From Herminiimonas arsenitoxidans (GTDB lineage Bacteria > Pseudomonadota > Gammaproteobacteria > Burkholderiales > Burkholderiaceae_D), in contig NZ_LT671418.1 in NCBI RefSeq assembly GCF_900130075.1, positions 1,178,001 to 1,242,000 on the forward strand: 64,000 bases of DNA, given 5' to 3'. The position numbers were made by a program, and so were the translations under genes. The first letter of the stretch is position 1. Each line of letters begins with the position of its first letter. This document shows, piece after piece, positions 1-64,000 of the stretch. Under the pieces are notes generated by a model that saw only the letters and a list, made by a program, of their open reading frames with translations, made no database searches and had not been told where the DNA came from.

Positions 1-866
1 AAGCCGACCGCATGCTCGACATGGGTTTCATCAAGGATATTCGTCGCGTCCTCGCAGTGTTGCCTAAGAACCGTCAAAACCTGCTGTTCTCCGCTACCTT
101 CTCCAATGAGATTAAAGCGTTGGCAGATGGCTTGTTGAACTCCCCAGCCATGATCGAAGTAGCACGTCGCAATTCGACCGTTGAAGTGATCGAACAAAAA
201 ATTCATCCAGTTGACCGCGACAAAAAACATCCTATGCTCGCGCATCTGATCAAGACCAATAACTGGTCACAAGTGCTGGTCTTCACGCGTACAAAACACG
301 GCGCAAACAAGTTGGTCGAACAACTTGAAAAAGACGGCATCAGCGGCATGGCGATTCATGGCAATAAGAGCCAGTCGGCACGCACACGTGCATTGAGCGA
401 ATTCAAGGACGGTAGTTTGCAAGTCTTGGTAGCAACCGATATCGCCGCACGCGGTATCGACATCGATCAATTGCCACACGTCGTGAACTACGATTTGCCT
501 AACGTGCCAGAAGATTATGTACATCGCATCGGCCGTACCGGTCGTGCTGGTGCTACCGGCGAAGCAGTGTCACTGGTTTGCGTCGATGAACTGGACATGC
601 TGAAAGATATCGAGAAGCTGATCAAGCGCAAGCTGCCATCGGAAGTGATTCCTGGCTTCGAGCCTGATCTGAACGCGAAACCACAACCGATACAACGTCG
701 TAGCAACGATGTACAAGGTCGTCGCCCACAAGGTCAAGGACGCAATGCCCCGGCAAAATCCGGCAAAGCACCTGCACCAAAACCGAATGGTCCATCGCGT
801 AGTTTTGGTGGCAATTCAACTGCACGTCCGGCAGCACCACACCGCTCAGGCGGCCGCGGCCGCTAA
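1..866 (+). CDS. rhlE: DEAD-box RNA helicase RhlE, C-terminal part
   Basis: Only the 3' part is in the window. The first codons read A-D-R-M-L-D-M-G-F, so the window begins inside the DEAD motif. Later helicase motifs are visible in order: SATF (motif III), VLVFTRT (IV), [10 protein letters not shown] (V) and [10 protein letters not shown] (VI), then IPGFEPD, typical of the RhlE group. A basic, low-complexity Arg/Gly/Pro/Gln tail of about 60 residues ends in GGRGR and probably binds RNA. RhlE proteins unwind RNA duplexes during ribosome maturation and RNA decay. Family assignment is firm; RhlE rather than another DEAD paralogue rests on the IPGFEPD and tail context. Confidence 0.9.
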
Positions 867-873
867 GTCCCAA

Positions 874-900
874 GGGCTGCAATATTAAATGTTGCAGCCC
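874..900 (+). terminator. hairpin after rhlE
   Basis: Nine-base arms GGGCTGCAA and TTGCAGCCC surround a 9-base AT-rich loop just after the rhlE stop. No T-run follows, so this may be a 3'-end stabiliser rather than a classical intrinsic terminator. Confidence 0.45.
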
Positions 901-1049
901 CTGAGCAAAGACAGCATATCTATTGCATTGCGGTGCCAACAAAATCGATCTCGTCGAATACAATGTCATCTTTACTTTTGTCTTCTCGTGCTCAGTTGCA
1001 ATAGCTGAACCAAGAAACAAAACGTGCTGAAGAAACTTTGGAATCAACT

Positions 1050-3719
1050 ATGTCGTCGGTAACCGAAAAAACAAACATCCCTCTTCCGAACGAGAAGCAC
1101 ACACCCATGATGCAGCAGTATCTGCGCATCAAGGCTGAACATCCGACCACACTAGTGTTTTATCGGATGGGTGATTTCTACGAATTGTTTTTCGATGATG
1201 CGGAAAAAGCATCGCGCCTGCTTGGCATCACACTGACTCAACGCGGCGCATCTAACGGCAATCCGATCAAGATGGCGGGCGTGCCCTTCCACGCAGTGGA
1301 TCAATACTTATCCAAGCTGGTCAAACTAGGTGAATCGATTGCGATCTGTGAACAGATCGGCGATCCGGCGACCAGCAAAGGTCCCGTCGAACGCAAAGTG
1401 ATGCGCGTCATCACGCCAGGCACATTGACCGATTCAGATCTACTGCCTGAAAAATCCGAACAACCCTTGCTCGCGCTCTACAGCACGACGCAACGCAAGA
1501 CTGTCACGATAGGCCTCGCCTGGCTGTCGATGGCAAGCGGCGCATTGAAATTGATGGAGTTTTCCACCGATGCGCAAAATGCAGAAGCACGTCTGAAGCA
1601 TGAACTGGAACGCATAGCACCTGCCGAAATTTTATTGCCCGGCAGCGTCAACGATCTGTTCAATGAATTTGCTTACGCAAAAAACACCACCATCCCCGAC
1701 TGGCACTTTGATATTGCGCATGGCACCAAAGCTTTGTACGAGCAACTCAATGTAGGTACATTGACCGGTTTCGGCGCAGAAAATCTAAGCGCTGCCATCG
1801 GTGCTGCCGGTGCGCTCTTGCGCTACGCGCAATCGACGCAAGGCAAAGGCTTGCAGCATGTACGTACGCTGACGGTTGAAACAGAAAATGAATTCATCGG
1901 TCTCGATGCCGCCACGCGACGTAATCTGGAACTGACAGAAACCATACGCGGTCAGGATGCCAATTCAGCGACGCTGTTCTCCTTGCTCGATCACTGCCGT
2001 ACCGCGATGGGTTCGCGTCTATTACGTCACTGGCTGCACCACGCACGTCGCGATCAAGCAGTAGCCATGGCACGCCATGCCGCCATCAATGCATTGATGC
2101 GTGCAGACGCTTGTAGCGGTCTCGCCTCGACCTTAGCCTCGGTACCAGACGTGGAACGCATTACCACACGTATCGCGTTGTTATCGGCCCGTCCACGCGA
2201 TCTGGCTGGCATGCGCGGCGGCTTGCAGCAATTACCTTCGCTACGTGCCTATGTATCCATGTGCAACAAGGATGCCGATGCACCTTTGTTGAAAACGATA
2301 CACGATGCACTCGCCACACCGACCGATTGTCTCGATCTGGTTGAACGTGCGATCGCGATGGAGCCAGCCGCGATGGTGCGCGATGGCGGCGTGATTGCAC
2401 GCGGCTTCGATGCCGAACTCGATGAGCTGCGTGGCCTGTCGGAAAACGCAGGGCAATTCCTCGTTGATCTGGAAACCCGCGAACGCGCACGTACCGGCAT
2501 CAACAATCTGCGCGTTGAATACAACAAGGTGCATGGCTTCTATATCGAAGTCACCCACGGTCAAACTGATAAAGTGCCGGATGACTATCGTCGCCGCCAA
2601 ACCTTGAAGAATGCTGAGCGCTACATCACACCGGAACTGAAGGCATTTGAAGATAAAGCTTTGTCGGCACAGGAACGCGCACTAACGCGTGAGAAATACC
2701 TGTATGAACAAGTGCTGCAACAAATGACGCAGCATATCGCCACCTTGCAAAACATCGCACACGCCCTGGCACAACTCGATACATTGGTTGCACTCGCCGA
2801 GCATGCAATGCGTCACAACTGGTGCGCACCGCAACTGGTGAGCGAACCAACGATTACCATCGAGCAAGGCCGTCATCCAGTTGTAGAGAATCACATCGAA
2901 CGCTTCATCGCCAACGATTGCCTACTTTCCAGCGAGTGCAAATTGCTGTTGATTACCGGTCCTAACATGGGCGGTAAATCAACTTATATGCGACAAGTCG
3001 CATTGATTACGCTGCTGGCTTACGTCGGCAGCTTTGTGCCTGCCAGTCGCGCCGTGATCGGCCCTATCGATCGCATCTTTACGCGTATAGGCGCCGCTGA
3101 TGATCTGGCCGGTGGTCGTTCTACCTTCATGGTGGAGATGACAGAATCGGCCGCCATCCTGAACGGTGCGACAGAAAACTCACTGGTGTTGATGGATGAA
3201 GTCGGACGCGGTACGTCAACCTTCGATGGCCTGGCATTGGCATGGGCAATTGCCAAGCACCTCATTGATACGACCAAAAGCTTCACTTTGTTCGCCACGC
3301 ATTATTTCGAATTGACGCAATTGCCGGAGATTCATCCTACGGCCGCCAATGTTCATTTGTCGGCAGTGGAACATAAAGACAGTATTGTGTTCTTACATGC
3401 AGTACAGGCAGGCCCTGCCTCACAAAGCTACGGCTTGCAGGTGGCGCAACTGGCTGGCGTACCGCAGCCAGTCATTCGTGCCGCACGGAAACATCTTGCT
3501 TCTTTAGAGGCTAATTCGATGCAGGTTACGCCGCAGTTTGATTTATTCGCCAGCGCAGGTAATGCGTCAGCATCTGAAGAGATCATGTCTGCGCATCAGC
3601 AAGCATCCGCGATTGATGAAGCCGTTGCAGCGATCAATCCAGATGCACTGTCACCCCGTGAAGCATTGGATGCAATTTATCGCTTGAAGGAACTGAGTAA
3701 TCAGCACACGTCAGAATGA
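1050..3719 (+). CDS. mutS: DNA mismatch repair protein MutS
   Basis: MutS binds mismatches as a dimer and recruits MutL. The mismatch-reading F-Y-E motif is at about residues 43-45 (GDFYELF), and the ABC-type ATPase has its Walker [10 protein letters not shown] near residue 637, followed by [14 protein letters not shown] (Walker B and signature region) and the FATHYFEL motif. Length is about 889 residues, slightly longer than the E. coli protein (853). The frame is open from a TTG at 1038, but the ATG at 1050 fits the conserved N-terminus better. The stop overlaps the next start as ATGA, so the downstream gene is probably translationally coupled. Confidence 0.97.
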
Positions 3720-4660
3720 AAAATTCTGTTTCACAATTACTGATTTGCCTTGCGCTCGCCTACCCGGCATTTGCGCATGCGACGGATGCGACGCCGTTCA
3801 GCTTCGGCGTCATTGCCAAGCCGGTTCAATCAGCTAATAGTGAAACGACTTTACGTGAGTCGATAGAAGAAAGCGATGCAGATAATCTGGCATTCGTCGT
3901 TGTAAGCGGCATCAAGGCCGAGAACGAAGCATGCAGTGATGCGCTGTACAAAGAACGTCGCTCATTGCTCGATAGCGCGAAAAATGGCGTCATCGTTTCG
4001 ATTACCGGCAATGACTGGACACGCTGCGGCAATACGAAAAATCGCATCACAGCAACAGAGCACATGAACCGTATTCGCGATTTGTTTTTCACCGATGAAT
4101 TTTCCTTCGGTGATAGCAAGCTTCCATTGGTTCGGCAATCGATGATGCCGCAATTCCGTTCTTACGGAGAAAACATGCGCTGGCGTATCGGTGACGTGAT
4201 GTTTGCCACCATCAACCTGCCGGCAAACAATAATAATTATTTGAATGCCGCTGGTCGCAACAGCGAATTTGAAGACAGACAAACCGCCAACAGTGATTGG
4301 CTGAAACGCCTCTTCCTCACTGCAAAAATCAGCAAGGTCGATGGCATCGTCTTGTTCTGCGATGGCAATCCGCTGCTGAAGGCAGAACACTCATCGATGT
4401 TCTCATCCGGCAAGCGTGAAGGATTCGCCGATATCCGACGACAGATCCTGGCTTTCGGTGAAAAATTTCACGGCAAGATTTTGATCGTTCACAGCGATCA
4501 GAATTCTCGTCCAGTCACATCACCTAAAGGCATAGACTGGCACGGCAATGTAGGCGCACTACGCGTTGATCCGCCATGGCGCAAAATCGTAGTCAATCCG
4601 GCACTGCCTGAATTATTCGCGCTGGTGAATCCAATTACGACACAAACGACACGTCGATAA
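3716..4660 (+). CDS. exported protein of unknown function downstream of mutS
   Basis: A 314-residue protein with an N-terminal signal peptide (hydrophobic stretch then AFAHA, likely cleaved near residue 23), so probably periplasmic. The start overlaps the mutS stop by 4 bases. The body contains [20 protein letters not shown] and [12 protein letters not shown] segments that loosely resemble the layout of calcineurin-type phosphoesterases, but I do not see the full set of Asp/His metal ligands, so no activity is assigned. Its coupling to mutS looks positional; nothing links it to mismatch repair. Confidence 0.8.
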
Positions 4661-4704
4661 CGATTGCAGATTGCATCGTTATTCAAATCAACATACATCG
4701 CAGC

Positions 4705-4743
4705 AATAAAAAAACGGATGCCTTTAAGCATCCGTTTTTATTT
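4705..4743. terminator. bidirectional intrinsic terminator
   Basis: An 11-bp perfect stem (AAAACGGATGC at 4711-4721 and GCATCCGTTTT at 4728-4738) with a 6-base loop lies between two convergent genes. It has an A-run on one side and T-rich sequence on the other, so it can end transcription from both. Confidence 0.85.
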
Positions 4744-4802
4744 CCATCAAGTGGCACCCCGTTTTATTCCGGGCTGTACTCATTCACGACGAATAAATCG
4801 AA

Positions 4803-5348
4803 TTAGTGAATTGGATGCGTGCGGAAGTGATCGCCCTCTTCGCCTTCATCATCTTCCGAACCATGATGATGACCATGTGCGCCATGTACGTGCTCATGAG
4901 CAATTTCTTCTTCAGTTGCTTCACGAACTTCCGTTACCTTCAAGGTAAAGCGCAAAGCCATGCCAGCCAATGGATGATTGCCGTCCAGCACGACCTTGTC
5001 ATCAGCGATATCGGTCACGGTGAAAATCAGCGGTTGCTCATCTTCATCTTCCGTTTCTGGCGAACCTTCGAACTGCATGCCCACTTCCAGAGGTGTCGGC
5101 AAACGGCCGCGTGGCTCGATCTTGACCAGGTTAGGATCGTATTCGCCGAAAGCATCTTCAGGCTCGACTTGAATGGTGTTTTCAAAGCCAACTTCCTTGC
5201 CGTCCAGCGCTTCTTCAATCTTAGGCAACGTGTTTTCATAGCCGCCGTGCAAATACACCATAGGCTCACGGCCGTCTTCAATCAAATCGCCTTGCGCGTC
5301 TGACAATTTGTATTCCACGGTCACGACCGTATTTTTGGCAATCTTCAT
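4803..5348 (-). CDS. slyD: FKBP-type peptidyl-prolyl isomerase, SlyD-like
   Basis: SlyD is a cytoplasmic prolyl isomerase and chaperone whose His-rich tail binds nickel and other metals. The 181-residue protein starts MKIAKNTVV at 5348, preceded by a GAAAGGA ribosome site; the longer open frame upstream is ignored. FKBP core motifs Y-L-H-G-G and the insert-in-flap region (GEYDPNL, then GMQFEG) are visible, followed by NHPLAGMAL. The C-terminal 35 residues are rich in His, Glu and Asp (HEHVHGAHGHHHG). It is divergent from roxA. Confidence 0.92.
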   Translation of the reverse strand: MKIAKNTVVTVEYKLSDAQGDLIEDGREPMVYLHGGYENTLPKIEEALDGKEVGFENTIQVEPEDAFGEYDPNLVKIEPRGRLPTPLEVGMQFEGSPETEDEDEQPLIFTVTDIADDKVVLDGNHPLAGMALRFTLKVTEVREATEEEIAHEHVHGAHGHHHGSEDDEGEEGDHFRTHPIH

Positions 5349-5440
5349 GATGATCCTTTCATTTAATATGGCCGCAATTATACTCGCGCACCTGCCAGAT
5401 AGCACCGCTACTCTGCACTCCAGCCTAATACACCTACCTA

Positions 5441-5446
5441 TATAAT
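5441..5446 (+). promoter_or_regulatory. -10 hexamer TATAAT close to the roxA start codon
   Basis: A perfect TATAAT ends 6 bases before the ATG, which would place transcription start at or next to the start codon. No good Shine-Dalgarno or -35 box is apparent. Confidence 0.4.
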
Positions 5447-5452
5447 GACGCC

Positions 5453-6574
5453 ATGAAAAAATTGACTCTTTTAGGCGGCCTGACCGCTGCAGAATTTCTC
5501 CGCGACTACTGGCATAAAAAACCATTATTGATACGCCAAGCTATTCCCGATTTCCAAGCATTGCTTTCACGCGACGAATTATTTGATCTGGTCAAACGCG
5601 ATGACGTTGAATCGCGCTTGATTACACACGTCAAACGCCAGTGGAACATGGACAACGGCCCCTTCGAGCAGGTTCCTCCATTGACACAAAAAGATTGGAC
5701 CTTGCTGGTACAAGGCGTCAACTTGGTCGACGAAAAAGTTGATGCCCTGATGCGCCAATTCGATTTCGTACCGGATGCACGCCTCGACGACTTGATGATC
5801 AGTTATGCAACCGAAACCGGCGGCGTCGGCGCGCATTTCGATTCGTATGACGTATTCCTGTTGCAGGCACATGGGCATAGACGCTGGCGCATAGGCGCAC
5901 AAACAGATCTGACGCTGGTCGAAGACATGCCGCTGAAAATCCTGAAAAACTTCAAAGCGGAAGAGGAATTCATACTCGCGCCCGGCGACATGCTGTACCT
6001 GCCACCGCAGTACGCGCACGAAGGCGTGGCGATGGATGAATGCATGACTTATTCGATCGGCTTCCGCGCGCCGTCCTATCAAGAGTTGGGCGAAGCATTC
6101 CTGGAGTCGATGATCGACTCCATTGATTTGCCGGGCCGTTATGCTGACCCTGATTTGAAGCCATCCAAACATCGTGCCGAAATCAGCAGCGCGATGTTGT
6201 CACGCGTGACTGCGGAATTGAACAAGGTACGTTTTACTCAGGAAGATATTGCGCTCTTCCTCGGTGAATATTTATCCGAACCCAAGGCGCAAGTGTATTT
6301 CGACGCGCCAGAAGAAAATTTGACCAGAACGCGCTTTTTGCAGAACGCAAAGAAAAGCGGCATCAAACTTTCGCTCAAGACGCAGATGCTGCACCGCAGC
6401 AATTACATCTTCATAAATGGCACTTCGTTTGAGGTTGGCGAGGAGGATTTAACGATTCTGAAAGAATTGGCGAATGAAAGGCGTCTGAGCGGAACGATTA
6501 TCGCTTCCGCCTCTGCGGACGTCGTTGACGCCTTCCATACATGGCACAAAGATGGCTGGCTAACTCTGGGATAA
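5453..6574 (+). CDS. roxA: ribosomal protein uL16 arginine hydroxylase (cupin/JmjC), RoxA/YcfD family
   Basis: A 2-oxoglutarate and Fe(II)-dependent oxygenase that in E. coli hydroxylates an arginine of ribosomal protein L16. The iron triad is visible: H128 and D130 in GAHFDSYD, and H189 in PPQYAHEG. Conserved stretches include LDDLMISYA, HGHRRWRIG, LAPGDMLYLPP and YSIGFRAPS, and the 373-residue length matches the E. coli enzyme. The C-terminal winged-helix region ends in DGWLTLG. Monocistronic, divergent from slyD; the start may be leaderless. Confidence 0.92.
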   Translation: MKKLTLLGGLTAAEFLRDYWHKKPLLIRQAIPDFQALLSRDELFDLVKRDDVESRLITHVKRQWNMDNGPFEQVPPLTQKDWTLLVQGVNLVDEKVDALMRQFDFVPDARLDDLMISYATETGGVGAHFDSYDVFLLQAHGHRRWRIGAQTDLTLVEDMPLKILKNFKAEEEFILAPGDMLYLPPQYAHEGVAMDECMTYSIGFRAPSYQELGEAFLESMIDSIDLPGRYADPDLKPSKHRAEISSAMLSRVTAELNKVRFTQEDIALFLGEYLSEPKAQVYFDAPEENLTRTRFLQNAKKSGIKLSLKTQMLHRSNYIFINGTSFEVGEEDLTILKELANERRLSGTIIASASADVVDAFHTWHKDGWLTLG

Positions 6575-6690
6575 CACCAAATAAACGAAATTACCCGGAG
6601 TTATTTCGCTCAGAAGATGAGGCGCGGCAAAATTTGAGCGCCAATTTTCATATTTTGTTACAACATTACACTTACCAAAATGTAAAAGTG

Positions 6691-6721
6691 TTGTGTCACA
6701 AGCAAAAAGAAGGACTATAAT
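6691..6721 (+). promoter_or_regulatory. probable sigma-70 promoter
   Basis: TTGTGT at 6691-6696 and a perfect TATAAT at 6716-6721, spaced by 19 bases, lie upstream of the small lipoprotein gene. A partial dyad (ACAACA...TGTTGT) at 6659-6696 overlaps the -35 side and could be an operator. Confidence 0.45.
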
Positions 6722-6861
6722 TATCGGTTAGGAAGGTTTCGTTTCATCGCACCGCAGCAATATGGTTCGAAATACATACGAAGCACCCTATAGAGCGATA
6801 ATTACCGGTAATTATTCATCGCACATTAATATCAACCTAGATTCATTATTGAAAGATAATC

Positions 6862-7092
6862 ATGACAAAATCCCTGCTGATCGCATCCCTGTTAGCTATC
6901 GCTTTGACAGCATGCAGCAAAAAAGAAGAAGCAGCACCTGCACCAGCACCAGCAGTTGAAGCTCCAGCAGCTCCAGCAGCAGCTCCAGAAGCTCCAGCAG
7001 CAGCTCCAGCAGCTGAAGCTCCAGCAGCACCAGCAACAGAAGCTCCTGCTGCTCCAGCAGCACCAGCAGCTGACGCTCCTGCAGCTAAGTAA
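6862..7092 (+). CDS. small Ala/Pro-rich lipoprotein
   Basis: A 76-residue protein with a short signal peptide and lipobox L-T-A-C (Cys18), so it should be lipidated. After SKKEEAA the mature part is almost entirely Ala, Pro and Glu in repeats of the type EAPAAPA, an extended, disordered spacer-like chain. A GAAAG ribosome site precedes the ATG and a strong terminator follows, so it is a single-gene unit. Function unknown; similar low-complexity lipoproteins may serve as periplasmic spacers. Confidence 0.75.
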   Translation: MTKSLLIASLLAIALTACSKKEEAAPAPAPAVEAPAAPAAAPEAPAAAPAAEAPAAPATEAPAAPAAPAADAPAAK

Positions 7093-7107
7093 TCCATTTT
7101 TTGGATG

Positions 7108-7137
7108 AAAAAGCCGACCACTAGGTCGGCTTTTTTT
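7108..7137 (+). terminator. intrinsic terminator
   Basis: AAGCCGACC and GGTCGGCTT arms with loop ACTA, followed by seven T residues, just after the small lipoprotein gene. Confidence 0.9.
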
Positions 7138-7172
7138 ATGTCTCTTTCAAATGCTACTGCCTCAGATATCCG

Positions 7173-7958
7173 TCAATGAGGTGCTACATCCAGCCAGTCG
7201 AAACCATCTTCCTGGCAAGCAATCCTGACCTCCACTTCATCAGATACCTCATGCGTCAATACCGCACGCGCAAGATCCGGCGTATTGTTTTTCAGACTGA
7301 GATGCGCGCCCACAATACGCTTTAGGCGAGACTTATCCAGAGCCGCCAATATTTCCCCTGCCATCTGATTGGATAAGTGGCCGTAAGCACCACCAATCCG
7401 CTGTTTCAGTGATGGCGGATAGGCTGAATCCATCAGCATCTGCTTGTCGTGATTACACTCTAGCATCAGTGCATCGCATCCACCCAAGGCTGTAATCACA
7501 TGTGATGTTGCATGACCTGCATCGGTCAATACGCCCAATTTAGCCACGCCATTGCTTGCCACATACTGCACTGGTTCTCGCGCATCGTGCGGCACCGTGT
7601 AGGGCAACAACTGGAGATCACCGATCGTGAACGGTTCACTATCACGACAAAAATTAAGTGTTACGCCATCGCATTTATCATGCACGGCTTGATAGGTGCC
7701 GTAACTGAGCCAAACAGGGAGCTTATGACGTCGTGCGAACTTGAATACGCCGCCGACATGGTCTTGATGTTCGTGGGTGACGATTATTCCGGCAAGATCG
7801 CTTGGAACCATCTGCAGTCTTGCCAGACGCCGTTCGGTTTCCCGAATCCCGAAGCCGCAATCCAGCATGACCGTCGTACTTGTCGTGCTGGATTGGGTAG
7901 AAATGAGTAGAGCGTTTCCTTCACTGCCACTGCCGAGGCTGGCAAACTTCAAGCGCAA
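7173..7958 (-). CDS. MBL-fold metallo-hydrolase (YycJ/WalJ-like)
   Basis: A 261-residue metallo-beta-lactamase-fold protein with the metal motif T-H-E-H-Q-D-H-V-G-G near residues 60-69, DAGHAT, ECNHD and a late GAHLS histidine. The N-terminus FASLGSGSEGNA is typical of the YycJ group, which are zinc hydrolases with reported DNA exonuclease-type activity in some relatives; the substrate here is not known. It lies 24 bases after bamC and is probably the last gene of a dapA-bamC operon. Confidence 0.85.
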   Translation of the reverse strand: MRLKFASLGSGSEGNALLISTQSSTTSTTVMLDCGFGIRETERRLARLQMVPSDLAGIIVTHEHQDHVGGVFKFARRHKLPVWLSYGTYQAVHDKCDGVTLNFCRDSEPFTIGDLQLLPYTVPHDAREPVQYVASNGVAKLGVLTDAGHATSHVITALGGCDALMLECNHDKQMLMDSAYPPSLKQRIGGAYGHLSNQMAGEILAALDKSRLKRIVGAHLSLKNNTPDLARAVLTHEVSDEVEVRIACQEDGFDWLDVAPH

Positions 7959-7982
7959 ACCCCGTCAGTCGACATACACAAA

Positions 7983-9161
7983 TTATTTCAACTGCTCATT
8001 CAGCAAAGCGAGGATGCGCTCGCCAGTTTTCGAGGTTTCCGGCTGACCGTCGTTATTCAGCACAGAAATCTGGCTGGAATCGGCAGCACCTTTGATGGAA
8101 ACACGATAACGTGCAGCCGCTTTATCCTTCTCAGCCTTGCTTGAGCCAAAGGTAAAGAGATTCGCAAAGAAACCTTTTTTCTCGGTCACTTTGGAGTCAT
8201 CACCCTGATCAACGTAACGAACGTAATACAGACCTTGTGTACGATCACGATCTTCTACCGTAAAGCCAACGCGATCCAGTGCCAAGCCAACACGACGCCA
8301 TGCGCGCTCGAAACCTTCATCGACTTGAACGTAATTGCCGCTTGGTGCCTTGACCAATTTGGCGCGGGACGACTGCGCAACGACATTAGCGACTGCTGCC
8401 TTGGCACGTGTACCTTCCACACCCAAAGACACCATCATGCGCGACAGGAATTCTGCTTCCAGCTCTGGATCAGATGCACGTGCAGTCCAGACGGTGGTTT
8501 CTTTGTCTGTGCCGGTCAAGACCTCTTCAGCACCGCGATGACTAACATAGACCTCGGTGGTGCCATTAGGACCGCGTTCAAGACGGGTACGGAACTTGTC
8601 ACGCTCGCCGGTCGAATACAGGGAGTCAAATACCTTGCCCAGTGTCGAACGCAGGAAATCCTGTGGAATTTTTGCGCGATTTTCGGCCCAATCGGTTTCC
8701 ATCACACCCGATTGCGGCGAATCGAGATTAATCAGGAAACCATTGTCTTGCCAGAAATCCTTGATTTTCGGCCACAACACTTCAGGCGACTCATTGATGA
8801 CCAACCAACGCTGCATGCCATCGCGCTCGATACGAATATCGGCCAGCGCTTTCGGTGCAACCGTTGCTGCTACTTCGGCAGGACGCGTGACTTGCTGCTG
8901 ATTATAGGAAGATGCCGTCGCGGTACCGCGACTCGCATCCGGCAGACCAAAGCGATTTTCTCGCTGAAGCTGAGTCAGATCCGGAGGAATTTCCAGCGTA
9001 GGCGTCTTGGTCTTGCTCCCCTCGCTTTTGTAATCGATACGACCTGGTTCCAGCATCGAATTGATAGAGCTACATCCAGCCAGGCCGGAGAGCACGAGCA
9101 CGTAAGCCATTCCACGTTTTGCGAAGCTGCATTGAGCCATGTAAGAAATCTTCCGAGTCAT
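7983..9161 (-). CDS. bamC: outer membrane assembly lipoprotein BamC
   Basis: BamC is a lipoprotein subunit of the BAM complex that inserts beta-barrel proteins into the outer membrane. A signal peptide ends in L-A-G-C, followed by a Pro-rich unstructured stretch (LEIPPDLTQL) that in E. coli BamC binds BamD, then two helix-grip domains (one starting near IERDGMQRWLVI, one near ALDRVGFTVEDRDR). The frame gives 392 residues; a second ATG at 9140 has a better ribosome site (GGAAG, 9 bases upstream) and may be the true start. It follows dapA, the usual bacterial order. Confidence 0.88.
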   Translation of the reverse strand: MTRKISYMAQCSFAKRGMAYVLVLSGLAGCSSINSMLEPGRIDYKSEGSKTKTPTLEIPPDLTQLQRENRFGLPDASRGTATASSYNQQQVTRPAEVAATVAPKALADIRIERDGMQRWLVINESPEVLWPKIKDFWQDNGFLINLDSPQSGVMETDWAENRAKIPQDFLRSTLGKVFDSLYSTGERDKFRTRLERGPNGTTEVYVSHRGAEEVLTGTDKETTVWTARASDPELEAEFLSRMMVSLGVEGTRAKAAVANVVAQSSRAKLVKAPSGNYVQVDEGFERAWRRVGLALDRVGFTVEDRDRTQGLYYVRYVDQGDDSKVTEKKGFFANLFTFGSSKAEKDKAAARYRVSIKGAADSSQISVLNNDGQPETSKTGERILALLNEQLK

Positions 9162-9226
9162 AATGTTGAATACTTTTTAAAAGCAGGTTCAGCCGTCGAT
9201 ATCAGAGGCACGTGCCAAATCGGGAC

Positions 9227-10105
9227 TTATTGTAATACACCCGATTCACGCATTGCTGCGCGCACGACATCATGATATTCCGCGGCCAATGGCACGATAG
9301 GCAAACGCATACCGGTTGGGATCAAGCCTATTTCGGCCATCGCCCATTTCACTGGCACTGGGTTCGGCTCGACAAACAGCTTGTTATGCAGAGGGGAAAC
9401 CTTGTTGTTGATTGCGACTGCTTCAGCCACGCGCTGGTTCATCGCAGCATCACACAATTGATGCATGGCGCGCGGTGCGATATTGGCGGTAACGGAAATA
9501 TTGCCTTTAGCACCGCAGAACATCAATGCCATCGCGGTTGCATCGTCGCCTGAATACACCATGAAGTTCTTTGGCGCCAGACGCATCAGATCGATACCAC
9601 GCGCGATATTGGCCGTCGCATCTTTCACACCGATCACGCCCGGGATTTGTGCCAGACGCAGTATCGTTTCGTTCGACATATCCGCCACGGTACGACCAGG
9701 CACATTGTAGAGAATCGCAGGCAGATCAACTGCTTCAACGATTTTCTTGAAGTGCTGATACATACCTTCTTGCGTCGGACGATTGTAATAAGGCACGACC
9801 AGCAAGGAAGCATCTGCTCCAACATCCTTTGCAAATTGAGTCAATTCAATCGCTTCGGAAGTCGAGTTACCGCCAGTACCGGCGATCACAGGAATGCGCT
9901 TGGCGGTATGTTCAACCGCGACGCGAATCAGTTCGCAATGTTCGTCAACCGAAACGGTCGGCGATTCACCAGTAGTACCGACGATCACGATGCCGTCCGT
10001 ACCTTCGGCGATGTGCCAATCAATCAATTTACGCAAGCCCGGCAAATCGAGTGAGCCGTCAGCGTGCATGGGAGTAACGATTGCGACTATGCTGCCCTGA
10101 ATCAT
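9227..10105 (-). CDS. dapA: 4-hydroxy-tetrahydrodipicolinate synthase DapA
   Basis: DapA condenses pyruvate with aspartate semialdehyde, the first step of the lysine/diaminopimelate branch. The 292-residue TIM-barrel shows [21 protein letters not shown], the catalytic Tyr in ILYNVPGRT and the Schiff-base Lys in GVIGVKDAT. Length is that of the family. The gene leads bamC by 65 bases and is likely cotranscribed with it. Confidence 0.96.
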
Positions 10106-10191
10106 AATAGTGTGTGAGCGAAAAAATTAGAGAGTATTAGATTGTAGCGGATCGCCCGCTTGTGTGGTGTTGTCTTGCCTAGAATAGAAGG

Positions 10192-10776
10192 TCAAATTAA
10201 GCGAAGATTCTCAGCCGCAAGGGGATTTTCAACCTTGATCAGGCAAATCCGCTGCACCATCGCCGGTTTTGGCTCTGCAATATAGCCATCTTCATAGGCG
10301 ACGACTTGCAAGCTGTACTGACGGGCGACTTCCAGCAATTCGCCATGTTTCAGTAAAAAATCTGGATTGGAAGGCTTGCCAAATTGCTCATTTCCCAGCG
10401 CAAAGGTCTCGTAAATCAGCACACCGTCCGCAGCCAGACTGGCAACCATGAGCGCCCAGAGTGGGCGATGCAGATAATTGGTAACGACTATTCCGGCAAA
10501 ACGTTGGCCTGCAAACGGCCATGTCTGAGTTGGATCGTCGGTTTCCAGATCCAACTGCAAGGTTTGGATATCTTTGCCGGCTGCCAGTGCCAATGCATCG
10601 GCATTACGATCAACCGCCAACACCGGATGCCCGTGTTGCGCCAGCAGTCGGCTATGACGCCCTGCACCGCAAGCCAAATCCATTACCTCGCCGGCAGGAA
10701 TCAAGGGCGCAAAACGTGCCACCCAAGTCGATGGCTGATCCAGCGCATTATGCGCATTGGTACCTTGAGCCATCAT
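10192..10776 (-). CDS. class I SAM-dependent methyltransferase
   Basis: A 194-residue protein with SAM-binding motif I V-M-D-L-A-C-G-A-G-R-H-S near residues 32-43, an acidic loop (AVDRNADAL) and a post-I region IVVTNYLHRPL. It resembles TehB-like/UbiE-like small methyltransferases, but the substrate cannot be read from sequence. Its ATG overlaps the trpS stop by one base (TGATG), so it is coupled to trpS. Confidence 0.82.
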   Translation of the reverse strand: MMAQGTNAHNALDQPSTWVARFAPLIPAGEVMDLACGAGRHSRLLAQHGHPVLAVDRNADALALAAGKDIQTLQLDLETDDPTQTWPFAGQRFAGIVVTNYLHRPLWALMVASLAADGVLIYETFALGNEQFGKPSNPDFLLKHGELLEVARQYSLQVVAYEDGYIAEPKPAMVQRICLIKVENPLAAENLRLI

Positions 10777-11981
10777 CAGTTGTTGTAGCTCAAGCCCATC
10801 GCATCGCGGACTTCGCGCATGGTTTCCTGCGCCAGTGCACGTGCTTTGTCACGACCGTCTGCCACAATCGCACGTACCAATGACGGATCATCGATGTACT
10901 TTTGTGCACGTTCACGCATAGGTTCCTGCTCTTTCAGCACACCGTCGATCACTGGCTGTTTGCATTCGATGCAACCAATCCCGGCTGAAGTACAACCTTT
11001 GACAACCCATTCCTTAGTCGGCGCATCGGAATACACCAGATGCAGCTGCCATACAGGGCATTTTTCAGGATTCCCAGCATCAGTCCGACGCACGCGTGCC
11101 GGGTCAGTCGGCATCGTACGAATCTTCTTGGTCAGGCTTTCTTTGTCTTCACGCAAGGTAATCGAATTGCCATAGCTCTTGGACATTTTCTGTCCATCGA
11201 GTCCCGGCATACGTGATGCTTCCGTCAGGCGTACTTGTGGCTCGAGCAAAATCTGCTTGCGGGTGCCTGCCAGATAACCGAACAAGCGCTCGCGATCGGT
11301 TTCGCTGATGCTTTGCACGCTATCGAGCAAGGTTTTCGCCCAGCCCAAAGCTTCGGCATTGCCCTGCTCTTGATACGCAGCACGCAACTCCTTGTATTGC
11401 TTGCCTTGTTTGCTGCTCAATTTCTTCAATGTTTCGGCGACTTTTTCTTCAAAGCCTTTTTCCTTGCCGTACATATGATTAAAGCGACGCGCGATCTCGC
11501 GCATCATTTCGATGTGAGGGATTTGATCGGCGCCAACCGGCACCTGCGTCGCACGATAAATCAATACGTCTGCCGCTTGCAGCAAGGGATAACCGAGGAA
11601 ACCATAAGTCGCAAGATCACGCTCCGACAATTTTTCCTGTTGATCTTTATAAGTCGGCACACGCTCCAACCAACCCAGTGGCGTGATCATGGACAGCAGC
11701 AGGTGCAACTCGGCATGCTCAGGAACCTGGGACTGGATGAATAAGCTGGACTTCATCGGATCGACACCGGCGGCCAACCAGTCAATCAACATTTCCCAAG
11801 TACTGCTTTCGATAAGACTAGGATCGTCGTAATGCGTCGTCAATGCATGCCAATCGGCGGCGAAGAAAAGGCAAGGAACTTCATTCTGTAATTTGACCCA
11901 GTTCTTCAGCGCACCATGATAGTGGCCAAGATGCAGCGCACCCGTCGGGCGCATACCGGAAACAACGCGATCGATAGACAT
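10776..11981 (-). CDS. trpS: tryptophanyl-tRNA synthetase
   Basis: Class I aminoacyl-tRNA synthetase charging tRNA-Trp. The HIGH-type signature is H-L-G-H-Y near residue 17 and the KMSKS loop is G-Q-K-M-S-K-S-Y-G. The 401 residues exceed the short E. coli enzyme (334), as in many betaproteobacteria, mostly by an inserted helical region (EKLSKQGKQYKEL part) and a C-terminal extension containing CTSAGIGCIECK. It follows the M50 protease gene by 6 bases. Confidence 0.96.
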   Translation of the reverse strand: MSIDRVVSGMRPTGALHLGHYHGALKNWVKLQNEVPCLFFAADWHALTTHYDDPSLIESSTWEMLIDWLAAGVDPMKSSLFIQSQVPEHAELHLLLSMITPLGWLERVPTYKDQQEKLSERDLATYGFLGYPLLQAADVLIYRATQVPVGADQIPHIEMMREIARRFNHMYGKEKGFEEKVAETLKKLSSKQGKQYKELRAAYQEQGNAEALGWAKTLLDSVQSISETDRERLFGYLAGTRKQILLEPQVRLTEASRMPGLDGQKMSKSYGNSITLREDKESLTKKIRTMPTDPARVRRTDAGNPEKCPVWQLHLVYSDAPTKEWVVKGCTSAGIGCIECKQPVIDGVLKEQEPMRERAQKYIDDPSLVRAIVADGRDKARALAQETMREVRDAMGLSYNN

Positions 11982-11987
11982 AAAAAC

Positions 11988-12644
11988 TCAGTTCAGTAAA
12001 AAAGTAAGAGGGGAAACAAGCAATTTCAAAAAGGTGGCAGCAATCGACATCACCGGCACCATCCAGAAGTGCAGCACTTTCAGGAATACCAGCGCCAACA
12101 CGATGAAAAAGCCGTACGGTTCCAGCTGTGCGAATTTATACGCATATTTATGCGGCAGGATACTGGTCATGATGCGCCCACCGTCGAGCGGAGGAATCGG
12201 GAACAGATTGAAAGCAAAAATCACCAAGTTCGTCAAAATACCAGCCTGCGCCATGCGCATCAAGAACTCTTCATTTGCGCCGAAAACCTGCAAGAAGATT
12301 CCCATCAGCATCCACATCAGAGCCATCACCAGATTGGCCGCAGGTCCCGCCAGCGCTACAAATGCCATCTGTTTTTTCGGATTGCGCAAATTACCGAAGT
12401 TGACTGGCACCGGCTTCGCATAGCCAAACAGAAACGGGCTACCGGCGAAATACAGCGCGATAGGAATCAGCAAAGTACCAATAGGATCAATATGTTTGAT
12501 CGGATTCAAGCTCATGCGACCTTGCGCATAAGCAGTAGTATCGCCAAAATATTTGGCCGCATACGCGTGTGCAGCCTCATGCAAGGTAATCGCAAATACG
12601 ATAGGCAATGCATAAACGGCAAAAGTTTGAATAAGATCGTTCAT
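11988..12644 (-). CDS. M50 family site-2-type zinc metalloprotease
   Basis: A 218-residue integral membrane protein of about five hydrophobic helices. The zinc site H-E-A-A-H is in the first helix and the third ligand lies in PIPPLDGGRI. This is the compact M50 class lacking the PDZ domain of RseP. Its substrate is unknown. It lies directly upstream of trpS on the same strand and is likely cotranscribed. Confidence 0.88.
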   Translation of the reverse strand: MNDLIQTFAVYALPIVFAITLHEAAHAYAAKYFGDTTAYAQGRMSLNPIKHIDPIGTLLIPIALYFAGSPFLFGYAKPVPVNFGNLRNPKKQMAFVALAGPAANLVMALMWMLMGIFLQVFGANEEFLMRMAQAGILTNLVIFAFNLFPIPPLDGGRIMTSILPHKYAYKFAQLEPYGFFIVLALVFLKVLHFWMVPVMSIAATFLKLLVSPLTFLLN

Positions 12645-12786
12645 CGGTAGGATTTTATCAGAGGGGATGCTGTCGTTTGTGACAACAGATAAAGCAATCG
12701 GATATGCGCACGCTCATTTGTATGAACGGCAGCATACAAGACACGGTTGACGACATCAGTCTCCAACCGTGATTGAATAGTTTGAA

Positions 12787-13410
12787 TTACAGGCCGAATA
12801 GCGATGCATCGCCGCGCCCTTGACGCTGCAGCACAGGCTCACCGCTCGTCAAATCGATCACAGTCGTTGGCTCAAAACTGCAGGCGCCACCATCGATTAC
12901 CAAATCCACCACCTTGTTCAGGCGATCGCGCACGTCTTCCGGATCAGTCAATGGTTCATCTTCACCCGGCAGGATCAACGTAGTACCAAGCAATGGCTGC
13001 GCCAACTCCTCCAACAATGCATGCACGATACGGTTTTCCGGTACGCGCAAACCTATGGTCTTGCGTGAAGGATGGCTTAGGCGACGCGGCACTTCCTTGG
13101 TCGCTTCCAGAATAAAGGTGTACGGTCCAGGCGTTGCCGATTTCAACAAGCGATATTGCTGATTATCGACTTTCGCATAAAGCGCAATCTCGCTCAAATC
13201 GCGGCATAACAAGGTCAGATGATGTTTGTCGTCGACATTACGTATCCGGCGCAAGCGCGCAACGGCATCCTTGTCATCGAGATGGCAGACCAAGGCATAA
13301 CAGGAATCGGTAGGCAAAGCGACGATGCCGCCATCTCTGACGATTTGCACGGCTTGTGTGATCAAGCGCGCCTGCGGATTTTCCGGATGAATCAGAAAGA
13401 ATTGGCTCAT
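12787..13410 (-). CDS. YciO/Sua5/YrdC-family protein (L-threonylcarbamoyladenylate synthase-like)
   Basis: A 207-residue YrdC-fold protein starting MSQFFLIHPENPQ, close to E. coli YciO rather than TsaC. Conserved parts: GGIVALPTDSCYAL, K-H-H-L-T-L-L-C-R-D-L-S-E, TPGPYTFIL and GLRVPEN. YrdC-fold proteins bind RNA and ATP/threonylcarbamoyl-adenylate; the role of YciO itself is less settled, so the tRNA t6A function is only a possibility. The ATG sits directly after the T-tract of a hairpin and has no recognisable ribosome site. Confidence 0.85.
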   Translation of the reverse strand: MSQFFLIHPENPQARLITQAVQIVRDGGIVALPTDSCYALVCHLDDKDAVARLRRIRNVDDKHHLTLLCRDLSEIALYAKVDNQQYRLLKSATPGPYTFILEATKEVPRRLSHPSRKTIGLRVPENRIVHALLEELAQPLLGTTLILPGEDEPLTDPEDVRDRLNKVVDLVIDGGACSFEPTTVIDLTSGEPVLQRQGRGDASLFGL

Positions 13411-13450
13411 AAAAAATAAGGGCGGCGGCGATCTTCAGATCACCGCCGCC
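13411..13450 (-). terminator. terminator-like hairpin between htpX and the yciO-like gene
   Basis: Twelve-base arms GGCGGCGGCGAT and ATCACCGCCGCC with one mismatch and a 6-base loop, followed on the minus strand by CTTATTTTTT that runs straight into the ATG at 13410. It should end htpX transcripts, or attenuate entry into the downstream gene. Confidence 0.8.
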
Positions 13451-13469
13451 ATACGTTCCCGATAAAGAA

Positions 13470-14348
13470 TTATTGGATATTGCGCAACGCTGCAATACGG
13501 TCTTCAATCGGCGGATGGCTTGAGAACAAAGCAGCAAATCCAGGCTTGTCATTGATACCCAACGAAGCCAAACCTTCCGGCAAACTTGATGGCTCAATGC
13601 CACCAAGACGTGCCAGCGCTTTCATCATCGGCTGCGGGCTACCCAGTAATTTCGCAGCACCTGCATCAGCGCGGAACTCACGATGACGCGAGAACCATGC
13701 AACGATCACCGAAGCAGCAATACCAAACACGACCTGACAGACCATCACTGTAATGAAATAACCCATGCCCTGCCCGCCACTATTGTTGTTGCGCGACGAA
13801 AGCGCACGATCAACAAAGTAACCAACTACGCGCGACAGGAATACGACGAAAGTATTCACTACACCTTGCACCAAGGTCATCGTCACCATGTCGCCATTGG
13901 CAACGTGGGCGACTTCATGCGCCAATACAGCTTCGACTTCATCTTTCGTCATGCTTTGCAGCAGGCCGGTCGATACCGCAACCAGAGCGGAGTTTTTAAA
14001 CGCACCAGTTGCAAATGCATTTGGCTCGCCGTCATAGACAGCCACTTCCGGCATTGCAATACCAGCGCGCTCCGACAGCTTGCGCACTGAATCGATCAGC
14101 CACAGTTCAGTGCTCGACGATGGCGCCGTAATGACACGTGCGCCAGTCGACCATTTAGCCATAGGCTTGCTGATCAGCAGCGAGATAAACGAGCCGGTAA
14201 AACCAACCACCAGCGAAAATGCCAGCAGCATCGGCAAATTCAAGCCGGCTTGTGTGATAAAGCGGTCCACGCCCAGGAGCGATAGCACCACAGACATCAC
14301 CGCAATCACTGCAATATTCGTTGCAATGAAAAGGAAAATTCGTTTCAT
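13470..14348 (-). CDS. htpX: membrane zinc protease HtpX
   Basis: HtpX is an M48-type inner-membrane protease that degrades misfolded membrane proteins under stress. Two N-terminal membrane helices (residues 5-25 and about 35-60), the zinc motif H-E-V-A-H near residue 139, then two more hydrophobic segments and [10 protein letters not shown] are visible. Length 292 matches E. coli HtpX (293). It has its own terminator-like hairpin. Confidence 0.95.
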
Positions 14349-14444
14349 TCAATAGCCTCCAAAGGGGGTTAAGAGCGATTCCTAAATAAGGCCGCAATCA
14401 AAAATTTCAAGAGCGCAACATACTGATCAGAAATTGCTCAGCTA

Positions 14445-15281
14445 TCACAAACGCCAATCATGCCAAATCGGACGCACACCGAGCGGTAATGCCGGAAGTG
14501 CACCCAAATCGACACGCGATTCGCCGGGACCGTGAAAATCGGAGCCGCGCGAAGCCAAGAAACCGTAGCTGTTCGCTATCTTGGCATAATAATCATATTG
14601 ATCGACAGTATGGCTACCCGTCGTCACCTCGATTCCGACACCGCCGAAGCCTTTAAATTCATTAAATAAAGCATCAAATGCAAGATCGCTGAATTTATAG
14701 CGCCCCGGATGGGCAATCACTGCCACGCCACCTGCAGCACGTATCCACTCCACCGCATTTTGCAAACTTGCCCAGCGATGCGGCACAAAACCCGGTTTGC
14801 CTTCACCCAGGTAATTATCAAAGACATCATGCAGGTTGTCGCACAAACCCAGCTCGATAATGTAACGGGCAAAGTGCGTACGGGAAATCAAATCCGGATT
14901 ATCGACAAACTTGAGCGCGCCTTCATACGCACCTGTAATTCCGATTTTTTCCAGTTGTTCGGCGATTTCGCGCGCGCGCGGTTCACGACCACCTCGGGTT
15001 GCTGCCAGCCCGTTAACCAACACATCATTCGTTTCATCGATTTGCAAACCGACGATGTGCACGGTTTGGCCGGACCATGTGATGGAAATCTCCACGCCAG
15101 GCACAAATGGCAAATCCAGTGCAGCAGCAGCGGCACGCGCCTCAGCAATGCCACCGATTTCATCGTGGTCTGTCATACCCCATACATCGACGCCATTCGC
15201 TTTGGCGCGAGCAGCCAGCGCCGTCGGCGTCAAGGTACCGTCAGAAAAATTAGAGTGGCAATGTAGGTCTACGTTTAGCAT
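14445..15281 (-). CDS. PHP-domain phosphoesterase (RNase AM / YciV-TrpH type)
   Basis: A 278-residue PHP protein. Metal-binding motifs in order: D-L-H-C-H-S-N-F-S-D-G at the N-terminus, WGMTDHDE, VEISI, IAHPGRY and S-D-F-H-G near the end. The E. coli relative YciV (RNase AM) is a 5'-3' exoribonuclease and 3',5'-bisnucleotide phosphatase; that function is transferred by family resemblance. Confidence 0.88.
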   Translation of the reverse strand: MLNVDLHCHSNFSDGTLTPTALAARAKANGVDVWGMTDHDEIGGIAEARAAAAALDLPFVPGVEISITWSGQTVHIVGLQIDETNDVLVNGLAATRGGREPRAREIAEQLEKIGITGAYEGALKFVDNPDLISRTHFARYIIELGLCDNLHDVFDNYLGEGKPGFVPHRWASLQNAVEWIRAAGGVAVIAHPGRYKFSDLAFDALFNEFKGFGGVGIEVTTGSHTVDQYDYYAKIANSYGFLASRGSDFHGPGESRVDLGALPALPLGVRPIWHDWRL

Positions 15282-15374
15282 GCAAAATCAGTTATATAGC
15301 GCTAGAAGCAACGCATGGTTCGATTGTACGCGCGATAAGCACGATTTGCCCTAAAGCAAATGCGGGGCCAGCAC

Positions 15375-16247
15375 TCAATCCAGAAATTGATCAATTGCCG
15401 CAGCCAACATTTCCGGCTGATCGTGCTGCAGCATGTGACCGGCGTTATCCACCATCAAGATGGTGGCATTCGGAATCGATGCAATACGCCGGTCTATTTC
15501 CGCGCGTGCTTTCTCTTTCGATCCCATACGCGTGAGCAACTCACTATTCTTCGCTTCTATCCACAAGACCGGTGCTGTGATCAGCTTCCAGCATGCCAGC
15601 ACCTCTTCCACTCGATATAAATACGGATTGGACAAACGATGCGCCGGATCGGCTTGAATTTCCCATGCGCCGCTCTCGTTCGGTGCAGCCCAATGTGCGG
15701 ACAAGAATGCAGCACGTTCATCACTCAAGCGCGGATTGGTCTTTTGCAAGCGTGCCGCGACCTCTTCCTGCGTCGCATAGCTACGCAAACTAGGTATGCC
15801 CTGCAATTCATCCAGCCATGTTGCAAAACGCGCAGGTGCATCTTCCGGCTGCGTGTTGGGCATACCGAAACCTTCGAGATTGACTAACTTCTTGATTCTA
15901 TTAGCGCGTACACCTGCATAAACTCCAGCAACGTTTGCGCCCAGACTATGCCCAAGCAAATAGACAGGCTGCGCTGGCGAATAATGCTGCAAGATCGCAT
16001 CCAGATCCCCCAGATAATCAGGGAACCAGTAATTCGTCCCTGCGTGATCGCTTAGGCCAAAACCGCGCCAATCAGGTGCAATCACGTGCCACTCACGCTG
16101 CAAGGCATCGACCAGAAACTGGAACGAAGCGGACATATCCATCCAGCCATGCAACATGAAGAGCATCGGCGCATCCTGATTGCCCCAATGTCGTATGTGA
16201 TAACTCAAACCACGGATATTAATAAATTCGGAACGCGAAGACTTCAT
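15375..16247 (-). CDS. alpha/beta hydrolase
   Basis: A serine hydrolase-fold protein of 290 residues from the ATG at 16247 (MKSSRSEF); the longer frame to 16304 is less likely because it adds no conserved residues. Seen: the oxyanion HGWMD, P-D-W-R-G-F-G-L-S-D, nucleophile elbow G-H-S-L-G, a late acidic residue region (WIEAKNSE) and the catalytic His in DNAGHM. Substrate unknown. Confidence 0.85.
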   Translation of the reverse strand: MKSSRSEFINIRGLSYHIRHWGNQDAPMLFMLHGWMDMSASFQFLVDALQREWHVIAPDWRGFGLSDHAGTNYWFPDYLGDLDAILQHYSPAQPVYLLGHSLGANVAGVYAGVRANRIKKLVNLEGFGMPNTQPEDAPARFATWLDELQGIPSLRSYATQEEVAARLQKTNPRLSDERAAFLSAHWAAPNESGAWEIQADPAHRLSNPYLYRVEEVLACWKLITAPVLWIEAKNSELLTRMGSKEKARAEIDRRIASIPNATILMVDNAGHMLQHDQPEMLAAAIDQFLD

Positions 16248-16444
16248 GCAAAGTGACCGATAAATACGGGATGTAAAAAATGGGGAAGACGCGACGCAAG
16301 ACATCGCATATCTGTATCAGACGGTCATTTTACATTCCATCTAAACAATGCTCGGACGGCAACTCGCTATTTCTTCACTATGAGACAAACCAAAAACAAG
16401 AAAATTCCAGATTAAGGTTCGTACAATCAAGCTGTAAACAACAA

Positions 16445-16477
16445 AGCGCGCCGACGATCAACGATCATCGGCGCGCT
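16445..16477 (-). terminator. intrinsic terminator-like hairpin
   Basis: Fourteen-base arms (AGCGCGCCGACGAT and ATCATCGGCGCGCT) with one mismatch and a 5-base loop, just past the stop of the minus-strand lipoprotein gene and followed by T-rich sequence. Confidence 0.75.
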
Positions 16478-16490
16478 GTAGGTAAGTAAA

Positions 16491-16796
16491 TTACTTGCTA
16501 GTACCGTCTTTGGCAGCATCCTGCATTTTTACGCCGACTTCTTCAACCTTTTTGCCGGTTGCGTCAGTTAGGTTCGCAGCGCCTTGAGCGACATCAGCTT
16601 TAGCCTTGTCAACACCTTCACCAACCTTGGCAGCGGCTTCATCTACTTTTTGAGATGCTGCTGCGGCTGCAGCATCAATTTTCTGTCCAGCGGTTTCAGC
16701 CGTGCCAGCAACATCTTCTTTTTTCTGACAGGCGGCCAGACCTGCAATCAACAAACTCGCTACGAGTATGGTGCCGAGAGTTTTGCTTGAATTCAT
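16491..16796 (-). CDS. small Ala-rich lipoprotein with coiled-coil character
   Basis: A 101-residue protein from the ATG at 16796, chosen because an AAAAGGGA ribosome site precedes it. The signal peptide ends in lipobox L-A-A-C (Cys22). The mature part is a run of Ala/Lys/Glu/Asp repeats (KIDAAAAAASQKVDEAA, KVGEGVDKAKADV) predicted to be a long amphipathic helix, as in Lpp-like or YjbJ/osmotic-stress small lipoproteins. Function unknown; it is a single-gene unit. Confidence 0.75.
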   Translation of the reverse strand: MNSSKTLGTILVASLLIAGLAACQKKEDVAGTAETAGQKIDAAAAAASQKVDEAAAKVGEGVDKAKADVAQGAANLTDATGKKVEEVGVKMQDAAKDGTSK

Positions 16797-16992
16797 GATT
16801 TTCCCTTTTAAATTGAAGTTATATGAAAAAAATGCCTTAAGCCAATAATGCACTGCTAGCCTCGATTGCATTTTCCGCACATTGGATTGCCTAAACAGCA
16901 ACCTTCCGATCTGACAATGAACTTCTAATCAAGTTTCCATCCATGCAGTAACAAAGTGCAACAACAACGAAAAAAACAGGTAAAACCGAAAT

Positions 16993-17826
16993 CTAGGATA
17001 ACTCACCCGCCAATGCCCTTAACTCCAACTCGCTAAATCCGGCTGCTCGTCTAGCCTCCAGATTGAACGGTCCGCGCAAAGTTGGTGCCTTGTAGTGTAT
17101 AGCCAATTGAGCATAAGTTGTCACTGGATCAAGTTCACGCTCATCGCATAGCACTTTATACCAATGATTGCCGATTGCAACATGACCAATTTCATCACGC
17201 AAAATGATGTCCAGAATCTCTGCCGCAGCCTGATCACCGGCCTGCGCCAGCTTGGCACGCGTCGATGGCGTAGCGTCCAGCCCTCGCGCCTCCAACGTTC
17301 GTGGCACCAAGGCCATTCTGGCCAGAATATCACCACTGGTTTTATCCGCCATTTCCCACATACTGTTATGCGCAGGGAAATCACCATATTGATAACCCAA
17401 ACTCTGCAAATGCCCTGCCAGCAAAGAAAAGTGCAAAGCCTCCTCGCCCGCCACCTTTAACCAATCGGCATAGTATGCAGACGGCATCCCGGCAAAGCGC
17501 CAGATAGCGTCCAGGGCCAGATTGATCGCATTGAACTCGATATGCGTGAGTGCATGGATCATTGCAGCACGCCCTTCCGTCGTACGCATGGAGCGATGCT
17601 TCACAAACTTGGGGGAAATCAATTCCGGCAAGGCAGGACGACCGGGTATGGCTTGCTGCGCTTGCAGACCATCATCGGTATTCAGGCTCAGCCTGCCTTC
17701 AGCCCACAATCTTGCCAATTCGATTACGCCATTTGCCTTGAGCCTTGCATCGGTCTCACATACCCAACGCAGGGACAAGGCACGTAATTCGGTGCTATCA
17801 GTTGGTACAGAATGAGGGATATTCAT
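16993..17826 (-). CDS. DUF455 ferritin-like domain protein
   Basis: A 277-residue protein from the ATG at 17826 (MNIPHSVP). It has the ferritin-like four-helix arrangement: H-I-E-F-N-A-I-N-L-A near the first metal helix, AGEEALHFSLLAGHL in the next, and R-D-E-I-G-H-V-A-I-G-NHWY later, giving the Glu/His ligands of a di-iron or related site. The family function is not established. It is divergent from the gamma-carbonic anhydrase gene. Confidence 0.82.
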   Translation of the reverse strand: MNIPHSVPTDSTELRALSLRWVCETDARLKANGVIELARLWAEGRLSLNTDDGLQAQQAIPGRPALPELISPKFVKHRSMRTTEGRAAMIHALTHIEFNAINLALDAIWRFAGMPSAYYADWLKVAGEEALHFSLLAGHLQSLGYQYGDFPAHNSMWEMADKTSGDILARMALVPRTLEARGLDATPSTRAKLAQAGDQAAAEILDIILRDEIGHVAIGNHWYKVLCDERELDPVTTYAQLAIHYKAPTLRGPFNLEARRAAGFSELELRALAGELS

Positions 17827-18067
17827 GTGAGTAACGTAAAATGCTGCCTTTGTAGTGAATCGTGCAGCCAAAGCGGTTGAATGGCTTGAATATTCGATTC
17901 GTTCGATATGCTGGGTCTTCCAATTCAAGAAGTTGGCCCCACATAAGTAAATTGATTTATTTGGCTGCTATTTGGCCCAATCATCAAGCACGATGAAAAC
18001 TGCACGCAGTTTTTCTATTTATCAGGAAATTTGCCCGCAGCCGGCAACCACCCATTTTACTGACAAC

Positions 18068-18592
18068 ATGGCTATCTACCAATTAGGCGAACACGCTCCC
18101 AACATTGCTGCATCTGCCTACATCACCGATTCAGCAACCATCGTTGGTCGTGTCACCATCAAGGAAAATTCCAGCGTCTGGTTTCAAGTGACCGTGCGTG
18201 GTGACAATGAAGACATCACGATAGGCGAAAACTGCAATCTGCAAGAAGGTGCCGTGCTGCACGCCGACCCGGGCTTCCCTCTCACACTGGAAAACAATGT
18301 GAGCGTCGGCCATCAAGCGATGATACATGGTTGCACCGTAGGCGAAGGATCGCTGATCGGCATACAGGCCGTCATTTTGAACGGTGCAAAAATCGGTAAA
18401 AACTGTCTGGTCGGTGCCGGTGCGCTGGTCACCGAAGGTAAGGAATTCCCGGATAACTCACTGATACTCGGCACACCAGCAAAAGTTGCACGCACCTTGA
18501 GCGAAGCCGACGTCGCCAATCTGCATCGCATTGCCGCCAGCTACGTAGAACGCGGTCGCGACTTTAAAAATACATTGAAACGGATAGGATAA
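18068..18592 (+). CDS. gamma-carbonic anhydrase family protein
   Basis: A left-handed beta-helix protein of 174 residues from the ATG at 18068 (MAIYQLGEHAP). Hexapeptide repeats run from VGRVTI to GKNCLVGAGA. Three His that would bind the metal are in LHADPGF, VGHQAM and IHGCTVG. E. coli YrdA and CaiE are relatives; catalytic carbonic anhydrase activity is uncertain for many members. It lies 2 bases before hslO, so the two are cotranscribed. Confidence 0.88.
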   Translation: MAIYQLGEHAPNIAASAYITDSATIVGRVTIKENSSVWFQVTVRGDNEDITIGENCNLQEGAVLHADPGFPLTLENNVSVGHQAMIHGCTVGEGSLIGIQAVILNGAKIGKNCLVGAGALVTEGKEFPDNSLILGTPAKVARTLSEADVANLHRIAASYVERGRDFKNTLKRIG

Positions 18593-18594
18593 GC

Positions 18595-19521
18595 ATGGCC
18601 GATACACTCCAAAAATTCATGTTCGAAGACACAGTAGTACGTGGCGAACTGGTCGACATCTCAGAAACATGGAAGCACGTACAAGCACGCCGCGAATACC
18701 CGAAAGCCGTGAAAACGATTCTGGGCGAAATGCTGTCAGCAGCAGCACTGCTCTCCGCCAACCTGAAATTCAATGGCGCGATCGTCATGCAAATTTACGG
18801 CGATGGTCCTTTGCGTTTGCTGGTCGTTGAATGCGACTCCGAGCTGAACATGCGCGCAACTGCCAAATTGGTCGACGGCGCTGTCATCAGTGACGAGGCT
18901 ACCTTGCCAGAATTGGTCAATGCCAATGGCCAAGGCCGTTTTGTCATTACGCTTGATCCCAAGGAAAAATTGCCTGGGCAGCAAGCCTACCAAGGCATCG
19001 TGCCTTTGGATGGCGATACGGTTGCGACCGTGATCGAAAACTACATGCTGCGTTCAGAGCAACTCGACACCAGACTGTGGCTCGCCGCCGACGACAATGT
19101 ATCGCGCGGCTTGCTGCTGCAGAAAATGCCACACGAAGGCGGCATCACAGCCACTGGTACCGGTGATTTGGGAACCTGGGATCGCTCAGTCATGCTCGCC
19201 TCCACTTTGCGCACGGAAGAATTGATTTCTACCGATATCGAAACCTTGATGCGCCGTTTGTTCTGGGAAGAAGATATTCGTATTTTCGATCCAAAACATC
19301 CACATTTCCTGTGTACTTGCACACGTGAAAAAGTTGGTTCGATGTTGAAGATGCTGGGTCAAGCAGAAGTGGATTCAGCGCTGGAAGAAATGGGGAAACT
19401 GGCGATTGATTGCGATTTTTGCGGTCAGCACTACGAGTTCGACCCGGTTGATTGCGCGCAAATCTTTGTGACAGAAGCTCCGGTCGAAGCCTTGATTCCG
19501 GCCAGCCCGATCAAGCACTAA
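18595..19521 (+). CDS. hslO: redox-regulated chaperone Hsp33
   Basis: Hsp33 is a cytoplasmic holdase activated when oxidation releases zinc from its C-terminal cysteines. The redox switch is visible: C-T-C in FLCTCTREKV near residue 241 and C-D-F-C near residue 274. Length 308 is usual for the family (292 in E. coli). Its start is two bases after the gamma-carbonic anhydrase stop. Confidence 0.95.
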   Translation: MADTLQKFMFEDTVVRGELVDISETWKHVQARREYPKAVKTILGEMLSAAALLSANLKFNGAIVMQIYGDGPLRLLVVECDSELNMRATAKLVDGAVISDEATLPELVNANGQGRFVITLDPKEKLPGQQAYQGIVPLDGDTVATVIENYMLRSEQLDTRLWLAADDNVSRGLLLQKMPHEGGITATGTGDLGTWDRSVMLASTLRTEELISTDIETLMRRLFWEEDIRIFDPKHPHFLCTCTREKVGSMLKMLGQAEVDSALEEMGKLAIDCDFCGQHYEFDPVDCAQIFVTEAPVEALIPASPIKH

Positions 19522-19531
19522 GCAGTACAAA

Positions 19532-19570
19532 AACGATGCGTACGGAGATTTAAATCTCACGCGCATCGTT
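19532..19570 (-). terminator. terminator between convergent hslO and ftsB
   Basis: Outer arms AACGATGCG and CGCATCGTT with an inner GAGATTT/AAATCTC dyad; on the minus strand TTTTTG follows. It serves the minus-strand ftsB transcript and possibly hslO. Confidence 0.7.
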
Positions 19571-19902
19571 CAACGCTTTTCTTTGGGCTCTGGAACTGGT
19601 GGCGGGATAGAGACGAATGAGGATTTCTTGTTCGGATCCAGCACTTGAACAAAGACTTCATTTTCCTTGATCATGCCCAGCTCGTAACGGGCACGCTCTT
19701 CAACGGCGCCGGTACCTTCCTTCAAATCCTGCACTTCGGAATTAAGTTTGGCGTTACGCGCCTTTAATTCGTCATTCTTCTTTTGTGCCGCGATCACTTG
19801 CTGATCGAGATCCCATACGCGCAGCCAGCCGCCCTTCCCCAACCACAATGGGAACTGAATCAGCAATACCAGCGCTGCAAGGCAAAGAATGATGAGACGC
19901 AT
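19570..19902 (-). CDS. ftsB: cell division protein FtsB
   Basis: A 110-residue bitopic membrane protein: hydrophobic helix at residues 3-21, then a leucine-zipper coiled coil ([19 protein letters not shown], about residues 35-65) and the conserved [16 protein letters not shown] motif. FtsB forms the FtsQBL division subcomplex at the septum. The C-terminal 25 residues are Pro/Lys-rich. It follows eno, the conserved betaproteobacterial order. Confidence 0.9.
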
Positions 19903-19958
19903 CGGACATGTACAAGAAAAATCCGGTCACACAGTGTTGCTGTATGACCGGAGATCGA

Positions 19959-21242
<1,284 letters not shown>

Positions 21243-21320
21243 CTATTTCTCCTAATCACAAATTCTTTTTTAACGTTTGTATGAATCTGAAGCCGTCTTA
21301 CCTGACACGATGCATCGGCA

Positions 21321-23012
<1,692 letters not shown>

Positions 23013-23209
23013 TCAAATTATACCTCAAACCCCCGCAGTTCTTTGAGGTTTTCAGAGGATTTTAAACAGGATTTTACGAATTATCCCTATTGATTAGCGT
23101 TGCACTCTTTTCCCAAATGTGCTGGCGCGCGCAGAATATAGCCTCTGCAGCAGCCCGATTCCGTTTTTCTTAAAAATACAAAAATCGCAATTTTTAAGCA
23201 AATCAGATA

Positions 23210-24838
23210 TCAGCGGCCATACCAATAACGCGCATGCTCAGTTCTATACTCATGCACTTCTATCTTGGAGCCAAAGCGTAGTGTGACTGCGCCGGTTTCG
23301 TCATTGCGCAAGCGTGAGATGCCCAATGCACCGTAACGCTCATAGACTTCTTTTTTGGGATGACGATATCGATTTCGATAACCAACTTGAAACAAGGCCA
23401 TCTGCGGCCCGACCGCGCGCAAGAATGGCTCCGTCGATGACGTACCGCTGCCGTGATGTGGTGCCAGCAGTACATTGGCACGCAACATCTCGGGCTGACC
23501 TTCTACCAATTCTGCTTCCTGCACGGCTTCGATATCGCCGGGTAGCAGGATCGCATGCTCGCCCATGGTGATTTTCAAAGTACAGCTACGTGCATTCGGC
23601 TTCCATTTCGTGCTGTCGTAACTACCTGTAGTCGGATGCAACATCTCAAAATTGGCGCCATCCCAATTCCACGACTGACCCGCTGCACAACGCTGATGCG
23701 CAGGCGCACTGCCAACGATGGGATGCTCCATAGGCAAGGAAGACGAAACCCATCCCACTTTAGTTTCCTTGAAGATAGATAAAGCACCGCCCGCATGATC
23801 CATATCACTGTGCGAGATCATCACACCATCCAGTTTATTAATCCCGCGTGCGCGCAGATACGGCAGGATCACGCGATTACCGCCATCCGACTCTGGCGAA
23901 TAGAAAGGCCCGGTGTCGTAGAGGAAGCGATGCTTCTCCGTTTCGACCAAAAGCGCCATGCCCTGTCCCACATCGAATGCCGTCACCCACATTTCTCCTG
24001 CTCGTGGATGCGTTGGTGTATTCAATATCAGAGGCAGCCATGCGAACAATCCCAGATAACGCGCAGGCCATCCGCGCGGCGCCAGCATCCAGATCGTTCC
24101 TATCAAAGCCAGCACAAACATCCACCAACTTGGAATAGGCGTCGTCCACACCGCCATCGGGAACGCACTCATCCAGTTCAGCAACTGCGCCAGTTGCTCC
24201 ACCAGGAAATGCGCAAACCCCAGACACCACGTCGAGAGCGGCGATGGCAACACGCTACCGACCAATGCCAACGGAGTAACGAAAAAGCTGATCAAGGGAA
24301 TGGCAATCGCATTCGCCACTGGACTGATTAAGGAAGCCTGACCAAATAGCAAGATAGTCAGCGGCACCAAACCTATCGTCACCGCATACTGCGTCAGCGT
24401 TGCATTCTTCAAAGCGATACGCCAGCGTGGTTGCCCAGAATATTCCGGCGTATATGCACGACCGACGCTCACATACAGAATCACTGCTACTGCACCAAAC
24501 GACAACCAGAATCCCGGCCCCAACACCGCCCATGGATCAAGCAGAACGACAACACCTAAGACCAGGCACAACACGTAGGAGACATTGGTAATACGTCCGT
24601 ACCACAAGGCCAGTGCCACCACCGTCAACATGTATAAAGTACGCTGCGCCGGCACCCCCGATCCCGCCAGCAATACGTAAATTACCGCCGTGAGCGCACC
24701 TGCGACTGCGGCGGCTTTCTGCGCTGGCAATATCAAGGGCAATCTGGCAGAAGTAAAAAACGAACGACGCCACAAGGCAAAGATCAATCCGGCAAACAGC
24801 GCCGAAATCATGGTTATATGAAGTCCAGAAATCGAAAT
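23210..24838 (-). pseudogene. comEC: comEC, 3' part (C-terminal), gene split by the island
   Basis: This is the C-terminal two thirds of ComEC/Rec2, the inner-membrane DNA channel of natural transformation. Reading in frame from the junction gives ISISGLHITMISALFAG, then about seven hydrophobic segments of the competence domain and a C-terminal metallo-beta-lactamase-like domain (FDVGQG, ISHSDMDHAGG, LLPGDIE, LLAPHHGSGTSS). The first ATG in the fragment is 24811, giving 533 residues. The missing N-terminal part is at 48209-49012, across 23.4 kb of foreign DNA. As it stands the gene cannot make the full protein; precise excision of the island would restore it. Confidence 0.93.
24821..24838. 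other. left attachment-site repeat (attL)
   Basis: Read on the minus strand this encodes I-S-I-S-G-L. It matches the right repeat at 13 of 18 positions, all five mismatches being at third codon positions. The crossover point lies in or beside it. Confidence 0.75.
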
Positions 24839-24941
24839 CTCAGGTCTATTAACACATCAATTTTTTTTGGTCTTAATTATCACTGATGGCTGTGAGTGTG
24901 CTTCACAGGATATGGTGTGTATACGGCACTCTTACACCTAC

Positions 24942-24990
24942 AACATCCCATAAACATCGGATTGTCGCTGCCGCAAGCTCATGTAAGGAT
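24942..24990. repeat. island repeat, copy A
   Basis: About 49 bases nearly identical to 25355-25403 (shared CATCCCATAAAC, then CTGCCGCAAGCTCATGTAA). Bases 24914-24940 just before it also resemble 36243-36270 (shared GGTGTGTATAC and CTTACACCT). Confidence 0.7.
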
Positions 24991-25026
24991 ATGGATTACG
25001 TGCAATCGCTGACTAGAGAGAGAACC

Positions 25027-25350
25027 ATGCTACATCCTGATAAGTTACCCATTTGGTTTATTGAAGAACCAGATCGCATCGTTGGGGCAGGCACATTCGT
25101 TTTCTTTATTGCGGCCTTATTAGCAATACTGTCTGCGTATGCCAAGATACTTCTTCTGGCCTCATCAGCAACTCTCTTCGCAACACAAAAATATCTGCCA
25201 ACACACCTTTCTGAACTGAACTTGTCATGGCCGACATGGTTCATTGCTGAAAGCTGGATTGGCTACCTTTTCATTGGTGTACTTGCTGCTCTCGGCTTGT
25301 ACACCATCAACTACGGACGTCAGATCAAAAGAATAATGGCAAGCTTTTGA
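25027..25350 (+). CDS. small two-helix membrane protein of unknown function
   Basis: A 107-residue protein from the ATG at 25027 (MLHPDKLPIWF), preceded by a GAGAGAGAA ribosome site. Two hydrophobic segments (about residues 20-48 and 73-92) flank a polar region containing WPTWFIAESW. The open frame extends further upstream through repeat copy A, which is unlikely to be translated. It is the first gene inside the left island end and is bracketed by repeat copies A and B. I do not recognise its family. Confidence 0.6.
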   Translation: MLHPDKLPIWFIEEPDRIVGAGTFVFFIAALLAILSAYAKILLLASSATLFATQKYLPTHLSELNLSWPTWFIAESWIGYLFIGVLAALGLYTINYGRQIKRIMASF

Positions 25351-25354
25351 CCAG

Positions 25355-25403
25355 CAGCATCCCATAAACGTCGGGTTGCCTCTGCCGCAAGCTCATGTAA
25401 CGA
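25355..25403. repeat. island repeat, copy B
   Basis: Direct repeat of 24942-24990 with about seven mismatches, immediately after the small membrane protein gene, suggesting duplication together with, or flanking, that gene. Confidence 0.7.
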
Positions 25404-25416
25404 TCGGACATTAAAC

Positions 25417-25446
25417 AAAAACCGGCATAAAGCCGTTTTTTGTTTT
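25417..25446. terminator. bidirectional terminator at the end of the chromate operon
   Basis: AAAAACCGGC and GCCGTTTTTT arms (one bulged base) around a short loop, with A- and T-runs on either side, between convergent genes. Confidence 0.75.
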
Positions 25447-25461
25447 CTATACTTTAGAAAT

Positions 25462-25587
25462 TTAGTGACAATGATAACCGCCATTTTTTCGATCATTATG
25501 GCAGCCATTTTTATCCGTGCCACCTGAGTGAGCAAAGGCAAATGAAGTACCTGCAACTAGCAGCATTGCAATAATAATTTTTTTCAT
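25462..25587 (-). CDS. short exported YHYH-type peptide
   Basis: A 41-residue protein from the ATG at 25587, chosen because an AAGAGGAGAC ribosome site precedes it. A signal peptide (KKIIIAMLLVAGTSFAFA) leaves a mature peptide of only about 21 residues, HSGGTDKNGCHNDRKNGGYHCH in composition, rich in His and with two Cys. This is the HSGGTD...CHxD...GGYHCH motif of YHYH-domain proteins, probably a periplasmic metal ligand. It is the last gene of the chromate operon. Confidence 0.75.
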   Translation of the reverse strand: MKKIIIAMLLVAGTSFAFAHSGGTDKNGCHNDRKNGGYHCH

Positions 25588-25687
25588 TCTGTCTCCTCTT
25601 ATGTAGTTAATGCTCACGCAGCATACAACGTAATCATGGCATCGCTGCCAATAGTCTGATGAAATCATTCAGATACACACATCTGAC

Positions 25688-26740
25688 CTAATGCTCATGT
25701 CTGTGATGAATATCAGGAAAATGGTCATGACTGTGCGTTAACTTCTCGTGTTCATGTGGATGGACATGGGGTTCTTTTCCATCCCATGGAAAATCATGTT
25801 CATGCTGGTGATGCTCATCATGATGATGTCCGTGCGCATGGGATAGAGGTAGATGTGTATGTTTGTGCCCGTGTGTTTCCGTCAAATGTAGCCAAATACC
25901 AGCTCCCATCAAGGCTGCGGCAATCCAAAATACAGTATTAGGCGTCTCACCCAAAATCAGTAGCGATACAACAGCTCCTACAAATGGCGCAGCAGAAAAA
26001 TACGCACCTGTTCGAGCCGTCCCAAGATGTCGAAGTGAAAGGACAAACATCACCAAACTTAGGCCGTAACCACAAAAGCCTACAACGCCTGCACTAAAGA
26101 TGACATGAGCATCAGGTACTGAATACCCCATTTCTAGTGCTATCGAAAAACTCACCGATCCAGCTACTAAGCCTTTAATGCCAGCTATTTGAACCGCGTC
26201 ACTCGCTGATATTTTTCTGGTGAGATTATTGTCGATAGCCCAGCATAAACATGCCGCAACAATAGCAAGTGCACCCCAAGGAATTTCCAGTTTTGTATTC
26301 TGTCCCACCGATAGCAATACGCCCGCAATTACGATCAAGACCATGCCTGCAAAAATACGTCGATCAAAGTTTTCTTTGAAGACAAACCATGCCAACAAGG
26401 CTGTCAATACACCTTCAATATTCAATAATAGTGACGCTGACGATGCAGGAGTTAGCGTCAAGCCGATCATCAACAACACAGGACCAGCAACACCTCCTGT
26501 CAGGATAGCTCCGCCCAACCAAGGTAAATCACGCGTTGTTAAATGATCGCCTGACGTCTGTTTCCCTCTGGATGTGATGGAACGCAACGCATACCAAGTG
26601 AGCAAGCCAAGGCCACTGCCTAGATAAAGTAAGCCCGCAAGCATGACTGGCCCCATTTGGCCGACCAACAGTTTGGAAAAAGGCGTACTGGCACCAAATA
26701 GTGCTGCAGCCAGCAATGCGTAGATGACTCCTTTGTGCAT
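25688..26740 (-). CDS. EamA/DMT-family transporter with a His-rich C-terminal tail
   Basis: A 350-residue membrane protein from the ATG at 26740 (GAGGA ribosome site). Two EamA repeats of five helices each: the first begins GVIYALLAAALFGAST, the second near GALAIVAACLCWAIDN. After the last helix (about residue 290) comes a tail of about 60 residues dominated by His with Asp and Glu (HAHGHHHDEHHQHEHD), likely a cytoplasmic or periplasmic metal-binding segment. In this operon it could export a metal or metabolite linked to chromate stress; the substrate is unknown. Confidence 0.8.
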   Translation of the reverse strand: MHKGVIYALLAAALFGASTPFSKLLVGQMGPVMLAGLLYLGSGLGLLTWYALRSITSRGKQTSGDHLTTRDLPWLGGAILTGGVAGPVLLMIGLTLTPASSASLLLNIEGVLTALLAWFVFKENFDRRIFAGMVLIVIAGVLLSVGQNTKLEIPWGALAIVAACLCWAIDNNLTRKISASDAVQIAGIKGLVAGSVSFSIALEMGYSVPDAHVIFSAGVVGFCGYGLSLVMFVLSLRHLGTARTGAYFSAAPFVGAVVSLLILGETPNTVFWIAAALMGAGIWLHLTETHGHKHTHLPLSHAHGHHHDEHHQHEHDFPWDGKEPHVHPHEHEKLTHSHDHFPDIHHRHEH

Positions 26741-26772
26741 TATGTTTCCTCTTAGTTGCTTGTTCCGCATCT

Positions 26773-27228
26773 TTACTTCATTGCAGGTGGCCATTGATGC
26801 GTTTCCAACTGACATTGTTGACACCATGTATATAGTGCCTCGTACATCACCATGCCATGCTTAAGCATTTCGTGGTCATCGGTAAAATTCCGTGACAAGC
26901 CTAATGACAGCGCATACAAACCAGCTGATTGTGGCGTGAGGCCAAGTCTGGATGTATCAGCACCACGCACAATCTCAGCAAGTTGCAGTAAAGCTGGGTC
27001 GTCCAACTTATATTTTTTCAGGATGGCATCGAAACTGCAAAATTCGCCATCATGCGTCAATTCCACACCTGGTACGTCATACGGGGTGGCACCTGTTTTT
27101 TCTGCCGTACGCATCACATCTTTCGCCGGCACATAGAGAAACTCGGGATTCTGATCCACAAAACGAGATATCAACCACGGGCAAGCAATGCGATCTATCT
27201 TTGGACGCTCACGTGTAATCCATTTCAT
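26773..27228 (-). CDS. stand-alone ChrB C-terminal domain (chromate resistance) protein
   Basis: A 151-residue protein matching the chromate-resistance domain found at the C-terminus of ChrB: R-P-K-I-D-R-I-A-C-P-W-L-I, FLYVPAKDV, PGVELTHDGEFCSFDA, I-V-R-G-A-D and PQSAGLYALSLGLSR. It lacks the ChrB N-terminal DNA-binding part. The full ChrB is encoded upstream at 29234-30166, so this operon has two versions of the domain. The biochemical role is not established; it lies 13 bases after the superoxide dismutase gene. Confidence 0.85.
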   Translation of the reverse strand: MKWITRERPKIDRIACPWLISRFVDQNPEFLYVPAKDVMRTAEKTGATPYDVPGVELTHDGEFCSFDAILKKYKLDDPALLQLAEIVRGADTSRLGLTPQSAGLYALSLGLSRNFTDDHEMLKHGMVMYEALYTWCQQCQLETHQWPPAMK

Positions 27229-27241
27229 GTTGATCTCCTTG

Positions 27242-27832
27242 TCAGGCTGATTTTTCCCAACGCTTCTCTACTTTTCTCCAGGCTATGTTTTTCATGAATG
27301 CATCGACGTAGGCGGCAGCTTTGGTCTCAAAATCAATGTGATATGCATGTCTATACATATCCAGCGCTAGTAGTGGTACACCGCCTGCTAAAGTGTGGCA
27401 ATCGTCAGCCGTCCATTGATTGCTTAGCTTTCCATCTCGCGGTGATTTTTCGAGTAATACCCAGCCTGATCCTCCACCTAAAGCTTTGCCCATCGCTACA
27501 AATTCGGCTTGCCAACGCTCTACGCTACCGAAATCGCGTTCAATCGCACTACGTAATGACCCCTTAGGCAACAAACCATCTCCACCTAAAGAATCAAAAT
27601 AAATCTCATGTAACAACATGGAGTTATACGCAGTCAGTTCATCACGTTTGAGTGCGTTTAGAACAGAGCCAGGAACATGATCGAAATCGACATTTCCCAG
27701 TTGTTCCTGTATCGCATTCAAGCGCTTGACTGTGCCGCCATAGTTATTGCCGTAATGACTTTGGATCAACGCTGCAGATAGCCCCGACAAGGCTGTCGTA
27801 TCAAGAGAGAGCGGAAGTATTTCGTAGGACAT
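27242..27832 (-). CDS. chrC: Fe/Mn-type superoxide dismutase (ChrC)
   Basis: A 196-residue SOD from the ATG at 27832 (MSYEILPL). The metal ligands are recognisable: His in SHYGNNYGG, His in MLLHEIYF, Asp in PLLALDMYRHAY and His in HAYHIDF. In Cupriavidus chromate operons the SOD gene chrC lies next to chrA and chrB, as here, and removes superoxide formed by one-electron chromate reduction. The first-ligand region differs from housekeeping SodB (SHYGNN instead of HHxxHH), fitting the ChrC branch. Confidence 0.85.
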   Translation of the reverse strand: MSYEILPLSLDTTALSGLSAALIQSHYGNNYGGTVKRLNAIQEQLGNVDFDHVPGSVLNALKRDELTAYNSMLLHEIYFDSLGGDGLLPKGSLRSAIERDFGSVERWQAEFVAMGKALGGGSGWVLLEKSPRDGKLSNQWTADDCHTLAGGVPLLALDMYRHAYHIDFETKAAAYVDAFMKNIAWRKVEKRWEKSA

Positions 27833-27863
27833 TTTGTTCTCCAATCCAGCTCAACTGAATGAG

Positions 27864-29237
27864 TTAAATGTTGAAGACCGTTTTCAGAATTAATCCAATC
27901 ACGGCACTCGCTGCAATGACATGCATAACGTTGCGTTTATAGCGAACCAAGGCTACCGCCGCGATAACTGACATGAGTGCGGCAATCCAGTCGAATGCAC
28001 CTGAGAATCCTGCTGGCCACAGAACGTGATACGCGAAAAATGCTGCAAGGTTAAGAATCACACCGACCACTGCGGCAGTAATGCCACTTAACGGTGCTGT
28101 GAATTTCAAGTTGCCATGTGTGGACTCAACCAAAGGACCACCAGCCAAAATAAAGATAAATGATGGCAAGAAGGTGAACCATGTCACGAGCACAGCTGCG
28201 GTAGTACCAGCCAGGAACTGCAAATCAGGACCAAATACCGCTTGTACATAAGCACCGACAAAGCCTACAAAAGCGACCACCATGATGAGTGGGCCTGGAT
28301 TGGCTTCACCCAAGGCCAAACCATCAATCATCTGTGTAGGTGTAAGCCAGTTGTAGTGCCCGATCGCACCTTGATAGATATATGGCAAAACCGCATACGC
28401 GCCGCCGAATGTCACCAAAGCAGCCTTGGTAAAGAACCATCCCATTTGCGTCAAGGTATGGTCCCAGCCGAAACGCAGTGTCAAGACCGCCATAGGCACG
28501 CACCACAACACAGCACCTACAGCCAGAATTTTCGTCAATCCAGACCAGCGGAATTGAGCATGTTCCGGTGTCGGCGTATCGTCATCAATCAGTGCTGGGC
28601 CGTATGACTTATTGGCTTGGCCGTGACCGCCACCGACTGTGAATTTGTCTGGAATGTAGCGGCCACCGAGATAGCCAATCAATGCGGCTGTTGCGACGAT
28701 GACAGGGAACGGTACGTTCATCGCAAAGATAGCGACAAAGGATGCGGCGGCAATCGCCCACATTAAATTGTTTTTCAATGCACGTGAACCAATGCGATGA
28801 ACCGCATGCACGACCACGGCCGTAATCGCTGGCTTGATACCGTAAAACAAACCGGCGATCAGCGGCACATGACCATAGGCGATATAAAGCCAGGACAAAG
28901 CAATCAAGAAAAACAATGACGGGAGTACGAACAGCACGCCAGCTGCGATGCCGCCTTTAGTACGGTGCATCAGCCATCCCATATAGGTGGCGAGTTGCTG
29001 GCCTTCCGGCCCCGGTAACAACATGCAGTAGTTCAACGCATGCAGAAAACGTCGTTCGCTAATCCAGCGTCTTTGTTCAACGAGTTCTCTGTGCAGCAGA
29101 GATATTTGCGCCGCAGGGCCACCGAAACCAATGAAACCTAGTTTGAACCACAACTTAAGTGCCAACCAAAATGGCACCTGATCAGGTCGTGTTTGCTCAT
29201 CAGCATTCGCTATCGTAGTAGATGTGATGTCGCTCAT
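27864..29237 (-). CDS. chrA: chromate efflux transporter ChrA
   Basis: A 457-residue CHR-family transporter with two homologous halves. The N-terminal half has FGGPAAQISLLHRELVEQRRW and LLPGPEGQQLATYMGW; the C-terminal half has TFGGAYAVLPYIYQ and LGEANPGPLIMV. About ten to twelve hydrophobic segments. ChrA expels chromate from the cytoplasm. Its ATG overlaps the chrB stop by 4 bases (ATGA), so the two are translationally coupled. Confidence 0.95.
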   Translation of the reverse strand: MSDITSTTIANADEQTRPDQVPFWLALKLWFKLGFIGFGGPAAQISLLHRELVEQRRWISERRFLHALNYCMLLPGPEGQQLATYMGWLMHRTKGGIAAGVLFVLPSLFFLIALSWLYIAYGHVPLIAGLFYGIKPAITAVVVHAVHRIGSRALKNNLMWAIAAASFVAIFAMNVPFPVIVATAALIGYLGGRYIPDKFTVGGGHGQANKSYGPALIDDDTPTPEHAQFRWSGLTKILAVGAVLWCVPMAVLTLRFGWDHTLTQMGWFFTKAALVTFGGAYAVLPYIYQGAIGHYNWLTPTQMIDGLALGEANPGPLIMVVAFVGFVGAYVQAVFGPDLQFLAGTTAAVLVTWFTFLPSFIFILAGGPLVESTHGNLKFTAPLSGITAAVVGVILNLAAFFAYHVLWPAGFSGAFDWIAALMSVIAAVALVRYKRNVMHVIAASAVIGLILKTVFNI

Positions 29238-30166
29238 GCTGAAATGTCCTGTTCGAAGGTGGTGAGCAGGCCATCGAAGATGCCTGAAGCAATTGCTAAA
29301 AGTTGATCGTCATCGGTAACGGTTGCACGTATGCCTGCCAGCGCACGTTCGATACCGCTAGCTTCCGGAGGTTGTATGCCTCCAGCGTCAATAAAGTGAA
29401 CGATGCCGCCCAAGCGAGCGAGTGCAGAGGAATCAAGGCCAAAGCTGGCCAACAAGGTTTCAAACGTCACCTTGGCACCGACATGAGAAAACGTCGCGCC
29501 ATCAAAGTCGAATCCCAGTGCATCAGCCGGGCAATCTGCCGGGGATGCCAGCCAGAGAATTTTCGCTTTAGGATCGATAAAGCGCCGAATCAGCCATGCA
29601 CTGGCCAGCCTGTCCATCCAAGGACGAGCACGCGTTGCCCAAATACGGCCACGATAATCGGCAAGCGATAAGCGCTGGATTTCTCCCGTAATGGAATGTG
29701 GCTCATCCGGCGATATGGTGCGGATTGCCGCTGTTTCCAGTTCTAGTAATGAGGCCGCAGTTTGTTTTTGTGATTCGCTGGAAAAGAAATCGATGGCCGC
29801 TAACTGATCAAAGGTTTTACGTAGTTTGCGCACTTGTTTGAGAGTTTCCGTGGCCGTATCGTCGCTAAGCTTGGCGCGATATTGCGCAATGTCATCGGAC
29901 AATGCGGCGAACTCTGTCGATCGATCAAACAAGGTAAGAAATGCATCGTTATCTGCACTCGTGTGGAGTAAGTATGTCGTGCCGCCATTCTTGTCGATAT
30001 CGTCGGCAATCTCGGACAGAGTTGCTTTACAGCCACTTTGTTCTGGCAATAGATAAACACCATCGCGCAAGACAGCTGCGCCGGAGGCTTTAAGTGCCCG
30101 CCATGCCCTCATCCGCGCTGTAGCATTCTCTGTTGGCAAGGTCAGAATGAGTAGAATCCATTTCAT
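29234..30166 (-). CDS. chrB: chromate-responsive regulator ChrB
   Basis: A 310-residue protein. The N-terminal part (MKWILLILTLPTENATARMRAWRALKASG) has the basic winged-helix character of ChrB, which in Ochrobactrum and Cupriavidus represses or senses chromate at the chr promoter. The C-terminal chromate-resistance domain shows TRARPWMDRLASAWLIRRF, GFDFDGATFSHVG and HFIDAGG. First gene of the chr operon, with a dyad-rich promoter region upstream. Confidence 0.92.
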   Translation of the reverse strand: MKWILLILTLPTENATARMRAWRALKASGAAVLRDGVYLLPEQSGCKATLSEIADDIDKNGGTTYLLHTSADNDAFLTLFDRSTEFAALSDDIAQYRAKLSDDTATETLKQVRKLRKTFDQLAAIDFFSSESQKQTAASLLELETAAIRTISPDEPHSITGEIQRLSLADYRGRIWATRARPWMDRLASAWLIRRFIDPKAKILWLASPADCPADALGFDFDGATFSHVGAKVTFETLLASFGLDSSALARLGGIVHFIDAGGIQPPEASGIERALAGIRATVTDDDQLLAIASGIFDGLLTTFEQDISA

Positions 30167-30185
30167 TTTTAGTAGCTTTCTCTAC

Positions 30186-30240
30186 AAATATGTAATTTAC
30201 TCTACCACATTATTAAAATGTTTCAATGTGATTTACATAT
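30186..30240 (-). promoter_or_regulatory. probable chr operon operator/promoter
   Basis: A nested dyad upstream of chrB: outer arms ATATGTAATT (30188-30197) and ATTTACATAT (30231-30240), inner arms CACATT and AATGTG (30206-30211, 30225-30230). Very AT-rich. Likely the site for ChrB (inference). Confidence 0.45.
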
Positions 30241-30284
30241 CGGCTACTAGGGGCTTGCCAAACCCCTCAATAAATACACTTCTG

Positions 30285-30680
30285 TTAAATGTTTGTTGAT
30301 TTGCTCGCAGAGTTGACCCTCTCTAACTGATCCACCTTCCACTGTCTGGCGAAGGCTGCGACCCGGTCATAGGAGCCTTCATATCCCAACGCACACAAGT
30401 CGATGTGCATCTGTTTCAAAGTCCGTCGTTACTTGCGTGACTTCGTCGCCTCGGTCTTTAACCAGGCTGAAAGCTTGAACGCGTATTTATCGAGAGAAGT
30501 TGGAGAACGTCGATCAGCATAGGCTGGCTCGACAGTTTCAGCGCGTAGATAACGCCTGACGGTATTTCGAGAGATTCCCAGTCTTCTGGATATCCCCCTC
30601 AAAGGGACCTGGTCACGAAGGTGCCAGCGTCGAATTATTCCAAGTAAAGCCACGTCGATCACTCCATATCTCCTACTCAC
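30285..30680 (-). pseudogene. IS21-family istA remnant
   Basis: The first 83 codons encode the IstA N-terminal helix-turn-helix (ISRRLGISRNTVRRYLRAE) and stop at an in-frame TAA (30429-30431). Past that stop the same frame resumes as R-R-T-L-K-Q-M-H-I-D-L-C-A-L-G-Y-E-G-S-Y-D-R-V and continues to about 30300, so one CAA-to-TAA type change probably broke it. The rest of istA, all of istB and the other IS end are missing. A fossil separating the chromate and arsenic modules. Confidence 0.85.
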
Positions 30681-30699
30681 TTTGGTAAGTAGGATTGTG

Positions 30700-30735
30700 T
30701 TCTAAACGTGGGTCAGTTTTCGATGCAAATCAACA
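30700..30735. repeat. IS21-type terminal sequence
   Basis: GGTCAGTTTTCGATGCAAAT, upstream of the istA remnant, is the kind of end repeat carried by IS21-family elements, so one IS end is retained. Confidence 0.55.
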
Positions 30736-30801
30736 TTGATGACTGCAAGGGCCTCACCTCATAGTCATCAACACATCATTTCCCTATGGGAAGTGGTTTT
30801 G

Positions 30802-31524
30802 CTAGATCGAGCGTTGATTAACGCGTTTGCTCAATTCCGCAGCGCTTTCTCTACGCTCGCTGTAACGGTTCACCAAAAAGGTGGAAACATCGCGAGTAAG
30901 CAAAGTAAACTTAAACAGCTCTTCCATTACATCTACGACGCGCTCGTAGTACGACGATGGTTTCATACGGCCATTGTCATCAAACTCAAGGTACGCCTTT
31001 GCTACCGACGATTGGTTTGGGATGGTAATCATGCGCATCCACCGCCCAAGTATACGCATCTGGTTGACGGCGTTGAACGACTGCGAGCCACCAGATACCT
31101 CCATTACTGCCAAAGTTTTACCTTGCGTTGGGCGCACCGCCCCAATCGATAAAGGAATCCAATCAATCTGAGCCTTCATAATGCCTGTCATTGCACCGTG
31201 ACGCTCCGGTGAGGTCCAGACCATGCCTTCCGCCCATTCTGCCAAGCGCCTCAGTTCCTGAACCTTAGGATGTGTCTCTGGCTCAGTGTCTGGTAAAGGT
31301 AATCCTTGTGGATCAAAAATCTTTACATCGCCCCCCATGGCTTCCAGCAAACGAGCAGCCTCCATCGTTAGTAACCTACTATAAGATTTCTCGCGCAACG
31401 ACCCGTATAGCAATAAAAATCTTGGCGCATGCGAAGCTTTTGGAACCTCTGAAAAATTTTCTTGAACGGGTATCCGAAAGTGCTCTGGCACGATATTGGG
31501 TAAGTTAGTTACTTTGTGTGACAC
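30802..31524 (-). CDS. arsH: NADPH-dependent FMN reductase ArsH
   Basis: A 240-residue flavoprotein. FMN-binding signature [13 protein letters not shown] near residue 38, then [23 protein letters not shown] and [19 protein letters not shown], all characteristic of ArsH. ArsH oxidises trivalent methylated and aromatic arsenicals to less toxic pentavalent forms. Its start overlaps the upstream arsC by 20 bases. It is the last gene of the ars operon. Confidence 0.95.
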
Positions 31525-31942
31525 GTTGTCCCTCCTCGTTTATAACAAGCTCACCGTCTTCTTTGGCAAAAGATGCTTTAGGCGGTGGAGGCAAAATGTC
31601 CAACACCGCTTCCGAGGGACGACAAAGTCTTACTCCCATAGGAGCAACAACGAATGGGCGATTAATCAGAATCGGCTCAATCATCATTGCATTCAATAGC
31701 TGCTCATCGCTTACTTCGGGATTATCAAGACCCAGTTGCTGATACGGCGTCCCATTTTTGCGGATAGCTTCTCTTACCGAAATACCGGCATCGGCAATCA
31801 ATGCTTCTAGCTTTTGAAGTGACGGCGGATTTTCCAGATACTCGATAACCTCTGGCTCGATACCAAAGTGTCGAATGATCGCCAGCGTGTTGCGCGACGT
31901 GCCGCAATCAGGGTTGTGATAAATCGTAACTTTCATATTCAA
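31505..31942 (-). CDS. arsC: glutaredoxin-coupled arsenate reductase ArsC
   Basis: A 145-residue protein of the ArsC/Spx thioredoxin fold: [13 protein letters not shown] with the catalytic Cys near residue 13, EYLENPPS, and the arsenate-binding Arg region [10 protein letters not shown]...RLCRPSE. This type takes electrons from glutathione and glutaredoxin. A second, unrelated arsenate reductase lies at 34248-34757 of the same operon. Confidence 0.95.
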
Positions 31943-31964
31943 AATTCCTTGATAAGGGTGAAAC

Positions 31965-33155
31965 TTAGTTTTTGTTCATTGAAGTTGATGTGCAGGCAAA
32001 TAACACTGATCCCAGAACGCCGACTGCAATCAAGACAAGTAACGTCCCTACATAGCCATCAGTAAACGCGTACAACAGGGATGCCGCAAACGGACCAGCC
32101 GCAATTGCAACCATGACGGGCGCTCCCATCGCTCCACTTACCGCACCATAGGCTTCTCGACCATATAGTTCTGCAGGCAATGTTCCTCGAACAATGGTCA
32201 TGACCCCATTACTTATGCCGTACATTGCTGCAAAAACAGCGTAGATCGCTAGCCATTGATTGGGCGCAAATAGAAGGACTAGCGCCAAGGGCAACAGCCA
32301 CATGGCGAGTACGCCGACCTTATATGAAGACATTTTCCTACCGACTGTCGTTTCCAATATCCGTCCTAAAACTTGCATAGGGCCGACCATAGCCCCTATC
32401 GCTGCTGCATACGAAGGTGATATCCCTCGACTTTGCAGAATCGACATCAGGTGCAAAGACATTGCCGAGAATACGAGTGCATTGAAGGTCACTGCCGCTG
32501 TCAATAAGTAGAAACTTCTTTCACGCAGCACTGCCGCCAAACTTGCTTTGCCCTTTTGCACACGGGAGGAAATATCCGCTGTAGCTATATGCTTCGGCAA
32601 GAGAGCATGAATCGGAAAACACATCAAAAGATTAAGTACGGCATAAATCAACCACGTTTCTCGCCAACCAAAATGATCTGACAATGCCTGCGTCAATGGC
32701 CAAAATACAGTACTTGCGAAGCCACCAAACAACGTTAACGCTGTAATAGCGCGTCGATATCCTGTTCCGAAGACTTGTGTCAACACTGCAAAAGACGATT
32801 GATACAGCGTGGCACTCATCGCAACGCCTATGCCCGCCCATACAAGATAGAGTCCCAAGACACTTTGAACGTTGGCGAGCAAGGCTAACATTGCCGCTGC
32901 TAACAACGTCCCAACACCCATCAAAAGCCGCCCACCGATTCTGTCAATGATGGCACCGGCTAATGTGGATAAGCAGCCGGATATTAATAACGCTATTGAA
33001 TACGCACCAACCACAACCGATCTGGTTGTGTGAAGTTCAGTCTCCATCGGTTGCATGAGGACGCCATAGGCGTAGAACATAGACCCCCAACCGACAATCT
33101 GGGTAAGACCTAAAGCCGGTATAAGCCAGCTTCGTTTGGCGGTAGCAGTATCCAT
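31965..33155 (-). CDS. MFS transporter in the arsenic operon
   Basis: A 396-residue protein with about twelve membrane helices and MFS motifs (IDRIGGRLLMG between helices 2 and 3). The start abuts the ACR3 stop with no gap. In ars operons MFS proteins have been described as arsenite or organoarsenical exporters (ArsK, ArsP-like roles, ArsJ). Which substrate this one carries cannot be read from the sequence; a link to arsenicals is inferred from position. Confidence 0.85.
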   Translation of the reverse strand: MDTATAKRSWLIPALGLTQIVGWGSMFYAYGVLMQPMETELHTTRSVVVGAYSIALLISGCLSTLAGAIIDRIGGRLLMGVGTLLAAAMLALLANVQSVLGLYLVWAGIGVAMSATLYQSSFAVLTQVFGTGYRRAITALTLFGGFASTVFWPLTQALSDHFGWRETWLIYAVLNLLMCFPIHALLPKHIATADISSRVQKGKASLAAVLRERSFYLLTAAVTFNALVFSAMSLHLMSILQSRGISPSYAAAIGAMVGPMQVLGRILETTVGRKMSSYKVGVLAMWLLPLALVLLFAPNQWLAIYAVFAAMYGISNGVMTIVRGTLPAELYGREAYGAVSGAMGAPVMVAIAAGPFAASLLYAFTDGYVGTLLVLIAVGVLGSVLFACTSTSMNKN

Positions 33156-34226
33156 TTAGTTTTTTGCTTCGTACCATCCTTTGCTGCGATTGACGATACC
33201 GACGATCAGCAACATAACCGGCACCTCGATTAGTACACCAACTACAGTGGCAAGCGCTGCACCAGACTTAAACCCGAACAAGCTGATTGCCGCTGCTACT
33301 GCCAATTCAAAGAAGTTAGATGCACCAATCAAAGCCGATGGGCATGCAACCGAATGCTTTTCGCCGACAACTCTATTCAACCAATACGCCAGTGCTGAGT
33401 TGAAAAATACTTGAATGAGAATTGGGACCGCTAGCAATGCAATAATTAGTGGCTGTTCGATGATTGCGCTACCCTGAAACGCAAACAGCAATACCAAGGT
33501 CAACAACAAAGCCGAGATTGACCAAGGCTGAATGCTATCCATGACCTTGTCGAAACTAGCTTGTCCCTTCTTCAATAACAACTTACGCCAAAACTGAGCG
33601 ATTAAGACTGGAACAACAATATAAAGTACGACCGATGTTAACAACGTATCCCATGGCACTGTAATACTAGACACCCCCAAGAGAAACGCTACCAGTGGGG
33701 CAAACGCAAACACCATAATTAGATCGTTCATCGCGACCTGCGACAACGTAAAGTATGGGTCACCACCAGTAAGGCGACTCCAGACAAATACCATCGCTGT
33801 ACAAGGTGCTGCCGCCAATAAAATTAATCCTGCCACATACGAATCTAATTGATCTGCAGGAAGGTACGCAGCAAACCAATGCCGAATAAATAACCACGCT
33901 AGGAAAGCCATTGAGAACGGCTTGACAGCCCAGTTAATGAAGAGGGTTACACCAATACCCCGGACGTGACCTTTGATCTGATTCCATGCTGAGAAATCAA
34001 TCTTGATCAGCATGGGAATGATCATTACCCAAATCAGTATGCCAACAGGCAAATTAACTTTAGCAATTTCCAACGAACCAATTGCTTGCACGCCAGACGG
34101 AAATATCTGCCCAAGCAAAATCCCGACAACAATACATACTGCAACCCAAATGGTGAGGTAGCGCTCAAATACACTCATTGATGCACTTGCGGCACGCTTG
34201 CCGGTGACTTCGCATTGAACAGACAT
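33156..34226 (-). CDS. acr3: arsenite efflux permease ACR3
   Basis: A 356-residue ACR3-type arsenite/H+ antiporter of ten helices. The essential Cys lies in L-A-A-A-P-C-T-A-M-V-F-V-W-S-R-L-T-G-G, and the conserved Glu in V-L-I-E-V-P-V-M-L. It extrudes As(III) made by the two arsenate reductases. Gap to the upstream arsC is 21 bases. Confidence 0.96.
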   Translation of the reverse strand: MSVQCEVTGKRAASASMSVFERYLTIWVAVCIVVGILLGQIFPSGVQAIGSLEIAKVNLPVGILIWVMIIPMLIKIDFSAWNQIKGHVRGIGVTLFINWAVKPFSMAFLAWLFIRHWFAAYLPADQLDSYVAGLILLAAAPCTAMVFVWSRLTGGDPYFTLSQVAMNDLIMVFAFAPLVAFLLGVSSITVPWDTLLTSVVLYIVVPVLIAQFWRKLLLKKGQASFDKVMDSIQPWSISALLLTLVLLFAFQGSAIIEQPLIIALLAVPILIQVFFNSALAYWLNRVVGEKHSVACPSALIGASNFFELAVAAAISLFGFKSGAALATVVGVLIEVPVMLLIVGIVNRSKGWYEAKN

Positions 34227-34247
34227 TATTTTTAGCCGTAATTGATA

Positions 34248-34757
34248 TTAAAGTTTGGTGCCAATGGCATCCATCTCGCGTTTGAGTGCTGTTTTTTCCA
34301 GCATCGCGATTGGCAAGCTATTGAGAAGGTTTACTCGGGTATAAATCTGTTTTGCCACCTTGGAAAACACCGCACGCTTTTCTTCGTCCGTACCTTTTGC
34401 AGCTGCTGGATCTTCAAATCCCCAATGCGCAGAAACCGGTTGTCCCGGCCAGAATGGGCAAACTTCACCCGCTGCGCTGTCGCATACGGTAATCACGATG
34501 TCCATGTGTGGAGCATCTGGCAAGGCGAATTCATCCCAGCTTTTGCTTCGTAGGTTGTCGAGCGCATAGCCTGTGCCTTTAATTTGCTCAATCGCAAAAG
34601 GGTTAACTGTGCCGCCAGGGTGACTACCCGCGCTATATGCTTTAAAGCGTCCCTTACCCATGGTGTTAAGCATTGCTTCAGCCATGATGCTGCGTGCGGA
34701 GTTGCCTGTGCAGAGAAAAAGGACGTTGTACGTCTTGTCATTCTGATCGGTAGTCAT
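34248..34757 (-). CDS. arsC: thioredoxin-coupled (LMW-phosphatase type) arsenate reductase ArsC
   Basis: A 169-residue protein from the ATG at 34757 (AAGGAAGAAAT ribosome site; the longer frame runs into arsR). The low-molecular-weight phosphatase P-loop is L-C-T-G-N-S-A-R-S near residue 16, followed by YSAGSHPGG, VCDSAAGEVCPFWPG with the resolving Cys pair, and HWGFEDPAAAKG. It reduces arsenate with thioredoxin. Second gene of the ars operon. Confidence 0.94.
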   Translation of the reverse strand: MTTDQNDKTYNVLFLCTGNSARSIMAEAMLNTMGKGRFKAYSAGSHPGGTVNPFAIEQIKGTGYALDNLRSKSWDEFALPDAPHMDIVITVCDSAAGEVCPFWPGQPVSAHWGFEDPAAAKGTDEEKRAVFSKVAKQIYTRVNLLNSLPIAMLEKTALKREMDAIGTKL

Positions 34758-34800
34758 ATTTCTTCCTTTGTGGGGAGGGTTGGTAAAACAGCTGTAACAA

Positions 34801-35136
34801 CTAGGAATGCTCTTCTTCGTGGGTGTTGCAAGTCCCATTAGGCAAGCAAACATTTCCGCCACAACAGTTTTCCGTCAGAAAACCGATCAACGAATTCATC
34901 GTAGTGAAGTTGGCGGAATAGATCACAAACCGACCTTCATGCCGTGCTGTAATCAGATCGGCGTGGGTTAATTCTTTGAGGTGAAAAGACATCGATGAAG
35001 GCGCGATGCCCAGTTGCTCTCCGATTTTGGTAGCAGCCAGCCCCTCTGGACCAAGTTGAACCAGCAGACGAAAAACTGCTAGGCGAGATTCTTGCGCCAA
35101 GGCTGCTAATGCAGCAATAGTTGCTTTGGTGTCCAT
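34801..35136 (-). CDS. arsR: ArsR/SmtB-family arsenic repressor
   Basis: A 111-residue winged-helix repressor from the ATG at 35136. DNA-recognition helix region IGEQLGIAPSSMSFHLKELTHADL and wing RHEGRFVIYSAN. The C-terminal tail has C-C-G-G-N-V-C-L-P-N-G-T-C, a cluster of Cys suited to As(III) sensing at the C-terminus rather than in the alpha3 helix. First gene of the ars operon, next to a long palindrome. Confidence 0.93.
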   Translation of the reverse strand: MDTKATIAALAALAQESRLAVFRLLVQLGPEGLAATKIGEQLGIAPSSMSFHLKELTHADLITARHEGRFVIYSANFTTMNSLIGFLTENCCGGNVCLPNGTCNTHEEEHS

Positions 35137-35145
35137 AGAAACTCC

Positions 35146-35185
35146 TTTATTCGATAATTCAATAATAGTTGAATTATCGAATAAA
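35146..35185. promoter_or_regulatory. ars operator, 17-bp perfect palindrome
   Basis: Arms TTTATTCGATAATTCAA and its exact complement, separated by TAATAG, lie 10 bases upstream of the arsR start codon. Almost certainly the ArsR binding site overlapping the promoter. Confidence 0.85.
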
Positions 35186-35344
35186 TGCAAATTTCAAAGA
35201 TATTTTTTCATGCCAAGAGTTTGCATGGAAGCATGCAATTTACTCGACACACTCGCGCCTAACTTATTATTAAACCTTCTGGCGCTGTAATTGGGGATCG
35301 GGTCGAGCGGGATCAGTAGCTCAAAATTGAACCATATCCCGATG

Positions 35345-35638
35345 TCACATGTACTTGTCGAGATCGGGATACTTGTCCAGCATTGGCCGCAGGCAGTCAC
35401 GCCACACATCCATGATCTCCTTTCGTGCTCGCAGCCCTCTTTCGCTGTGTTCCTGCCTAATTCGGGGATCAGGCGCATCCGGCACTTTGACTCGATACTC
35501 GATGGTGATTACGTGTTCTAACGTTTCACAGTCAAAATCTTGCTCAATGCTTTTTACACTTGAAGACTCCCTGTCTTCGAAATGAAATTGCATGTCCAGT
35601 GCGGTGACGTACCTTGGGTAGATGGGTAACTGTCTCAT
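35345..35638 (-). CDS. unknown small protein, second gene of a pair
   Basis: A 97-residue acidic protein (MRQLPIYPRYV to LDKYPDLDKYM) with no recognised motif. Its ATG overlaps the stop of the upstream gene as ATGA, strong evidence that both are real and coupled. Lies between the ars module and the AIPR gene. Confidence 0.6.
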   Translation of the reverse strand: MRQLPIYPRYVTALDMQFHFEDRESSSVKSIEQDFDCETLEHVITIEYRVKVPDAPDPRIRQEHSERGLRARKEIMDVWRDCLRPMLDKYPDLDKYM

Positions 35639-35901
35639 CGCGTACCTCTCAACGAGGTCTCGGTTATTACATCAATCAATCGCTTCCGCTTTTCGGGTTT
35701 AGTTACACCGTCTGCCATTGGCCCGTATTTAAAGTCCTCTGGTTCAAAGACATCAGCTTTCATGCGATCTTCAAGTGATACAACGTGTTCTTGAGTAGCG
35801 ATATCGGTAGTACGCTCTACCGTCTTTGCTGTTGATGATGTCCCCGTGTGTGAATTAAATTTTTGATTTAATGCTGGCAATAGCTCGTTCCACTTGGCCA
35901 T
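35635..35901 (-). CDS. unknown small protein, first gene of a pair
   Basis: An 88-residue polar protein from the ATG at 35901 (MAKWNELLPAL), preceded by a perfect GGAGG ribosome site. No signal peptide, membrane segment or known domain seen. Divergent from the small gene at 35981. Confidence 0.65.
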   Translation of the reverse strand: MAKWNELLPALNQKFNSHTGTSSTAKTVERTTDIATQEHVVSLEDRMKADVFEPEDFKYGPMADGVTKPEKRKRLIDVITETSLRGTR

Positions 35902-35980
35902 GTTATATCCTCCGTTAAAAGGGTATTTATGCCCACTATCTTCCAATGACAGACATCTATTTTTAATACGGAGAATTCAA

Positions 35981-36172
35981 ATGGAAATAGGCAAGTCGTA
36001 CGATATTGTTTTTTCAACGGGAGACTATGAAATCGAATACGAAAATAATGTGAAGTGTGTCAAGAAAACACCGAAATCATATCGAGTTGAACGAGCGGAC
36101 GGTAAGACAAGACTAGTGGGACAAGACTCGATTCTGAGGCTAAAAGAAGTTTCTGCGCTTACAGATCAGTGA
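35981..36172 (+). CDS. unknown 63-residue protein
   Basis: From the ATG at 35981 (MEIGKSYDIVFS), preceded by ACGGAG. The protein is hydrophilic and reads like a small beta-rich domain (Sm/SH3-like length and alternation), but no family is recognised. Upstream of the AIPR gene on the same strand, 368 bases away. Confidence 0.5.
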   Translation: MEIGKSYDIVFSTGDYEIEYENNVKCVKKTPKSYRVERADGKTRLVGQDSILRLKEVSALTDQ

Positions 36173-36242
36173 AACTTGTTGCTCCCAATGACAGCCCGAT
36201 GAGCGTACTTTATATCACCATCATGGTTCTCTAATCACACAT

Positions 36243-36296
36243 TGGTGTGTATACACCCAACTTACACCTTCCAACTTCCTGAGAATCGCCGGAATG
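36243..36296. repeat. island repeat, copy C (partial)
   Basis: GGTGTGTATAC...CTTACACCT followed by CAACTTCC resembles bases 24914-24965 near the left island end. More diverged than copies A and B. Confidence 0.4.
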
Positions 36297-36311
36297 TTCT
36301 GCGACCTGCCA

Positions 36312-36449
36312 TAAAAAATGGCCCAGTTTTTCAACGGGCCATCTAACTGTTTGATTTCCTTAGCGTTCTGTCGGTGCACCAAGAGCTTAGTAGGCTCTTG
36401 ATGCACCTTCATTGAGTCGATTGTTACTGCCAACATAAATTCGTCGCAG
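36312..36449 (-). ncRNA. candidate small RNA divergent from the AIPR gene
   Basis: On the minus strand a promoter-like pair (TTGATA at 36481-36486 and TGATAA near 36457-36462, about 18 apart) precedes two hairpins: GGTGCA/TGCACC plus CAAGAGC/GCTCTTG (36373-36407), then ATGGCCC/GGGCCAT (36318-36342) followed by a T-run, a good intrinsic terminator. This predicts a transcript of about 140 nt. The 80-codon frame over the same bases has only a TTG start and would contain the terminator, so I prefer an RNA. Function unknown; it could regulate or counteract the neighbouring AIPR gene. Confidence 0.4.
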
Positions 36450-36540
36450 TCGGTAATTATCAAAACAAATCTTTCTTAAATATCAACATGAATGCCCATT
36501 GTTTAATTATGATTGGTCATTCTTTGTGTGAAAGACTGCA

Positions 36541-38520
36541 ATGGCAAAAAATGACACCATTCTCATCGATACCCTTTTACAGCACCATGCAGCAAAAAAT
36601 CCAACTGAACAGTTGAGTGACGTCTTTGAAAAATTCGTTATGGATCAGGTTCTAAAAAATTTCGATCTGACGAATGAAGAACTGAATTACGGCTGGGTAG
36701 ATGGTGCTCTCGATGGGGGCATTGATGGCTTCTACGTATTAGTCAACGGCAGATTGGTTACAGAGGCAAGCGATTTTTCGTGGCCACGCTCGGGAGCTGA
36801 AATCCAAGTGTATCTAATCACTTGCAAACATCAAGCGACGTTTTCCCAAGCCCCTCTAGACGCACTGCTGGCTACAGTACAGGATATATTTGATCTCGAT
36901 CGTACTAATGCAGAATTAGTAGGGAAATACTCACCGGGCATCAAGAAAAGTCGTGACGCATTTGCTGCAGCGTTTAGGAATCTTTCACTTGGTCGTCCCT
37001 CACTCTCATTTAATCTCATTTACGCATCGCGAGGTGACGCAACAAAACTGGGGGAAAGTGTTGCTGCGCGAGCTCAGCAACTTACCGACTTGTTTCAATC
37101 ATATTTCAGCGCATCCACTGCTACATTCGTGCCGTTGGGTTCTACAGAACTTGTGGAGATGTACAGAGAAATACGTACCTTCGCATTGGATCTTCCAGTT
37201 CAGGAAAGTTTAACGGCAGGTCAGGAAGGATACGTTGTACTGACAAGCCTTCATGATTACAGCTCTTTCGTTCAAGATGAGAAAGGTCAACTGAGGAGGT
37301 ATTTGTTTGATTCGAATGTTCGCGCGTATTTAGGTGAGAATCTGGTCAACGACGATATTACCCAAACACTTGCAAACAGAGATTCCCCCAATTTCTGGTG
37401 GCTCAATAACGGCGTCACGATTCTCGCAACAAGCGCGTCATTAGTAGGCAAGATTCTTAAGTTAAAAGATATTCAAATTGTGAATGGACTCCAAACTACT
37501 GAATCTATTCACAGATTTTTTTCAATTAAGAACAACGTCCCTCCGCTAGAGGACAAAAGGAGCTTGCTTGTAAAAGTAATCGTGTCTCAGGAAGAAAATA
37601 TCCGAGATCAGGTAATTCGCGCCACCAACAATCAAAGTACGGTTGAACCAGCGGCTCTCCACGCTACAGATAGAATACAAAGAGATATTGAGGACATTCT
37701 TCTTCGCTATGAATGGTATTACGAACGTAGAACAAACCATTATAAAAATGAAGATCGCCCCGATGCACGAATTATATCTCCGCTACTAATTGCTACGGGA
37801 GCTGTGGCACTTCTCCTAAAGAATCCCATTAAATCTTCCAAATTCAGACAAAAGATCTTACGTTCACCAGAAGCCTATCACCTCGTGTATTCCGAACATT
37901 TCCCGCTGGACGTTTGGCCGGTTGTCGCTGCATTGATGCGCGGGTCTGAAAGCTCCATTTTGCGGACAAAAACCGTCAACAGGGCAATCTTACAAAAGCG
38001 AGTGTCTGCTTGGCGAGGAGTACTTTCGTATTTTGCAGCAGCCAGATTGACAGGATCGTGTGCTTTTACCCATCAATGTCTAATTAGTTTAGATGTAAAT
38101 AAACTGACTGATGAGTTTATGGATGAATGTTGGACCGAGATGTTCAAAGCTATCGCAAATCCTAATGCGCCGAAGGCCAATGAAACTCACATTATGAATA
38201 TCGCACAAGTGTTTAAAACAAGATGGATGGTTAATGGGCATCCTGCAGATGGCTTACGTGCTATACCTGAACCAACTAATGGATCTAGCTTTCACAGAAC
38301 TGCTAGCGAAGAATTTTTAAAAATGGTTTACGACGCACTTCCGGTCCAACCTTGGATGACTGGCGTGCATCATCAAGTCGCTAAAGCTTTGAATATAAAA
38401 CCTTCTCGGGCAAGTAAAGCTATTCAGATATTGATGGATCGTGGGTCTGTATATAGACAGATTGATGGAATCGTTTATGACGATGATGGTCACGAAGTTT
38501 CAAGAGATGAGGCCCGTTAG
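36541..38520 (+). CDS. AIPR-family protein, probable phage-resistance effector
   Basis: A 659-residue protein. The AIPR (abortive infection phage resistance) core is clear: F-D-S-N-V-R-A-Y-L-G, VNDDITQTL, FWWLNNGVTI near residue 285 and I-V-N-G-L-Q-T-T-E-S from residue 313, then RATNNQSTVEPAALHA. The N-terminal 130 residues contain GGIDGFYVL and VYLITCKHQ, the spacing of a PD-(D/E)XK-like nuclease with Cys in place of the usual Glu/Gln before Lys. The C-terminus (KALNIKPSRASKAIQILMDRG) looks like a winged helix. Probably cytoplasmic. Defence role is inferred from the family. Confidence 0.85.
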   Translation: MAKNDTILIDTLLQHHAAKNPTEQLSDVFEKFVMDQVLKNFDLTNEELNYGWVDGALDGGIDGFYVLVNGRLVTEASDFSWPRSGAEIQVYLITCKHQATFSQAPLDALLATVQDIFDLDRTNAELVGKYSPGIKKSRDAFAAAFRNLSLGRPSLSFNLIYASRGDATKLGESVAARAQQLTDLFQSYFSASTATFVPLGSTELVEMYREIRTFALDLPVQESLTAGQEGYVVLTSLHDYSSFVQDEKGQLRRYLFDSNVRAYLGENLVNDDITQTLANRDSPNFWWLNNGVTILATSASLVGKILKLKDIQIVNGLQTTESIHRFFSIKNNVPPLEDKRSLLVKVIVSQEENIRDQVIRATNNQSTVEPAALHATDRIQRDIEDILLRYEWYYERRTNHYKNEDRPDARIISPLLIATGAVALLLKNPIKSSKFRQKILRSPEAYHLVYSEHFPLDVWPVVAALMRGSESSILRTKTVNRAILQKRVSAWRGVLSYFAAARLTGSCAFTHQCLISLDVNKLTDEFMDECWTEMFKAIANPNAPKANETHIMNIAQVFKTRWMVNGHPADGLRAIPEPTNGSSFHRTASEEFLKMVYDALPVQPWMTGVHHQVAKALNIKPSRASKAIQILMDRGSVYRQIDGIVYDDDGHEVSRDEAR

Positions 38521-38529
38521 AAATTCATT

Positions 38530-38551
38530 CGCCGTGCCACGATGCACGGCG
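38530..38551 (+). terminator. hairpin after the AIPR gene
   Basis: Perfect 8-bp arms CGCCGTGC and GCACGGCG with a 6-base loop, 9 bases past the stop; no clear T-run. Confidence 0.5.
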
Positions 38552-38582
38552 AGCTTCATAAATGATTGATGTAGCGTGATAT

Positions 38583-38666
38583 TCACTGCCTGATCTGAAT
38601 CGTCTCCAAATCCTTCTTCTGCGCCAATGCCCTGCCAGTATCGTTGTACACGATTACAAATCCCAT
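38583..38666 (-). CDS. possible 27-residue small protein
   Basis: MGFVIVYNDTGRALAQKKDL..., ATG at 38666 with an AAGGGGAAG ribosome site at good distance. Too short for confidence; it follows two other tiny frames on the same strand. Confidence 0.25.
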   Translation of the reverse strand: MGFVIVYNDTGRALAQKKDLETIQIRQ

Positions 38667-38684
38667 AGGATCTTCCCCTTGCGT

Positions 38685-38759
38685 CTACACTGGGATAGGT
38701 TTAGCTGCAATATTGCAGTCATCAGGCATCTGGACATAAGGATTATTAACCCGTTCCAT
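38685..38759 (-). CDS. possible 24-residue small protein
   Basis: MERVNNPYVQMPDDCN... overlaps the end of the upstream 49-codon frame and stops at TAG, 19 bases before the next tiny frame. Could also be one broken gene reading through the TAG in the same frame, since 38583-38666 continues in phase. Confidence 0.2.
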   Translation of the reverse strand: MERVNNPYVQMPDDCNIAAKPIPV

Positions 38760-38895
38760 GACCTGTAACGGATATAAAGAAGTCAATCATCTTTGATCGC
38801 TTTGTATAAAAATATGACATAAAACTGCCCGTCTTGGGTTCCGATACCTTCTCACACGTATCCCCTCGCATCCCCACTGGATATAAGGCTTTCAT
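38746..38895 (-). CDS. possible 49-residue small protein
   Basis: MKALYPVGMRGDTCEKV..., ATG at 38895 preceded by GAAAGG. No signal peptide or recognised motif. With the two tiny frames that follow it fills most of the otherwise gene-free 38521-38980 stretch. Confidence 0.3.
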   Translation of the reverse strand: MKALYPVGMRGDTCEKVSEPKTGSFMSYFYTKRSKMIDFFISVTGHGTG

Positions 38896-38980
38896 CCATT
38901 ACCTTTCACAATTCTGGGGGTGCAAGAGTCCGTTATTAAAATGCGCATCTCCTGAAGCGCATCAAAAATTAGTCTAATCC

Positions 38981-39340
38981 TTACCGAACACGCGTAACTC
39001 TCTCAGCGACATACGGATGCGATGGATCAACCGTACAGATAACTACTTTTGATGGATTATTTTCAACCATCACATCAAGACGCTTGCGCTGCCCCGGTCG
39101 TATATCCTGCGTCAAAACGGCTCGATTGCTCATCATTACTCCTGAATCGTCATAAGCCCATGCAGTAGAGAGTCTTGATATTGATACTTGGCCTGTATTT
39201 TCAAACGTACAAAGCACCCAGCTCCCTTCCTTTTTGCAGTCGGTAATTTTCAGCGGTTCTGGGCATTGGTAAAGTTCGTAAGGTACACGCCCACATCCTG
39301 CCAAAAATGCTAATGCCGCTATTGCCCATGCTTTGTTCAT
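38981..39340 (-). CDS. small lipoprotein of unknown function
   Basis: A 119-residue protein with signal peptide and lipobox L-A-G-C (Cys16). The mature domain has three more Cys (ITDCKKEGSWVLCTFEN, VVICTVD), likely one or two disulfides, and a beta-rich fibronectin-like pattern. It follows the 66-residue gene by 10 bases, suggesting cotranscription. Confidence 0.7.
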   Translation of the reverse strand: MNKAWAIAALAFLAGCGRVPYELYQCPEPLKITDCKKEGSWVLCTFENTGQVSISRLSTAWAYDDSGVMMSNRAVLTQDIRPGQRKRLDVMVENNPSKVVICTVDPSHPYVAERVTRVR

Positions 39341-39350
39341 GATGACTTCC

Positions 39351-39551
39351 TTAGTCTAAATTGTTTAACCAGCGGCACAAAAATGTCAGCCAAGGTGAAA
39401 TGGGATTGGGACCGTAACCTGCGTTGTTATCCGGCCCAGCCAATGCCGCGATAAATCGATATAGATTACTAGTTGAACGTGGGCTGTGAATCACCCATGT
39501 CATGTGCGGCATTGTGATTTCTTCCAACAATTGGTCATGCTCGTCTGCCAT
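39351..39551 (-). CDS. unknown 66-residue protein
   Basis: MADEHDQLLEEITMPHM..., ATG at 39551 with a strong AAGGGGAG ribosome site. Trp- and Pro-rich C-terminal half. No family recognised. A 7-bp hairpin followed by ATTTTT lies just upstream (39573-39590). Confidence 0.55.
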   Translation of the reverse strand: MADEHDQLLEEITMPHMTWVIHSPRSTSNLYRFIAALAGPDNNAGYGPNPISPWLTFLCRWLNNLD

Positions 39552-39565
39552 ACCTACTCCCCTTG

Positions 39566-39590
39566 TAAAAATGGAGGGCGAATGCCCTCC
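39566..39590 (-). terminator. terminator-like hairpin
   Basis: GGAGGGC and GCCCTCC arms with loop GAAT, followed on the minus strand by a T-rich ATTTTT. It sits in the leader of the 66-residue gene and could attenuate transcription coming from upstream. Confidence 0.55.
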
Positions 39591-39744
39591 GAATTCCCAG
39601 CTTTGTCAGTTTTTTGACCGCATCAACGCTGGCAAACAGTCTTTGGTTTTTAGCCATTCGACTATCTGTTCATAAATCTGAAATATCAACATTGACGGTA
39701 CATGTACCGTGGCTTTATGCGCATCATAACGGAATCATGTTTAG

Positions 39745-39987
39745 ATGCCAAATCTTTCAAAAATGCGCCAAGACCCTGACCTTATTGCTCTTGGTTCTGC
39801 CCTGCGACGATTACGTTTAGAACGCGACATATCCCAAGAGCGTTTGGCCTTATTGGCTGACGTCGACAGAAGTTATGTTGGTCGAGTTGAGCGAGGTGAC
39901 AACAACGTAGCACTGCTGACGTTGAAACGTTTAGCGGCAGCGCTAGAGCTATCGATGGCAGACTTAATGACCGAAGCTGGCCTTTAA
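39745..39987 (+). CDS. XRE-family transcriptional regulator
   Basis: An 80-residue single-domain helix-turn-helix protein: SALRRLRLERDISQERLALLADVDRSYVGRVERGDNNV is the Cro/C1-type fold, continuing to LKRLAAALELSMADL. Such proteins often control restriction-modification or integrase genes. Its TAA overlaps the stop of the convergent tyrosine recombinase gene (shared TTAA), so the two transcripts are antisense at their ends. Confidence 0.9.
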   Translation: MPNLSKMRQDPDLIALGSALRRLRLERDISQERLALLADVDRSYVGRVERGDNNVALLTLKRLAAALELSMADLMTEAGL

Positions 39988-41048
39988 CCTATTCGACTGT
40001 TAATGCGATTGATGGCATCACGTGCTTTCATACTTGTTTGACTCAATTCCAAATGTGCGTAAATCATCGTCGTTTCAATTTTTGAATGTCCGAGGATTTC
40101 CTTCACTTCATATAAGCTCAACCCGTTCTGCAATAAGCGTGTCGCCAATGTGTGTCTGAAGGTATGCACATGACAGCTTTCCAGCCCGGCACGACGAATC
40201 GCCTTACGTATCGATTGGGTTGAGTAGCCGCGAGCTAGACCTTTGCGGTTTTGGAATACGTGTGGCCCGTTTCTTTTGCGCTTGAGCAGCATGTAGTACA
40301 CCCGATCAGTCATATACAACACAGATCCATTGGAAACCTTTGATCTCCAAAGATGAATAATCCGGGTGTCCATATCGATACGTGCCCATTCTATGTTTGC
40401 CAATTCGCTATAGCGGCCACCGACATCCAATAGCAATATGGTCAAGTCGTATGCATCCTGAAGCATTTGCTGCATTTCTTCGGATCGCTCTACAAATGGA
40501 CTAAGTCCCCTCCCTTCCCTAGCTGGATCAAGACAAGTGAGCAGATGTGTTTCTTCCTCTTCAGACATGAATCGAACAGGTGGTTTAATAATTTTTACCT
40601 GGGGAAATTCAATTACACCGACTTGATAACCCATTTTTCGTGCAAATTCACACGAACCACGGATCAAATTCAAGTTGTGCTTGATCGTTTGGTTGCTAAT
40701 GCCAGCACTAGTGCGGATTTGCTTGAATCGCTCCAGCTCATGGGATGTCAATTCATCGATGTACTTAGTAACCGAGAAATGCCGAGCAACCACGTTTGCG
40801 CATGACATCAGGCCTTGATAACTAGGTGTGTTCTTACGTGAGTCACAGAACTGGGCCATTGCTTGGCCTAGCTGAATGCGCTCTTTGCGACCCAGGAATA
40901 GATTGGCATGCAATTGAGTGCGCCATTCCGCCTCCATTTGCACCGCGGCCTTCTTGTTGGTTGTTTTCGATGAACGGATGTAGGTGACGCCATTTAACTG
41001 GAAATGGATATACCAATATTTGCTGTTACCTCGTTTGACAATACTCAT
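39984..41048 (-). CDS. tyrosine recombinase/integrase
   Basis: A 354-residue phage-type integrase from the ATG at 41048 (MSIVKRGN). An AP2-like arm-binding N-terminus (WYIHFQLNGVTYIRSSKTTNKK), a core-binding SAM-like domain, and the catalytic domain with Arg in D-V-G-G-R-Y-S-E-L, HTFRHTLATRLL (His-x-x-Arg) and Tyr in G-H-S-K-I-E-T-T-M-I-Y-A-H. The catalytic set appears complete. It is one of two unrelated recombinases in the island; it lies next to hairpin-rich DNA rather than at an island end. Confidence 0.92.
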   Translation of the reverse strand: MSIVKRGNSKYWYIHFQLNGVTYIRSSKTTNKKAAVQMEAEWRTQLHANLFLGRKERIQLGQAMAQFCDSRKNTPSYQGLMSCANVVARHFSVTKYIDELTSHELERFKQIRTSAGISNQTIKHNLNLIRGSCEFARKMGYQVGVIEFPQVKIIKPPVRFMSEEEETHLLTCLDPAREGRGLSPFVERSEEMQQMLQDAYDLTILLLDVGGRYSELANIEWARIDMDTRIIHLWRSKVSNGSVLYMTDRVYYMLLKRKRNGPHVFQNRKGLARGYSTQSIRKAIRRAGLESCHVHTFRHTLATRLLQNGLSLYEVKEILGHSKIETTMIYAHLELSQTSMKARDAINRINSRIG

Positions 41049-41103
41049 GGCATTACATAGGTCTTGAATACCTGACCATCCATGGATACCCAGCTGATGA
41101 CAA

Positions 41104-41290
41104 CCTATTGATTGAGAAAATCTGTTGTTGCATGCAACCACGAAGCAACGCTGAAGGTGGTTGCATGCAATCAATCATTCGCCGTTGGCGAATGCATACA
41201 TCGTTGATGATTGGGATTATTCGTGCTTCGCACGTGAAAGATTCGATTTGCCGCACTCGCTTTGCGAGTTTGCAGATCTCATCTTTCAGT
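41104..41290. repeat. cluster of inverted repeats upstream of the integrase gene
   Basis: Four consecutive dyads: TTGCATGCAACCAC/GTGGTTGCATGCAA (41128-41170, 14-bp perfect arms), CATTCGCC/GGCGAATG (41176-41194), CGTGC/GCACG (41222-41234) and TGAAAGAT/ATCTTTCA (41235-41288) enclosing ACTCGC/GCGAGT. No coding frame is convincing here. Could be an integrase site, an origin or a structured RNA. Confidence 0.75.
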
Positions 41291-41408
41291 ATTTGTTGTT
41301 CTGATTAATGCGGAAATAATAAAAATCTATGGCCCGTATGTGGCATTTACCAGCTACACACAACTCTTATCGGTTCATTGCGCTGTCATTACTGACGGTC
41401 ATTACATC

Positions 41409-41467
41409 TTGTGGATAAAAAAAGAAGCTTGATTCCCAAGCTGACACATCAAAACTGCTATCCACAA
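41409..41467. other. paired DnaA-box-like sites (possible origin)
   Basis: TGTGGATAA at 41410-41418 is a perfect complement of the DnaA box TTATCCACA; CTATCCACA at 41458-41466 matches 8 of 9. They face each other, forming a 9-bp dyad TTGTGGATA/TATCCACAA around an AGCTTG/CAAGCT hairpin. The surrounding 41291-41640 is free of genes. Confidence 0.5.
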
Positions 41468-41672
41468 CAGCAGTAGTAAAACTTTAACCAGTGATCATCT
41501 GGCAGGCTCGTTAATGCGGCTTCACGCATTCTGTTCCCAACTCCACCGGACAGTAAGGGTATGACCGGTTGCGGCGTCTGTTAGCTTGTACTCGTGCTTG
41601 TTCCGACGCTGATTATCCCGAAGGACAAGAGTATTTATGTTGGCAAACAGATTGTTAGTCTATGGAATAAAG

Positions 41673-41706
41673 AAACGGCCATGGTGCATTACCACCATGG
41701 CCGTTT
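41673..41706 (-). terminator. intrinsic terminator
   Basis: Perfect 14-bp arms AAACGGCCATGGTG and CACCATGGCCGTTT with a 6-base loop, just past the stop of the minus-strand gene at 41717; CTTTATT follows. Confidence 0.8.
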
Positions 41707-41716
41707 GTATCTCACT

Positions 41717-42217
41717 TTACTGCGCGGGCTTCTTTTCCTTTGAAGCGCGGCGTCGGCAGTTATACCAATATGTTTGCGCACCTTTTGGGGTCAACGTCGC
41801 ACCTTCAACAAAAGCTGCAATGATCATTTCCTTTGATTCATTGCTGATCTGTGGGTACATGACACGCGCTGCATCTGCTTTCGTTTTACCTTCAGCGATC
41901 AACGCTTTTCCTTCTGCAATCGCCTTCTGGATCGTTGGCTTTGTCAAATCAATGACGACTGCTATCTCCGCTTCTTTGCTGATTTCAGGTTTGCTTGTGT
42001 TTCCTACAGCTGCTTCTTTCTTGGACATAACCATTCCCCAAAGTTGATTGATGATTTCATCTGCCTGAATAGGCGGAATCGTCTCGAATCCAGGAATGTT
42101 CTCGAAATAGTCGTTCACCACCTCCGCAAATTCGCCACGGCTCATTTCTGCAGATGGGCAATGGTCCATAACCATTTGAACGAGTACTTCAGCCTGTTCG
42201 GTTGTAAGCGTGTACAT
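41717..42217 (-). CDS. unknown protein of the polymerase module
   Basis: A 166-residue protein from the ATG at 42217 (MYTLTTEQAEVLV), preceded by AAAGGGA. The N-terminal half is acidic and helical; the C-terminal half (IAEGKALIAEGKTKADAARVMYPQI, then TLTPKGAQTYWYNCRRRASKEKK) looks like a helix-turn-helix domain with a basic tail and could bind DNA. Downstream of the 284-residue gene on the same strand, ending at a strong terminator. No family recognised. Confidence 0.7.
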   Translation of the reverse strand: MYTLTTEQAEVLVQMVMDHCPSAEMSRGEFAEVVNDYFENIPGFETIPPIQADEIINQLWGMVMSKKEAAVGNTSKPEISKEAEIAVVIDLTKPTIQKAIAEGKALIAEGKTKADAARVMYPQISNESKEMIIAAFVEGATLTPKGAQTYWYNCRRRASKEKKPAQ

Positions 42218-42278
42218 GAACATCCCTTTAATCAAGACATGTCCACCATCCATTCAAACGGGTAATAGGTCCACAGAA

Positions 42279-43133
42279 CTACTTCTGATACTTTGGGAAA
42301 ATACCCTTACAAACGTTTTCAATCATGAAGTCAGCGCATTTTTTGTATCTTGCTATCGTGGCAGCCTGACTTTCGTAGGTTGGCTCGTGGGGTATTTCGT
42401 ATGGCGTCACGTTGATCTTCTTCTTACGAGCAATGATTTCGTCGCCAGGTTCCCGCTGGCTGGCTATATGCGCTTCAATTTGGTTCTTTGGAATATTAAG
42501 TTCACCTCTTTCTATCAGTTCATAGGTGTCGTATACCTCCAGCGCGTTCCTAAGCAACCGCGTCCGCGGTTTACAGCGTGCATTTTGGACTGCATAGATG
42601 TAGTACCCATCATCCAAACCCGGCACAAGATCTTGTGAATTAAAGTTCGGATCATAGCGATATCGCCCTTTCACTACGTGCTTTTTCTCCCATGTGTCTA
42701 TCATTTGTGAGAAGCGCTTCATGAGGCGATCTTTTGACCAAGAAAGCTGAACAACGAACGCCTTCATGTCACTGTCCTCTTGGTAGATATCTGGTTCAAA
42801 CATACCGATTTCGTCTTCGCCTTCCAACTGTTGAATGTCGAATGACCTCATTCGTCGAAAAACCCGGCTGTGCTGAAACCACCATTCCTCAAAGGTAAGG
42901 ATGGTCTCACCAGCAGTAGCTGTGACGTTGGCAAAGTCATGCCGAACATCTTGCGTCCATTCTTTTCGATCCGAACGGCGCATGAATTCATACCAGTAAT
43001 AGAAAACCTCTATTTCGTAAGCGCTGAACGGTTGTGACAAACGCCGATCACTCTCTGTCCATCCATCCCCGTCGCACTCTGGCACGTCAAAAAGTAATTT
43101 TTCACGCCCTTTTCCATCGATTTTTACTTTCAT
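42279..43133 (-). CDS. unknown 284-residue protein of the polymerase module
   Basis: MKVKIDGKGREKLLFDVPE..., start preceded by a near-perfect AAAGGAGG ribosome site. Soluble, rich in aromatic residues (FYYWYEFMRRSDRKEW, EEWWFQHSRVFRRM) and charged; no signal peptide or membrane helix. No family recognised. Divergent from the small gene and polymerase to its right, sharing an intergenic promoter region of 120 bases, which suggests a role in the same replication or transfer process. Confidence 0.75.
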   Translation of the reverse strand: MKVKIDGKGREKLLFDVPECDGDGWTESDRRLSQPFSAYEIEVFYYWYEFMRRSDRKEWTQDVRHDFANVTATAGETILTFEEWWFQHSRVFRRMRSFDIQQLEGEDEIGMFEPDIYQEDSDMKAFVVQLSWSKDRLMKRFSQMIDTWEKKHVVKGRYRYDPNFNSQDLVPGLDDGYYIYAVQNARCKPRTRLLRNALEVYDTYELIERGELNIPKNQIEAHIASQREPGDEIIARKKKINVTPYEIPHEPTYESQAATIARYKKCADFMIENVCKGIFPKYQK

Positions 43134-43253
43134 ACGCCTCCTTTCTTAACAACATTAAATCATAAAATTCATTGGTATTTGTTAAGTTTGTTTATCAGGA
43201 GATGATTCTTCCTGTCGATTCACGACACTTTTTAAACAACTAAGGAGTACTAC

Positions 43254-43529
43254 ATGACATGGCTGAATCTGCCTGATGGCAACCAAATTGACACCGTTCT
43301 CGTTCGCTCGGTGATGCTTTACAAGGGAAAAGGAATTGCTGTTCGTGACGCGCAGCAGCGCCTCGCTGCGTACGTGAAAATTGAAGATCACCAGAAAGGC
43401 GAGCGTGCACGCGATGCCATTCTTCTGCGTGTGAAGAACCAGCGTTCAGGAGATATCGACTGGACCTTCTTGAGCGAGACATCCTCATTTCCACCTATCG
43501 AAGCTGCCAATTCTGAATCGCCACAATAA
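43254..43529 (+). CDS. unknown 91-residue protein preceding the DNA polymerase
   Basis: MTWLNLPDGNQIDTVLVRSV..., preceded by TAAGGAG. Compact, beta-rich pattern with basic patches (RDAQQRLAAYVKIED, RVKNQRSGDIDW), possibly a small nucleic-acid-binding domain (inference only). It lies 71 bases upstream of the polymerase gene on the same strand, with a hairpin between them. Confidence 0.7.
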   Translation: MTWLNLPDGNQIDTVLVRSVMLYKGKGIAVRDAQQRLAAYVKIEDHQKGERARDAILLRVKNQRSGDIDWTFLSETSSFPPIEAANSESPQ

Positions 43530-43555
43530 TCCGCCGTTTAATTAATAACCCACTC

Positions 43556-43576
43556 GGTCCGACTTCGCGTCGGACC
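43556..43576 (+). terminator. hairpin between the small gene and the polymerase gene
   Basis: Perfect 8-bp arms GGTCCGAC and GTCGGACC with loop TTCGC, followed by ATTTAAAAAA. Could partly terminate transcripts and so keep polymerase levels low. Confidence 0.6.
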
Positions 43577-43600
43577 ATTTAAAAAATCAAGGAAAATTGA

Positions 43601-46300
43601 ATGAACATTCAAACAAATAATACGAACGCCACCGAAAACCAATCCGAAGAGTGCAACAAGCCACCTCTGGTGAGTGAACCGCTCAAATACACCATCAGCG
43701 ACGCTTGCAACGATGATGATTTCACTGACAATCTAATCGATCCAGAGAAAGAACTTGAGCGTGAACTGCAAATCTTTGACCGTCAGATTGAGGAGTTGAC
43801 GAAGGCAGGTGACACTCCCGTCATTGGCCAAGGTCCAGAAGTCGTGATCGGCTTCGATTCCGAATATGTATTCGCCAGCGAAGAAGAAAAACGCAACCGT
43901 TATCTGAGCCTGCAGTTTTATGTAATCGGTGAAGGAAAGACTTATACAAAGGTCATTTACCCATCTGGCCCACTGCAAACTGATCGTCCCGCTTTCTATC
44001 CCACAATCATCAGCTTGCTGCAAGAGTGTGTTGATGATGGCGTGATTCGTGAATGGCCAAGCAAAGTGATCTTGTCAGGCTTCTTCCTGCGTACCGACTT
44101 AGCAGCCTTCCGCGATCTATCTTCGTTCAAAACACAACTTGATGTCGCCAGTGGAAAAGTGACGACTGTAGGCTCGCCAGTTCAATTTCAGCCCGAGTCG
44201 CCTGAACACGACGGGAATCGCCTCAAACCCAAGTTTGTGGTCGTAAAAGAAGCTGCCGGTTTCACTCGTGGGCTGGTAGTTCGTTTCATCGATATCGGTA
44301 GCCATGTCGCCGTAGGCACAACGTTAGCTGACATCGGTGAACAGATCGGATTGCCCAAATTGGCCATCCCTGATGGTTATAGCATTGAGCGCATGGATGA
44401 ACTTTTAAAGGGTAACAAACCTGCATTTGAAGAGTACGGGATGCGTGACGCCGAAATCGCTGCCCATTACTACCAAAAACTTAAAGCTTTCGCCCTTACC
44501 CATACAGAGAGTCGCTCAGTTCCTTCCACTGCTTCGGGGCTGGCTGTTCGCATGCTCTTGTCGCAACTGGATCAGCAAGGCACCAACTTTCATGACACGT
44601 TTGGCTTCGAAGAAAAGAAAGGTGTGTACTGGAATAACGTCAAAGGTTCTGTGGTGACTCAGAAATCCGTCATTCCGACCGAGATGCGTGCAATCACGGA
44701 GCCATTCGTTGCTAAGTGTTATCACGGTGGTCGTAACGAATGCTATACGTTTGGACCAACACAGGTTTCGGTGTGGAACGACTTCGATCTGGCTGGTGCA
44801 TACACAACTGGCTTAGTTGATCTGCGTCCCGTCGATTACGACAGCTTCTGGCATACAAAGGATGAGTTGAATTTTGTTGGTCACGTTGTTGGCTTTGCCC
44901 TCGTTGAATTCGAGTTCCCAGCGGATACAAAATTTCCATGCCTTCCAGTCGAAGGTTCAAATGGCGGTTTGTTTTATCCCCTCAGCGGCCGCTCCTATTG
45001 CACCGCTCCAGAAATCGAGGTCGCATTGGGCATGAATTGCTCAATTAATGTTCTTCACGGTGTAATTATTCCTTGGTGCGAAGATGTGGACGATAGCGAT
45101 TCACGTATCTTTGAAAAATTTACCACCGGGATTCGTGATCTGCGTCGTAGTTTTATCAAAGGTTCGCCGGACGAGCTGTACGCTAAGCTGATCGGGAATT
45201 CGCTTTACGGTAAGACGGCTCAAGGACTGAAGAAGAAAACTGTTTTCGACACACACGGCTTGAAAAGCATCGAACTGCCTCCTTCGAAAATCACGAATGC
45301 CATCATTGCGGCGCATACAACCGGATTCATCCGCGCTGTATTGAGCGAACAGATCGCCCGCGTTCCTGCCGGAAAAACTGTAATCAGTGCCACCACAGAT
45401 GGCTTCATTACGGATGCTGAATTGTCTGAGCTTGACCTGACAGGCCCCATGGCTATTCGGTATCAATCTCTATGTGACCGCGTTGCTCCCGGAACAAAGA
45501 TGCTTGAGATGAAACACAAAGTTCGCCAATTGGTCGCTGTTAAAACGCGCGGGCAAATTACTGCCGTCCCGTTCGAAGGCGAAAAGCCAATCTTGGCAAA
45601 GGCCGGTGTTTCGCCGTCGGTCCCTACTGATCAGCACAATAGTTTTATGCTTGATCTGTTTTTGAATCGCAAACCGGGCCAAACAACAATGTCAAAGCCA
45701 TTCACTTCGATCCGTGAGCAATGGCGGAAGAACACCGACGTTGTGCGCCTGACTCGTGAAGCCACCTTGAATCTCGAATACGACTTCAAGCGCAATCTGA
45801 TTGATGGTGACGGCATGCTACCTGTCGGCTCCATCAATCACATTAATTTACAAACTAAACCATGGAAACATATAGACGATGCTGAAACAACACGCGCTTT
45901 ACATAGTGGCTGGAAGCGCCAGCATTGCATTAAGGATGTCGATGATTGGATGGATTGGTCAGAGCATGTTGCTTTTTCCGTGGTTCGCGCCCGACTGAAA
46001 AATAAAGGAAGCAACATACGTTTAACCACTAAGAAAGGATTAGCTGGTGTCTTTTGTCGTATGTTCTTAGTCGCTTTCACCAACCAAATGCACGGCATCA
46101 AAAAGACTATGAAATATGCCGAAGTTGCTAATTGGTTGACGGAAGCTGGCTATCCTACATCCCTAGAAGATGTGAAGAACTCAAGACGTGGCAAGTTCTA
46201 CGAACACGTCATTCCACCATCTAATCGCATGGACGAACTTTCCTACGTGTTACTTGAAAAATTTCCAGAAATGGATCTGCCGAAGTTTTACGTTCAATAA
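43601..46300 (+). CDS. family B DNA polymerase of a mobile element (possible primer-independent PolB)
   Basis: An 899-residue PolB. Proofreading motifs: Exo I G-F-D-S-E-Y (D86, E88), Exo II LRTDLAAF (D166), Exo III Y-G-M-R-D (Y279, D283). Polymerase motifs: A N-D-F-D-L-A-G-A-Y (D396), B K-L-I-G-N-S-L-Y-G (K529-Y536), C T-T-D-G-F (D600). Motif C has TTDG where most PolBs have DTDS, and spacing resembles protein-primed phi29-like enzymes. The first 75 residues are acidic and probably disordered. About 280 residues follow motif C. No terminal-protein gene is recognisable, so a primer-independent (pipolin-type) polymerase is plausible but not proven. Start chosen at 43601 with an AAGGA ribosome site. 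Confidence 0.88.
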   Translation: MNIQTNNTNATENQSEECNKPPLVSEPLKYTISDACNDDDFTDNLIDPEKELERELQIFDRQIEELTKAGDTPVIGQGPEVVIGFDSEYVFASEEEKRNRYLSLQFYVIGEGKTYTKVIYPSGPLQTDRPAFYPTIISLLQECVDDGVIREWPSKVILSGFFLRTDLAAFRDLSSFKTQLDVASGKVTTVGSPVQFQPESPEHDGNRLKPKFVVVKEAAGFTRGLVVRFIDIGSHVAVGTTLADIGEQIGLPKLAIPDGYSIERMDELLKGNKPAFEEYGMRDAEIAAHYYQKLKAFALTHTESRSVPSTASGLAVRMLLSQLDQQGTNFHDTFGFEEKKGVYWNNVKGSVVTQKSVIPTEMRAITEPFVAKCYHGGRNECYTFGPTQVSVWNDFDLAGAYTTGLVDLRPVDYDSFWHTKDELNFVGHVVGFALVEFEFPADTKFPCLPVEGSNGGLFYPLSGRSYCTAPEIEVALGMNCSINVLHGVIIPWCEDVDDSDSRIFEKFTTGIRDLRRSFIKGSPDELYAKLIGNSLYGKTAQGLKKKTVFDTHGLKSIELPPSKITNAIIAAHTTGFIRAVLSEQIARVPAGKTVISATTDGFITDAELSELDLTGPMAIRYQSLCDRVAPGTKMLEMKHKVRQLVAVKTRGQITAVPFEGEKPILAKAGVSPSVPTDQHNSFMLDLFLNRKPGQTTMSKPFTSIREQWRKNTDVVRLTREATLNLEYDFKRNLIDGDGMLPVGSINHINLQTKPWKHIDDAETTRALHSGWKRQHCIKDVDDWMDWSEHVAFSVVRARLKNKGSNIRLTTKKGLAGVFCRMFLVAFTNQMHGIKKTMKYAEVANWLTEAGYPTSLEDVKNSRRGKFYEHVIPPSNRMDELSYVLLEKFPEMDLPKFYVQ

Positions 46301-46310
46301 TGTGTGCTGT

Positions 46311-46341
46311 CTGCTGCTGGTTCAATCCAGCAGCAGCTTTT
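46311..46341 (+). terminator. intrinsic terminator of the polymerase gene
   Basis: Perfect 10-bp arms CTGCTGCTGG and CCAGCAGCAG with loop TTCAAT, then CTTTTAAAT. It separates the convergent polymerase and serine recombinase genes. Confidence 0.8.
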
Positions 46342-46364
46342 AAATAGATTACTCTGAAAAATGA

Positions 46365-48155
46365 CTATGATGAAAGCTCGACCGTGACTTTACTCGGGTC
46401 GTCAAAATCTGGATAAATCACACGAACACCTTCCTTTCGCGCCTGAATCACAAAATAGCGGCCAATATCCCTGCGAGACGCATAACGCGCTGTGCCCACT
46501 CGTTTTGGCTCCGTTCGATAATCCTGAAGGTAATCAGCAATACGTTTTGCGTCGTAACCAACTTTCGTCAATTGCTCACGCATTGTCTTCAGTTCCTCGG
46601 GTGAGGTCAGTTTCCCAGCAGGATGCACTCGTACCTCTTTGAACAACCTACGTATTTTGTCTGCCAGGGCAGCCCTCAGTAAAAATAATTCATCGCCAGT
46701 TTTTTCCTCGAGCCTATTAATAACATCCTGCACCGACTGTAATTCCCGCGAATCATTTTTTTCAGCTAGGGCTAGCGCTTTAATTTGTGTCTGTAGTTCT
46801 ACTTTTCTTAAGTTTGCGGAAGCAATGCTACTTTCCAACACCTTCATCCGTTCAATTAATGCGTCAGGCGCTGTGTGCCCACTCTCTAAGGCCAAAAGCA
46901 AGTTACCGACTTTGCGATTACTCTCTTGAATCTCTGCGTCCGTCAGTTGCAACTCGTCTTGTAAAGTGCGTACTTTGTCTTCTGCATCAGTGTTCTTATC
47001 CAAGTCGTCCAGCAATTGCTGTAGCTCCAACCCCCGACAAAAGGATAGAAAACTCTTTTCGAGGTCTTTATAGTCCCATCTGACCGCGTAACAGCCCAAA
47101 CCCCTTCTTGCCTCATCACACACCAGTACTTTTTTGGATAATCGTACACTCGTCACTCCATCTGGCCCGATGCTCCTTTTTGCAGTAGCCCCCGCCAAAA
47201 CCATTGACGATCCGCAGTAACCGCACTTGACCAAGCCACTTAGCAAATTAGGAACGTCCACTCCTCGCTTCCCGGTCCGACCAAACAACCTCAACTCACG
47301 TGTATTTTTCATCACAAGGAATTCTTCCTTGCTCATCAACGCTGGGAAGTAGTTTTGGATTGAGTCACCGTGCGGTTGATTTTTGCCATCAATCCATAGG
47401 TGGGGTTGAAACTCACCATGAAGCGCTGGGCTATTCAGTATCTTGCAGATATAAGAAGTGTGCCAACCGTTGCCATGATTTGAAAAATGCTTTTCTTTAC
47501 GCTCATTCAGTCTTTTGGCTATCAGCGCTTGGCCTATACCATTGAGAGACCAATTGATAATTTCCTTGATGATCGCTACGCGTTCTGGAATAAACGTAAA
47601 AGTTGTTTTATCGGCGCTAAGTGCCAGCCAGCGGGGGCATTGAGCTGTCAGCTTTTTCTCGGCGATCTTATTCCGCTTATTTTGCCAAGCCGATTTTATT
47701 CGTTTACTTTTTGTTAATGATTCTTCATGCGCCCTTGCCATGATCATGATGGACATGACCAGATTGCTGTAATTATTTGCTATGGAGTCCTCGTTGTACT
47801 CCATCCCGTCAGCCAAGGTAACAATCGTGATGCCCTTCCGCATGATGGATGTAAAGACCTCCAGCGCGTACAACACCTGCTCTCTTGATAAACGGTCGAG
47901 TGATTCAACCAATAGAATTGACCCGCGGGCAATTCGACCGCTTTCAACAGCATTTAAAAAGCCACCCAAAGCACCTTTTCGGAGATTGGAGCCATCAAAG
48001 GCCGAGACTCCAAGGTCGTGTAGCCGGAATGACTGATCAAGCGTCAGGTTGTGCTCTTGGGCGTACTGCTCAGACAACTCTATTTGACGGCGAAGCGAAT
48101 CACCTTTTAGCTGCTCCGCTCTGGAAAATCGGACGTACGAATATGCAATTGTCAC
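46365..48155 (-). CDS. large serine recombinase (island integrase)
   Basis: A 596-residue large serine recombinase. The resolvase-type N-terminal domain carries Y-V-R-F-S-R-A-E-Q with the nucleophile Ser11, then LLVESLDRLSREQ; the recombinase domain follows, then a zinc ribbon (VKCGYCGSSM and C-D-E-A-R-R-G-L-G-C) and a long coiled coil (about residues 395-480) as in phage integrases. The start is GTG at 48155 with a weak ribosome site. The gene lies 50 bases inside the right junction in comEC, the position expected for the enzyme that inserted the island. Confidence 0.95.
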   Translation of the reverse strand: MTIAYSYVRFSRAEQLKGDSLRRQIELSEQYAQEHNLTLDQSFRLHDLGVSAFDGSNLRKGALGGFLNAVESGRIARGSILLVESLDRLSREQVLYALEVFTSIMRKGITIVTLADGMEYNEDSIANNYSNLVMSIMIMARAHEESLTKSKRIKSAWQNKRNKIAEKKLTAQCPRWLALSADKTTFTFIPERVAIIKEIINWSLNGIGQALIAKRLNERKEKHFSNHGNGWHTSYICKILNSPALHGEFQPHLWIDGKNQPHGDSIQNYFPALMSKEEFLVMKNTRELRLFGRTGKRGVDVPNLLSGLVKCGYCGSSMVLAGATAKRSIGPDGVTSVRLSKKVLVCDEARRGLGCYAVRWDYKDLEKSFLSFCRGLELQQLLDDLDKNTDAEDKVRTLQDELQLTDAEIQESNRKVGNLLLALESGHTAPDALIERMKVLESSIASANLRKVELQTQIKALALAEKNDSRELQSVQDVINRLEEKTGDELFLLRAALADKIRRLFKEVRVHPAGKLTSPEELKTMREQLTKVGYDAKRIADYLQDYRTEPKRVGTARYASRRDIGRYFVIQARKEGVRVIYPDFDDPSKVTVELSS

Positions 48156-48205
48156 AACACACTCAAAATAGTTGCCAAAATGAAATTATACTATTTTTTA
48201 TGTGT

Positions 48206-49012
48206 TTATAGCCCTGATATTGAAATCAGGTGTGACACCCCCGCACGATTGAACACATTCCAGTCCGCCTGACTGATGGCGCGCTGATCGCCCACCACCA
48301 AAGCAACGATCACGCCGGCATACGGCTTATCCTGCAAGGCATTCTGTATCCGACTACGCAACCAGCCGCGAGATCGCTCAACTACGTTATTGAAACTGTA
48401 GACAAAACTATCCAAACGCTCATTCTTGAATTCAGAACGTTGATCAGGGCGCACATAACCAGTTGCTCTAATGTTTTGCTCAAGCAGCCACACTTCATAA
48501 TCGAAACCATGCGGATTGGCATTGCCGTGCGGACGACGCAAGCGCACCGTCAATTGCCAGCGCTCACCAGCATGCACTTCACCAACTGCCTGCAATTCAT
48601 CTTGATTAAAAGCGGAATACCAGGACAAAGACAATTTGGAAGGAATAACAGGAACGACGCCATCTAATGGCATGACTTTTTCGACCGCGAAATTGAAGCG
48701 CACGCCGCGCTCGAAATAACTAGGCAAGCTATCTATCGTACCGACGATGGTGACGTCTTTTCCTTCCAAATCCTTAGGCAATTTCTGCGTTAAGTAATAC
48801 TGGGCAAACAAAGCCGCCCATGCAAAGCCCAGCGCAGCCCCCATCATTGCAAGCAGAGGGATTTTTAATTTATGCAGAAGAGAATAGCGAACGAGTGCGG
48901 CCAGCACACAGGCTGCGATAAGCAAAAGCAGAATGGAAAAATACTTGGGGAGCGATGCTTGCGTCTGCAGCCACGCAGCTCCAATGACAAAGCCGATGAT
49001 CGCGCTACGCAT
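48206..49012 (-). pseudogene. comEC: comEC, 5' part (N-terminal), gene split by the island
   Basis: The 268-residue N-terminal piece of ComEC: three hydrophobic segments in the first 75 residues, then the soluble OB-fold-like region (DVTIVGTIDSLP, GERWQLTVRLRRPHG, FDYEVWLLEQ) and the start of the competence domain (GVIVALVVGDQRAIS, VSHLISISGL). It stops at the island boundary. Joined to 24838-23210 it would give a ComEC of about 810 residues, the normal length. It lies 8 bases after tatD. Confidence 0.93.
48209..48226. other. right attachment-site repeat (attR)
   Basis: Read on the minus strand this encodes I-S-I-S-G-L and is directly followed by an island-derived TAA stop (48206-48208), which ends the N-terminal comEC fragment. 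Confidence 0.75.
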
Positions 49013-49020
49013 CCGACCGC

Positions 49021-49818
49021 TTAACTGAAGTGACTCAACCGCGGCATGGCAGCCACTGCATTGGCAGAGGTCACGCGTGCAACATCTTCCAGCGACATCG
49101 CACGCAACTCAGCAAGTACCTGCCCTATGCGTGGTAACTCTTCCGGGCTATTACGTTGCGGGTGCAACCATGCTGGAGAAATATCAGGCGCATCAGTTTC
49201 CAGCACGATGGACTCAATCGGCAAAGTTGCCGCCATGCGCCGAATTTGCAGCGCACGCGTAAATGTCATGGCGCCGCCAAAACCCAGCTTGAATCCGAGA
49301 GAAATGAAAGTTTCGGCCTGCTGAAAACTGCCATTGAATGCGTGTGCAATCCCGCCTATGACCTGAATGCGCCGCAGATATTTAAGTATGCTGTCTTGCG
49401 ATTTACGTACATGCAGCAAAACCGGCAAGCCAAAATCACGGGCAATCTTGAGCTGTTCGGAATAGAAAAAATCCTGCTTCTCACGCATCTCCGGTGTCGT
49501 CAGCATGGGTACAAAAAAATCCAAACCAATTTCGCCCAACGCGACAAAACGCGTATCGTTCATCGCCGCTTCCACCGTCTCACGCAACACAGCAAGATCA
49601 CTCTCTTGCGCCTGTGGTACGAAAATGGGATGTATGCCGAGCGCATACGTGCAATTGGCGTGCTGATGCGCCAAGCCAGCCACCGTCGCGAAGTTATCGC
49701 GCGCGACGGCTGGTATCACTATCATGCTGACATTTTTCTGCAATGCCTGAGTCGCGATGACATCTTCCTCACCGGCGAATTCAGCCGCATCCAAATGACA
49801 ATGTGTATCTATCCACAT
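49021..49818 (-). CDS. tatD: TatD-family metal-dependent hydrolase
   Basis: A 265-residue TIM-barrel amidohydrolase-like DNase. Metal ligands are visible in I-D-T-H-C-H-L-D, G-E-I-G-L-D, LLHVRKSQ, GGIAHAFNG and L-E-T-D-A-P-D. TatD proteins act as 3'-5' exonucleases in DNA repair or turnover. It sits between lolD and comEC, a usual betaproteobacterial order. Confidence 0.92.
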   Translation of the reverse strand: MWIDTHCHLDAAEFAGEEDVIATQALQKNVSMIVIPAVARDNFATVAGLAHQHANCTYALGIHPIFVPQAQESDLAVLRETVEAAMNDTRFVALGEIGLDFFVPMLTTPEMREKQDFFYSEQLKIARDFGLPVLLHVRKSQDSILKYLRRIQVIGGIAHAFNGSFQQAETFISLGFKLGFGGAMTFTRALQIRRMAATLPIESIVLETDAPDISPAWLHPQRNSPEELPRIGQVLAELRAMSLEDVARVTSANAVAAMPRLSHFS

Positions 49819-49889
49819 ATCAGTCTATGAATGTGTAGCGATGAAAACAAACGCGAGAATCATGCATATTGATCCAGGCACAGATAAAT

Positions 49890-50576
49890 TTAGTCGGTAT
49901 ACGGCTGCAAACCATGTTCAGACAAACGCAGTATCCGATCGCAATGCGTCGCCAGCTCGACATCGTGCGTGACGATGACAAAAGCAGTACCCAGCGTACG
50001 CGACAACTCCAGCATTAGATCGAAAGTCTTTTGCGCAGTTGCCCTATCCAGATTACCTGTCGGCTCATCCGCCAGCACGCAAGCCGGTTGTGTCACCAGC
50101 GCACGCGCCAGTGCAACACGTTGACGTTCGCCACCGGACAATTCACCCGGCACGTGCGTCACGCGATGTTCAAGTCCGACACGCGTCAGAATCGCACGCG
50201 CTGTCTCGTGTGCTTCTGAACGAGGCACGCGACGTATCATCAGCGGCATCGCCACATTGTCCAGCGCAGAAAACTCAGGCAACAAATGATGGAATTGATA
50301 AACGAAGCCCAAAGATTGGTTGCGTAGATTACCGCGTGTCTTTTCATCCAGCGTCGCAAAGTCTTTGTTCAACAAAGTAACCGAGCCATCTGTCGGCGTA
50401 TCCAAGCCGCCCAACAGATGCAGCAAAGTCGATTTGCCTGAACCAGACGCACCGACGATCGCTACGCGTTCGCCTTTGACGATATCCAGGCTCACGCCTC
50501 TCAATACATTGACCGAATATTTGCCTTGCGTGAAAGTTTTCGCAAGATCGCGGCACGACAATACATGTTCACTCAT
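49890..50576 (-). CDS. lolD: lipoprotein-releasing ABC transporter ATPase LolD
   Basis: The 228-residue ATPase of the LolCDE complex that releases lipoproteins from the inner membrane. Walker [11 protein letters not shown]-loop [17 protein letters not shown], signature L-S-G-G-E-R-Q-R-V and Walker [12 protein letters not shown] are all present. Its start overlaps the lolC/E stop by 8 bases. Confidence 0.95.
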
Positions 50577-51834
50577 AACGCAATGCCTCCGCAGGTTTTA
50601 CGCGGGCAGCCCACCAACTTGGGTACAGCGTCGCAACAAATGAAAGTACAACCGCCACGCTACCGATGGTCCAGACATCGTTCCAGCGCAGATCGGATGG
50701 CAACTCACTAATCAGATAAATATCTTTCGGCAGGAACTGCACATGCAGCAGTCGCTCGATAAACGGCACGATCACGTCTATATTGGATGCAATCAGCACG
50801 CCGCCGCCTACACCTAATGCAGTTCCTATCAAGCCTACCAATGCGCCTTGAATCATAAAAATCTTCATGATCGAGCCTGGCGATGCGCCCAGTGTGCGCA
50901 GGATCGCAATATCCGCCTGTTTGTCAGTAACCGTCATCACCAGTGTCGATACCAGATTGAAAGCGGCCACTGCAATGATCAAGGTCAGGATGATGAACAT
51001 CATGCGTTTTTCAGTCTGAACGGCAGCAAACCAGTTGCGATTTTGCTTGGACCAATCGCGTATCACCAGGTTGCCGGTGAGCACGCGCGACAAATCCATT
51101 GCCACTTGCGGCGCGCGTTGCATGTCATCTATTTTCAAGCGCAAACCAGATGGTGCCGGCAGTTTGAACATCTTCATCGCATCGTCGATGTGTATAAAAG
51201 CCAGCGTCGAATCGTATTCGAAGTGCCCGGAATCAAAAATGCCAACCACAGTAAATTGCTTGAGCCGCGGAATCACACCGGCTGGCGTCACCTGCCCTTG
51301 CGGCGCAATCATCGTGACCTTGTCACCCAGTTGCGCATCCATGCTGCGCGCCAGTTCATTTCCCAACACGATATTGAACTCGCCGGAACGCAGATCATTC
51401 AAACTACCCTGCCGTACCTGCGAAGCCACATCAGAAACTTTAGGTTCTTCTGCCGGCAACACGCCACGCACTGCAACGCCGCGCAAGGTTTGATCCCGCG
51501 TCAGCATGGCCTGTGCATCGACATACGGTGCTGCTCCGCGCACTTCCTTATTGGTAAACACTTCGCGTGCCGTGGCTTGCCAATCAGGCAAAGCACCTTG
51601 CGGTTCGAAGATTTCAATATGCGCCAGCACCGAGAGCATGCGATCACGCACCTCTTTCTGGAAGCCATTCATCACTGACAACACAATGATCAATGCCGCC
51701 ACGCCCAGCGCAATGCCCGCCATGGAAATCAGCGAGATAAATGAAATGAAGCTGTTGCGACCACTACGTCGCCCGGCGCGCGTGTAGCGTATGCCGACCA
51801 GCCACTCGAAAGATAGATTTTTTATGATGCTCAA
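50569..51834 (-). CDS. lolC: lipoprotein-releasing system permease LolC/LolE
   Basis: The membrane subunit of LolCDE. The likely start is TTG at 51834 (reading [11 protein letters not shown]), because CAGGAG lies 8 bases upstream and the conserved N-terminus begins there; the frame stays open to 51888. About 421 residues with four membrane helices (one at about 25-50, three near the C-terminus) around a large periplasmic domain, and the permease motif [13 protein letters not shown]. Only one permease is present, so it may act as a homodimer. Confidence 0.93.
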
Positions 51835-51971
51835 TGAAGGCTCCTGAATGCAGCACGCAGTTTGCCATACATTCTCCCGTGCCAGCAAAGCACAGAGATG
51901 AAAAGCGGCAAGTGTACCAGTCGTTGACTATGTCCACATCCCTTACGTTCCCCGGCAAATCGAATACTAGA

Positions 51972-52226
51972 CATTTCCTAACTATTCGCGAGTGCGAACG
52001 CGGCTATTTGGGAGGTAATGCAAGGCGTGTCGCACCGCCAAGGGTGGTTCCCTTGGCAAGTGGCGCAACGCGGCAGTACGCCCCAATAGCCCGTTCCCTC
52101 CGGGTTCTTGCCGAAAGAGGCGCTGGCCGCGTTGCGCTCCTTGCGCATAGCTCGCTATGCGACGCGTCGCACGCCTTGCCAGCACCTCTTTCGACAAGAA
52201 CGCATCTCACGAATAGTTAGGAAATG
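51972..52226. repeat. 255-bp inverted-repeat-bounded element (MITE-like)
   Basis: Perfect 17-bp terminal inverted repeats CATTTCCTAACTATTCG (51972-51988) and its complement (52210-52226). The GC-rich interior holds further dyads, such as CCAAGGG/CCCTTGG near 52040-52060 and GCAAGGCGTG near 52020 against a complementary stretch near 52175. Small frames inside read on both strands and look spurious. It fills the gap between lolC/E and the COG4255-type gene. Confidence 0.75.
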
Positions 52227-52281
52227 AGTTCTACAACGATCTTGATAGCGGCGGATCCTGCAATTGCCCTACAATCGCGGC

Positions 52282-53328
52282 ATGACTCAACTTGCACTCC
52301 TTTTACCCTTCGCCCTGCCACAGAAAGAATTGGCACGCGACCTGCTGCGCGAACTGAAAATGCCTGCATTCGCCACCCTGCTGGCACGCGGCAATCTGAT
52401 AGAGCAACAAATATCCGATGGTTTTTCCCGCGCCTTGCCGCATGAAAACTGGCTAGCGCAGCAATTCGGCATGGCAACAGATAGCAATTCCAGCCCTTCA
52501 GTCGCCGTCAATGCGATGTCTACCTTCGGCTTGCAGGCCGATGCAGGTGTCTGGTTTATCTTGCAACCCGTGCATTTGCATATCGCGCGCGACCATCTGG
52601 TGCTGACCGATCCACAGCAATTGCAACTGTCGGAGCAAGATGCACGCGGCTTGTTTGATACCGTCCAGCCGCTATTTGAAGAGTCAGGCAGAACCTTGCT
52701 CTACGGCGATGCACGCACATGGTTCTTGCGCGCCGATGATCTGCAAGCGCTACATACATCTACACCTGATGCTGCCTGTGGCCACAATATCGATATCTGG
52801 ATGCCTAAAGGGGCCAATGAACGTGATTGGCGCAGATTGCAAAACGAAGTCCAGATGCATTGGCATGGACACGCAATCAATGATGCGCGTGAAGCAATAG
52901 GTTTGAAGCCGGTTAATTCTGTCTGGCTCTGGGGCGGCACGTCGACTACCCAGACATCCTCACCCCATAAAATTGAAGAAACGTTCACTTTGGCTGGGGC
53001 GCAGCACTTGTTTGCCTCTTCGACTGCAAAGCAAATTCCAGCCAACTCCGTGACAGATTTGATCGCCGCAAAACCTCAGCAAGGTTTGTTAGTGCTAGAC
53101 AGCTTGATAGCACCAGCCATGGCTGGCGATTGGTCAGAGTGGTTGGGACGTTTGCAAGCAATGGAAACTGAGTGGTTCGCCCCTTTGCTGGAAGCGATAA
53201 AGAATAGTCAGCTCGACCAATTAAGCATCACGCTCAGCCACAACACGGCTCTATCGACTATCACCATTCAGAAATCCTCTCTGCGCAAATTCTGGCGTAA
53301 ACCTTCACTTGCACGGTTGGTGCCATGA
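52282..53328 (+). CDS. COG4255-type uncharacterised protein (phosphoglycerate mutase-like name in some genomes)
   Basis: A 348-residue soluble protein from the ATG at 52282 (MTQLALLLPFALPQ). Visible: W-F-I-L-Q-P-V-H-L-H-I-A-R-D-H-L, IDIWMPKGANERDWRRLQNEVQM and PVNSVWLWGGT, characteristic of this proteobacterial family that usually precedes recJ. Its biochemical function is not established. The stop overlaps recJ as ATGA, so the two are coupled. A TACAAT box ends 6 bases before the ATG. Confidence 0.75.
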   Translation: MTQLALLLPFALPQKELARDLLRELKMPAFATLLARGNLIEQQISDGFSRALPHENWLAQQFGMATDSNSSPSVAVNAMSTFGLQADAGVWFILQPVHLHIARDHLVLTDPQQLQLSEQDARGLFDTVQPLFEESGRTLLYGDARTWFLRADDLQALHTSTPDAACGHNIDIWMPKGANERDWRRLQNEVQMHWHGHAINDAREAIGLKPVNSVWLWGGTSTTQTSSPHKIEETFTLAGAQHLFASSTAKQIPANSVTDLIAAKPQQGLLVLDSLIAPAMAGDWSEWLGRLQAMETEWFAPLLEAIKNSQLDQLSITLSHNTALSTITIQKSSLRKFWRKPSLARLVP

Positions 53329-55022
53329 CACGTATTACCACACGCCCTTATCCATTCCGCGATGCCGAACGTATGCATCAAAGCGGCGTACACCCGGTCA
53401 TGGCGCGTCTGTATGCCGCACGCGGCTTGCTCGACATGAAGGAACTGACCAGCGAACTGACGGCGCTGATCCCGCCACCCGGTTTACTGAAAATTGATGT
53501 CGCTGCAACCTTCCTCGCCGATGCAATTGCAGCGAAAAAGAAACTAGTCATCGTCGCCGATTACGACTGCGACGGCGCTACCGCCTGTGCAGTGGCACTG
53601 CGCGGCTTGCGTTCCATGGGCGCGATTGTCGATTTCATCGTGCCTAACCGTTTTGAATACGGCTACGGCCTCACGCCGGAAATCGTCGCCCTCGCCGTAC
53701 GCGAAAAATCGCCGGACATCATCGTCACCGTCGACAACGGCATCGCCAGCATAGATGGCGTGGCCGAAGCCAATCGACGCGGTATCGATGTGGTCGTCAC
53801 CGATCATCACTTGCCGGCTGATACCTTGCCGGCGGCGCGTGTGATCGTGAACCCGAACCAGCCTGACTGCGGCTTCCCAAGTAAAAATCTTGCTGGCGTC
53901 GGCGTCATGTTTTACGTGTTGCTCGCCTTGCGTGCGGAAATGCGCAAGCGCGGCATCTTCGATGCACAAACCCAACCCAAACTGGATGCGCTACTCGATC
54001 TGGTCGCGCTCGGCACCGTCGCCGACGTGGTCAAGCTCGACGCCAACAATCGCATCTTGGTCGCACAAGGTTTGAAGCGCATGCGCGCCGGACGTATGCA
54101 TGCAGGCGTAGCCGCACTGTTCCGCGCGGCTGGTCGTGAAGGGCGACGTGCGTCGCCCTTCGATCTCGGCTTTGCATTAGGTCCTCGCTTGAATGCTGCG
54201 GGACGTTTGTCCGATATGTCGCTGGGTATTGAATGCCTGACCACCGACGACGAAGGTCGCGCCTGGGCGATTGCTCAGCAACTCGATGAAATCAATCGCG
54301 AACGCCGCACTATCGAAGCAGATATGCAAGACACCGCGCTCATCCTGTTGGAGAACTTCAATCCGCAGGACAAAACCACCATCAGCGTCTTCGATCCGAC
54401 CTGGCACCAAGGCGTGATCGGCATCGTCGCCTCACGTCTGAAGGACAAATTTTATCGTCCGACCATTACTTTCGCCGATGCAGGCGATGGCTGGATCAAA
54501 GGTTCGGGGCGTTCAATTGCCGGCTTCCATCTGCGCGATGCACTGGACTTGGTTTCCAAGCATGCGCCTACGTTGATAGATAAATTCGGTGGTCACGCAA
54601 TGGCGGCTGGTTTGACGATACGCGCTGACGCACTGGACGCATTCACACAAGCATTTGAAGCAGTCGGCAAAAATTGGTTGAATCCGAATCAGTTGGAGCG
54701 CGTAGTAGAGACCGACGGCCCGCTTGAATCAGCCTACTTCACCACACAATTCATCGAATTGATGGAAGCTCAGGTCTGGGGGCAAGGTTTTGCACCGCCG
54801 CTATTCTGCGATGAATTTCGCGTTGTGAATCAACGCATACTGAAAGAACGCCATCTGAAATTGACGCTAGAAAAAGATGGACAAAGCTACGATGCCATCT
54901 GGTTTGGCCATATAGACTCTTTGCCAGCCAGAGCCAAAGTCGCCTACCGCCTGGATGCCAATGAGTTCAATGGAAGAACGCGGGTGCAGTTGCTGGTCGA
55001 GCATGCTGAAGCTGCTGAATAA
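53325..55022 (+). CDS. recJ: single-stranded-DNA-specific exonuclease RecJ
   Basis: A 565-residue DHH-family 5'-3' exonuclease used in recombination and mismatch repair. Motifs: V-A-D-Y-D-C-D-G-A-T, VTVDNGIAS, V-V-T-D-H-H-L-P (DHH), LVALGTVADVV, GLGPRLNAAGR-type GPRLNAAGRLSD and the DHHA1 motif GSGRSIAGFHLRDAL with GGHAMAAG. Length is that of the family. Confidence 0.96.
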   Translation: MTRITTRPYPFRDAERMHQSGVHPVMARLYAARGLLDMKELTSELTALIPPPGLLKIDVAATFLADAIAAKKKLVIVADYDCDGATACAVALRGLRSMGAIVDFIVPNRFEYGYGLTPEIVALAVREKSPDIIVTVDNGIASIDGVAEANRRGIDVVVTDHHLPADTLPAARVIVNPNQPDCGFPSKNLAGVGVMFYVLLALRAEMRKRGIFDAQTQPKLDALLDLVALGTVADVVKLDANNRILVAQGLKRMRAGRMHAGVAALFRAAGREGRRASPFDLGFALGPRLNAAGRLSDMSLGIECLTTDDEGRAWAIAQQLDEINRERRTIEADMQDTALILLENFNPQDKTTISVFDPTWHQGVIGIVASRLKDKFYRPTITFADAGDGWIKGSGRSIAGFHLRDALDLVSKHAPTLIDKFGGHAMAAGLTIRADALDAFTQAFEAVGKNWLNPNQLERVVETDGPLESAYFTTQFIELMEAQVWGQGFAPPLFCDEFRVVNQRILKERHLKLTLEKDGQSYDAIWFGHIDSLPARAKVAYRLDANEFNGRTRVQLLVEHAEAAE

Positions 55023-55026
55023 GGTT

Positions 55027-55752
55027 TTAACGCACCGGCAAAAATTGCAGGAACGAGCCACCAACCAGATTTTGCACATAGTTGATGCCAGCCCGGCGGT
55101 ATCTTTCAGTCAAAAATTCAGCCAGCAAATCAAGCCGTCCGACGACTTTGCCAAATTCGCGCTCAAAGCTCAGATTACGACTGGCCTCGCTCATATCGTC
55201 GGATAAGAGCAGCACCTTGCCCATGCTATTGCGACGGCTGCCCAGCAACCAGACCGCGACTTCAATATTACGTCCCGCGTTATAGATATGCTGAGCATCC
55301 AGAGCATCAACCAGGAAGAATTCCGTCTTGTTACCATGTGCCGCAATGATCATATCGGCACTGCTGTAAATGAACGCCGCCACGCGATCACCGCTGAAAT
55401 CCGGCATCAAGGCCAGCGATAAAGCCTTGATATCGCGCTGCCCCTGCAATCCGGGCCACGGTTGGCGCTGCTCGATCGCCTCGCGCACCCGCTTTATGCT
55501 CTCTTCCCGGCTGATGCCCGTTTTTTTCCATTCGGCGGGATTGCGCCGGTATAACTTGTCCATCAGCAGATAAAGACTATCCAGATTGTCCTTCATGCCT
55601 ATGGTCGCGATACGGTTAGTGTCAGACTGCCCCATCTCCTTACCGCTGGCCGACATTCCCTTGACTTCCCCCCGTGGGGCCGGTGTCGAAGAACAGCCTG
55701 CCAATGCAGCGCACACACACAAGAATGCCCAAGCGCGTTGCGACCGCTCCAT
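55027..55752 (-). CDS. lipoprotein of unknown function
   Basis: A 241-residue protein with a signal peptide ending in lipobox L-A-G-C (Cys20) and a short flexible SSTPAP linker. The mature domain is helical, with DSLYLLMDKLYRRNPAEW, VAAFIYSSADMIIAAHGNK and ERYRRAGINYVQNLV. Similar lipoproteins occur beside recJ in related genomes, but I know of no function. Convergent with recJ, 4 bases apart. Confidence 0.78.
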   Translation of the reverse strand: MERSQRAWAFLCVCAALAGCSSTPAPRGEVKGMSASGKEMGQSDTNRIATIGMKDNLDSLYLLMDKLYRRNPAEWKKTGISREESIKRVREAIEQRQPWPGLQGQRDIKALSLALMPDFSGDRVAAFIYSSADMIIAAHGNKTEFFLVDALDAQHIYNAGRNIEVAVWLLGSRRNSMGKVLLLSDDMSEASRNLSFEREFGKVVGRLDLLAEFLTERYRRAGINYVQNLVGGSFLQFLPVR

Positions 55753-55892
55753 ATTTATTACTCCCTTAATAATATTTATAAGAAGACAGCAAAACGGGAA
55801 AACGGTTCACCTGACAAGGTGCCCCTCGAAACGTGCTTAAAAGCGCAGTGTAGCTCAGGTATAATTCACGGTTTGATTGTTGAAGAAATATC

Positions 55893-56997
55893 ATGGAAGC
55901 TGAACGTTTAAATTCCCTAGAATCCCTGCTCGCCGATCTCACGACTCGCGCGACCGAACTTCGGAGGTATCTTTGACTTCGATATCAAGTCAGAGAAACT
56001 AGACCAAGTCAACGGCGAACTGGAAGATCCAGAAGTCTGGAATGACCAGAAACGCGCCCAGGAATTGGGTAAAGAAAAGAAATCGCTGGAAGCGATCGTC
56101 CACACGCTGATCAAGATTGACGCCGAGCTGAATGATGCTCGTGATCTGTTCGAGATGGCGCGTGAAGAAAAAGACGAAGAAACCATCGAAGCCATCGAAG
56201 CCGATGCGCAGGAATTGCTCAAGCTGGTAGAAGGCATGGAGTTCCGCCGCATGTTCAGCAATCCTATGGATGCGAACAACTGCTTCATCGATATTCAAGC
56301 TGGCGCTGGCGGTACCGAAGCACAAGACTGGGCATCCATGTTGCTGCGCCAGTATCTGCGCTATTGCGAACGCAAGGGCTTCAAGGCCGAGATCCTCGAA
56401 CAATCCGACGGTGAAGTCGCCGGTATCAAGACCGCGACCATCAAAGTCGAAGGCGACTACGCTTATGGCTTCCTGCGTACAGAAACCGGCGTCCATCGTC
56501 TGGTGCGCAAATCGCCATTCGATTCTGCCAACGGCCGTCACACATCGTTCTCCAGCTTGTTCGTCTACCCTGAAGTCGATGATTCGATCGAGATTGACAT
56601 CAATCCGGCCGATGTTCGTATCGATACCTATCGTGCGTCCGGCGCCGGTGGTCAGCACATTAACAAAACCGATTCCGCAGTGCGTCTGACGCACGGCCCG
56701 TCCGGTATTGTTGTGCAGTGTCAGAACGACCGTTCGCAGCATCGCAACAAGGCCGAAGCATGGGACATGTTGAAAGCGAAGCTGTTTGAGCTGGAAATGC
56801 GCAACCGCATGAGCGAACAGCAAAAGCTGGAAGATTCCAAGACCGATGTGGGCTGGGGTCATCAGATCCGCTCCTACGTACTGGATCAGTCGCGCATCAA
56901 GGATTTGCGCACCAGCTTCGAAACCGGTAATACCAAAGCGGTACTCGACGGTGATCTCGATGATTTCATCGCTGCATCGCTGAAGCAAGGCGTGTAA
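55893..56997 (+). CDS. prfB: peptide chain release factor 2 (programmed +1 frameshift)
   Basis: RF2 ends translation at UGA and UAA. The first 27 codons (ATG at 55893) run into an in-frame TGA at 55974-55976; a +1 shift at CTT-TGA-C, helped by the upstream CGGAGG, continues in the frame from 55975 to 56997. The full protein is 367 residues (E. coli 365). The stop-recognition S-P-F motif ([11 protein letters not shown]) and the catalytic G-G-Q ([10 protein letters not shown]) are present. The frameshift autoregulates RF2: low RF2 slows reading of the UGA and favours shifting. Confidence 0.97.
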
Positions 56998-57057
56998 TTC
57001 ATTTTTCACGCCTTGCTGTTTAATTTTTAATCGTATCCCCTAACAGATTGTTACCCC

Positions 57058-58593
57058 ATGACTACGCATAACGACGACGCTGCAGCATCGCTACCGATCG
57101 ACGAAAACAAAATCATCGCCGAACGCCGCGCCAAGCTGAGCGCATTGCGCGAACAAGGTATCGCCTTCCCTAACGACTTCCGTCCACAGCACAAAGCCGC
57201 CGATCTGCACGCGCAGTACGACAGCAAGACACGCGAAGAACTGGAAGCAGAGCCAGTCACCGTCGTGCTGGCAGGCCGCATGATGTTGAAACGTGAAGCA
57301 GGCAAGAAGGCTGCATTCGCTACGCTGCAAGATGCATCCGGTCCGAAAGCTGACGGCCGCATCCAGATCTACGCAACACTGGATCTGACTGGCGAAGCTG
57401 CAATGGCAGCGCTACATCACTACGATCTGGGCGATATTCTGGGCGTGGTCGGCACACTGTTCAAAACCAAGACCGATGAACTGACGATCAAGGTGAGCGA
57501 ACTGCGCTTGATCACCAAGTCGCTGCGTCCGCTGCCGGATAAATTCCACGGCCTCGCCGATCAGGAAACCAAGTACCGTCAGCGTTACGTTGATCTGATC
57601 ATGAATGAAGAAACGCGCCGCACCTTCAAAGCGCGTACTGCTGCGATTACGTCGATACGCAACTTCATGGCCAAGAACGATTTCATGGAAGTCGAGACAC
57701 CGATGCTGCACACCATTCCAGGCGGCGCAGCGGCCAAGCCTTTCATCACGCATCACAACGCGCTCGACATGCAAATGTTCCTGCGTATTGCGCCTGAGCT
57801 GTATCTGAAGCGTCTGGTAGTCGGCGGCTTCGATCGCGTGTTCGAGATCAATCGTAACTTCCGCAACGAAGGCGTATCGATCCGTCACAATCCAGAATTC
57901 ACGATGATGGAATTCTATGCGGCGTACACCGATTACAAATGGTTGATGGATTTCACCGAAGCAGTGATTCGTCAGGCCGCCATCGATGCGCACGGTACGG
58001 CAACATTGACCTACGGTGGCCGTGAGCTGGATTTGGCAAAGCCATTCCATCGCTTGACCATCGTTGAAGCCATCAACAAGTACGCACCTGGCTATACGGC
58101 TGAACAACTCAACGATGTGGAATTCATCAAAGCTGAGTTGAAAAAATTCGGCGTGAAACCGCATGCACACTCCGGTCTCGGCGCATTGCAATTGGCACTG
58201 TTTGAAGAAACCGCAGAAGCGCAGTTGTGGGAACCAACCTACATCATCGATTACCCGGTTGAAGTGTCGCCATTGGCGCGCGCATCAGACACTGTTCCAG
58301 GCATTACCGAGCGCTTCGAATTGTTCATGGTTGGCCGCGAAATCGCTAACGGCTTCTCCGAATTGAACGATGCGGAAGATCAGGCGGCTCGCTTCCAGGC
58401 GCAAGTTGCAGCTAAAGATGCAGGCGATGAAGAGGCGATGTTTTACGACGCCGATTACATCCGTGCTCTGGAATACGGCATGCCACCAGCCGGCGGTTGC
58501 GGCATCGGTATCGATCGTTTGATGATGATCATCACCGACTCGCCTAACATCCGCGACGTGCTGCTATTCCCGCACTTGCGCCGCGAAGATTAA
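57058..58593 (+). CDS. lysS: lysyl-tRNA synthetase, class II
   Basis: A 511-residue class II enzyme. The N-terminal OB-fold anticodon-binding domain ([24 protein letters not shown]) precedes the catalytic domain with motif 1 ([10 protein letters not shown]), motif 2 ([24 protein letters not shown]) and motif 3 ([11 protein letters not shown]). It follows prfB, the order also found in E. coli, 60 bases apart. Confidence 0.97.
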
Positions 58594-58608
58594 GTTTCTC
58601 AAAGCCAA

Positions 58609-58638
58609 TAAAAAGGACTGCTCAGGCAGTCCTTTTTT
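58609..58638 (+). terminator. intrinsic terminator of prfB-lysS
   Basis: Perfect 11-bp arms AAAAGGACTGC and GCAGTCCTTTT with loop TCAG, ending in a T-run. Confidence 0.92.
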
Positions 58639-58783
58639 ATTTAGCAGCAACTAAGTGTTGTTTTAATACTCACAGCGTTACATAGTCTTACATCTGACAC
58701 AGGTTTCGGCTTTTTATTCGCGTAATAGCGGGTAATACTTTGTCATCACAAATCAACAATATCCATCTAGCCGGAGGGAAACC

Positions 58784-59449
58784 ATGGAAACCAACAATAA
58801 TTCAACAAGCCGCATACATCCTCTCATCGCTGCTGCTGCCGTTGCAGTACTGCTAGTCTGTTTGGTTGGCGTTGCTGCCATGACCGGTCTGCTGCCAAAC
58901 TCAAACAGCACGGGCTCACAAAAAGAAGCAATTGCCGCTCTGGAAAAAGATGCTGCGGATAAAGCAGCTGCAGCGCAAGCAGCTGAAGACAAGGCAAATC
59001 AGGCTCGCCAGGAAGCTGACGAACGCCAGGCAGCCGCTATCAAGGCAGAAAATCAGGCCAAAGCACAAGCCAAGGCATATAACGCTCCCACTAAAGTCGC
59101 ACAAGCCGCACCTATTTGCAGTAATTGCGGTTGTATCGAATCGATCCGTAGTGTACAAGTAGCGGCCAAACCTAGCGGCGTAGGTGTCGTTGGCGGCGCA
59201 GTGGTTGGTGGCTTGCTGGGCAATCAGATCGGTAACGGCAACGGGCGTAGCCTGGCTACAGTCGCAGGCGTAGTTGGCGGTGGATTTGCCGGTAACGAAA
59301 TTGAAAAACGTACACGTACGGCAACAGCTTATGAAGTACGCGTACGCATGGACGACGGTCGCATCCGCACCTTCCCATACAACAACCCACCTAACTGGAA
59401 CACTGGTGATCCAGTCCGTGTAGTAGATGGTTATCTGCGTGCACGTTAA
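58784..59449 (+). CDS. glycine-zipper 2TM domain envelope protein
   Basis: A 221-residue protein. One N-terminal membrane helix (about residues 13-36, not a lipobox), then an Ala/Lys/Glu coiled coil (residues 48-98), a CSNCGC motif, and a glycine zipper VVGGAVVGGLLGNQIGNG...VAGVVGGGFAGNEIE followed by a short beta domain (YEVRVRMDDGRIRTFPY). Relatives include SlyB/PCP-type outer-membrane proteins. Role unknown. A GGAGG-type ribosome site precedes the ATG. Confidence 0.82.
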   Translation: METNNNSTSRIHPLIAAAAVAVLLVCLVGVAAMTGLLPNSNSTGSQKEAIAALEKDAADKAAAAQAAEDKANQARQEADERQAAAIKAENQAKAQAKAYNAPTKVAQAAPICSNCGCIESIRSVQVAAKPSGVGVVGGAVVGGLLGNQIGNGNGRSLATVAGVVGGGFAGNEIEKRTRTATAYEVRVRMDDGRIRTFPYNNPPNWNTGDPVRVVDGYLRAR

Positions 59450-59462
59450 TCCTTCTCAGCAA

Positions 59463-59494
59463 TAAAAAAAGCGACCTGCGGGTCGCTTTTTTAT
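59463..59494. terminator. bidirectional intrinsic terminator
   Basis: GCGACC and GGTCGC arms with loop TGCG, flanked by seven A and six T residues, between the convergent glycine-zipper gene and the ISC operon end. Confidence 0.9.
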
Positions 59495-59520
59495 ATCTTC
59501 ATCGTAATAATACGAATCGA

Positions 59521-59715
59521 TTATTGCGCTTCTTCTATCCACGCCATTTGAATGGCTTCCAGAATTTTCTCGCCGGAATGGTCAGGCGCATCGTCAAAAC
59601 CATCCAGTTCGCAGACCCAGCGATGCAAATCAGTAAAGCGTATCGTCAATGGATCGATGTCAGGAAATTTATCGTTCAACTCTTCCGCAATGCGGATGGT
59701 ATCTGTCCATTTCAT
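59521..59715 (-). CDS. iscX: IscX (YfhJ) iron-sulfur cluster regulator
   Basis: A 64-residue acidic protein with the family sequence MKWTDTIRIAEELNDKFPDIDP and TDLHRWVCELDGFDD. IscX binds IscS and iron and tunes cluster assembly. It is the last gene of the ISC operon, 11 bases after fdx. Confidence 0.94.
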   Translation of the reverse strand: MKWTDTIRIAEELNDKFPDIDPLTIRFTDLHRWVCELDGFDDAPDHSGEKILEAIQMAWIEEAQ

Positions 59716-59726
59716 CTCAGCTCTCC

Positions 59727-60065
59727 TTAATGATTTTCGCTGGCGTGATTAATTGTATAGCGTGGAATCTCAACTACCAGATCTTCTTCTGCCACAATCG
59801 CCTGGCATGACAGGCGCGATGACGCTTCCAGTCCCCAAGCCTTATCCAGCAAATCTTCTTCTGTATCGCCTGCTTCGTTCAAGGACTTGAATCCTTCACG
59901 CACAATCACGTGACAGGTGGTGCATGCACAAGATTTTTCACAAGCGTGCTCGATATCGATATCGTTTTCAAGCAAGACATCGCATATCGACTTACCAGCC
60001 GGCGCATCGATAACAGCGCCGTCAGGGCACAGGGCATGATGAGGAAGAACAACTATTTGGGGCAC
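59727..60065 (-). CDS. fdx: ISC [2Fe-2S] ferredoxin
   Basis: A 112-residue adrenodoxin-type ferredoxin. Cluster ligands: C-E-K-S-C-A-C-T-T-C (three of the Cys bind) and the later Cys in SRLSCQAIV. It supplies electrons for cluster assembly on IscU. Lies 114 bases after hscA. Confidence 0.95.
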   Translation of the reverse strand: MPQIVVLPHHALCPDGAVIDAPAGKSICDVLLENDIDIEHACEKSCACTTCHVIVREGFKSLNEAGDTEEDLLDKAWGLEASSRLSCQAIVAEEDLVVEIPRYTINHASENH

Positions 60066-60179
60066 TTGGTTTACCTCGAAAGTTTAAGTATTAAAACGCT
60101 GAATAAAAGTCTCTGGTTACCGACTTCATGCCAACGCAAACCGGCTCTTCATCCATAGAAATAAATGAAGAGCGATGAA

Positions 60180-62042
60180 TCAAATCTCGTCCAGCTTTTT
60201 ACCGGAAAGCGCCGTACGCACACTACGATCCATGCGGCGTGCAGCAAATTCTTCAGTACCGTGCGCCAGCGCATCCACTGCCGCCTTGATCGCTACATGG
60301 TCGCTACCGCTGCTGCTCTGCTTAACCGATTCCAGCAAAGCGAGTACATCTTTACGTTCGTCATCCGACAACAAAGTACTATCCGCATCCAGTGCTGATT
60401 GCGTTGCCAACACGATGCGCTCGGCTTCTACCTGCTCTTCGCGCAAGGCACGCGCAACCATATCAATATCAGCCGACTTGAATGAGTCTTGCAGCATCTG
60501 CGCAATCTGATCGTCCGCCAATCCGTATGATGGCTTGACGCTGATCGACGCTTCCACGCCCGAGCGCAACTCGCGTGCCGACACCGACAGCAAGCCATCC
60601 GCATCGACTTGATAAGTCACGCGTATGCGTGCGGCACCGGCCGCCATAGGTGGAATACCGCGCAATTCAAAACGCGCCAGCGAACGACAATCCGTCACCA
60701 GTTCGCGTTCGCCCTGCACGATATGCACGGCCATCGCGGTCTGCCCATCTTTGAAGGTGGTGAACTCTTGCGCGCGTGCACATGGAATTGTTGAATTACG
60801 AGGAATAACTTTTTCTACCAAGCCGCCCATCGTTTCGATACCGAGCGATAAAGGAATCACATCCAGCAGCAACCAGTCGTCGCCGGCAGCGCGATTACCT
60901 GCCAGCAAATTGGCTTGTATTGCAGCGCCCAGCGCGACGACTTTATCCGGATCGATATTCGCCAAAGGCGTCGCCTGGAAAAACTCGCCGACTGCCTTGC
61001 GGATATGCGGCATACGCGTTGCGCCGCCAACCATGACGACGCCATCGATATCGTCCACAGTCAAATCTGCATCACGCAGTGCTTTCTTTGTCGGCGTAAT
61101 CGTCTTCGCAACCAGATGCTGCGTCATCTTTACAAAATCGGCAGCAGTGACGGTAACGTGCACTTCTTCGCCTGAACCCAAGGCTGCATCGATCTGCGTT
61201 TCCGCTTTGGTCGACAGCAACTCTTTGGCTTCACGCGCCTTCACCATCAGCACGCTGAGATCTTCATCCGACAATGGCGCCAATTTAGCCTGCTCAATTA
61301 CCCAGCACAGCAAACGATGATCGAAGTCGTCGCCGCCCAGTGCAGAATCACCACCGGTAGACAAGACTTCAAACACGCCCTTAGTCAGCTTCAAAATAGA
61401 AACGTCGAAAGTGCCACCGCCCAAATCGTAGACGGCAAACACACCTTCCGAACCATTATCCAAACCGTAAGCAATCGCTGCTGCCGTCGGCTCATTCAGC
61501 AAGCGCAGCACATTCAAACCAGCCAGTTGTGCCGCATCCTTGGTGGCTTGACGTTGTGCATCGTCGAAATATGCCGGCACGGTAATTACCGCACCAACCA
61601 GATCGTCGCCCAACGCGTCTTCTGCTTGCTGACGCAAGGTCGCCAGAATTTCTGCCGAAACTTCAACCGGGCTTTTGACGCCAGCGACGGTTTTCAACTG
61701 CACCATGCCGGGCGTATCGAGGAAGTCGTAAGGCAGGTTCTCGACATAGGCGATGTCTTTCAAGCCACGTCCCATGAAGCGCTTGACCGAAGCAATCGTA
61801 TTCTTTGGATCTGTATTCTGTGCCGCCAGTGCCTTGTAACCGATTTGCGCGTTGCCGTTCTTCATGTAATGCACGACGGATGGCAGCAAAGCGCGCCCTT
61901 CTTCATCGGTCAATACTTCAGGAATGCTATTGCGTACCGTTGCAACCAGGGAATTAGTCGTGCCGAGATCGATACCGACTGCCAGCCGATGCTGATGCGG
62001 CGCGGTAGACATGCCAGGTTCGGCGATTTGAAGGAGAGCCAT
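60180..62042 (-). CDS. hscA: Hsp70-type chaperone HscA
   Basis: A 620-residue Hsp70 specialised for iron-sulfur transfer. ATPase motifs: [40 protein letters not shown]. The substrate-binding part follows ([18 protein letters not shown]). With HscB it releases clusters from IscU. Length agrees with E. coli HscA (616). Confidence 0.96.
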
Positions 62043-62156
62043 ATTCGTTTGTAACTTATCTCAAGATGAGATGACCGCCATGGGCAATCATCGTTAGCGC
62101 GTTACTGCATTACTCGCGCATTAATCGGTTTTACTGCACATCGATGCCGCGCCAAA

Positions 62157-62672
62157 TCAATCCGGCAAGGCATCCAGTGCATAAGAAACTTCTTCAGCAA
62201 ATTTTTCCAAAAACATCAGCTGGCGCACCAATCCGGCCGCCTGCGTAAAATCGTCGGCATCCAGCAATACGCCTATCTCGGCCACCGTGGTTTTACGCGC
62301 AGCACGAATCGCGTTATCCAATTCGTCCAGCTCATCGCGACTTTTGTGCGCACGCGCATCATCCAGCGCTTCGCGCCACTCCATTTGCTGCATCAGAAAT
62401 TCGACCGGCATCGCCGTATTCGACTCAACCTGCAAATCGACACCATTCAATTCGCACAGGTAGGCGGCGCGCTTGAACGGGCTCTTCAACGTCAGGTAGG
62501 CTTCATTGGCACGGGTCGCCCATTGCATCGCCACACGTTTCTCGGCGTCTGACGCATGTGCGAACTTGTCCGGATGCACTTGGCCCTGCACGCTGTGATA
62601 GGCACCATCCAGTGCCTTCAGATCGATGGCAAAGCGTTGCGGCAGGTGGAAGAGATCGAAGTGGTTTTGCAT
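62157..62672 (-). CDS. hscB: co-chaperone HscB
   Basis: A 171-residue J-domain protein: the N-terminal J-domain contains H-P-D-K (QVHPDKFAHA) and the C-terminal helical domain (FLMQQMEWREALDDA) that binds IscU. It stimulates HscA ATPase. Located 114 bases before hscA. Confidence 0.95.
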   Translation of the reverse strand: MQNHFDLFHLPQRFAIDLKALDGAYHSVQGQVHPDKFAHASDAEKRVAMQWATRANEAYLTLKSPFKRAAYLCELNGVDLQVESNTAMPVEFLMQQMEWREALDDARAHKSRDELDELDNAIRAARKTTVAEIGVLLDADDFTQAAGLVRQLMFLEKFAEEVSYALDALPD

Positions 62673-62746
62673 TCTTGTGCGCTGGCTATTTGCTGGCTTT
62701 TAAGGCGATGCAAACTTCATCGCGTGGTGAAAATATTCGGTTTATT

Positions 62747-62820
62747 CAATAAAAAAGCCTGCGCACATTCGACAGGCTCAATCAGAATAAGGTGTTCCCG
62801 CCAGGCGCGAACGCCTAGCA
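62747..62820 (-). other. two small hairpins between iscA and hscB
   Basis: AGCCTG/CAGGCT (about 62757-62780) and AGGCG/CGCCT (about 62803-62816). They lie in the 156-base gap and may process the ISC transcript, separating the assembly genes from the chaperone genes. Confidence 0.4.
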
Positions 62821-62828
62821 GCCAGCTA

Positions 62829-63152
62829 TCAAATACGGAAGCTTTCGCCGCAACCGCATTCATCCTTGACATTCGGATTGCGGAATTTGAAACCTTCGTT
62901 CAAACCTTCGCGTGCAAAGTCCAGCTCGGTGCCGTCGATATACGGCAAGCTTTTCGGATCAACAAAGACCTTGATGCCGTGCGATTCAAACACGCTATCT
63001 TCGTTCGCGCTTTCGTCCACATATTCCAGCTTGTAGGCCAGGCCGGAACAACCAGTCGTGCGCACGCCGAAACGAAGGCCGATACCCTTGCCGCGCCGTT
63101 CCATATAGCGAGTAATGTGTTTCGCTGCTTTTTCAGTCAGTGTAATTGCCAT
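62829..63152 (-). CDS. iscA: iron-sulfur carrier IscA
   Basis: A 107-residue A-type carrier. The three conserved Cys are visible: Cys in [12 protein letters not shown] and the C-terminal C-G-C-G-E-S-F. It accepts clusters from IscU and passes them to apo-proteins. Follows iscU across a gap holding a strong hairpin. Confidence 0.96.
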
Positions 63153-63178
63153 GATCTTTGCTCAAAAAGATTGTCGTT

Positions 63179-63219
63179 GCCTGTAGTGCGTATCCGTTTA
63201 TCGGACACGCACTACAGGC
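63179..63219 (-). other. strong hairpin between iscU and iscA
   Basis: Eighteen-base arms with one mismatch (starts GCCTGTAGTGCGTATCCG) and a 5-base loop TTTAT. The minus-strand sequence that follows holds only a short T-run (CTTTTT) some bases away, so it may be a partial terminator or an RNase-resistant 3' end for iscSU mRNA. Confidence 0.7.
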
Positions 63220-63230
63220 GCTTAACAAGC

Positions 63231-63635
63231 TTAAGCCGCTTCTTTCGATTCAGCTACGCCGTGCTTGGTTTTGTAGTCCAGCACTGCTGCCTTGATCGCA
63301 TCTTCCGCCAGGATCGAGCAGTGAATTTTCACTGGTGGCAATGCCAACTCTTCAGCGATTTGCGTATTCTTGATCGCCATTGCTTGATCCAGCGTCTTGC
63401 CCTTGACCCATTCGGTCACCAGCGACGACGAAGCAATCGCCGAGCCGCAGCCGTAGGTTTTGAACTTGGCATCTTGAATCACGCCATCAGCGCCGACCTT
63501 GATTTGCAATTTCATCACGTCACCGCAAGCCGGCGCGCCAACCATGCCGGTACCAATTGTTTCATCACCCTTGTCAAACGCACCAACGTTGCGTGGATTT
63601 TCGTAGTGATCGAGAACTTTGTCTGAGTAAGCCAT
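63231..63635 (-). CDS. iscU: iron-sulfur scaffold IscU
   Basis: A 134-residue scaffold. Cluster-ligand Cys in GAPACGDVMK, KTYGCGSAIASSS and the C-terminal K-I-H-C-S-I-L; the HscA-recognition motif L-P-P-V-K is present. IscS delivers sulfur to it. Follows iscS by 58 bases. Confidence 0.97.
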   Translation of the reverse strand: MAYSDKVLDHYENPRNVGAFDKGDETIGTGMVGAPACGDVMKLQIKVGADGVIQDAKFKTYGCGSAIASSSLVTEWVKGKTLDQAMAIKNTQIAEELALPPVKIHCSILAEDAIKAAVLDYKTKHGVAESKEAA

Positions 63636-63693
63636 TTTGATACTCCTTGTTAAGCCTTATTCCTGTTGGTCAACAACAGGAACGAGAAAGATA

Positions 63694-64000
63694 TTAGTGC
63701 GCTGCCCATTGGATCGTGCTGATATCGATCCCGTCTTTATACATATCCCACAGTGGCGACAATTCGCGCAGCTTGGCCACTTTTTCTTTCATCAGCTTGA
63801 TCGTGAAGTCGACGTCTTCTTCTGTCGTAAAGCGACCGAAGGTGAAACGAATCGAGCTGTGCGCCAGTTCATCGCTACGACCCAGCGCTCTCAATACATA
63901 AGATGGTTCCAGACTGGCCGAAGTACAAGCTGAACCTGAAGAAACAGCCAGATCCTTGATTGCCATGATCAGTGACTCACCTTCAACATAGTTGAAGCTG
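63694..64000 (-). CDS. iscS: cysteine desulfurase IscS, C-terminal part
   Basis: The window ends inside this gene. The visible part reads ...[19 protein letters not shown] and then [10 protein letters not shown] with the catalytic Cys, [19 protein letters not shown] and the C-terminal helix that contacts IscU ([12 protein letters not shown]). IscS is the PLP-dependent enzyme that extracts sulfur from cysteine. The rest lies beyond the right edge. Confidence 0.96.

Follow-up and report, generated by a model that had tools for sequence, protein, structure and literature searches.

A probable pipolin-kind integrative element with a large serine integrase in the comEC gene of Herminiimonas arsenitoxidans

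The window, i.e. the whole stretch of 64,000 nucleotides from Herminiimonas arsenitoxidans that was analysed (contig NZ_LT671418.1, positions 1,178,001 to 1,242,000), contains an island of 23,388 bp from core to core (24834-48223) which splits comEC and has a G + C content of 0.464 as compared to 0.516 in the rest of the window. Very probably, this island is an integrative element of the pipolin kind that entered comEC by means of a large serine integrase and that combines a family B DNA polymerase (PolB) of the primer-independent type (piPolB) with a cargo of metal and AbiU-type genes. In window coordinates, its features and those of the interrupted host gene are:

23210-24811, minus strand: C-terminal half of the host gene comEC (PF03772; tblastn match to residues 263-804)
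24834-24869: attL, with the core GA (plus strand) at 24834-24835 and the element arm at 24836-24869
25688-26827, minus strand: EamA-family transporter (cargo)
26773-30166, minus strand: chromate cargo, comprising ChrB, a chromate transporter, an Fe/Mn superoxide dismutase and a second ChrB C-terminal domain
30802-35190, minus strand: arsenic cargo, comprising HTH_20, LMWPc, SBF, MFS, ArsC and FMN reductase
36541-38520, plus strand: AIPR/AbiU-type protein, putative abortive infection (cargo; Pfam AIPR; PADLOC AbiU, E 7.9e-147)
39745-39987, plus strand: HTH_3 regulator
39984-41174, minus strand: Xer-like tyrosine recombinase, 60% identical to that of the Dechloromonas locus and 53% identical to that of the Methylotenera locus
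41717-42253, minus strand: 178-aa protein, with counterparts at the equivalent position of five related elements
42279-43133, minus strand: 284-aa protein, divergent to PolB and likewise with counterparts at the equivalent position of the five related elements
43254-43529, plus strand: small conserved protein (91 aa) encoded just before PolB; homologues precede piPolB in the five related elements and in ten more loci
43601-46300, plus strand: piPolB-type family B DNA polymerase of 899 aa with the motif C TTDG
46365-48155, minus strand: large serine integrase (596 aa), located at the island's attR end (Pfam Resolvase, Recombinase and Zn_ribbon)
48188-48223: attR, with the core GA (plus strand) at 48222-48223 and the element arm at 48188-48221
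48206-49012, minus strand: N-terminal half of the host gene comEC, its last codons extending into the element end

In the orientation of comEC, the right junction reads CTGATT-TC-AATATCAGGG and the left junction CTGAGATT-TC-GATTTCTGG, the core dinucleotide GA of the plus strand being TC on the comEC strand, and a crossover at this TC rejoins the two halves of comEC in frame to SHLISISGLHITM. The joined ends of the element form an inverted repeat centred on TC with 23 of 34 pairs being symmetric, the maximum at 22,890 internal positions being 20. As neighbouring bases are also common to both ends, the exact two-base core is the most symmetric choice and not a proof. The piPolB thus belongs to a mobile element with defined borders and attachment sites, the site being located in comEC and not, as in pipolins of the E. 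coli type, in att direct repeats overlapping a tRNA gene. The proposal of the first-pass annotation, namely that a pipolin-like element is inserted in comEC beside a serine recombinase, has accordingly held at the resolution of single bases and in four further hosts (see below).

Among 12 further genomes of the genus, 11 have a comEC that reads through the site, nine with full-length frames of 807-850 aa, one (G007) with a frame of 344 aa and one (G003) on two contigs. In the remaining genome (G009), a Tn7-like element resides in comEC about 60 nt upstream of the pipolin site; it carries TniB, TniQ/TnsD, a weak match to a Mu-type transposase as well as DncV-like and patatin-like genes reminiscent of CBASS (L108/L109). 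An island common to the window and G009 was ruled out, as the G009 insertion is Tn7-like and protein comparison yielded no shared island genes.

Four related piPolB islands are found at the same comEC codon, in Dechloromonas, an Azonexaceae MAG, Rhodocyclaceae UBA2250 and the MAG STC_100. Three of the piPolB loci (L005, L006 and L011) run into the C-terminal half of comEC, and genome searches located the N-terminal half together with an adjoining serine integrase of 604-612 aa in the genomes of these three loci and in STC_100; since in UBA2250 (L005) the integrase with the comEC N-terminal half and the PolB are on separate contigs, their linkage is presumed there. Each of the five comEC islands has one dinucleotide common to its two junctions, the ends lying on two contigs in UBA2250. 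On the comEC strand it reads TC in the window and UBA2250 and AG in Dechloromonas, the Azonexaceae MAG and STC_100, it always comprises the first two bases of the same comEC Ser codon, and the joined comEC is in frame in all five islands (computed for four, read by eye for STC_100). The symmetry of attP, given as matching pairs out of 34 about the core together with the number of local positions that are at least as good, amounts to 23 in the window (0 of 22,890), 22 in Dechloromonas (0 of 16,391), 20 in the Azonexaceae MAG (0 of 17,890), 19 in UBA2250 (80 of 22,425) and 17 in STC_100 (100 of 11,890). The best offset is 0 in five of five islands, the symmetry being clear in three and modest in two (UBA2250 and STC_100).

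The STC_100 contig (L150-L152, L007 and L008) has the order comEC N-terminal half, element, element, comEC C-terminal half, with attP at the junction between the two elements. The copies are 34,385 bp apart and identical at every inner position compared; 180 of 26,006 positions differ, all of them at contig positions 1-125 or from 34,513 onwards, where comEC flanks are compared with the element. This double copy is either a tandem array or due to reads from an excised circle, two states which the contig cannot separate.

With respect to the polymerase, all three exonuclease motifs and motifs A, B and C are present, so that the first-pass description of complete exonuclease motifs and motifs A and B together with an altered motif C was borne out. 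Its comparison is based on an alignment of 70 chosen rows, consisting of the window protein, 35 of 119 other listed database proteins, 31 of 82 genome or viral loci and three plasmid proteins. The motif-C core TDGF is found in 70 of the 70 rows and TTDGF in 69. As the 31 genome and viral rows were partly found via patterns that include motif C, the 38 rows from database proteins and plasmids, which were not found through such a pattern, offer the fairer test, and TDGF is kept in all 38. In addition, the first Asp of motif C is reported to be missing from pipolin PolBs, which are active nonetheless (PMC11071308, a preprint). Constancy across the group and this reported activity together indicate that the deviating motif C characterises the group; the idea that it marks a dead enzyme was ruled out because TDGF is constant in the family.

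The Pfam match to the window PolB is weak, whereas 1,815 of 7,997 scored database proteins match it at E ≤ 1e-3, the closest among the matches listed (P0002-P0006) being 85-87% identical. It shares 37% identity over residues 74-894 with the PolB of an E. coli locus (L019) that carries tRNA-Leu, the published integration site for E. coli pipolins (PMC7385651), and matches the S. epidermidis plasmid pSE-12228-03 by tblastn with an E-value of 3e-31. In the phylogeny which had been called for as a check, the window PolB groups with piPolBs and apart from the protein-primed PolBs of phages, the split at the root being weak (support 70, long branches). These comparisons support the assignment of the window PolB to the piPolB group. 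A search of genome contigs with the single PolB protein gave 11 pattern matches of which none was confirmed, while a search with the PolB alignment yielded 124 relatives, 80 of which were taken on as 79 loci.

The serine integrase has the Resolvase, Recombinase and zinc ribbon domains as well as the short core within an inverted-repeat attP that characterise large serine integrases, and its position and site suggest that it would be the enzyme performing the recombination at comEC. In a tree comprising all but 2 of 17 sources, the five comEC integrases form one clade (support 96/97), within which the window integrase shares no more than 39-41% identity with the others; the Methylotenera integrase, from a host with an intact comEC, does not belong to it.

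PolB and the genes for the ~91-aa, 178-aa and 284-aa proteins keep their order and orientation in six elements, homologues of these three genes upstream of PolB being found in L005, L006, L007, L009 and L011. In all five of these relatives, a D5_N/DUF5906 helicase with a Walker A motif follows 11-12 bp after PolB. A profile of the D5-type helicase detected no further copies in the window or L002-L086, a search for a helicase remnant in the window gave none (best E 0.17), and the DUF5906 domain is absent from the whole genome from which the window derives. The 284-aa protein was considered as a replication initiator and set aside as a candidate, its structure model being too poor to judge (pLDDT 42.7). 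Within the arsenic cargo, we take HTH_20 to be ArsR-like, SBF to be ACR3-like and the FMN reductase to be ArsH-like. Restriction systems occur in two relatives scanned (L006 and L007), and no structured RNA in the island matched Rfam at the gathering threshold.

In the genomes sampled, the polymerase is rare: it was found in none of 99 other relatives, none of 391 other genomes of the family and none of 368 others of the class, but in 16 of 395 genomes of the family of the Dechloromonas genome, where the hits are mostly distant or fragmentary. By profile, and within the fetched stretches with flanks of at most 10 kb, tyrosine recombinases occur in 53 of 85 loci and window-type serine integrases in 3 of 85, a count outside which the comEC integrases of L005, L006 and L011 fall because they lie beyond these flanks. 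Large serine recombinases of other types are located near the piPolBs of L066, L077, L079, L081, L082 and L083, including actinobacterial and SUP05 loci, and in Bradyrhizobium (L071:9201-14300) a piPolB broken into two frames is followed by a large serine integrase of the window type. Since serine recombinases are thus also seen near piPolBs of Actinobacteria, SUP05 and Bradyrhizobium, they accompany piPolBs in several lineages, and the linkage taken alone is not unique. Among the remaining loci, a Pseudosulfitobacter plasmid (L004) carries a PolB whose two parts are separated by IS66 genes, mob genes and a tyrosine integrase being nearby, and in the family of G472 (L164-L168 and L176-L178) some frames are longer (993-1129 aa) with a two-part match around window residue 500.

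On the basis of the precise junctions, the large serine integrase may be assumed to recombine attP, at the two-base core, with a target in comEC's conserved ISISGLH segment, which would leave attL and attR and split comEC. Judged by family membership, the likeliest role of PolB would be to start and carry out DNA synthesis with neither a primase nor a terminal protein, using as template either the excised circle or single-stranded element DNA after transfer, and we infer from the same relationship that it starts synthesis without a primer. In the relatives, PolB is coupled to the D5-type helicase in what appears to be one operon, and both might copy excised or entering DNA; the window copy would need a host helicase instead, or may be impaired. 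The chromate, arsenic and AbiU-type genes are cargo. Loss of comEC would be expected to stop natural transformation, as its inactivation did in the assay of PMC11472951.

Other readings differ in which enzyme they hold responsible. If the polymerase were that of a protein-primed phage or linear plasmid, this would be in line with its predicted structure, for which the closest solved fold is the phi29 polymerase (aligned over residues 77-725) and the closest viral models are PolBs of the protein-primed type; a sequence search of solved structures gave no match. However, by sequence the polymerase falls among the piPolBs, CDTDS is present in three of the four protein-primed rows of the tree (a simple pattern found no motif in the fourth), and no terminal protein, a kind of protein that is easily missed, was recognised among the ORFs scanned. 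PolB relatives were moreover detected in only 7 of 50,697 phage records, with at most 30% of the query covered, and on the tree grouping and this search a protein-primed phage polymerase was rejected as exceedingly improbable. It is also very unlikely that the tyrosine recombinase at 39984-41174 acts as the integrase and that the serine recombinase was inserted later. Tyrosine recombinases have been proposed to integrate E. coli pipolins (PMC7385651), and the one in the window has close homologues in the Dechloromonas and Methylotenera loci; yet the neighbour of the comEC N-terminal half is the serine integrase, both in the window and in each of the four relatives, where the two share a contig (the UBA2250 PolB being on another one), the two-base core and the inverted-repeat attP fit serine integrases, and profiles detected no tyrosine recombinase in the fetched stretches of L005, L006 and L007, which are parts of the elements. 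The first-pass contrast between the tyrosine recombinases usual in pipolins and a serine recombinase here needs correction insofar as the window element, like pipolins, carries a tyrosine recombinase too.

Two further readings take PolB out of the replication of the element. That the island is a generic serine-integrase genomic island, with the pipolin polymerase a passenger outside its life cycle, would agree with the large cargo region, the missing helicase of the window copy and the presence of related serine recombinases in phage and plasmid records (111 and 35, respectively), where PolB searches gave only distant relatives. We consider it unlikely in view of the conserved order and orientation of PolB and its three neighbours and of the fact that a PolB clade and an integrase clade are both common to the five comEC islands. 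Somewhat less remote, though still improbable, is a function of piPolB in DNA damage tolerance or defence, the element being moved by its integrase alone and copied by the host: the role of piPolBs is described as unclear and damage tolerance as putative (PMC9710591), and the window copy lacks the helicase, but the close spacing of the PolB and helicase genes (11-12 bp in 5 of 5 relatives) speaks for a part in replication or strand conversion. An integrative element in which PolB takes part thus remains the preferred reading.

The sequence data suggest that the comEC islands represent a distinct, little-described branch of pipolins. No report of serine-integrase pipolins in comEC was found in the literature searched, which left out the 2017 discovery paper and the 2024 pipolin survey; since the latter reportedly discusses alternative integrases and integration sites, part of this finding may be known. 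Of the combination that the first-pass annotation did not know to be described (a pipolin-like element with a large serine recombinase, comEC as target and chromate and arsenic resistance), the part concerning comEC may be new, while large serine recombinases near piPolBs are not unique as such. Whether the islands constitute a separate pipolin lineage, probably of Betaproteobacteria, which unites a serine integrase for the comEC Ser codon with a primer-independent PolB and a D5-type helicase and which evolved independently as a B-family counterpart of SCC-like cassettes, appears to us evenly balanced. If so, landing in comEC would switch off natural transformation of the host and with it a possible route of element removal. 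The repeated insertion of unrelated elements into comEC, such as the Tn7-like one in G009 and Phi1207.3 (PMC4260502), would agree with an antagonism between mobile elements and natural transformation. The function of piPolBs in their elements is described as unsettled (PMC9710591), and a PolB-helicase lineage with base-precise att sites makes their role directly testable. The window copy provides a natural helicase-less version for comparison.

Casposons, the integrase of which is Cas1, and polintons gave no match in this analysis. Both resemble the window element in being mobile elements with a PolB of their own, polintons differing by a retrovirus-like integrase (PMC7385651). Among plasmid pipolins, S. 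epidermidis pSE-12228-03 and the Fusobacterium and Helicobacter PolB plasmids have a homologous PolB with a TDG motif C (23-26% identical to the window PolB by tblastn and 21-22% over the alignment), and pSE-12228-03 carries a small serine recombinase; they differ in being circular, with an annotated relaxase in two of the three, and in not being integrated via a large serine integrase. The pipolins of E. coli at tRNA-Leu share the PolB with a TTDG motif C, XerC-like tyrosine recombinases and a variable cargo (L019; PMC7385651), whereas the window element has a serine integrase, comEC as its target and a cargo of metal resistance, with a D5 helicase beside PolB in its relatives. Tn1207.3/Phi1207.3 of streptococci is likewise a serine-recombinase element in comEC at a GA dinucleotide, but it is a prophage with macrolide efflux genes, for which the excerpted account mentions no piPolB (PMC4260502). 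Finally, the gene set also resembles that of the PolA-SSB primase islands of Bacillota and SCC (CcPol-MP; PMC10061031), which combine a polymerase of the primer-independent kind with a D5_N-type helicase, a large serine recombinase and a small protein adjoining the polymerase. Their polymerase belongs to the A family and is accompanied by an OB-fold SSB, in contrast to the B-family PolB of the window, and the parallel suggests that self-priming polymerases, helicases and serine recombinases have repeatedly come together in islands.
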